The translations under genes were made by a program, and so were the position numbers. 28,169 nt of DNA from a virus, in IMG/VR virus record IMGVR_UViG_3300037049_000150, positions 1-28,169 of that record; one strand, written 5' to 3'. Every line of letters starts with the position of its first letter. The stretch's first letter is position 1. The notes beneath the pieces are model-generated. The model did not search any database, was not told where the DNA came from, and saw nothing but the letters and a program-made list of their open reading frames with translations. Of this stretch, positions 1 through 28,169 are shown in pieces.

Positions 1-210
1 ATGAACGTCACAATCGACATCGGCCAGCCGTACAGCGTGGAAGTGCTGGAGAAATACGCGGGCACCGAGCATGAGAGGGAGGCCGTTGGCATGGTCCTGC
101 GCCGCGCCTCAGACCATCTCTATCACCACATCACGCCTGACGCGCCGGTAGATGACTTCGCGGCGGTTGACCTGCTCGACGATCTGCGCGCCGAACTGGG
201 GGTACTGTGA
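1..210 (+). CDS. small hypothetical protein, first gene of the + strand operon
   Basis: I do not recognise this 69-residue protein. It is acidic, has no Cys cluster, signal peptide or membrane segment, and looks helical in its second half (residues 20-69). Its stop codon overlaps the start of the DUF4326 gene, so it belongs to the same translationally coupled operon. The window begins exactly on its ATG, so its ribosome-binding site and any upstream in-frame start cannot be judged. A role in early phage functions is only inferred from the company of other small phage-type genes. Confidence 0.65.
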   Translation: MNVTIDIGQPYSVEVLEKYAGTEHEREAVGMVLRRASDHLYHHITPDAPVDDFAAVDLLDDLRAELGVL

Positions 211-542
211 TGCCGAAGAGGATCCAGCGCAAGCGCACGAAGGGCTGGAGGATGCCAGAGGGCGCAATGAGTGTCACGCGACCCGGCAGGTTCGGCAATC
301 CCTTCACCGTCAAACAGTGCCACGAAGCGGGCTACGCGACCAAGGTGAACGCGGCGCGGATATGCGTCGAGGCTTATCGGGCGTGGATGCTGGGTGAAAA
401 GCACTGGGCACACGCAATTCCAATGCCCGCGCCGCCCGACGTGTCCTCGCTTCGCGGCAAAGACTTGGCCTGCTGGTGCAAGCCGGGCGACCCCTGTCAT
501 GCAGATGTGCTGTTGGAAATCGCTAACGCGGAGGCCCGCTGA
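210..542 (+). CDS. DUF4326 family protein
   Basis: This 110-residue protein has the hallmark layout of the DUF4326 family seen in phages and mobile elements. An RPGRFGNPF motif (around residues 25-33) is followed, near the C-terminus, by LRGKDLACWCKPGDPCHAD, which carries the conserved CWC and C-H residues. The biochemical role of the family is not established; a nucleotide- or metal-binding role is a guess. The ATG overlaps the preceding stop as TGATG, and a GTG one codon upstream (207) is an alternative start. The next gene overlaps its stop in the same way, which indicates coupled translation. Confidence 0.85.
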   Translation: MPKRIQRKRTKGWRMPEGAMSVTRPGRFGNPFTVKQCHEAGYATKVNAARICVEAYRAWMLGEKHWAHAIPMPAPPDVSSLRGKDLACWCKPGDPCHADVLLEIANAEAR

Positions 543-772
543 TGCCCAGAGGCAAAGCACTCAACCCCTGCGCGGGTTCCTGCCTGACGGTCGAGGTTGA
601 CGACTTCGACTCCATCGACGACAGCGACGGCCGGCTGATGGTCACATGCCCGGTTTGCAGCCGCGCCCTGTATCCGCGCAGCCAGAGTTCTACGAACGGC
701 CTGGACGGCGTTCACTTCTTTTCTGTGCTGCCACGCCACAACGTCAACCCGCAAGCCCAGGTGAACGCATGA
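542..772 (+). CDS. small Cys-containing (zinc-binding-like) protein
   Basis: This is a 76-residue protein of unknown function. It has a Cys pair CPVC around residues 36-39 and two further Cys in the N-terminal CAGSC segment, a spacing that could form a one-zinc knuckle. Between the pairs lies an Asp-rich stretch (DDFDSIDDSDG). The start overlaps the previous stop (TGATG), and its own stop overlaps the ATG of the next gene (ATGA). No specific family is recognised. Confidence 0.6.
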   Translation: MPRGKALNPCAGSCLTVEVDDFDSIDDSDGRLMVTCPVCSRALYPRSQSSTNGLDGVHFFSVLPRHNVNPQAQVNA

Positions 773-987
773 GCCTTATCGGCAACGATTTCAAACTGGT
801 AGTTGCGCCTTTCGCCTTCAACTGCGGCGAGTGTGGCAACCATATCCCGGCCGGCGGAAGGTGTCTAGAGTCGGTACGGTTCGGCAAGGTCCAAAAGCGC
901 GTCTGCTCGGAAGATTGCCGTGTGTCCTTCGATGATCGCTACTGGCAGGAAAGAGCAGACCAACGGAAAGCAGGGGAGGCGGCATGA
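769..987 (+). CDS. small four-cysteine zinc-finger-like protein
   Basis: This 72-residue protein is best started at the ATG at 769, which overlaps the previous stop as ATGA; the reading frame itself is open further upstream. Two CxxC-type pairs are visible: CGEC near residue 19 and a later C-x4-C (VCSEDC) near residue 49, separated by a basic stretch. This suggests a treble-clef or zinc-ribbon fold. Phage proteins of this kind often bind nucleic acid or host polymerase, but nothing here shows which. The next gene starts 4 bases before its stop. Confidence 0.7.
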   Translation: MSLIGNDFKLVVAPFAFNCGECGNHIPAGGRCLESVRFGKVQKRVCSEDCRVSFDDRYWQERADQRKAGEAA

Positions 988-1295
988 ATCTTACTCAACT
1001 AAACCAACGGCTCGACCAGATTCAGAGCGAGATTATTCGCAGGAATGGCCGCGTGACCCAACTGCTGAATGAAGTGGGGGAAATCCGGCTCCGCGTGGCG
1101 GCTTTCATCGGTGCGCCTCCGTCTCCCGAGGCGTCTCCAGTTGAGATCGTTCCCCTTGAGACCTTGGAGCGGGCCGCGATTCTCAACGCTGTGAATCGCT
1201 GCCGCAACAAAAACGCCGCTGCGAAGGCGCTGGGCATCGGGAAGACAAGCCTTTATCGCAAGTTGGAGCAGTACGCGAGAGAGGGGGCGCTGTGA
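984..1295 (+). CDS. Fis-type helix-turn-helix DNA-binding protein
   Basis: This 103-residue protein has two parts. The N-terminal third (residues 1-40) is a Gln/Leu-rich heptad-like helix that could be a dimerising coiled coil. The C-terminal 45 residues match the Fis/NtrC C-terminal HTH_8 pattern: LERAAILNAVNRC, then NKNAAAKALGIGKTSLYRKL. That domain binds DNA in bacterial enhancer-binding proteins; here the AAA+ and receiver domains are absent, so the protein is a stand-alone DNA-binding module. It could regulate the operon or phage genes, which is inference. The ATG overlaps the previous stop (ATGA). Confidence 0.85.
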   Translation: MNLTQLNQRLDQIQSEIIRRNGRVTQLLNEVGEIRLRVAAFIGAPPSPEASPVEIVPLETLERAAILNAVNRCRNKNAAAKALGIGKTSLYRKLEQYAREGAL

Positions 1296-1501
1296 GCCTA
1301 CAGAATGCAGTTCAGCAGCGCCGCCCCGATCCTGAGCCTCTCGACTGGAAGGAATACTGCGAGGGCCACGACGCGCCTTATATGCACATCCTCGGCGAGC
1401 GGCCAAACCAGAGCCGCCGCCGTCTCAACTGGTTCAACTGGTTCGCGGCTCTCACTGCGATTCTGGCTCTTGTTGAGCTTCTGTGGGAGGCTTACGGTTG
1501 A
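1292..1501 (+). CDS. small single-pass membrane protein
   Basis: This is a 69-residue protein starting at GTG 1292, which overlaps the preceding stop (GTGA). The first 46 residues are polar and charged. Residues about 47-66 (from WFNWFAALTAILALVELL) form one hydrophobic segment near the C-terminus. The protein is therefore probably tail-anchored with a cytoplasmic N-terminus. The function is unknown; small membrane proteins in phage operons may act in superinfection exclusion or lysis, but the sequence does not decide this. Confidence 0.65.
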   Translation: MSLQNAVQQRRPDPEPLDWKEYCEGHDAPYMHILGERPNQSRRRLNWFNWFAALTAILALVELLWEAYG

Positions 1502-2223
1502 CCACCGCTGATGCCCTCTATCTACCCCTCGCCATTGCCTACCTGTGCCAGGATTGCCGAAACATCGGCAACAACCCGCACGCCTGCCCTGCCTGCGCGT
1601 CCGAGGCGCTTCTATCGCTTGCGCGGGTTATCGACCGCGACGATCAACCCGGTAATGGAGGAAAAAACAATGATGGATTCGATTTGGACAATAGCCCGCG
1701 TGACCGTGCTTGCACTGGCGCTGCTCGTTGCGCTGATAGTAGTCGCCTAGAAACACGTTCAAGCTATCATGGAGGCAATGTGAAAACCATCATCCTCTGC
1801 GCGCTGATGCTCTGCGCCGCGCCCCTGTCCGGTCAGGCCCTGCCGGATGCGCCCAAGCCGCATCTTGACCGCCTGGAATGGTCCCTGCTGGCCACCGACG
1901 CCGCGGTGCGTGGCTTGGATGTCTACTCGACGCATTGGGCAATGCAAGCGGGCAACAAAGAGCGGGTGCTCCCCAGCTTCATCGCCAACCATCCGCCAGT
2001 CATGGCCCTCTATTCGAGCGGCATGGTGTTCGCGCAATACTGGATCGCCCGGAAGTTGGTCGCCCACCATCACCGCAAGCTGGCTTACCTGGTGACGACG
2101 GCAGACGTGGCCATCACCGCCCCGAGCGCGATTCACAACCTCTTTCTGCCCGTCTGTGTGGCGCCGAACGTGTACCTCTCGACCGGCTGCCAGGCTCCCG
2201 TCTCCGGCGTCATCTACAAGTGA
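1498..2223 (+). CDS. zinc-ribbon ORF that reads through into the downstream secreted-protein gene
   Basis: A TTG at 1498 overlaps the previous stop (TTGA) and is preceded by GGGAGG at 1485-1490. It opens a frame whose first ~50 residues form a clear zinc ribbon: LCQDC, then CPACAS, ending in a helical LLSLARVIDRD. The frame then stays open, without any stop, through a low-complexity Asn/Asp/Arg stretch into the separate secreted-protein gene beginning at GTG 1780. A one-base shift near 1650 would terminate the zinc ribbon at the TAA at 1653-1655. The natural product is probably only the ~50-residue zinc ribbon. A real 241-residue fusion, with a signal peptide in its middle, is less plausible. 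Confidence 0.4.
   Translation: MTTADALYLPLAIAYLCQDCRNIGNNPHACPACASEALLSLARVIDRDDQPGNGGKNNDGFDLDNSPRDRACTGAARCADSSRLETRSSYHGGNVKTIILCALMLCAAPLSGQALPDAPKPHLDRLEWSLLATDAAVRGLDVYSTHWAMQAGNKERVLPSFIANHPPVMALYSSGMVFAQYWIARKLVAHHHRKLAYLVTTADVAITAPSAIHNLFLPVCVAPNVYLSTGCQAPVSGVIYK
1670..1750 (+). CDS. 26-residue hydrophobic microprotein
   Basis: A tiny ORF starts at ATG 1670, preceded by a strong GGAGG (1657-1661). It encodes a protein that is almost entirely one membrane helix (WTIARVTVLALALLVALIVV). It lies in a different frame from the zinc-ribbon/secreted-protein frame that covers the same bases. Good ribosome-binding site, clean hydrophobicity and a stop just before the next gene's ribosome-binding site argue that it is translated. 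It could be a small holin-like or regulatory membrane peptide. The function is unknown. Confidence 0.5.
   Translation: MMDSIWTIARVTVLALALLVALIVVA
1780..2223 (+). CDS. secreted or membrane protein, acidobacterial type
   Basis: Translation probably starts at GTG 1780, which follows GGAGG at 1771-1775. The 147-residue product begins with a typical signal peptide (residues 1-20, KTIILCALMLCAAPLSGQA), then LPDAPKP and a helical body with LLATDAAVRGLDVYSTHWAM and further hydrophobic helices around residues 65-115. Proteins with this LPDAP start and several short helices are, from memory, common in Acidobacteriota and have no known function. It may be host-derived cargo. Its frame is open far upstream because the zinc-ribbon ORF lacks a stop. 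Confidence 0.75.
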   Translation: MKTIILCALMLCAAPLSGQALPDAPKPHLDRLEWSLLATDAAVRGLDVYSTHWAMQAGNKERVLPSFIANHPPVMALYSSGMVFAQYWIARKLVAHHHRKLAYLVTTADVAITAPSAIHNLFLPVCVAPNVYLSTGCQAPVSGVIYK

Positions 2224-2277
2224 TTGCCGCCCTGCGGTATGCTGAAAAGTCGCAAGGTGCGCACTTGGAGGCAGGAC

Positions 2278-2505
2278 GTGGGAAAGAAGAAAGAGGAGTT
2301 CGTGTGGGATTTTAGCGAGGTTCCAGACGCGGCAATCATCGCGGAAGCCGGGCGTCGTCGTCAGAAGCTGGGACACAAGCCGAAGACCCCGACGCCCTGC
2401 AAGCACTGCGGGAAGATATTCGGGGCGGCTGAGGTCAGGAAGCATTGGCCGGTGTGCCCGAAGAAACCAATTCGTGGGAAGGCAAAGAAGAATGGTGGGG
2501 CCTGA
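2278..2505 (+). CDS. small C2HC zinc-finger protein
   Basis: This 75-residue basic protein starts at GTG 2278, chosen because GGAGG lies at 2268-2272; the frame is open back to 2224. Its C-terminal half carries CKHCGKIFGAAEVRKHWPVC, a C-x2-C-x11-H-x4-C finger of the zf-C2HC kind, followed by a lysine-rich tail. This suggests DNA or RNA binding. It is the last gene of the + strand operon, and a probable terminator hairpin overlaps its stop codon. Confidence 0.7.
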   Translation: MGKKKEEFVWDFSEVPDAAIIAEAGRRRQKLGHKPKTPTPCKHCGKIFGAAEVRKHWPVCPKKPIRGKAKKNGGA

Positions 2506-2520
2506 GCCTCACCCTATTTT
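2494..2520 (+). terminator. probable intrinsic terminator of the + strand operon
   Basis: Positions 2494-2501 (GGTGGGGC) can pair with 2506-2513 (GCCTCACC) in an 8-bp stem with one G-T wobble and a CTGA tetraloop. The tract CTATTTT follows immediately. The hairpin overlaps the stop of the last + strand gene and faces the convergent - strand operon ending at 2596. Confidence 0.55.
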
Positions 2521-2585
2521 GCGGCTGTGCGGATTCCGCTCACCGCTTTCCTTCGCGTCAACCTGCCCGCGAATCCTACTCAGCC

Positions 2586-2605
2586 AGCCGCCAATTCAAG
2601 CGGCT
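2586..2605. terminator. weak convergent-end hairpin
   Basis: AGCCGC at 2586-2591 pairs perfectly with GCGGCT at 2600-2605 around an 8-base loop. It overlaps the last codons of the - strand operon, where convergent transcription meets. There is no T tract on either side, so termination is uncertain. Confidence 0.25.
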
Positions 2606-3075
2606 TCTGGCAAGATCAACATCCCCGATTCAATCAGCTTTGCCGTCAAGCGGTCCATAGCCGCCGGGAATTTGTATGCGATCGCGCGGACGCTCATCCC
2701 GAGCAACTGCGCCGCCTCCGAGTGCGTGTACTCCTGAAGGACGATCCTCTCCAGCATGTCCCGGTCCAGCGAAGGCAGAGCCTTGATGCACTTTTCCATG
2801 TCGTAGACGAAGATGATGGCGTCCTCGAAGGTGCGGATCGGCCGGCTGGAAACCCAGCCACGGCCCACCGGGTCACTGAGGCCTGAGCCGACGCGCGCCG
2901 TCTGCATGGAGCAGTAGAGGTAACGCCTCAGCAAGCCGTGCGTGTGCTGGCGAAAGAAGTAGGTCTCTGTAGCCGAGAATTCAGGCAGCGGCTTGGGCTT
3001 TGGTTTGGCAACCCGAGGGGCTTCCCGCTTGATCGTCTTCCGGTCGCTCCACTTGACGTAGTTTTTGCTCGTCAT
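2596..3075 (-). CDS. sigma-70 region 4-like transcriptional regulator
   Basis: This 159-residue protein has a basic N-terminus (residues 1-30, many K/P). Its C-terminal ~60 residues have the form of sigma-70 region 4 or a related phage helix-turn-helix: SLDRDMLERIVLQEY, then THSEAAQLLGMSVRAIAYKF. Regions 1-3 of a sigma factor are not seen. Phage proteins of this type (ArpU, late regulators, DUF1492-like) act on late promoters; that role is inferred here. It is the last gene of the - strand operon, and its ATG overlaps the stop of the zinc-ribbon gene before it (ATGA). Confidence 0.65.
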   Translation of the reverse strand: MTSKNYVKWSDRKTIKREAPRVAKPKPKPLPEFSATETYFFRQHTHGLLRRYLYCSMQTARVGSGLSDPVGRGWVSSRPIRTFEDAIIFVYDMEKCIKALPSLDRDMLERIVLQEYTHSEAAQLLGMSVRAIAYKFPAAMDRLTAKLIESGMLILPEAA

Positions 3076-3290
3076 TGCGCGCCCCCGGTTTCATCGGCAA
3101 CCGCGTAGACCTGGATGAGTTGCCCGCCCCGGTGCGATGGACGGCGCCCGCGGCGAACTCGGCTCTCCGGTGTAGGGAAGCTGGCCAGCTTGAGTTCGCA
3201 GGGTGCGCAGTACGCGCCGGAATTACCTTCTGGACGGCACCAGATACAGCCGCAAGCCTCGCAGATTTTCAGCTTCATCACTTGGTCCAT
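3072..3290 (-). CDS. small zinc-ribbon protein
   Basis: The start is placed at ATG 3290, 20 bases after the upstream gene's stop and behind a G-rich ribosome-binding site; an in-frame extension to 3362 would overlap the upstream gene. The 72-residue product contains two CxxC pairs, CEAC (near residue 11) and CAPC (near residue 29), with IWCRPEGNSGAY between them. A basic linker RVRRGRRP follows. It is a likely one-zinc ribbon that could bind nucleic acid. No family name is assigned. Confidence 0.65.
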   Translation of the reverse strand: MDQVMKLKICEACGCIWCRPEGNSGAYCAPCELKLASFPTPESRVRRGRRPSHRGGQLIQVYAVADETGGAQ

Positions 3291-3309
3291 GGTGCGCCCC
3301 CGTTCAAAG

Positions 3310-4272
3310 TCAGTCGCCAATTGCCCCGATGCAGTTCGCACCGTCGTACTGGAAGATTGCAAGATAGCTGCCCATCGCCCAACTGGGGATGGTCAGCGTG
3401 GTTCCCGACATGACGATCCGGCCAGGCGCGAACTGCCAGTTGCAGCCGGTGCCGAAGGTGACCATCTGAGCCGTCGATGAGATGGGCGCGGTGGTATGCA
3501 GCGGGTTGATGAGCACCGCAAAGTAGGTGCCAGCCGTGAGCCCGATGACATTGATGGTGCGCGCCGTGATGCCGTCGGCCGTCGCGTAGCAAAGAGGCAG
3601 GATGCCATCGCTTCCGCAGTTGTTCGAAGGCCCGGCGGGAGTGTAGAGCGGCAAGGTGAACGCGCTCATCGGTGCGCCGGCGGCGTTGAACGTGACCACG
3701 GGGGAATCAACAGCCGTCGAAGTCGACACTGGGCCGTTGGTGGCGATGAGCATGTTCCACATGGTCATCAGATCGGGAGGCCCGTAGAGCGCGGTAGGCG
3801 CGCTAAAGGTGGGAACGTAGGCGTCGAAGTGGCAACCGTCGGCTTGACACCAGTCCGAGGTTCCTTGGGGCGTTCCGTGTGGCTGCAAGCAGGCATAGCC
3901 GCCGGGTGCGAGAAGGCGGTCTCCGGTGCCGGTTTCCTTGGCTACCACGGAAAAGCAGATGTTCGGTGGATTGGTCAGGCTCACATCGGGCAATGCGATG
4001 GTGAACGCGCCATTCTTGATTGGCACGGTAATCGGCACGTCCGACGTTTGGCCCGGTACGCCTCCGCAAGCACTCAGGAAGCTGATCGGCACTCCCGCCG
4101 CGCTGACAGGGGCAAAGCTGATGGTTCCGCTGGCTTCGAGTACTCCGGATGAATTCTTGATGCCCGCGGCGAAGACTTGAACGCAGCCGGCCGGAACCTG
4201 CGCGAACACTGCGACCGGAAACAGGAGCGCCGCGAGGGCAAGGATAATCAGGATTGGCGCTGTGCGTTTCAT
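3310..4272 (-). CDS. secreted beta-rich protein of unknown function
   Basis: This 320-residue protein starts at ATG 4272 behind AAGGAGA. Residues 1-24 form a clear Sec signal peptide ending AVFAQ. The next ~110 residues are a beta-type domain of the form VQVFAAGIKNSSGVLEASGTISF, ending in a Ser/Asn/Pro-rich segment with several paired Cys. The remainder is Thr/Ala/Gly-rich, with six or more Cys that could form disulfides outside the cytoplasm. The N-terminal domain resembles modules I recall from acidobacterial secreted and prophage-linked proteins. It follows the lysis genes, where cargo genes are common. It could be an adhesin, a surface-modifying protein or an exported fibre; the sequence does not decide. 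Confidence 0.65.
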   Translation of the reverse strand: MKRTAPILIILALAALLFPVAVFAQVPAGCVQVFAAGIKNSSGVLEASGTISFAPVSAAGVPISFLSACGGVPGQTSDVPITVPIKNGAFTIALPDVSLTNPPNICFSVVAKETGTGDRLLAPGGYACLQPHGTPQGTSDWCQADGCHFDAYVPTFSAPTALYGPPDLMTMWNMLIATNGPVSTSTAVDSPVVTFNAAGAPMSAFTLPLYTPAGPSNNCGSDGILPLCYATADGITARTINVIGLTAGTYFAVLINPLHTTAPISSTAQMVTFGTGCNWQFAPGRIVMSGTTLTIPSWAMGSYLAIFQYDGANCIGAIGD

Positions 4273-4300
4273 CGGTCTCCTTAGAGAATGTGCGGGGGTT

Positions 4301-4324
4301 GGCGGGGCCGGTTAAAGCCCCGCC
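4301..4324 (-). terminator. intercistronic GC hairpin
   Basis: GGCGGGGC at 4301-4308 and GCCCCGCC at 4317-4324 form a perfect 8-bp stem with an 8-base loop, six bases beyond the stop of the 4331-4690 gene. On the - strand no T run follows. It may therefore be a partial terminator or an mRNA-stabilising element rather than a full stop. Confidence 0.45.
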
Positions 4325-4330
4325 GTTGGA

Positions 4331-4690
4331 TCAGGCTGCTGCGGGAAGGTTGTTGAGGATCGCCACGATGCCGTTCACGATGGCCTCTTTGCCGGTGGGG
4401 TTGATCGTCACACCGCGAGACTTCTCGTAGTCATTGAAGATGCTCTCGGAGGTCTGAATGACCAGCGCGAGCTTCTGTGCGCCCGTTCCGCTCTGCGCGC
4501 CGGCAGATGTCGCCAGGGCTTCAACCTTGGCAACCTCGACCATGACTCCGTTGATGAGCGGCGCTGCAGCCGGGAAGAAGGTCTCAGCCAGCGGAACCGC
4601 CACTGTCTCGATTTCCTTGACGATTGGGCTTGTGAAGAATGCCTTCAGGCCCTTGCCGATGTTGCTCAATACGCTCGTGAAACTTGCCAT
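4331..4690 (-). CDS. small alpha-helical phage protein near the lysis genes
   Basis: Start chosen at ATG 4690 behind AAAGGAGG; the open frame reaches 4861 but that part is a Ser/Pro-rich shadow of the neighbouring gene. The 119-residue product is Ala/Val-rich and helical. It includes an amphipathic to hydrophobic stretch around residues 20-50 (SPIVKEIETVAVPLAETFFPAAAPLING) and a GTGAQKLALVIQ motif near residue 75. Similar proteins occur, from memory, beside endolysins in acidobacterial prophages. The function is unknown; a lysis accessory or virion role is possible. Confidence 0.65.
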   Translation of the reverse strand: MASFTSVLSNIGKGLKAFFTSPIVKEIETVAVPLAETFFPAAAPLINGVMVEVAKVEALATSAGAQSGTGAQKLALVIQTSESIFNDYEKSRGVTINPTGKEAIVNGIVAILNNLPAAA

Positions 4691-4715
4691 GGTGGGTGCC
4701 TCCTTTGGCACCGGG

Positions 4716-4916
4716 TTACTGGGTTGAGTCGGGAAATCGGGCGTCTTTGCTGGAGTGACCGGCGAAGGCACCGAGGGCGCCACTGACGAGGTTGCTGGAG
4801 ACTGCGAGGACTGCGGTCCCGATAGAAATCGGGTCAGGGTGGAAAAGAACTGCAAGCGCAAGGATCACCCCCAAGATTGCGAGTAGAACGGCCCAAAAGG
4901 GCTGTGGCCAGGTCAT
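4716..4916 (-). CDS. holin-like protein with two membrane segments
   Basis: This 66-residue protein starts at ATG 4916, overlapping the endolysin stop (ATGA). Two hydrophobic segments are visible, residues 7-25 (FWAVLLAILGVILALAVLF) and about 31-51, with a polar C-terminal tail. Size, two helices and position directly after the endolysin fit a class II holin. Sequence alone cannot exclude another small membrane protein. Confidence 0.55.
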   Translation of the reverse strand: MTWPQPFWAVLLAILGVILALAVLFHPDPISIGTAVLAVSSNLVSGALGAFAGHSSKDARFPDSTQ

Positions 4917-5359
4917 GCCGATACCCCTTCCTGATAACGCGCTATGCCGTCCACGAAGTGGGCGGTCAGAACCTGTTGACGCATGGCCGGGGCAACGGAG
5001 AAATGCACCCAGGCCCCCTCTTGAATCACCTGGTCGAACTGGATCATCGGGTAGGAGACGATCTTCTTGACGATGTCCAGCGGTGAGCCGAATTGCGGGC
5101 AAACGAAGTCAGCCGCAAAGCCGGTGACGTGTGCCGAGTCAGGGACGCCGCGCACGATGCGGTTGAGGTCCGGACAGCGATAGCCTGAGTCGATGTGCAG
5201 AGGAGAGCCTAGAATCGCTCTCACTTTCTCAAGGCTGGCGGCCAGCGTGGCCAGATGCTCGACGACTTCAGCCGGCGCGGTGTTGTCGATGCCATGGGCA
5301 ACAGCCGTCGAGCTAAAGGTCAACTCTTCGAGGCTGAGATGTGGCGAAAGCAGATGCAT
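4913..5359 (-). CDS. endolysin, peptidase M15 (zinc D-Ala peptidase family)
   Basis: This 148-residue enzyme would cut the peptide part of peptidoglycan to lyse the cell. The M15_3 signature is visible: SGYRCPDLNRIVRGV at residues 58-72, then SAHVTGFAADF with presumed zinc ligands His77 and Asp84, and WVHFS with His119 as the third ligand. There is no signal peptide, so export would depend on a holin. Membrane-protein genes flank it on both sides (4716-4916 and 5368-5622), which makes a compact lysis cassette. The length is normal for the family. Confidence 0.9.
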   Translation of the reverse strand: MHLLSPHLSLEELTFSSTAVAHGIDNTAPAEVVEHLATLAASLEKVRAILGSPLHIDSGYRCPDLNRIVRGVPDSAHVTGFAADFVCPQFGSPLDIVKKIVSYPMIQFDQVIQEGAWVHFSVAPAMRQQVLTAHFVDGIARYQEGVSA

Positions 5360-5367
5360 GGTTCTTC

Positions 5368-5622
5368 CTAACTTGCGTGCTGGCTATGGTTGATCCGGCA
5401 CGCGGTTTCGATGGTGGCCAGGCGTTCGCCGTGCGCGTTGATCTCGGTCCACAAATCCGAGCGGCTTTTCTGCAGATCAAGGACACCCTTCTCGACAGCG
5501 CCGGTTCGCGCCTCGATGGACCCCTTGAAGATGCCCCAGTAGAGCGCCTGCCCGATAAGGCCGGATAAGATGCCAACCACCCCTGTAAGCGCGACGATCC
5601 ATGCGGTTGATTCTGCGGTCAC
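5368..5622 (-). CDS. membrane-anchored coiled-coil protein, holin or spanin candidate
   Basis: This 84-residue protein starts at GTG 5622 behind AAGGAG. Residues 7-30 (WIVALTGVVGILSGLIGQALYWGI) are one membrane helix. Residues 35-75 are a charged helix with heptad spacing (VEKGVLDLQKSRSDLWTEINAHGERLATIE). One N-terminal helix plus a coiled coil fits an inner-membrane spanin or a single-helix holin. It sits directly upstream of the endolysin. No separate outer-membrane lipoprotein partner was found. Confidence 0.55.
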   Translation of the reverse strand: MTAESTAWIVALTGVVGILSGLIGQALYWGIFKGSIEARTGAVEKGVLDLQKSRSDLWTEINAHGERLATIETACRINHSQHAS

Positions 5623-5706
5623 TTGTCCGGCTCCTTCGGTTATTCTCGGTCAGAAGTTGGTGGTTTTTCGGGCCTCAACGGGCGCGAAATGACAAAATCA
5701 CGCCAT

Positions 5707-6795
5707 CTAGTAGATTTGCTGGCATGTGACGCGAGACTCCATTTTGACGGTGAACGGGTAGCTGTTATTGCAGTTTGCATAAATCGCTATCGTGTGCGCC
5801 CCCGTGCTCAATCCTGCGATGGTGGCCGAAATTGGAAAGACGTACCAAGTGCTGAGGGTCGGGAATCGCGGAACGCAGGGATACGAATTTGCGAAAACCC
5901 CATCGACGTAAAAGTAAAAATTTACGGGGCTGTTGGTCGTACCGGAGGTCTGCTCTGCGGTGAGCGCTCCGAAAAAGTTGAACACGTCGTTTGCCGAATG
6001 CACGGTTACCGGCCAACTCCATCCGGGAATCACTATCGTTGAAGCGCTTACGGCGGTGTCCGCTGAAGGCTGCTTAAACGCCGTTGTCACGCGATTGGCT
6101 GTGCTTAGCTGCGTTCCATCAGGAAAGAGCACCATGGAGGCGCTGAGAGTGCCTGTGGCGATGTTGCTGGCGTTGAGGTTGATCACACTGATCGTGGCGG
6201 CATCGAGGGTACCAAATAGGCCTTTGGCCGAGATGAGAATATCGACCCATGCCGTTCCCGCCGCGTTGACCTGCACGGTTCTGAAGTCGCTGGTGATGGC
6301 ATAATAACCAGCCGGATAGCTGCTCGACGGAAGCGCAGGCTTCGAGGCGTAAGCCCACGAGACGATATGCGGCTGCGCTGACGCAGATGACACTATCGCC
6401 TGCGTAGCTGAAATTGCAGCCTGTAGGGTCGTGCGCTGTGTGGCGATAGCTGCCCAATCGCCTGAAAGCGCGGTCTGAATGCCAGCCCAGGGCCCGCTGG
6501 TGGTTCCATCAGGCCAGATGGTTGCCCAGTTCGACGGCGCGCCGGCGTTGACAAGCGTGGCGTTGATCGCCGCCACGGAAGAGTCGTAAGCTGCGCTGGA
6601 CACGGTCCATGTGGCTGCTAGTGAGTCGAGGCTCGTCTTCATGGCGAGCTCTCCCGCGTACTGCTGCATGAGCGCGGCCTTGTAGCTGTTCGTGAGGTAG
6701 TTGACGTTGGTGCTGTTGCTGCCGGGGTCAATCGTGCTGGTGACTGGCACCAGGCTTATCGAACTTCCGGTCTCTGTCCATGCTGAATCAGGCAT
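5707..6795 (-). CDS. tail fibre or receptor-binding protein
   Basis: This 362-residue protein follows the tail-tip gene with an 8-base overlap. The middle contains DAATISVINLNASNIATGTLSASMVLFPDGTQL (around residues 195-230), a motif typical of the C-terminal part of siphophage host-specificity and fibre proteins. Upstream lies an Ala/Ser/Thr-rich helical region. The last ~120 residues look like a beta-sandwich with aromatic residues (FYFYVDGVFANSY), suited to binding a cell-surface sugar or protein. Receptor binding is inferred from position and motif. Confidence 0.75.
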   Translation of the reverse strand: MPDSAWTETGSSISLVPVTSTIDPGSNSTNVNYLTNSYKAALMQQYAGELAMKTSLDSLAATWTVSSAAYDSSVAAINATLVNAGAPSNWATIWPDGTTSGPWAGIQTALSGDWAAIATQRTTLQAAISATQAIVSSASAQPHIVSWAYASKPALPSSSYPAGYYAITSDFRTVQVNAAGTAWVDILISAKGLFGTLDAATISVINLNASNIATGTLSASMVLFPDGTQLSTANRVTTAFKQPSADTAVSASTIVIPGWSWPVTVHSANDVFNFFGALTAEQTSGTTNSPVNFYFYVDGVFANSYPCVPRFPTLSTWYVFPISATIAGLSTGAHTIAIYANCNNSYPFTVKMESRVTCQQIY

Positions 6796-9151
6796 AGATG
6801 GCCCTCACTGCCGCGTTCACGGTGCCCATGGTGACGGTTGGCGTCACAGGGATGGTGACCGAGAGAGTCGTCGGCCCAACCGTGACGATGTCGAAGAGGT
6901 AGTTTGCCGCTACCGTCGGATCACTGCCGGTGAAGGCTACAACCTGAAAGCCGCCGCTCGGAGTCGGGAAGTTCCCCGGCCAGGTCCAGGCGATGCTGAG
7001 CCAGACCTTGGCGGTCGTAGTTGCGCCGCCGCTGGCTGTGACCGTGATTCCATCGCTTGCCGACGCGCTTGCTCCGCTGCCACTGCCGTTGGTTGCGCTC
7101 TGGGTCACCGTGACAATCGGCGGGGCTGGGAACATGGTGCCGACGGGCGTGTAGCTGTAGGCTGTGCAGGCGCTGAGGCTCTGCAACCCCGAGCCCATGG
7201 CGTTGAAACTCTGTAGCTTGACGTAGATCGTCTGGCCGATCAGCGCAGACTCATACGGAAGCTTGAAGACCGCATCATCCAAGAACATGAAGCTGTTACC
7301 GGACGTGTGAGCGGCAATCGTCGAGCCGTAGCCGCCGCGCCGCAAGCTGGTGAGGTTGTAGGCGTTCGCGCCGGTCAGCGTGGCCGTGAGGTACGAGACG
7401 ATCTCCGAGCCAATCAGGCAAGCCGTTGCGAAGGAATCGCGCCCGTTGGCGCTGGTGCTGTTCAGCGTCCCGAGGCTGGCAGCCAGGTTCACGGCCAGCG
7501 TGTCCGTCGTGTCCGGGTCGGCCGTCAGGGGAAGCGTTGCCGTGAGAGCGCCGATGCGCGCCGATGCGTTGATGGTGCCAACCGGTGCCACGCCGTAGCT
7601 GTTTCCGCCGTCAAGGCTCACCCAGACGTTGCAGCCGCCCCAGAGCGTCGGGGTTCCGCATGCGCCGATCCAGATTTCAGGCCCTCCCGATTCGGTCATG
7701 AGTGTGGGAGGCTCGAAGACGACAGCGCCTGAGACTGTCGGGGCCGGGCTTGTCGCTGGGGAGTTGCCACCATTGTTCTGAGTTGTGTAGAGCGCGGACG
7801 TTCCGATGCCTAAAGGCCACTCCTCAGCCGTGATGGTCAAGCCTTCCTCTTCGCTCACCTCGTCTGGCATGTCGATGCTGACAATGCGGACGATCTTTTT
7901 CAGCAGCCCGCTAATGTAATCGGTCAGCGTCACGAGGTCCATCGGTTCGAGGAGGATGTACCGCCAGCCGATCTTGACCGTGTAGGTGTTGCGGACGAAG
8001 ACGTTCCGCTGTGCCTTGATGGCGCTGATTTGCTTCGCGTGAGCGGCCCGCGTGATGAGGTGAAGAGTGAGCGGCGAATCCTGTTTCAGGCCGTTCAGGG
8101 ACACGTCCGAAGGCTCGGGAGTGTCAACGATGCTCACGTTGTAGCTGTTGGTGCGGTCCCAGAACTCAACCGGAACATCGTTTTTGATGTCCTGAGTGCT
8201 TGAGCGGTTGGGGATTATCGGGTCCGTCCCGGTGGGCGTTCCGTCCTTGCCGATCGCTCCAAGGAAATCGTCAAAGGTGAGGTCATAAAGCGGCGTGGTG
8301 TTCGGCGTGTACGTGACGCCGTTGGCCGTGATTGGCGTGTCGCCGTACGGCACGACGTTGAGCACCATCCCGGTCCCACCGCCCGAGAGTTGCTGGCAGG
8401 TCCAGACCAGTTCACTGTTCGTCGCGTCGAGGATCTGCTGAATGCAGGTTGCCGCATCGCTCTGGTCGGTCCAAGCCGGGCTGATGGCAAAGCCACAAGC
8501 GGTGCAGTAGGTTTGGAAGCTGGCCGCGCCGGTGACGAGATTGGCGATGCGAGAGGCGGCGAACCCGGCCCCGTAGTAGGGATTCGAGAGCGCGTCAACG
8601 ATGACAGCCGACGGCTTGGCGTCATACGATCCCGGCCAGTTCGGATCCTGCTCAGTGCCGAGAAGCGCCTGAACCTCAAAGTTCCAGTTGGGTACTGTTC
8701 CGCCCGAACCGAGAGCGGCTTGAAGTACGCCGATATAAGCCGTTCCGCTGTAGCCGAGAGCGCGGCTGGGCCATTTGCTCGACCACGGCCCCCAGGGCGC
8801 TTGCGGCCTTGCGCCGGTCATGAGCGAGAGGCCGTAATAGCTGAGGGTGTAGCAGTCCTTGTCGCGCCAGACGCGCTGGACGCCAACGATGCCGGATTGA
8901 CCGCCCTCACAGAGAGCGAGAATCAAGTCAGACCAGTAGTTGTATCCGGTCACGCCCCCGCCGCCGCCCTTGCCGCCCGAACTTGTCGCCTGAGAGGTAA
9001 AACCGGCATAGTCGATCATGTTCGAGGCAAGTAGTGTGCAGCCGTAGACGAGCGCCTTGGGCTTGCCGTACATCGATGTCGAGACCTGGACAGATGCCAG
9101 CTTGACCGGAGTTTGCGCGTTCGAGCCGCCGCCGCCGAAGAGACCGCCCAA
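6788..9151 (-). CDS. tail-tip protein (host-specificity J / phage-tail_3 type)
   Basis: The start is placed at TTG 9151, two bases past the previous stop and with AAAGGGG upstream; an in-frame ATG at 9217 would lie inside the preceding gene. The product of about 787 residues opens with a Gly-rich LGGLFGGGGSN, as J-like tail-tip proteins often do. A long tail-hub region follows, with VWRDKDCYTLSYYGLSL, the segment ANGVTYTPNTTPLYDLTFDDFL, and a typical hub segment around YTVKIGWRYILLEPMDLVTLTD. The C-terminus has fibronectin-like beta repeats. It would cap the tail and connect the fibre to the tube. Confidence 0.85.
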   Translation of the reverse strand: MGGLFGGGGSNAQTPVKLASVQVSTSMYGKPKALVYGCTLLASNMIDYAGFTSQATSSGGKGGGGGVTGYNYWSDLILALCEGGQSGIVGVQRVWRDKDCYTLSYYGLSLMTGARPQAPWGPWSSKWPSRALGYSGTAYIGVLQAALGSGGTVPNWNFEVQALLGTEQDPNWPGSYDAKPSAVIVDALSNPYYGAGFAASRIANLVTGAASFQTYCTACGFAISPAWTDQSDAATCIQQILDATNSELVWTCQQLSGGGTGMVLNVVPYGDTPITANGVTYTPNTTPLYDLTFDDFLGAIGKDGTPTGTDPIIPNRSSTQDIKNDVPVEFWDRTNSYNVSIVDTPEPSDVSLNGLKQDSPLTLHLITRAAHAKQISAIKAQRNVFVRNTYTVKIGWRYILLEPMDLVTLTDYISGLLKKIVRIVSIDMPDEVSEEEGLTITAEEWPLGIGTSALYTTQNNGGNSPATSPAPTVSGAVVFEPPTLMTESGGPEIWIGACGTPTLWGGCNVWVSLDGGNSYGVAPVGTINASARIGALTATLPLTADPDTTDTLAVNLAASLGTLNSTSANGRDSFATACLIGSEIVSYLTATLTGANAYNLTSLRRGGYGSTIAAHTSGNSFMFLDDAVFKLPYESALIGQTIYVKLQSFNAMGSGLQSLSACTAYSYTPVGTMFPAPPIVTVTQSATNGSGSGASASASDGITVTASGGATTTAKVWLSIAWTWPGNFPTPSGGFQVVAFTGSDPTVAANYLFDIVTVGPTTLSVTIPVTPTVTMGTVNAAVRAIYA

Positions 9152-9152
9152 G

Positions 9153-9362
9153 CTACACGCCCCTTTCTGCGAGGGGATATTCGCAATCGGGCGCGATGAC
9201 GGTTTCGCTCGGTCCAACCTCGTCCAGGTTCATCGACCAGAGACAATGAGTCCTGACAGTGCAAGCTGCAACAGCTTTCTCCCGAGAACTGCAAACCGCT
9301 ATTAGCCCCCAAACGCTTCCGTCTTCGGTTTTCACATCCGCAACGATCCACACTCGCGTCAT
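9153..9362 (-). CDS. small hypothetical protein in the tail-tip cluster
   Basis: This 69-residue protein starts at ATG 9362, overlapping the stop of the NlpC/P60 gene (ATGA). It opens with VWIVADVKTEDGSVWGLIAVCSSREKAVAAC, a short beta-alpha pattern, and contains three Cys. There is no known tail domain. Its place between the NlpC/P60 and tail-tip genes is where lambda has gpI, but no similarity to gpI is visible, so it is left unnamed. Confidence 0.65.
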   Translation of the reverse strand: MTRVWIVADVKTEDGSVWGLIAVCSSREKAVAACTVRTHCLWSMNLDEVGPSETVIAPDCEYPLAERGV

Positions 9363-9832
9363 TCGGCCCCGCCTTTCTTCGCCCAAGGCGACCAGATGCC
9401 GACGAACCGCTCGGCGAGGTCTTTGTTGGCTACGGCGTCGTCAAGGATCACCATTCCGGCCGGCTGGTAGCTGTGCAGGATGACCGGCCACTCGATCACG
9501 ATTGCGCCGTGCGCCGGATTGCGCCCGAACTGGTACATGGCAATGTCGCCGGGCTGGGGTGGCGTGTCAGGCGCGATCTCGACCTTGGCCGCGAACTTCT
9601 CAACGATCTCCAGGTAGACCGGCTCGTCACGGTGCAGAAACCAGTCATGGACGTACTCGCCGGGGTCAACATGCGGAAGCACACCCGCGGCCTCATAGAC
9701 AGCCGCAAGGATCATGCCGCAATCGACGCCAGCGCCCTTGACGCGGGCGTGGTGATGGTAGGGAGTGCCAAGCCATGACCGGGCCTCCTCGACGACATCC
9801 TCGCGTTGCAGCATCACTTCGAGCGCGGTCAT
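9359..9832 (-). CDS. NlpC/P60 tail-tip peptidase
   Basis: This 157-residue protein starts at ATG 9832, overlapping the preceding stop (ATGA). It has the NlpC/P60 fold markers: ARSWLGTPYHHHARVKGAGVDCG with catalytic Cys38, and PGDIAMYQFGRNPAHGAIVI with His108. In siphophages this protein (lambda gpK equivalent) sits in the tail tip and can open peptidoglycan during DNA entry. The open frame upstream of 9832 is an Arg-rich shadow of the BR0599 gene and is not included. Confidence 0.9.
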   Translation of the reverse strand: MTALEVMLQREDVVEEARSWLGTPYHHHARVKGAGVDCGMILAAVYEAAGVLPHVDPGEYVHDWFLHRDEPVYLEIVEKFAAKVEIAPDTPPQPGDIAMYQFGRNPAHGAIVIEWPVILHSYQPAGMVILDDAVANKDLAERFVGIWSPWAKKGGAE

Positions 9833-10698
9833 AGGCTTGTACTCGTTGGGGGCACATAGGGAAAGCCCTGGTAGTTGTTCGAGTTCGAGTAACCGGCGCA
9901 AGCCGCTGCGGTGCGACCGCAACCGGGGTAGATGGTGAAGGTGTCGCCCGTTGCCGGGGTCTGAGGGAGTGGCACGGTCAAGACGGCCGTCCCGCCGGTG
10001 TAGGTGCTCACCGTGCGCCGTGAGCCGGATGCGGCCCCGGAGGTCATGACCAGCACACCGAGGGCGTAGTAGCCGTTTGCCTTCCCGCTGATGCCGGTGG
10101 CGATGGTCGTAGCCGTTGGGGTTCCTTGCGCGCTTCCGGCCGTCGCGAGGCTCGGCAGACTGATTCCGCAACCTGAGTCACCAAAGCAGTTCGCGCAGCC
10201 AGGCTGGAAGAGGATTCGGGGCATCTGGTACTGCAAAAGCTCGAGATCGCTCTTGACGTGCAAGACAACCTGAGTCGAGGACGGATCAACGCCCGCGCAG
10301 TTGCCTTCGAACAGAACCACCGAACCCATGGAGGTATCGCCGGGGTAGGCAGAGAAGACGCGCTCCACACGCACCCGCGCCGCGTCGAATGCGCCGTTGT
10401 GGGCTGCCAGGCTGATGTTCGTGCCCATGAGTTGAGCCGATCCTCCGGCCATCAGCGTCAGGTCCAGAGTGTCGACTTCGGTCCCTCTGGCGTTGCGGAT
10501 GGCCCCGCGCTTCACGAGAGGCTGACCGCCCTGGTCGATGGATGAGGTAAACAGGAGGCTGTTCAGGGTCAGCGGAATGTCCGCGTTCGTCCAGCGGTAG
10601 ATGCCGCCCGATTGAAGCGTGATCGTGTAGCAGTCAGCCATCGTAAAGACGGCGTTCGAGTTGAGATAGGCAATCAGGGCTGGGCTGGCGTATTTCAT
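9829..10698 (-). CDS. minor tail protein, phage BR0599 / DUF2163 type
   Basis: This 289-residue protein has the family's N-terminal part (LNSNAVFTMADCYTITL) and, in its middle, a Cys-rich CANCFGDSGCG segment. The C-terminal GCGRTAAACAGYSNSNNYQGFPYVP matches the conserved end of the BR0599 family (C-x-R-T-x2-x-C ... N-x-GFPYIP), likely binding a metal cluster as in lambda gpL. It should bridge tube and tip. It overlaps the DUF2460 and NlpC/P60 genes by 4 bases each, so the tip genes are translated as one block. Confidence 0.88.
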   Translation of the reverse strand: MKYASPALIAYLNSNAVFTMADCYTITLQSGGIYRWTNADIPLTLNSLLFTSSIDQGGQPLVKRGAIRNARGTEVDTLDLTLMAGGSAQLMGTNISLAAHNGAFDAARVRVERVFSAYPGDTSMGSVVLFEGNCAGVDPSSTQVVLHVKSDLELLQYQMPRILFQPGCANCFGDSGCGISLPSLATAGSAQGTPTATTIATGISGKANGYYALGVLVMTSGAASGSRRTVSTYTGGTAVLTVPLPQTPATGDTFTIYPGCGRTAAACAGYSNSNNYQGFPYVPPTSTSL

Positions 10699-11294
10699 TT
10701 GAGCGTGATCACCTTCACCGTTCCGCCGTCCCAGGCCAGTTGCATGAAGCGCTTGAAGGTCATGGTGTCGTCGTCAAACCGGCAGATTCGGGCGAACTGG
10801 CCGGTCCAGGTGATCGGGAGGCCGTTGGCTGGCGCTGTCGTGAAGGTCACCGCGCCGGTTGTGGCGTTGTAGCTCACGCCGGAAGTCTGGAGGACGCCGT
10901 TGACGTAGATGGCCGCGGACTGGATGATTCCCGCCGAATAGCCCTCGTTATCGACAAGCTGGAAGACGGTCTGCGCGCCGGTGCCGGTGCCGAACGGGCA
11001 GGCTGTCGGGCTTCCGTTTACTGGGTCGATGAAATAGAAGCTGTCCCAAGCCCCGCGCATGGTGTTAAAGAAGCTGGCAAGCTGAAGGAGTTCGTCGGAG
11101 AGCGTCTTGGCGCTGAAGCCGGCCTGACGGACGAAGTTCAGCGTCCATTCGTAGGTCCAGCGCGGGACGGTCCAGAAGGTAGCCCGTTGCTCTTTACCGC
11201 TGGCGCTCGTCTGGATCATCGTCGAGAACTGCGATGTGCGGTCAACCTCGATGTCCAGGCCCTTCAACGTCGATGGGAAAAGCAAGCTGCTCAT
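10695..11294 (-). CDS. DUF2460 minor tail protein
   Basis: This 199-residue protein matches the DUF2460 / TIGR02217 tail family. It has an N-terminal LKGLDIEVDRTSQFSTMIQTSASGKEQR, then PRWTYEWTLNFV, and a mid-protein GAWDSFYFIDP. A short beta region YVNGVLQTSGVSYNATTGAVTFTTAP and the C-terminal WDGGTVKVITLK follow. In phages and gene transfer agents this protein precedes the BR0599 and NlpC proteins, as it does here. It is the first gene of the distal tail block after the + strand island. Confidence 0.88.
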   Translation of the reverse strand: MSSLLFPSTLKGLDIEVDRTSQFSTMIQTSASGKEQRATFWTVPRWTYEWTLNFVRQAGFSAKTLSDELLQLASFFNTMRGAWDSFYFIDPVNGSPTACPFGTGTGAQTVFQLVDNEGYSAGIIQSAAIYVNGVLQTSGVSYNATTGAVTFTTAPANGLPITWTGQFARICRFDDDTMTFKRFMQLAWDGGTVKVITLK

Positions 11295-11332
11295 GCGCCG
11301 TCCTCGGGTGTTCCGCGTCGAACAAAAGCCAC

Positions 11333-11359
11333 ATACTGTCGCATTTCAGACACAGTATA
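11333..11359 (-). promoter_or_regulatory. inverted repeat overlapping a -10-like box, distal tail promoter candidate
   Basis: ATACTGT at 11333-11339 and ACAGTAT at 11352-11358 form a perfect 7-bp inverted repeat with a 12-base gap. On the - strand a TATACT -10-like box (11354-11359) lies inside one arm; no good -35 is visible. It is about 40 bases upstream of the DUF2460 start, so it could be a repressed promoter restarting transcription of the distal tail genes. Confidence 0.35.
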
Positions 11360-11441
11360 GAGCGGAATCGGGGCAAAAAGCCGGCCCCGGAGGCTCTGAA
11401 ATGAGAAATCGAGAAAGTCGCAATTTTGTTTACATTTCCTC

Positions 11442-11470
11442 TTGACTTTGTAAGCAATAATGATTACATT
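11442..11470 (+). promoter_or_regulatory. hicAB promoter with overlapping operator
   Basis: TTGACT at 11442-11447 and TACATT at 11465-11470 are separated by exactly 17 bases. An inverted repeat TGTAA (11449-11453) / TTACA (11464-11468) with a 10-base gap covers the spacer and the -10 box, and a further TTACA at 11430-11434 mirrors the left arm. This suits autorepression by HicB. The expected transcription start falls on or near the hicA ATG at 11477. Confidence 0.55.
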
Positions 11471-11476
11471 AGATAC

Positions 11477-11653
11477 ATGAAGAGCAGCGAGTTCAAGCGG
11501 TGGCTGACAGCACAGGGGGCAACATTCGAGGGCGCGAAAGGCTCCCATCTGAAGGTGAAACTGAACGGCAAAACATCCTTCCTGCCGATGCACTCCAAAG
11601 AACTCAAGACCGGCCTGGTCGAAGGCATCAAAAAACAGCTAGGGTTGAAATAG
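11477..11653 (+). CDS. hicA: HicA-family mRNA interferase toxin
   Basis: This 58-residue protein is typical in length for HicA, a double-stranded-RNA-binding-fold toxin that cleaves mRNA. It has KSSEFKRWLTAQGATFEGAKGSHLKV, with the catalytic histidine of the GSH motif at His24, and a C-terminal TGLVEGIKKQLGL helix. The ATG at 11477 is chosen because HicA proteins begin here. Only six bases separate it from the -10 box, and no ribosome-binding site is seen. It is followed by hicB after 8 bases. Confidence 0.92.
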   Translation: MKSSEFKRWLTAQGATFEGAKGSHLKVKLNGKTSFLPMHSKELKTGLVEGIKKQLGLK

Positions 11654-11661
11654 GAGGATTC

Positions 11662-12081
11662 ATGTTGCGCTATCCAGCACATCTCGAACCACAGAAGGAA
11701 GGCGGGTACGTCGTCACCTTCCCCGATATTCCCGAGGCAATCACCCAGGGCGAAGACGTTGAAGATGCTCTACACCACGCCGCCGACGTTCTGGAATCGG
11801 CCTTGGATTACTACATCGAGGAGGGCCTTACGATCCCCGCGCCCTCCAAACTCAAGCGCGGCCAGCACGTAGTTGAACTGCCAGCCAGCTACGCGGCGAA
11901 GATCCTGCTCTTGAACGAAATGGCAACACAGAAGGTCAGACCGGCAGAACTGGCGCGGCGCATGAAGGTCACCCGGCAGGAAGTCAACCGGCTCGTGGAC
12001 TGGCGCCACGCGTCTAAGATCGACGGGATCGCCGGCGCGCTCAAGGCGCTGGGCAAGACGATGGAGATTCGGGCGGTTTAG
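11662..12081 (+). CDS. hicB: HicB-family antitoxin with helix-turn-helix
   Basis: This 139-residue protein starts at ATG 11662 behind GGAGG. The N-terminal half is the partial RNase-H fold of HicB (RYPAHLEPQKEGGYVVTFPDIPEAITQGED, then DALHHAADVLESALDYY). The C-terminal half is a Xre-like helix-turn-helix (PAELARRMKVTRQEVNRLVDW, around residues 92-112). HicB binds and inactivates HicA and represses its own promoter. The open frame upstream of 11662 is a shadow of hicA. The pair lies opposite to the tail genes that flank it. Confidence 0.92.
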   Translation: MLRYPAHLEPQKEGGYVVTFPDIPEAITQGEDVEDALHHAADVLESALDYYIEEGLTIPAPSKLKRGQHVVELPASYAAKILLLNEMATQKVRPAELARRMKVTRQEVNRLVDWRHASKIDGIAGALKALGKTMEIRAV

Positions 12082-12095
12082 TTGGGCTTGCGGTC

Positions 12096-12121
12096 GGGGT
12101 CGGGTGCGGGGATGAGCAGGG
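12096..12121 (+). other. G-quadruplex-type motif after hicB
   Basis: Four G runs (12096-12099, 12102-12104, 12108-12111, 12119-12121) have loops of 2, 3 and 7 bases, which fits the classic G-quadruplex rule on the + strand. It starts 15 bases after the hicB stop. It could pause transcription; this is inference. Confidence 0.35.
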
Positions 12122-12139
12122 TAGTGACGGTCCCCGGTT

Positions 12140-12175
12140 TGCAAATGCGGTATGGGCTGCAAACTATTGTATGGG
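12140..12175 (+). repeat. short direct repeat upstream of the secreted cargo gene
   Basis: Two copies of TGCAAA followed by GTATGGG occur at 12140-12156 and 12158-12175; the spacers are 4 and 5 bases. They lie about 85 bases before the secreted-protein gene at 12260 and could be regulator half-sites. No convincing -35/-10 pair was found in the 12082-12259 gap. Confidence 0.35.
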
Positions 12176-12259
12176 TTGGGGTTTTGGGCGCGAAACTGCG
12201 GCGAAAGATTGACGCGCTGGCGGGTTGTGCTGTGAAGTAGGGGTGTAAGGAGTACGACC

Positions 12260-12727
12260 ATGAAAGCGTTCGCTGCTGTTGTGTTGCTGATTTTTTCTGC
12301 TAGTTTGACGTTTGCCCAGAACAGTGCTTGGGAATACAGTGTTGATAAGAACGCGATGGAAACCAACAGAAGTACCGAGTTTGCAATGACGTACGGCGGA
12401 AATACAACCCTTGTGGTCCGCTGCAAAACCAGGTGCGAAGTGTATTTGAAATTAAAAGGCAACATCTTTGAGGATCAGACTTCAGTCCGAGTAAAGTTCA
12501 ACTCTTCAACGCCGAAACGCTTTTCGGTTTCAAGGGGAGAGGGGTCGGACTCTCTATTCTTTACTCAGCCTATAGAGTTCCTTCGTGCCGTTCGGGATAA
12601 CGGGGGATACGTCGTCATCGAATACTCCCCATACGAGAAAATACCTGACACTGACACACTGCGGGTGTGGAACTTGCCGCCCACAATACTGGCGCGGTTG
12701 AGCGGGAAGCGACTAGCCTTAAAATAG
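12260..12727 (+). CDS. secreted protein, probable cargo (moron) gene
   Basis: This 155-residue protein starts at ATG 12260 behind AAGGAG. Residues 1-19 form a signal peptide ending SLTFA-Q. The mature part has WEYSVDKNAMETNRS, TTLVVRCKTRCEVYLKL with a close Cys pair, and a further beta pattern to YVVIEYSP. This loosely resembles small periplasmic proteins of the VasI type, but I do not assign that family. The DNA is visibly AT-richer than the flanking tail genes, and the gene runs opposite to them; both fit recent acquisition. Possible roles include superinfection exclusion or a host fitness trait. Confidence 0.7.
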   Translation: MKAFAAVVLLIFSASLTFAQNSAWEYSVDKNAMETNRSTEFAMTYGGNTTLVVRCKTRCEVYLKLKGNIFEDQTSVRVKFNSSTPKRFSVSRGEGSDSLFFTQPIEFLRAVRDNGGYVVIEYSPYEKIPDTDTLRVWNLPPTILARLSGKRLALK

Positions 12728-12735
12728 CTGCTCGT

Positions 12736-15294
12736 CTAGCCCCGCCGGTTCTTCGCCGCCTCTTTGATAGCCGCCATGATGTTCCCTTGGTTCTGCTGGA
12801 AGAATGCCTTTGAATCAACTCCACCGTGGATATGGAGGTGCGTGTCGCCCCCGCCGCCATTCCCTCCGATCCCCCCGCCCGCTATGGCGCTACGCAACGG
12901 GTTGGCGATGCTGGCCGGTAGGATCATCTCGCTTTTGTGGATCTGTGCAATCTGGTCAGACGGGACGTTATCCCAGCCGCCGGCCGCTGAGGACATGTGC
13001 ATCCCGAGAGCGATTACAGAAGCCACAACGCCAGCCGCAACAGCGGGCGCAAGGAACGGACCCACGACGGGAATGGCGCTGATAGATGCCCAGGCTGATG
13101 CCGCCGCCTTCCAGCCCTCAATGGCAATCCACTTGATGCCCTCAGCGAGCTTGAGAGCCATGGTTTTCAGGGATGCCCATATTTCGGTTGCAACACGAGT
13201 GGCAGACCCGGCAAGGGTAGACCCGGTCTTCGCGCCCTCGACGGCTACATGGTGCGCCCCTGTCACTGTGTCGCTGGCCATCGTCTTTGCATCAGCCGCC
13301 GTCTGTACGCCCGTGCGAACCCCGGTCTGCGCCGTTGTTGCGGTGGTCTTGGCGACTTCGACAGAGAGGTGCCTTGCCAGCATTTTGACCATCTGCTGAA
13401 TAACGAAGTCCATGGCTGACCCCATGATGGACTTGAAGGCTTGCCCGAAACTCTGGGTTCCCTTAATCATCCCGGAGATCCCAGAACTGAAACCGGAGGT
13501 CAGGCCGTTGACCCAAGTCTGAGCGGTTTTCAGATGGTCTGCCGCCTCCTTTTTGTCAATCACGGCCGATTCCGCCGCCGCCCTTGTTTCTTCGGCGGTT
13601 TTGAGCTTCATCAGCTTCGCAAACTCCTCAGCATCGCCCGCGTAGAGAATTTTCTTGATCTGGATTGCCCGCTCTTCATCGCTCAGAACAGCGGCAATAT
13701 AGGCATGTTCCGCCTGTAAAAGCTGTTGTTTGGTGATGATTCCCGCCGCCGCATCATCCCGCGCCAGTTGGACCGTCTTTGCCGCCGCCGCATTCTGGAG
13801 AGCCAGGCTTTCGTCGATAGCTCGCGCCCCGTCTGCGCGCCGCTGCGCCCCCTGCTCTTTGGTTGCCTCGGTCATCTTGGCCTGTGCGGCTGCATACTCC
13901 GGCCCCATGCCGTTGTAGACGGCCCTGAGACGAGCAACCTCATTGGTAGCCAATTGGACGCGCTCCGCACTACCCTTTGCGGCTGCACTGTATTTGCGCT
14001 CAAAGCCTTGCTCGGAGGCCTTCTCGCCTTCCTCGGCTCCCTTGCGGGTGAGTTTGTCGATCTCGTTTTGAATATCGGCGAGGGCTTTCGCCCCCAAGCC
14101 GCCGATGGTGGCCATCGTCTGCCAATATTCGATTTCGCGCTGGGTGCTCCACGTAAACCAGTTCTCCTTTAAGGCCTTCTGCGCATCGAGGTTTTCCTTG
14201 AGCGCGGCCATCTGCTCGGACGACGGGTCTTTGTCTTCCTTGCTGTCTTTCTTTGCCGCCTCGGTTCTTGCGTTGCCGGAGCGCGCATCGTGCTCAGTTT
14301 TTACAGTTTTCGTGTCGGCGGCATATTTCTGGAGGATGTTGAGAAGCTCGCGCTGTGCGTTTACCTGCCGATTCAGCGATTCAACAGAGCCATTTTCGAG
14401 TGTTACATTCTTGGCTAAAAGTGCCGTTTTTGCCTGCTCAAACTCGTTATAAGCCCCCGCGCTTTTCGACCCCGCGCCAGAAAAAGCGTCCTGCGCTTTT
14501 TGAAGGTTTGCGAAAATTTCCGACTCACGGCTGAGCTTCGCGGTCAGCAAATCGTGCGCCTCGCCCTGCTTATTTACGTCTGTCTGAAGCTCCTCATATT
14601 CAAGTCGGAAGGATTCAAGAGACGCTTTCTGCCCCGCCGCGCCACTACCAAACTGAAACCAATGTACCGCCATGCCATCAAAAACCGAGTTGGCGATTTT
14701 GGAAAGGGATTCAAACTGCTCGAAAAGCTCATTCATGGAGGCGTGGTCAATTAGCTCCAGCTTGATACGGAGCGCCTCCATCTGGTTCCCGGCAAGCTCC
14801 GCCGTCTTTTCCTGTGCCTCCAGGAGCTTGTCGTTTAGGGAGTTGAACGAGCGATTGCTCTCGATTCCCGCTTCTTTTTCGGTTGCGGCGAGCTTGCCGG
14901 ATTCCTCGCGGAACTCCATCAGTTTTTCGACGCCCTTGGCAATCCATTCGATCATCTCCATGATGGCCAAGGGAGCGAAGGCCATCGACAGAGCCTGACC
15001 GACGCCGGGGAGCGTGGCGACGAAGCCACCGACAGCGCGGTTCATGCCGAGCATGTGGGCAGCGTGGCGGGCCTCGGTCTTACTGAAGTCACCCTCCATG
15101 CTTTCGGCGGCTTCCTTTGACTGCCCAGCCATGCTGTCGAACGAGGAGGCAGAGGCGGCGGTCAGGGGAGCAAAGGACGCGGCCATCTTCGCCGTGGAGT
15201 CCTTAACGCCACTGGTGGCAGTGTTGAGCCCATCCATCAGCCCTTGAATCTGGGCTGTGATTTGTACACTGATCTCGCCGCCGTCGTCTGCCAT
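12736..15294 (-). CDS. tail tape measure protein
   Basis: This 852-residue protein is the longest tail gene. It starts VQITAQIQGLMDGLNTATSGVKDS, has a hydrophobic stretch near residues 85-130 (VGGFVATLPGVGQALSMAF) and a long, charged coiled-coil centre. A second hydrophobic stretch lies near residues 735-770 (AIPVVGPFLAPAVAAGVVAS). The C-terminus contains THLHIHGGVDSKAF. This architecture, and its place after the tail chaperone, identify the tape measure, which sets tail length during assembly. The length suggests a tail of roughly 100-130 nm by the usual rule of thumb. AGGAGG precedes the ATG, just after the chaperone extension's stop. Confidence 0.9.
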   Translation of the reverse strand: MADDGGEISVQITAQIQGLMDGLNTATSGVKDSTAKMAASFAPLTAASASSFDSMAGQSKEAAESMEGDFSKTEARHAAHMLGMNRAVGGFVATLPGVGQALSMAFAPLAIMEMIEWIAKGVEKLMEFREESGKLAATEKEAGIESNRSFNSLNDKLLEAQEKTAELAGNQMEALRIKLELIDHASMNELFEQFESLSKIANSVFDGMAVHWFQFGSGAAGQKASLESFRLEYEELQTDVNKQGEAHDLLTAKLSRESEIFANLQKAQDAFSGAGSKSAGAYNEFEQAKTALLAKNVTLENGSVESLNRQVNAQRELLNILQKYAADTKTVKTEHDARSGNARTEAAKKDSKEDKDPSSEQMAALKENLDAQKALKENWFTWSTQREIEYWQTMATIGGLGAKALADIQNEIDKLTRKGAEEGEKASEQGFERKYSAAAKGSAERVQLATNEVARLRAVYNGMGPEYAAAQAKMTEATKEQGAQRRADGARAIDESLALQNAAAAKTVQLARDDAAAGIITKQQLLQAEHAYIAAVLSDEERAIQIKKILYAGDAEEFAKLMKLKTAEETRAAAESAVIDKKEAADHLKTAQTWVNGLTSGFSSGISGMIKGTQSFGQAFKSIMGSAMDFVIQQMVKMLARHLSVEVAKTTATTAQTGVRTGVQTAADAKTMASDTVTGAHHVAVEGAKTGSTLAGSATRVATEIWASLKTMALKLAEGIKWIAIEGWKAAASAWASISAIPVVGPFLAPAVAAGVVASVIALGMHMSSAAGGWDNVPSDQIAQIHKSEMILPASIANPLRSAIAGGGIGGNGGGGDTHLHIHGGVDSKAFFQQNQGNIMAAIKEAAKNRRG

Positions 15295-15302
15295 GCCGCC
15301 TC

Positions 15303-15560
15303 CTAGAATCCGACGATGCCAGCCTCAAGTGTGGCTAAAGCGTCATCCTCGGTCATCGTGCTGGTTGCTTTTTCGTCTTTGCCGCCGCCCAGGTACGCCT
15401 TGACCATGATGTGAAGCGGCGGGCAGACCTTCCAATAACCCAGAAGGTCCAGAACGTCCGGCCATGGAGTTGCATCGACAATGCGCGCCGTCCAGGTGGT
15501 TGCGGTGATGATGAGCCCGTACAGTTCGCCCCAGTTCAGCGGCTCCGCTTCACCTTCTGA
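15303..15560 (-). CDS. tail assembly chaperone extension (gpT-like), expressed by -1 frameshift
   Basis: From 15560 down to the TAG at 15303-15305 a second frame encodes 85 residues: LNWGELYGLIITATTW near the start, then WPDVLDLLGYWKVCPPLHIM and VKAYLGGGKDEK. This YW-x4-PP-x2-H pattern is that of the gpT-type C-terminal part of tail chaperones. The frame has no ATG, GTG or TTG start upstream of a mid-domain ATG. It is shifted -1 relative to the 15536-15871 gene and overlaps it by about 25 bases. It is best read as the extension of a gpG-gpT fusion made by -1 slippage. Its stop precedes the tape measure ATG by 8 bases. Confidence 0.65.
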   Translation of the reverse strand, partial: SEGEAEPLNWGELYGLIITATTWTARIVDATPWPDVLDLLGYWKVCPPLHIMVKAYLGGGKDEKATSTMTEDDALATLEAGIVGF

Positions 15561-15871
15561 GGCCCCGCTTCCCCCTTGAGGCCGGTGACCTCCGCAACGC
15601 CTTCGACGGCGCGCTGAATCTCCGCAAAAGGCATCGTCTCGACCGCTTCGAGGGTCAGATCGGGGTACTTGTTCGACAGAGACAGGTGCACCAGATCGCA
15701 GCAGTGACCAACCATCTCAGGCATGGCCTTCATGGGTGAGATGGTGCCGGCCTGAAGCTGGCCGTTGATTTCGTCGATGGCTGCAAGCTTGGCAGACGCC
15801 TGGTGACGCAACTGCCCAGCGGTAAAGGGTTGAAGATCGTACTCGGCTCCTTGAATCGTGACGGTGCTCAT
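15536..15871 (-). CDS. tail assembly chaperone (gpG-like)
   Basis: This 111-residue protein starts at ATG 15871 behind GGAGG; an earlier in-frame ATG exists but lies before this site. It opens STVTIQGAEYDLQPFTAGQLRH and has the helical middle of a tail-tube chaperone (LAAIDEINGQLQAGTISPM, HCCDLVHLSLSNKYPDLTLEAVETM). The C-terminus is basic (KVKRSR). It lies between tail tube and tape measure genes, the usual place, and binds the tape measure during assembly. Runs of G near its end (15571-15575 and 15563-15566) are candidate slip sites into the extension frame. Confidence 0.8.
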   Translation of the reverse strand: MSTVTIQGAEYDLQPFTAGQLRHQASAKLAAIDEINGQLQAGTISPMKAMPEMVGHCCDLVHLSLSNKYPDLTLEAVETMPFAEIQRAVEGVAEVTGLKGEAGPQKVKRSR

Positions 15872-15901
15872 GCTTTCGGCCTCCATGGCTGAGATGGGAA
15901 C

Positions 15902-15923
15902 GCGCCGCCCTCTCAGGCGGCGC
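15902..15923 (-). terminator. intercistronic GC hairpin after the tail tube gene
   Basis: GCGCCGCC at 15902-15909 pairs perfectly with GGCGGCGC at 15916-15923 around a 6-base loop, 8 bases past the tail tube stop. No T run follows on the - strand. It may reduce read-through into the chaperone gene or protect the tube mRNA. Confidence 0.5.
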
Positions 15924-15930
15924 ATCCGGG

Positions 15931-16662
15931 TTAGGAGTTGGTGTAGACGTTGATGACGTTGTCGAGCGAATCAGCGAAGGCCTGGAACTCCAGATCGACT
16001 TCGGTGTGATCGTCCTGCTTGGACGCCAGAGAGAGCTTCGGAAAAATGACGGCAGCGAGTGTGTATCCGAACTGCTTGCCGCCGTAGGTGTTGAAGCAAT
16101 TCAGCTTGAAGATGGTGGCCGAGCCCATGAGGGGGTTGTTGAGGTCGATGTTGTTGCCGGTGACCATGGTGTAGGTGTAGTACAAGCCCACCTGGTGCGT
16201 GGTGTCGGCAGCGGCGAAGGTGTAGACGCCCAACGCCGTGACGCTGTACTGGCCGGTGGCCGGGGCGCTGGCAACACACTTCATCCAGATTCCGGCGGTG
16301 TAGTCATACACGCCGCCGTCCGCTACGAAGGTTGCTCCATTGAGAGCGGTGATTTGGTATGGGGTGGTTGGGACGTTGGCGATTTCGTTGTTTGCCGCGG
16401 CGGTCTGCCCCGTTGCGGTCGTCGATCCAGCCAGGATGGCGGCGATGAGCCCTGCCTGAATGCGGCCTGACTTCGCCTTTCCGCTGATCTTGCCTTTGCC
16501 GAGCGCGACGTCTTCGGGGAACGCCTTAGCGCCGATGAGTTCCTTCACATCGCGAGAGATGTCAATCGAAACATCCTTCAGCGTGCCTACGTTGACGGGA
16601 GTGGGATTGGTGCCGGGCGGGATAATGAAAAGCTGGCCGACGCCAAAGTTGTATTGAGCCAC
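15931..16662 (-). CDS. major tail tube protein
   Basis: This 243-residue protein opens YNFGVGQLFIIPPG and has the tail-tube pattern of a beta-rich protein. An early segment DVSIDISRDVKELIGAKAFPEDVALGKGKISGKAKSG has the E-L-x-G-x2-x-FP motif common in siphophage tube proteins. A glycine/threonine-rich central insert (around residues 95-170, GGVYDYTAGIWMKCVASAP) is probably a surface domain. The C-terminus LEFQAFADSLDNVINVYTNS completes the beta barrel. Position between terminator-type gene and chaperone supports the call. Confidence 0.88.
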   Translation of the reverse strand: MAQYNFGVGQLFIIPPGTNPTPVNVGTLKDVSIDISRDVKELIGAKAFPEDVALGKGKISGKAKSGRIQAGLIAAILAGSTTATGQTAAANNEIANVPTTPYQITALNGATFVADGGVYDYTAGIWMKCVASAPATGQYSVTALGVYTFAAADTTHQVGLYYTYTMVTGNNIDLNNPLMGSATIFKLNCFNTYGGKQFGYTLAAVIFPKLSLASKQDDHTEVDLEFQAFADSLDNVINVYTNS

Positions 16663-16726
16663 GGTGATACTCGCTTTCTGGCGTGGTCCTCAGTCGGCCT
16701 CTGCGGACACCCCGGTTGATGGTCGG

Positions 16727-16900
16727 TTAGAGAATGGCTGCCAGGCGAACCTTGAGGGCTTCCTTGGCTGCGTACAGCTTGTTGTGTGCTTCGGTGTCCA
16801 AGACGCTGTTCAGGTTCTGGCGTAGGTCGTTGAACCACGTCTCGATTTCGGTAACCCACTTGGCCGGTTCGGCTGCGGGCGTTGCGGTCTCTGCATCCAT
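16727..16900 (-). CDS. small helical protein between tail terminator and tail tube genes
   Basis: This short gene encodes 57 residues from ATG 16900 to TAA 16727-16729, behind a strong AAAAGGAGG; the site lies directly after the upstream stop. The product is acidic and helical: KWVTEIETWFNDLRQNLNSVL, then HNKLYAAKEALKVRLAAIL. The size, ribosome-binding site and spacing argue that it is real. The opposite and shifted frames here are shadows. The function is unknown; a tail assembly factor is a guess from position. Confidence 0.7.
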   Translation of the reverse strand: MDAETATPAAEPAKWVTEIETWFNDLRQNLNSVLDTEAHNKLYAAKEALKVRLAAIL

Positions 16901-16913
16901 CAAGCGCCTCCTT

Positions 16914-17390
16914 TTAGGCGGTCGTTACGATCTCCAGGGGAACCTCTACGATGCCCTGGGTTTGGAAAAGCCCCTCATCCTTGACCACGGTCCCGAAGAT
17001 CCTGCATGAGGACACAAGGCCTCCGAGCGTGGTGTGTGGCGCTTGCCCGTCATTGGCGAACGGTCCCATCTGCGCAGCTTCACCCGCCGTCAGTTCCAAG
17101 GCAGCCTCAAGCGCGGTGATGAGAGTGTTCTGCAGCGTGCTCGGCGCGGCCATCGGGTCAGCGTCGTTGCGCGTGTAGATCACCAGCTTGGGGCGCAAGG
17201 TCCACACGGTAGGCTGGCGCCGGTCACCGCTGGCCGTCTCATCACCAGCCGCAAGGAAGAGCGCGGGCTGTGTCTCAGGCGGTGTGTCGGCATAGCCTGT
17301 CCACAGGCGAGAGCAGCCGGTTGTGAACCCGGCAACAGTGGACAGGCGCGCATTGAGTGCAACGAAGATCGCTTCACGGTTTAAGGCCAT
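16914..17390 (-). CDS. tail terminator-like protein (gpU position)
   Basis: This 158-residue protein starts REAIFVALNARLSTVAGFTTGCSRLW, the N-terminal helix typical of tail-completion proteins. It has TLRPKLVIYTRNDADPMAAPS and a C-terminal beta segment GIVEVPLEIVTTA. These features and the place between the gp10-like neck gene and tail tube gene fit a gpU-like tail terminator, which caps the finished tail. Its ATG overlaps the stop of the neck gene (TGATG). Confidence 0.75.
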   Translation of the reverse strand: MALNREAIFVALNARLSTVAGFTTGCSRLWTGYADTPPETQPALFLAAGDETASGDRRQPTVWTLRPKLVIYTRNDADPMAAPSTLQNTLITALEAALELTAGEAAQMGPFANDGQAPHTTLGGLVSSCRIFGTVVKDEGLFQTQGIVEVPLEIVTTA

Positions 17391-17890
17391 CAGTTGCCCC
17401 CTATCGCACTTGCCAGCCGTGCGCGGATTTCGTCCTTCATGTCAGCCAGGGCCGGTTGCAGGAACGGCCGAGCCTCTTCATGCTTCGTGCCGGGTGGATG
17501 CTTGGCGGCGTACTTCATGGCGGCAAGGCTGGTCATAGGCTTCTTTGGACCTCCCCGCGCACCAGCGCCTATCTTGCGGTCAAAGCCTTTTTCCCAGTAA
17601 GCGCCGTAGGGAGCGTTCGGGCCTACGCCCACGCTGCTGCTAAAGGTGCTCACGCCGTCACCGCCCGGCTTGACATTGATGGACCCGATTAGATTTCCGG
17701 TCCTTCCAATACCTAAATGGCCAGGGCGTGGTCCGTTGAGGTATTTGGAAATCACCACTCCCTGTGTGGAAATTCCCAGAGCGTCAACGGTCATACGGAC
17801 GCGCTTACGCTTTGCCACGCTGATCTGTGCAAGCTTGGCGACGACAAGCTCTGAACCGACGATCTGGCCAACAATGAACGGGACGCTCAT
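17390..17890 (-). CDS. HK97 gp10-like head-tail joining (neck) protein
   Basis: The ATG at 17890 overlaps a TGA in another frame as ATGA, which indicates the true start of this 166-residue protein. It has the HK97-gp10-like pattern: KRKRVRMTVDALGISTQGVVIS, then GRTGNLIGSINVKPGG, PYGAYWEKGF and a C-terminal KHEEARPFLQPALADMKDEIRARL. These proteins join the head connector to the tail. The same frame is open upstream into the replication gene, discussed in the next entry. No partner head gene is found upstream. Confidence 0.85.
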   Translation of the reverse strand: MSVPFIVGQIVGSELVVAKLAQISVAKRKRVRMTVDALGISTQGVVISKYLNGPRPGHLGIGRTGNLIGSINVKPGGDGVSTFSSSVGVGPNAPYGAYWEKGFDRKIGAGARGGPKKPMTSLAAMKYAAKHPPGTKHEEARPFLQPALADMKDEIRARLASAIGGN

Positions 17891-18874
17891 CCGACAACCT
17901 TCCGCCAGTTCGAGAGCGAGTCTTTGGCCCAGTTCGGAATCGAGGCCGTCGAGTAGCGATCTGCCATTTGCAGAATCAGGGCCGTCAGGGTTTGCCCATC
18001 CGAAGCGCTCAGCAGCCTTTGCGAGGGCTGCTCGGTTATTTGCAACACGCTGGCTAGTGACACTTGGCTTAGTCGTTCCACTGCCGTTCTCCCGTGGGGT
18101 TTGTGTGGCCTTTTCGGCCAGTTCCGTTGCTTTGCCCGCCTGTAGCGCGTAATCCAGCGTTGCTACCCACCCCCGGTCATTCGCCCCGGCGTACCATGCC
18201 GTCGCGGCCAGGAAGGCACACGCGGCGCGAAAGTCGGGCAACCAGCCGGGTTCCTTGAGCCGGGTTTGAATCACCGTCTGGCGCTTGGGTGTGCTCTTGG
18301 CCTGGGGGAGCTTGCCTTGGGTGGCTTCGTTCCAGATCGCGACGACGTCGGCAGACTTCACGGCGGGGGCGGTCGATGGAATCGACAGAGGCTTTTGTTC
18401 TTGTTCTTTATCTGACTCTGTCTCTGACTCTTGTATGCCGTTGGTGTCCGATTCTGATAGGTGGCCTATAGGTGACCTATCGTTATCGGGCTTGGGGGTA
18501 TCCTTGGGGGCCGGTTTCTTACCCCAGCGCTTGTTGATCGAATCCCGTCCGACTTCCCGTTTGTGTTCGCGCTCAGCGTTCAGCACTTGACGCTGGGAAT
18601 ACATGAAGCGGTTCGCCCGCTTGCCGGGTTCGATCTCCGGGAAGAACTGACCTACGATAGGCCAGGCTTCCTGCATCTCTGGGAGCGTCAGGCGGCAGAC
18701 CCGGGCGAGAATAGCCAGGTCGTCGGTGATGTGGCCCTCGATCCACTGGTGCATCAGGAGCCGCGTAGCGCACCCGAACTCGATAGCGTTCATGGCGCTT
18801 ATCAGGCCATCAGAAAGGAACTCTTTCGGGTCAACCTTGAACCAAAAAAACGGATCATCTTCCTTGCGTTTCAC
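17390..18874 (-). CDS. chimeric open frame: DUF1376 replication protein joined to the gp10-like protein
   Basis: One uninterrupted frame of 494 codons starts at GTG 18874, immediately after the VRR-NUC stop. Residues 1-110 match the DUF1376 phage replication type (FWFKVDPKEFLSDGLIS, then RLLMHQWIEG). Residues 110-170 form a polar linker, and the middle has FRAACAFLAATAWYAGANDRGW as in O-like initiators. After KPSVTSQRVANNRAALAKAAERFG (about residue 293) the protein stops looking natural until the gp10-like part begins at Met at 17890. In this gap the overlapping +1 frame has the better third-position GC. The real replication protein probably ends in or near the gap; a genuine fusion is less likely. 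Confidence 0.55.
   Translation of the reverse strand: MKRKEDDPFFWFKVDPKEFLSDGLISAMNAIEFGCATRLLMHQWIEGHITDDLAILARVCRLTLPEMQEAWPIVGQFFPEIEPGKRANRFMYSQRQVLNAEREHKREVGRDSINKRWGKKPAPKDTPKPDNDRSPIGHLSESDTNGIQESETESDKEQEQKPLSIPSTAPAVKSADVVAIWNEATQGKLPQAKSTPKRQTVIQTRLKEPGWLPDFRAACAFLAATAWYAGANDRGWVATLDYALQAGKATELAEKATQTPRENGSGTTKPSVTSQRVANNRAALAKAAERFGWANPDGPDSANGRSLLDGLDSELGQRLALELAEGCRMSVPFIVGQIVGSELVVAKLAQISVAKRKRVRMTVDALGISTQGVVISKYLNGPRPGHLGIGRTGNLIGSINVKPGGDGVSTFSSSVGVGPNAPYGAYWEKGFDRKIGAGARGGPKKPMTSLAAMKYAAKHPPGTKHEEARPFLQPALADMKDEIRARLASAIGGN
17887..18081 (-). pseudogene. out-of-frame coding remnant ahead of the neck gene
   Basis: In the frame +1 to the replication protein, an ORF opens at GTG 18081 and ends at TGA 17887-17889, overlapping the neck gene's ATG. 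Its last ~40 codons (SDGQTLTALILQMADRYSTASIPNW, then AKDSLSNWRKVVG) read like real protein. About 76 percent of third positions are G or C there, against about 49 percent in the other frame (hand count). It could be the C-terminus of a lost head gene, or the frameshifted end of the replication gene. The part upstream of about 18000 is probably not coding. Confidence 0.45.
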
Positions 18875-19357
18875 TCAGCGCGCTCCTGTCAGTAATTCGT
18901 TCAGGTCATCCGGTGACCAGATGATGCCCACCAGCGCCCCGGCCTCAGCCATCGTGTCGAGGAAGGCAAGCTGCTCATCGGATGGTTTACCCGGCGCGGC
19001 CTTTTGGATCAGTCGCCCTGTCTTCGGGGATCTGGTCAGCCACTCAGGCGCTTTGACTTCGATGTAGAGCGCCCGCCCACCGGGGAGAGTGCCCAGGATA
19101 TCGGACAGGCCAGCAGAGCAAGCGCCCTGTGTGCCGCCCTTCATAATCGCGGCGGCGTTGCGCACTCCCGCACCCCTCAGCACCCTGCAAGCCCTTCCGC
19201 GGAGCTTTGCGCCGCCGGCGTCAACGGCCAGGGCGGGAATGCGATGCAGGTTGAGGGTGGCCAGTGCGTTCTTTTGGACGGTGGCCTCGGATACGCAGCC
19301 GAGGAGATAGGCGTCGTTGTAGCGGGAGCGGTCGAAGCTGTCGTAGTAGAGCCTCAT
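18875..19357 (-). CDS. VRR-NUC domain nuclease
   Basis: This 160-residue protein belongs to the VRR-NUC (PD-(D/E)XK) nucleases, which in phages act as Holliday-junction or structure-specific nucleases. The core is visible: SEATVQKNAL with Glu24, GLSDILGTL with Asp86, ALYIEVKAP with Glu100 and Lys102, then SDEQLAFLDTMAEAGALVGI. The middle (residues 50-80) carries a Gly/Arg-rich insertion with paired Cys. Its ATG overlaps the methyltransferase stop (ATGA), so it is co-translated with the two methyltransferases. Confidence 0.88.
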   Translation of the reverse strand: MRLYYDSFDRSRYNDAYLLGCVSEATVQKNALATLNLHRIPALAVDAGGAKLRGRACRVLRGAGVRNAAAIMKGGTQGACSAGLSDILGTLPGGRALYIEVKAPEWLTRSPKTGRLIQKAAPGKPSDEQLAFLDTMAEAGALVGIIWSPDDLNELLTGAR

Positions 19358-21186
19358 GCAAGCACCGCCTCAAAGAGCGCCGCGGCCATCGGCGGCGGAA
19401 CCGCATTGCCGATCTGCTTGACCACGGCCTCACGGTTGCCGGTGAATTCATAGCTGTCGGGGAAGCCCTGAGCCCGCGCCAGTTCGCGGGGTTGCAGCAT
19501 CCGGAAGCGAATCTCGAGCCTGTAGACCAGATGGCCCTCAGCGATGAGTTGCGGAATCACCAGACCACTGCGCGGCTTCGTGGTCACGGCTTCGAGCGGG
19601 TCATCTACCGAGGCGGTTGTCCCGGTGCCGAAGTACTCGACCAGGTAAGGCTCGGTGACTCCTTCGCCCATCGACCGTGTGACAGTTGGCATCGGCCGGT
19701 TTACCGAGCGGTGCCGTTCGCCTCCGGAGTGCGTAACAGTGACCATGCTCGGCTCAAGCTGTACGAGAGCGCGACGGTCGTTGGTCAGGACTGCCCCGAG
19801 TGGATCTTCGAGACTGTGCGGGTTGCGGCCCTGCCCCTCCGTCCCGCCTGCGGTTGTGAGGAAAGGTTCAGCAAGCCCGACTCCACGGCTCGTCGTGGTG
19901 ACCGTCCCGGCTGGCCGGTCCACACTGCGCGGCTCTGCACCGCCGAACTGTGGAACGATGAACGGTTCAGCTACTCCGTAATTGGCCCCCTTGGTGGTGA
20001 GAGTTGCCAACGGCGCATCAACTGGCCGCGCACCTTGACCCTTGCGAAGCAAAACCGGGAAGGGTTCAACTATGCAAGCATTCGCCTTCGTCACCACGGT
20101 TGGGACCGGCTCATCGACACCGCGCACTGTGCCACTGGCGCTGGTGTGATCGATCTGCATCATGAACGGTTCGCAGAGTGCGAAGTCGTTGCTTGTGGCT
20201 GTGACGGTGTGGAATGGGATGTCGACACTGACGTTCGGGTCTTTGGTCCGGTGAGGCAAAAGGAACGGCTGCACCAGCGCGTAGTTATTCCCGCCGCCTG
20301 TCACGGTCTGAAGTGGATCGTCAACGCTGGCAACCGTTCCGGTTCCGCGCATCACCACCAGGTACGGGCGAAGGCCCTCCTCGAAGCACTTCGCAAGGTT
20401 CAGGTGGATGCCGTTGAATTCCTTCATGCCAGCCTGGATGCGCCTCAGCGTGTTCGGCGCCAGCGGCTTCTTTCGGTCGAAGATGTCCTTGCTGGGCAGG
20501 TTCCAGTCGATGATTTCGCGGGCCGTCTTCCAGTTCGGTCGAGTCTCTGGGAACATCGGCAGAGATGAGTCTTTGGCAGCCGGGCGAACGTGCGTCGGCT
20601 CTGGCCAGACGATCTTCTTATTGCCACGGCGCGCAATCAGGAACAGCCGCCGCCGCGTCGTGGGAGCGCCATAGTCAGCACAGTTCAGGACGCGGTACTC
20701 GGCACGGTAGCCGAGAGCCTTGAGGCTGGCAACGAACTGCTGGAAGAGTTCGCCGCGCTTCGACACCATCGGGCGTCCGTTGGCTCCAAGCGGTCCCCAC
20801 GAGACGAACTCGGGCACGTTCTCGATGATGAGGTTGTCGATGTAGAGCACTTGAGCCCAGCGGAGAATCATCCACGCGCTCGACCTGCTCTGGTCATTCA
20901 TCGGTCTACCGCCCCGAGCTACCGAATGGTGAGTGCATTCCGGAGAGGCCGCGAGAACATCCAGCCGGCCGCCAGGTACCAGCTTCAGCGGGTCCACTAC
21001 ATCGACGCCGGTGCAGAGGTTCTGAGCCTCGGGATGGTTGAGCGAGTGCGTGTCAATGGCAACCTGCCAGTGATTGATTGCAAGTAGCCGCAGATCGGCG
21101 TGAAGGTGATTCGCGGCCATCAGCATGCCCTGCGAAGTTCCGCCCGCGCCACAGAAGAGGTCTGCCCCCATAATTGTCTTTCTCAT
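19354..21186 (-). CDS. C5-cytosine DNA methyltransferase with eight internal repeats
   Basis: This 610-residue protein is a Dcm-type enzyme. Motif I is FCGAGG (residues 11-16), motif IV is SPECTHHS with catalytic Cys84, motif VI is ENV (122-124), and motif VIII is TRRRLFLIA near 175-185. The C-terminal QGFPDSYEF and QIGNAVPPPMA are motifs IX and X. Between VIII and IX, residues ~283-548 hold eight ~33-residue repeats of the form S-V-D-x-P-x2-T-V-T-x-N-x-L-V-E-P-F-L, where the target-recognition domain is expected. It would methylate cytosines in phage DNA and block host restriction. The ATG overlaps the preceding stop. Confidence 0.92.
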   Translation of the reverse strand: MRKTIMGADLFCGAGGTSQGMLMAANHLHADLRLLAINHWQVAIDTHSLNHPEAQNLCTGVDVVDPLKLVPGGRLDVLAASPECTHHSVARGGRPMNDQSRSSAWMILRWAQVLYIDNLIIENVPEFVSWGPLGANGRPMVSKRGELFQQFVASLKALGYRAEYRVLNCADYGAPTTRRRLFLIARRGNKKIVWPEPTHVRPAAKDSSLPMFPETRPNWKTAREIIDWNLPSKDIFDRKKPLAPNTLRRIQAGMKEFNGIHLNLAKCFEEGLRPYLVVMRGTGTVASVDDPLQTVTGGGNNYALVQPFLLPHRTKDPNVSVDIPFHTVTATSNDFALCEPFMMQIDHTSASGTVRGVDEPVPTVVTKANACIVEPFPVLLRKGQGARPVDAPLATLTTKGANYGVAEPFIVPQFGGAEPRSVDRPAGTVTTTSRGVGLAEPFLTTAGGTEGQGRNPHSLEDPLGAVLTNDRRALVQLEPSMVTVTHSGGERHRSVNRPMPTVTRSMGEGVTEPYLVEYFGTGTTASVDDPLEAVTTKPRSGLVIPQLIAEGHLVYRLEIRFRMLQPRELARAQGFPDSYEFTGNREAVVKQIGNAVPPPMAAALFEAVLA

Positions 21187-23693
21187 GCTGCACCTTCCTG
21201 TAAAGCGTCGAACAGCGATGGCATGTCTTTCTCCAGTTCGGCTTCACGGAGGTACTTCACCCCATCCTTGAAGTAGTCGGCATTCAACTCGCAGGCCTTC
21301 CCGTAGCGCCCGAGCTTGATGGCCCGGTAAGGCACGGTGAACAAGCCGCCGAAAGGGTCAAAGACAATCTCGCCTTCGTTGGTGTAGCGACGGATGATGC
21401 GGTCGACGATGTCAAATTGCAGCGGGCAGATGTGGTTTGTGAGCCCGCGCTGGGTCTGCGCGCCATTCAGGGTCAGCATCCGGTTGACGTCGTGCCACAC
21501 GTCGTCATGGTGCGAACCGGGCGCCAAGGTCATGAACGTCGCCGGGAGAGCGCCGCGGGCGTCGAGAGTTTCACCCAGGGCGATGTGCTGCTCGTGGTCG
21601 TAGACGGTCTCAAGGCTGTGCTTCTGGTACACGCGACCGATCGCTTCGGGTCCGAGTTGCTCGAGCTCTGCCGGCGAAAGCATCCGATCACCGCTTGAAC
21701 GCCAGAAAGCATGAGCATCGACCTGCCACCGTGCCCGCGTGTAGTCAGACTTGGCCTTTTCGACTCTGACGTCGGCATAGGCCTTTTGCGTGTCCGTCGG
21801 GAGTTTGCGGAACAGGAGGATGTATTCAGGGCTTCCCACGCCCATCTTCGTTCCGTCCTTGCACTGCTCTGACCAGCCAAGGCGGTAAGTTTGGTTGTTT
21901 TCCCTGACCACGTCCGTCACGACGGTGATCATGCCCATGTACCGGAAGCCGTGCTTGCGGTAGTGAACGATGCAATCGCAGTGGAAGGGGTCAACGGTGG
22001 GCATCCCGTCGCCGGTCACATTGCCGAACCGGATCCTGTCCTTGACGTGGATGGCTGCAACCCGGCCGGGCCGCAGAATCCTGAGCAGTTCCGGCGTCAG
22101 GTAGTCCATCTGGTCGAAGAACTTGCCGTTGTCTTCGTTATGCCCGAAGTCGTTGTAGCTCGCGCTGTACTCGTAGTGATTGCCGAAAGGGATGCTGGTG
22201 TGGATGAGGTCGACCGAGTTCTCTTCCATTTGGTGCGTCTCACTTACACAGTCATTCAAGGCCACATCGAAGTGCGCGCCCGCTTCCACCTTGCGTTCGA
22301 CGCCGATGGACCGGCGCAACTCATCTTCGAGGCCTGTCGTCGAAAGCCCGTGCTTCCGAATCAAGGCGCTCATCTCTTCCCGGAGTTTCATGTCCTCTGC
22401 CCACTTTCGTTTCAGTTCGGCAAGAATCTGGCGCTCCGTCTCCGTGTAGATGATGTCGATGGTCACCTGTTCAGCCTGGAGGAAGCGATAAATGCGATGG
22501 ATGGCTTGAATGAAGTCGTTGAACTTGTACCCGATGCCGACGAAGATGGCCCGATGACAATGGCGCTGGAAGTTACAGCCGCTCCCGGCGATGCGGGGCT
22601 TCGTGCTCAGGATCCGGAATAGCCCGTTTCCGAAGTCGATGATGGCCTGTTCGCGTTCGTCCAGGTCCTGCGAACCGTAGACCTCAACCGAATCGATGGT
22701 GTCGCGGATAGCGTCCCGCTCGGACTCAAGGTCATGCCAGAGGATGAAATGCTCATCCGGCGCCGCGTCCACGATCTGCTTGGCGGTCGCAACCCGGAGG
22801 TCGATGCTGTCCCGCTTCTCGGAGGCCGCGTCTTTTAGGCCGATGGCCGCATCGTTGATAAGTTGAATCTGGCCGTCCCGGTCCACCTTGCCGCCAAGGT
22901 TGTGCATCTTCACTTCGTGGTACCGCACGTCCAGCGGGGGGAGGTCGTAGCCTTCGTCTGAGTAGCCGAGGTCTGAGGGCTTCTGGAGGAAGATGGCCCA
23001 CGAGTGCAGCCAGGTGTAAAACTCCTTCTCCATGTGCGGATAGAGCGTGAGGTTGTTGGCTTGCGTTGAATCGCGCTGGAAGAACCGGGTCAAGGCCTGC
23101 CCGGTGTCCATGATGCCAAGGAAGCCCGCGTAGTGAATCAGTTCCTTATAGCGGTTGGGTGACGGCGTGGCAGTCGCGACGAACTTATAGGGCACATCGC
23201 TAAAAAGTGGCAGGAACTCCTGATAGGTCTTCGAGCCGTAACTCCGCAGGACCGATGCTTCATCCAGGCTGACAACTGAGAAGAGGTTCGGATCCAGCTT
23301 GCCGTCGCGGATGGACTCGTAATTGGTGACATAGAACTCTTGCGCGGCCGTCATTTCGGTAGAGCTGCGAATGAAGCTGTAGTTGACCCCGAGCGCTGGC
23401 GCCGTCTTCATGAACTCCTGACGGCAACCGAGCGGGCAAACCACAAGCGCGGGGCCTCCGGAGTGCGGTTGAATGTGGCGCTCGATTTCGACTTGCATGA
23501 AGGTCTTGCCGAGTCCGAAGGCTGCGAAGATGGCGCGGTTGCCGCCCTTGATGGCCCATCTCACGAGGTCACGCTGGTGAGGCTTGAGGATGCTGCTCAG
23601 CGCGGATTCGTCGACATCAAAGCCGGTGTTTTTGGTGAAGCGAAACTTGGTTGCGAGGAATTCGTTATAGCTGTCCGCGAAGGCGTCAGGCAT
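21183..23693 (-). CDS. SF2 helicase-DNA methyltransferase fusion
   Basis: This 836-residue protein has two halves. The N-terminal ~430 residues are an SF2 helicase: PHQRDLVRWAI, Walker A FGLGKT with Lys63, Walker B SLDEAS with Asp144-Glu145, TATPSPNRY, and a second lobe with HRIYRF. The C-terminal half is an N6-adenine or N4-cytosine methyltransferase. Motif IV comes first, as HTSIPFGNHYEYS near residue 498, where most enzymes have D/N/S-PP-Y/F. Motif I FDPFGG follows near residue 777. Similar fusions occur in phages. Motif order is that of the beta class. It may combine DNA translocation with protective methylation. It overlaps both neighbours. Confidence 0.85.
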   Translation of the reverse strand: MPDAFADSYNEFLATKFRFTKNTGFDVDESALSSILKPHQRDLVRWAIKGGNRAIFAAFGLGKTFMQVEIERHIQPHSGGPALVVCPLGCRQEFMKTAPALGVNYSFIRSSTEMTAAQEFYVTNYESIRDGKLDPNLFSVVSLDEASVLRSYGSKTYQEFLPLFSDVPYKFVATATPSPNRYKELIHYAGFLGIMDTGQALTRFFQRDSTQANNLTLYPHMEKEFYTWLHSWAIFLQKPSDLGYSDEGYDLPPLDVRYHEVKMHNLGGKVDRDGQIQLINDAAIGLKDAASEKRDSIDLRVATAKQIVDAAPDEHFILWHDLESERDAIRDTIDSVEVYGSQDLDEREQAIIDFGNGLFRILSTKPRIAGSGCNFQRHCHRAIFVGIGYKFNDFIQAIHRIYRFLQAEQVTIDIIYTETERQILAELKRKWAEDMKLREEMSALIRKHGLSTTGLEDELRRSIGVERKVEAGAHFDVALNDCVSETHQMEENSVDLIHTSIPFGNHYEYSASYNDFGHNEDNGKFFDQMDYLTPELLRILRPGRVAAIHVKDRIRFGNVTGDGMPTVDPFHCDCIVHYRKHGFRYMGMITVVTDVVRENNQTYRLGWSEQCKDGTKMGVGSPEYILLFRKLPTDTQKAYADVRVEKAKSDYTRARWQVDAHAFWRSSGDRMLSPAELEQLGPEAIGRVYQKHSLETVYDHEQHIALGETLDARGALPATFMTLAPGSHHDDVWHDVNRMLTLNGAQTQRGLTNHICPLQFDIVDRIIRRYTNEGEIVFDPFGGLFTVPYRAIKLGRYGKACELNADYFKDGVKYLREAELEKDMPSLFDALQEGAA

Positions 23694-24018
23694 TGATGGC
23701 TCCCACGTAGAGCAGCGATCGCCAAACCTGCACGTTGCGCCGGCGCGCAGATACTCTGCTCGACTTGCGAAAGCGGCTCGTTTGGGTGATGAGCCCGTTC
23801 CCGGCGGCGCGGCGGAACGCAGCCCCTACGGCGTTCGGGTGGAGAAAGTTGGTGACGGCGACGGCCTCAAGGATGGTCCAGACCTCATCGGAAGTAATCT
23901 CAGGCTGTTGCGCGGCGGCGGTAGCGATGGCAATGTAGCAACGGCTAAATTCGGCGGTTGCGATGACCTTCTCAATGCCTTCGTCGCGATAGAACGCGGA
24001 CAGTTGGGCATTCAGCAT
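23686..24018 (-). CDS. small winged-helix-like DNA-binding protein
   Basis: Start chosen at ATG 24018, overlapping the upstream stop (TGATG) and behind AAGGAG; an in-frame ATG at 24054 would lie inside the upstream gene. The 110-residue product has helices around residues 5-60. It also has NFLHPNAVGAAFRRAAGNGLITQTSRFRKSSRVSARRRNVQVW, a pattern common to phage winged-helix proteins near replication genes. The basic R-rich segment suits DNA binding. The exact role is unknown. It overlaps the helicase gene by 8 bases. Confidence 0.7.
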   Translation of the reverse strand: MLNAQLSAFYRDEGIEKVIATAEFSRCYIAIATAAAQQPEITSDEVWTILEAVAVTNFLHPNAVGAAFRRAAGNGLITQTSRFRKSSRVSARRRNVQVWRSLLYVGAINA

Positions 24019-24518
24019 CAGCGGTCTCCTTCCAGGAAGTAGCCGCATTTGCATCCTTCAACGGTGCAGCGGCCCGGTTTGCCCGTCTCAGTGCGGGCGT
24101 GCTGTTTGATGTGGTGGCCGCAATAGGCCTTGTCGCACTGACAGGCGACGATTTCACGCATGAGGCGGAAGGTGCGCGGCGCGTACAAGTCGGGGTCGAT
24201 CTGGCGCGGGATGCCGATCTCTTCCTCGGCAATGCGCTCAAGCTCAGACCACTCGGCAATCAGCAGCGGCCATGCGGTGTTCTTGACGGTCAACAGGAAC
24301 TCGAAAGCTGGCTCACGCATCCATGGGTGCTCTCTCAGGAGGCGGATACAGGCGGCAAGCTCAGCGGGCTTTGTCGGTGCGCTGCCAGGGTAGCGGAGGC
24401 GCATCGACGCATAAGACAGGACAGTGACCGCCTGAGGTATCGCCGCGGCCTTCGCGGTCAGGTGCAAAACGCTGTTCATCCGGGCGGCGTGTTCGCGTAA
24501 TGTGATCGTTGTTCCCAC
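24018..24518 (-). CDS. helical protein with C-terminal zinc-binding segment
   Basis: The gene starts at GTG 24518, with AGGAGG just upstream. The 166-residue product is helical through residues 1-120. Its C-terminal 40 residues carry CQCDKAYCGHHIKQH, then CTVEGCKCGYF: six Cys and three His in two groups, a likely zinc-binding module. No family name is recognised. It is the first gene after an intercistronic hairpin and is coupled to the winged-helix gene downstream. It may bind DNA or protein in the replication region. Confidence 0.7.
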   Translation of the reverse strand: MGTTITLREHAARMNSVLHLTAKAAAIPQAVTVLSYASMRLRYPGSAPTKPAELAACIRLLREHPWMREPAFEFLLTVKNTAWPLLIAEWSELERIAEEEIGIPRQIDPDLYAPRTFRLMREIVACQCDKAYCGHHIKQHARTETGKPGRCTVEGCKCGYFLEGDR

Positions 24519-24541
24519 CGTTCCTCCTCTTGCGGGTGAAG

Positions 24542-24563
24542 GGGGCGGCTGGTTGACCGCCCC
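24542..24563 (-). terminator. intercistronic GC hairpin in the early operon
   Basis: GGGGCGG at 24542-24548 pairs with CCGCCCC at 24557-24563 around an 8-base loop, 14 bases past the stop of the 24577-24945 gene. There is no T run on the - strand, so attenuation or mRNA processing is more likely than a full stop. Confidence 0.45.
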
Positions 24564-24576
24564 GGTTAGGCGGTTG

Positions 24577-24945
24577 TCAGGCTGTTGCGTTTGCCGGAAA
24601 GAGCTTCTCTTGCAGTTCGCCGCCGGACATCTGCTGTTCGCGGACGATCTCGCCAGTGTCGAGGCGAATGATGCGCTTCACGCCCTGCTTGGGCTTGTGG
24701 AACTCAACGATGCACTCAATCTCGCGCATCTCCCAGCCCATGTTGATGTTGTTCGAGAGGCGCTGAATCTGAGTGATTTCGATCTCGATTCGCTGCTTGA
24801 ACTGCGCCTGTGCGGATTTCTGTTCCTCTTCGGCGCGGGTCTTGCTGGTTACGGAAAGCGCCAGATTCTTGGCGATCTCCCTCGTCTCCTCTTCCGTGAA
24901 CGGGTAGCGGAGATACTCTTTGACCTTTGCGGTTGCTTCTGCCAT
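24577..24945 (-). CDS. hypothetical phage early protein
   Basis: This 122-residue protein has a charged helical first half (VKEYLRYPFTEEETREIAKNLA; EEEQKSAQAQFKQRIEIEI). The second half is beta-rich (MREIECIVEFHKPKQG; VKRIIRLDTGEIVREQQM). There is no Cys, signal peptide or membrane segment. Similar small proteins occur beside RecT-like genes in phages, but I cannot name a function. It lies 20 bases downstream of the coiled-coil gene and belongs to the early operon. Confidence 0.65.
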   Translation of the reverse strand: MAEATAKVKEYLRYPFTEEETREIAKNLALSVTSKTRAEEEQKSAQAQFKQRIEIEITQIQRLSNNINMGWEMREIECIVEFHKPKQGVKRIIRLDTGEIVREQQMSGGELQEKLFPANATA

Positions 24946-24965
24946 TTGTCGGCCTTCTTTCTGGG

Positions 24966-26129
24966 TTAGTAGGTGATGGAGATGTGGCGAACTTCGCCCT
25001 TGATGATTGCCACGGTCACGGCGCGGGCGACGGCCGTTACCTGGTCAGCGTCGAGGTTGGTGTTTGCGCCCACGATGGCCTGGACGATACCTTCGAGCGC
25101 TTCGGAGTTGATCTTCCGGGAGTGCTCTTTGTTGGCTTCCCGCGCTGCCTTCGCTTCGGCTTCCTTGCGCGCCGCCTCTGCCAGACGTTCCTGCTCGGCT
25201 TCAACGGCTTGGATTGCGGCCCGTTCGGCAGCTTCCTCAGCGCGCACTCTGGCGTCGATGGCAGCCTGTGCGGCCCGCGCTTCGGATTCCACGCGGCGGC
25301 GCTCAGACTCTTCGGCTTGCTGCTGTGCCAGCGTTGCTTGCCGGTTGGCTTCAGCCTCACGCCCCAGCGCCGCTTGCCGTTCGGACTCTGTGCGCTGTTC
25401 GGCCTCACGACGGCCCCTCTCTTGCGCGTCGGCCAGGCGTTGCGCCTCAGCGTCCTTGCGCTCACGCTCGGCTGCTTGCTCCCGAAGTTTGGCGAGTTCG
25501 GCGGCGTCGGTCTCAGCCTTGACCTTTTCCGTGTGCATCTGCCTGAGAGCGGCGAGGGTGCGGTGCGTGATGGTCAGCGCCTCATCGAGGAGACCTTCCC
25601 AGGCCTCGGCCGTCAGGGGCATGTTGGCGAGGATTTCAATCTGTGCGGCGATTTCCGCGCTGGTCGAAGGCGCGTACATGACCGGCATGGAGTCGATGCT
25701 GTTCAGCCGGTTGCTGATAGCCTTCGTGCGTTCCTCGTAGGCAGTCAGATCGGCGCGTGTGCGCTCGGCCAAGGCGTCAAGGCTATCGCGCATCATCTTG
25801 CGGTTGGCATCGATGCGGCGGGGCAAGTCCTTGAGTTCGGCGACCATCTCTTTGCCGATGGCATCGAGATACGTCTTCGACCGGGTAACCTTGTGAGCCA
25901 AGGCGCGGATTTCGGCGCGTCCCTTGACGGTGGTCACGTCCAGTTCGTAGCCCTGCACCTTGTCTTCGATTGCGTTGACGATCAGGGCCAGGCCACCATC
26001 GGCGGTGAACAGGTCGCGCAGGTTGCTTGTCGTGATGGCGTACTTCTCACCATCGTCCACGAGGACCAGATCGGGGGCGGCGTCTATCCGCCCCTCGAAG
26101 ATGGTCAGGTTGTTCGCGAGTGCTGCCAT
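24966..26129 (-). CDS. coiled-coil protein of the recombination cluster
   Basis: This 387-residue protein has a folded N-terminal domain (residues 1-180; LVLVDDGEKYAITTSNLRDLF; VTRSKTYLDAIGKEMV). A very charged coiled coil of about 140 residues follows (EAEQRTESERQAALGREAEANRQ), and then a small C-terminal domain ending IIKGEVRHISITY. This architecture is frequent in phage genes next to RecT-type proteins, sometimes annotated as DUF1351-like, but the function is unknown. It could organise DNA or the recombinase. The + strand ORF opposite the coiled coil is an antisense shadow. Confidence 0.75.
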   Translation of the reverse strand: MAALANNLTIFEGRIDAAPDLVLVDDGEKYAITTSNLRDLFTADGGLALIVNAIEDKVQGYELDVTTVKGRAEIRALAHKVTRSKTYLDAIGKEMVAELKDLPRRIDANRKMMRDSLDALAERTRADLTAYEERTKAISNRLNSIDSMPVMYAPSTSAEIAAQIEILANMPLTAEAWEGLLDEALTITHRTLAALRQMHTEKVKAETDAAELAKLREQAAERERKDAEAQRLADAQERGRREAEQRTESERQAALGREAEANRQATLAQQQAEESERRRVESEARAAQAAIDARVRAEEAAERAAIQAVEAEQERLAEAARKEAEAKAAREANKEHSRKINSEALEGIVQAIVGANTNLDADQVTAVARAVTVAIIKGEVRHISITY

Positions 26130-26165
26130 GTCAAACCTCTTTTCGGGTCTCAGTTCGGCTTGCGG

Positions 26166-27170
26166 TTAGTTTGCGAAGAAATCACTATCGTCGTGACCGT
26201 TCGGCTTCGCGGTGCTGGTGGCGGCTTGGGTTGCGGGCTGGGCGGCTGGTGCGGCTGCTGGGGCGCTTTTAATCGCATCCTTCAGCCTTGAGGCACCGCC
26301 TTTGCCGCTGGCAGCGGGCGGGGGCGCATCGGTGGCCGGCGCGGGCTGTCGGGCGTCCATGATCTCCCGCCAACTCGTCTCACCATCCCTGAGCGCCGCA
26401 TACAAACCCCGAAGTTCCTTCATCTCTTTGGGGTTCAAAGTGGCGCCCGCGTGGCCCAGGTATTCCTTGAGTTGTTCCGCCGTCACGCCCTGGTCAGCGA
26501 AGGAGTCGAAGAGGTTGCGCTTTGCGGCGTCGGGGTCTTCGGCGTCCTTGCGGCGCTGTGTGTTGCGGACCTCGGCCATGGCCTCATCGATTAGGTCGCC
26601 CGGAACGATGCGGAGGCCCAGGGTGCGGACGGCCTTCGAGATGAGCGCGCCTTGCTTGTTGAGGATGTCGTCGTCAGTGCCCGGAAGAATGTAGAGCATG
26701 TCGCCGTAACTGTTGAGGCGAGTACGGAGCGGCGTGTCACCCTTGGCCAGCTTGCGGCGCTCGACCGTCTTGGTGATGGTCACGTCTTGGGAGTAGGGAA
26801 GGTTGGCTTCCAGATCCGTGACACTCACGCGCACGATGCGGCGGTCATCGTCGTCATAGACCGTCTGGGTCGATACGTCCACGTTTCCCATGGCCCGGAG
26901 AGCGGCCTCGGCAAAGCGGATGCTCGGTCCTTCGATGCCGTTCCCGATGGGCTTGTGGTAGATGGCCACCGCCGCGAAACTCGGCCGGTTGCAATCCTTG
27001 AGGAGCTTTTCGCGGACCACGTCGAAGTCACGCGGGTTGCGCTCGGCCATGATGTACCGGGCTTCGATGGTGGCCTTGGCTTGCGCGGCCAGGGCGGTTG
27101 AGGCTGTCTCGACGACCTTCGCGAGAGCCGTTTCCTTGGGGGTGTACGTCAATGCTTTTTCATCTGCCAT
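26166..27170 (-). CDS. RecT-like single-strand annealing protein (putative)
   Basis: This 334-residue protein carries the features of phage annealing recombinases. An N-terminal helical part leads to ERNPRDFDVVREKLLKDCNRPSFA, then GPSIRFAEAALRAMGNV, a central beta domain, and NKQGALISKAVRTLGLRIVP. The last ~70 residues are an Ala/Pro-rich linker ending in DDSDFFAN, an acidic-aromatic tail like that of SSB proteins. It anneals ssDNA ends made by the exonuclease encoded just upstream. The family call rests on pattern and neighbours; Erf-like or another SSAP class is possible. Confidence 0.75.
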   Translation of the reverse strand: MADEKALTYTPKETALAKVVETASTALAAQAKATIEARYIMAERNPRDFDVVREKLLKDCNRPSFAAVAIYHKPIGNGIEGPSIRFAEAALRAMGNVDVSTQTVYDDDDRRIVRVSVTDLEANLPYSQDVTITKTVERRKLAKGDTPLRTRLNSYGDMLYILPGTDDDILNKQGALISKAVRTLGLRIVPGDLIDEAMAEVRNTQRRKDAEDPDAAKRNLFDSFADQGVTAEQLKEYLGHAGATLNPKEMKELRGLYAALRDGETSWREIMDARQPAPATDAPPPAASGKGGASRLKDAIKSAPAAAPAAQPATQAATSTAKPNGHDDSDFFAN

Positions 27171-27185
27171 TGCGAGTCTCGCTTT

Positions 27186-28169
27186 CTACTTGGAGGGCCG
27201 GAACACGCGGGCGCCGGGTTTGGTGGATGTGTTGGCCTCGATGATGCAAGCCACCTTTGCACCGTCGATGAGGGTTGCCAGTTCGGAGACCACGGCGCGC
27301 CAGTCGGTCGTTTCGCTGTCCTTGTTGTTCTTCCAGGTAGCGATTCCGGGGATTGCCGACGCATCGCCCATGTAGCTCTTGAGCAGGTTTTCAGCCTTCA
27401 GCTTTTCGGCCTCAGCTTCCTTCATGCGCTCGGTTGCCACGCGCAAGGCTTCAGCCCACTCGCGAACCTGAGCGGTGACGGGCCGGGTGATCTCGGATGA
27501 CCGTTTGAACTTTGCCTTGAGGTAGTTTCCGTAGGATTCGGAGCCGTCGGGCTCGGGGGGAACGTCGGCTACGACGTGCTTGTTCCACCAGTCCAAGGCC
27601 CGCTCCCGGATGGAATCCTCCACTTCGGGGTCGCTGACCATGGAGTACCGGCCAAACTCGGAACCGGAGAAACAGACGGCCAGATCAGCGGCCTGAGTCT
27701 CGGTGGCCATCATCTGGACGGCAAGCTGCAGTTGGTAGTAGACCGGGAACACGTCCGAGCCGTTGTCGCCCCACAGGGGAGACTTGAACCGGGTATTCTT
27801 GGCATCCACCGGGCGACGGTCGCCATTCAGCCAGCGGGCGTCAAGCGATGCCCCGAGGAGCGGGCAGCCGGGAACCCGGATGAGCGTCCAAGGCTGCGCG
27901 AACTCGATTGGAACCCCGAGGCGCTCGGAATAGGCTTCGAGGATGGGCCGCTCGAACTTGCGCCCGAAGAACATGGCGTCGTTGTCCGGCTTCTCGATCT
28001 GGCTCTTTTTGCTGAGCCAGACTTCAATCGGGCTGGTCCACTTGTTGAGGCCGAAGATGGCTGCAATGTCGGTGCCGGTGATGCAGGTCCGGCGCTCGGC
28101 AAGCCAGGCGGCTTTGCGTTCATCGTCGATTTGCTGAGGGGTGGGAAGTTCGAGGGTGGCTGCGCTCAT
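27186..28169 (-). CDS. YqaJ-family phage exonuclease
   Basis: This 327-residue protein is a YqaJ-type (PD-(D/E)XK) exonuclease, the lambda Red-alpha counterpart. It has RTCITGTDIAAIFGLNKWTSP near residue 28 and GRKFERPILEAYSERLG with the helical Glu. The catalytic region follows: LLGASLDARW, then RRPVDAKN (Asp-x-Lys in place of the commoner Glu-x-Lys), then YYQLQLAVQMMAT. The C-terminal third is charged and helical. It would resect DNA ends for the annealing protein encoded 16 bases downstream. The window ends on its ATG, so its promoter is not visible. Confidence 0.88.
   Translation of the reverse strand: MSAATLELPTPQQIDDERKAAWLAERRTCITGTDIAAIFGLNKWTSPIEVWLSKKSQIEKPDNDAMFFGRKFERPILEAYSERLGVPIEFAQPWTLIRVPGCPLLGASLDARWLNGDRRPVDAKNTRFKSPLWGDNGSDVFPVYYQLQLAVQMMATETQAADLAVCFSGSEFGRYSMVSDPEVEDSIRERALDWWNKHVVADVPPEPDGSESYGNYLKAKFKRSSEITRPVTAQVREWAEALRVATERMKEAEAEKLKAENLLKSYMGDASAIPGIATWKNNKDSETTDWRAVVSELATLIDGAKVACIIEANTSTKPGARVFRPSK

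Follow-up and report, generated by a model that had tools for sequence, protein, structure and literature searches.

Why should a phage genome carry a replication protein and a neck protein in one uninterrupted reading frame, with the coding signal moving to another frame just ahead of the neck protein? The question is raised by the window, the whole stretch of 28,169 nucleotides analysed here (IMG/VR record IMGVR_UViG_3300037049_000150). The initial annotation had proposed that a deletion scar lies where the two proteins meet, in an unbroken frame running from the one into the other, and that frame is present: 494 codons on the minus strand, from 18874 to 17390, with Rep at the front and the neck protein at the back.

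17390..18874, minus strand: fused open reading frame of 494 amino acids, Rep joined in frame to the neck protein
18102..18874, minus strand: Rep (DUF1376 and O-like part), with Pfam and PHROG matches
17390..17890, minus strand: neck (tail-completion) gene with its own ATG, phrog_5 match

The front of the fused frame matches DUF1376 (PF07120; residues 11-85, E 4e-6, slightly below the Pfam cut-off) and the O-like replication family phrog_345 (residues 122-251, E 5e-11), the back the neck/tail-completion family phrog_5 (residues 344-491, E 9e-11). Between 17997 and 17888, G or C occupies a fraction of 0.75 of third positions in the +1 frame and 0.50 in the fused frame, in agreement with an earlier count by hand (76 and 49 percent); over 17952-17890 the values are 0.81 and 0.55. 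The +1 frame is open for 64 amino acids, from a GTG at 18081 to 17887, and ends, as had been noticed, in a TGA (17889-17887) that overlaps the neck ATG (17890-17888) as ATGA. A possible ribosome site, GGAAGG, is found upstream of this ATG at 17903-17898. With its own start codon and this putative site, the neck protein may still be made separately from the Rep fusion.

Among GenBank phages there is none with a Rep-neck fusion and no relative of the 494-residue frame, so that metagenome contigs had to serve for comparison. Viral contigs scanned with the 494-residue query gave nine loci, seven of which match its neck end only; L002 has the entire frame and L010 matches residues 267-307 only. Using Rep by itself as the query added no further close relatives. 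L010 (9384 bp, dataset 3300038463) agrees with the window at 124 of 124 nt (18076..17953) and diverges thereafter. Past this point it encodes an unassigned 160-residue protein in the +1 frame, followed by SSB, a ParB-like protein, a glycosyltransferase, a likely small terminase (named by its position ahead of the large terminase), the large terminase, the portal and the protease. A pattern scan for the connector tail yielded L014 (5568 bp, dataset 3300014493). This contig shares 2,807 identical bp with L010 and carries a major capsid candidate, named by position as its match is to phrog_13692 (unknown function), and a complete 193-residue connector (PF05135, Phage_connect_1; phrog_442). Its last 123 nt are identical (123/123) to window positions 17957..17835. 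L010 and L014 thus represent an undeleted parent that matches the window without a mismatch to the left and to the right of the join; it is pieced together from the two contigs, and its full-identity match to the backbone is confined to the 124-nt and 123-nt flanks. The window-identical stretches of the two contigs overlap by five bases, GCTAC, and the window is therefore missing 11,903 bp, which two 5-bp direct repeats enclose in the parent.

17953..17957, minus strand: breakpoint, with a single GCTAC left from the pair of 5-bp direct repeats; set by the limits of identity to L010 and L014
17953..18081, minus strand: +1-frame start of the parent's post-rep gene, truncated here (GTG at 18081 or 18063)
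17887..17957, minus strand: connector C-terminal remnant in the +1 frame, 22 residues and stop, 100% identical to residues 172-193 of the L014 connector

The join is very probably the scar of a true 11.9-kb deletion that took the whole head module and fused rep to the neck gene. The two public contigs holding the undeleted sequence support the reading as a scar and move its location from the guessed ~18000 to 17953-17957. A simple +1 frameshift within rep had been named as the alternative, and two overlapping open frames with a switch of coding signal ahead of the neck ATG would suit either this or a sequencing indel. The parent differs, however, by an 11,903-bp block and not by one base, and the +1 tail is identical to the connector C-terminus; since undeleted sequence exists (L010, L014), we reject the frameshift as almost certainly wrong.

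The deletion accounts for the frames as follows. In the parent, the rep frame (frame 0) runs on into the post-rep gene, which is in +1, as is the connector with respect to the neck gene. The frame switch arises because one cut joined both pairs, the +1 frame being the true coding sequence on either side of 17953-17957. In terms of predicted reading frames, the scar fuses two of them: Rep and neck protein in frame 0, and the N-terminus of the post-rep gene product with the last 22 residues of the connector in +1. In its last 22 residues the +1-frame tail, which ends in SIPNWAKDSLSNWRKVVG, coincides exactly with the C-terminal end of the complete 193-residue connector of L014, confirming the suggestion that a remnant ending NWRKVVG is a connector C-terminus. 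The scar with its connector remnant stands, with the refinement that the +1 signal upstream of 17957 belongs to the post-rep gene and not to the connector. In L010, past the breakpoint (125-270), third-position G/C is 0.75 in the +1 frame against 0.44, so that +1 is still the higher in the parent. The post-rep gene product of the parent has 160-164 residues and starts inside the 3' end of rep. It has no Pfam or PHROG family match, and a scan with it matched only L010 and the deleted contig. A role as a P-like helicase loader was considered and dropped, as no family match supports it.

The window has lost every head gene, i.e. the terminases, portal, protease, capsid and most of the connector, and the next replication-side genes of the parent were lost with the same 11,903-bp block. 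In a tblastn search of the window with 11 parent proteins, only the two remnants were matched, in a record that may be incomplete at its ends. The deleted block holds a DNA-modification-type glycosyltransferase gene (phrog_842, L010:2414-3319), and those for a C5 methylase and an N6-methylase remain in the window; DNA of the deleted form may be modified differently from that of the parent.

As the evidence consists of assembled contigs alone, an assembly or library chimera, in which case the deletion never existed in nature, has to be weighed; we hold it to be improbable. The two sides of the join share 5 bp, far under any assembly k, so reads must cross the join. A second contig, 3300038472_000023, shows the identical junction and differs at 2 of 18,205 bp (from a dataset, 3300038472, possibly not fully independent of that of the window), which makes an assembly error unlikely, and L010 and L014, two other contigs from the parent, break at the same place. 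A full-length homologue of the fusion had been expected to speak against a scar; the only one found is this near-identical contig of the same phage, and it confirms the junction. The parent contigs end 124 nt (L010) and 123 nt (L014) past the breakpoint. JGI has run MEGAHIT with k up to 123 (PMC6243002), and the contig ends fit a branch of the assembly graph at k = 123, where two paths diverge, if a comparable assembler was used for 3300038463 and 3300014493; the two overlaps differ by one base (123 versus 124). From these contig ends we infer that deleted and intact forms are probably both present in datasets 3300038463 and 3300014493; the undeleted parent probably lives alongside the deleted form.

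The closest large relative, G002 (39,972 bp), can be aligned over most of the window; identity is 83-95% in the majority of blocks and lower in the tape measure and a few small blocks. The two are collinear from end to end, and the sole large gap is the head block (G002 19742-30579), ~10.8 kb extra between rep and neck. For the large terminase and the capsid, 99% of residues are the same in the parent and G002, and nearly all window genes with a G002 match are of full or near-full length. The last 301 bp of rep (18102-18402) are 82% identical to G002 rep; the rep tail beyond ~18102 is not conserved in G002, where another gene follows rep. The latter (L017:9650-10546) encodes a 298-residue protein with an ATPase-like motif, unrelated to the 160-residue product of the parent (L010:14-496); the post-rep gene overlaps the rep 3' end by a long stretch in both the parent and G002.

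What the window keeps lies on either side of the scar:

4913..17390, minus strand: tail and lysis module, downstream of the scar
18875..28169, minus strand: replication and recombination side, upstream of the scar

The first module encodes a tail-terminator-like protein, a phrog_8234 family protein, the tape measure, tail assembly and tip proteins and an M15 endolysin, the second a VRR-NUC-like protein, a C5 methylase, a helicase/N6-methylase and a YqaJ exonuclease. At 11500-12081 the run of tail genes is interrupted by two genes on the opposite (plus) strand, one for a HicB-like antitoxin (PF15919, E 2.5e-11) and a small one after it; this stretch has no match in G002. The tape measure (12736-15294) has 38% identity to that of G002, far below its neighbours (852 versus 735 residues), a divergence that suggests another tail length or a swapped gene. 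With tail and lysis genes kept and all head genes gone, one could think of a domesticated headless tail (an F-type tailocin-like bacteriocin), its tail and lysis genes selected after head loss. We consider this very improbable: genes for Rep, recombination and methylases are all still there with open frames, the loss looks recent because the flanks do not differ from those of the parent, and there is no sign of tail production.

As to how the deletion arose, recombination between the two 5-bp GCTAC copies would have excised the 11,903 bp, one copy lying in the gene that overlaps the rep end and the other in the connector gene, 22 codons short of its end. A shared stretch of at least 5 bases at a random join has p ~0.005, and short-homology illegitimate recombination is therefore the favoured origin. 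When longer repeats were sought around the breakpoints, the only one to appear was the 9-mer CTGGCGGAA, away from the join. Site-specific recombination was set aside, the shared site being 5 bp (8/9 with one mismatch) with no other sign of it.

The window most likely descends by deletion from a temperate tailed phage whose gene order is of the siphovirus type. Its positions 1 and 28169 fall exactly at start codons of conserved genes, so that the record is probably an excerpt of a longer contig, trimmed at gene boundaries. In G002 a tyrosine integrase gene (PF00589) sits ~0.5 kb outside the position of the left edge of the window, which itself is without host flank; by this comparison an integrase is expected ~0.5 kb beyond window position 1. 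Because of this neighbour the group is probably temperate, with a defective prophage as the simplest home of the deleted genome, an assignment we think fairly likely to be right. A scan of bacterial genomes with the parent large terminase gave remote relatives only (32-34%).

If the deleted genome spreads at all, it would do so only with heads from the intact parent. Such packaging is possible because the rep, recombination, tail and lysis genes are open and the parent seems to be near. This leads to a defective-interfering (satellite-like) genome, which would use its own replication genes and be packaged in heads of an intact parent in the same cell. Intact parent sequence was recovered from other datasets, the contig ends suggest both forms in one dataset, and most replication, tail and lysis genes are kept with the head genes lost as a single block. 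The packaging site, however, might have been among the lost sequence, close to the small terminase gene, and persistence as a prophage accounts for the data equally well; we see the satellite-like form as unlikely. About as unlikely is a stable headless lineage beside the intact parent, self-replicating and carried in parent heads, which would be a satellite newly born by one deletion. A defective prophage is the reading we retain.

Phage satellites may start as defective prophages, which have been called possible proto-hitchers (PMC11389934). The founding event of satellites is rarely seen; in this case public contigs suffice to name parent, breakpoint and product, and existing reads would allow deleted and intact forms to be counted against each other across samples. 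The locus also serves as a caution: even where a phage contig looks smooth and a single clean frame crosses from one module into the next, the genome can be defective, and annotation of its genes would list a Rep-neck fusion protein that is false.

The deletion has left a defective phage genome without head genes, an example of a kind already known. Defective (cryptic) prophages have likewise suffered a large one-step loss of essential virion genes, with the remaining genes open; for these integration is part of the description, whereas here it is inferred and the exact parent and breakpoint were recovered from metagenomes. F-type tailocins have flexible-tail and lysis genes without head genes. 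The same is true of the window, but it keeps rep, exonuclease and helicase/methylase genes and has no sign of domestication. Defective-interfering genomes, which are less common in phages (PMC8635385), arise by large deletion of shared goods such as capsid genes, the shorter form appearing beside the full-length one, as seems to be the case here. Those genomes are packaged with helper proteins and lower the yield of the helper, traits that for the deleted phage are hypothetical. Capsid-forming PICI satellites (cfPICI) take their tails from the helper. They produce their own capsids (PMC11389934). Like the deleted phage, they are elements with part of a virion, but the deleted phage has the reverse part, tails without heads, and stems from what looks like a recent deletion, not from a long-established lineage.
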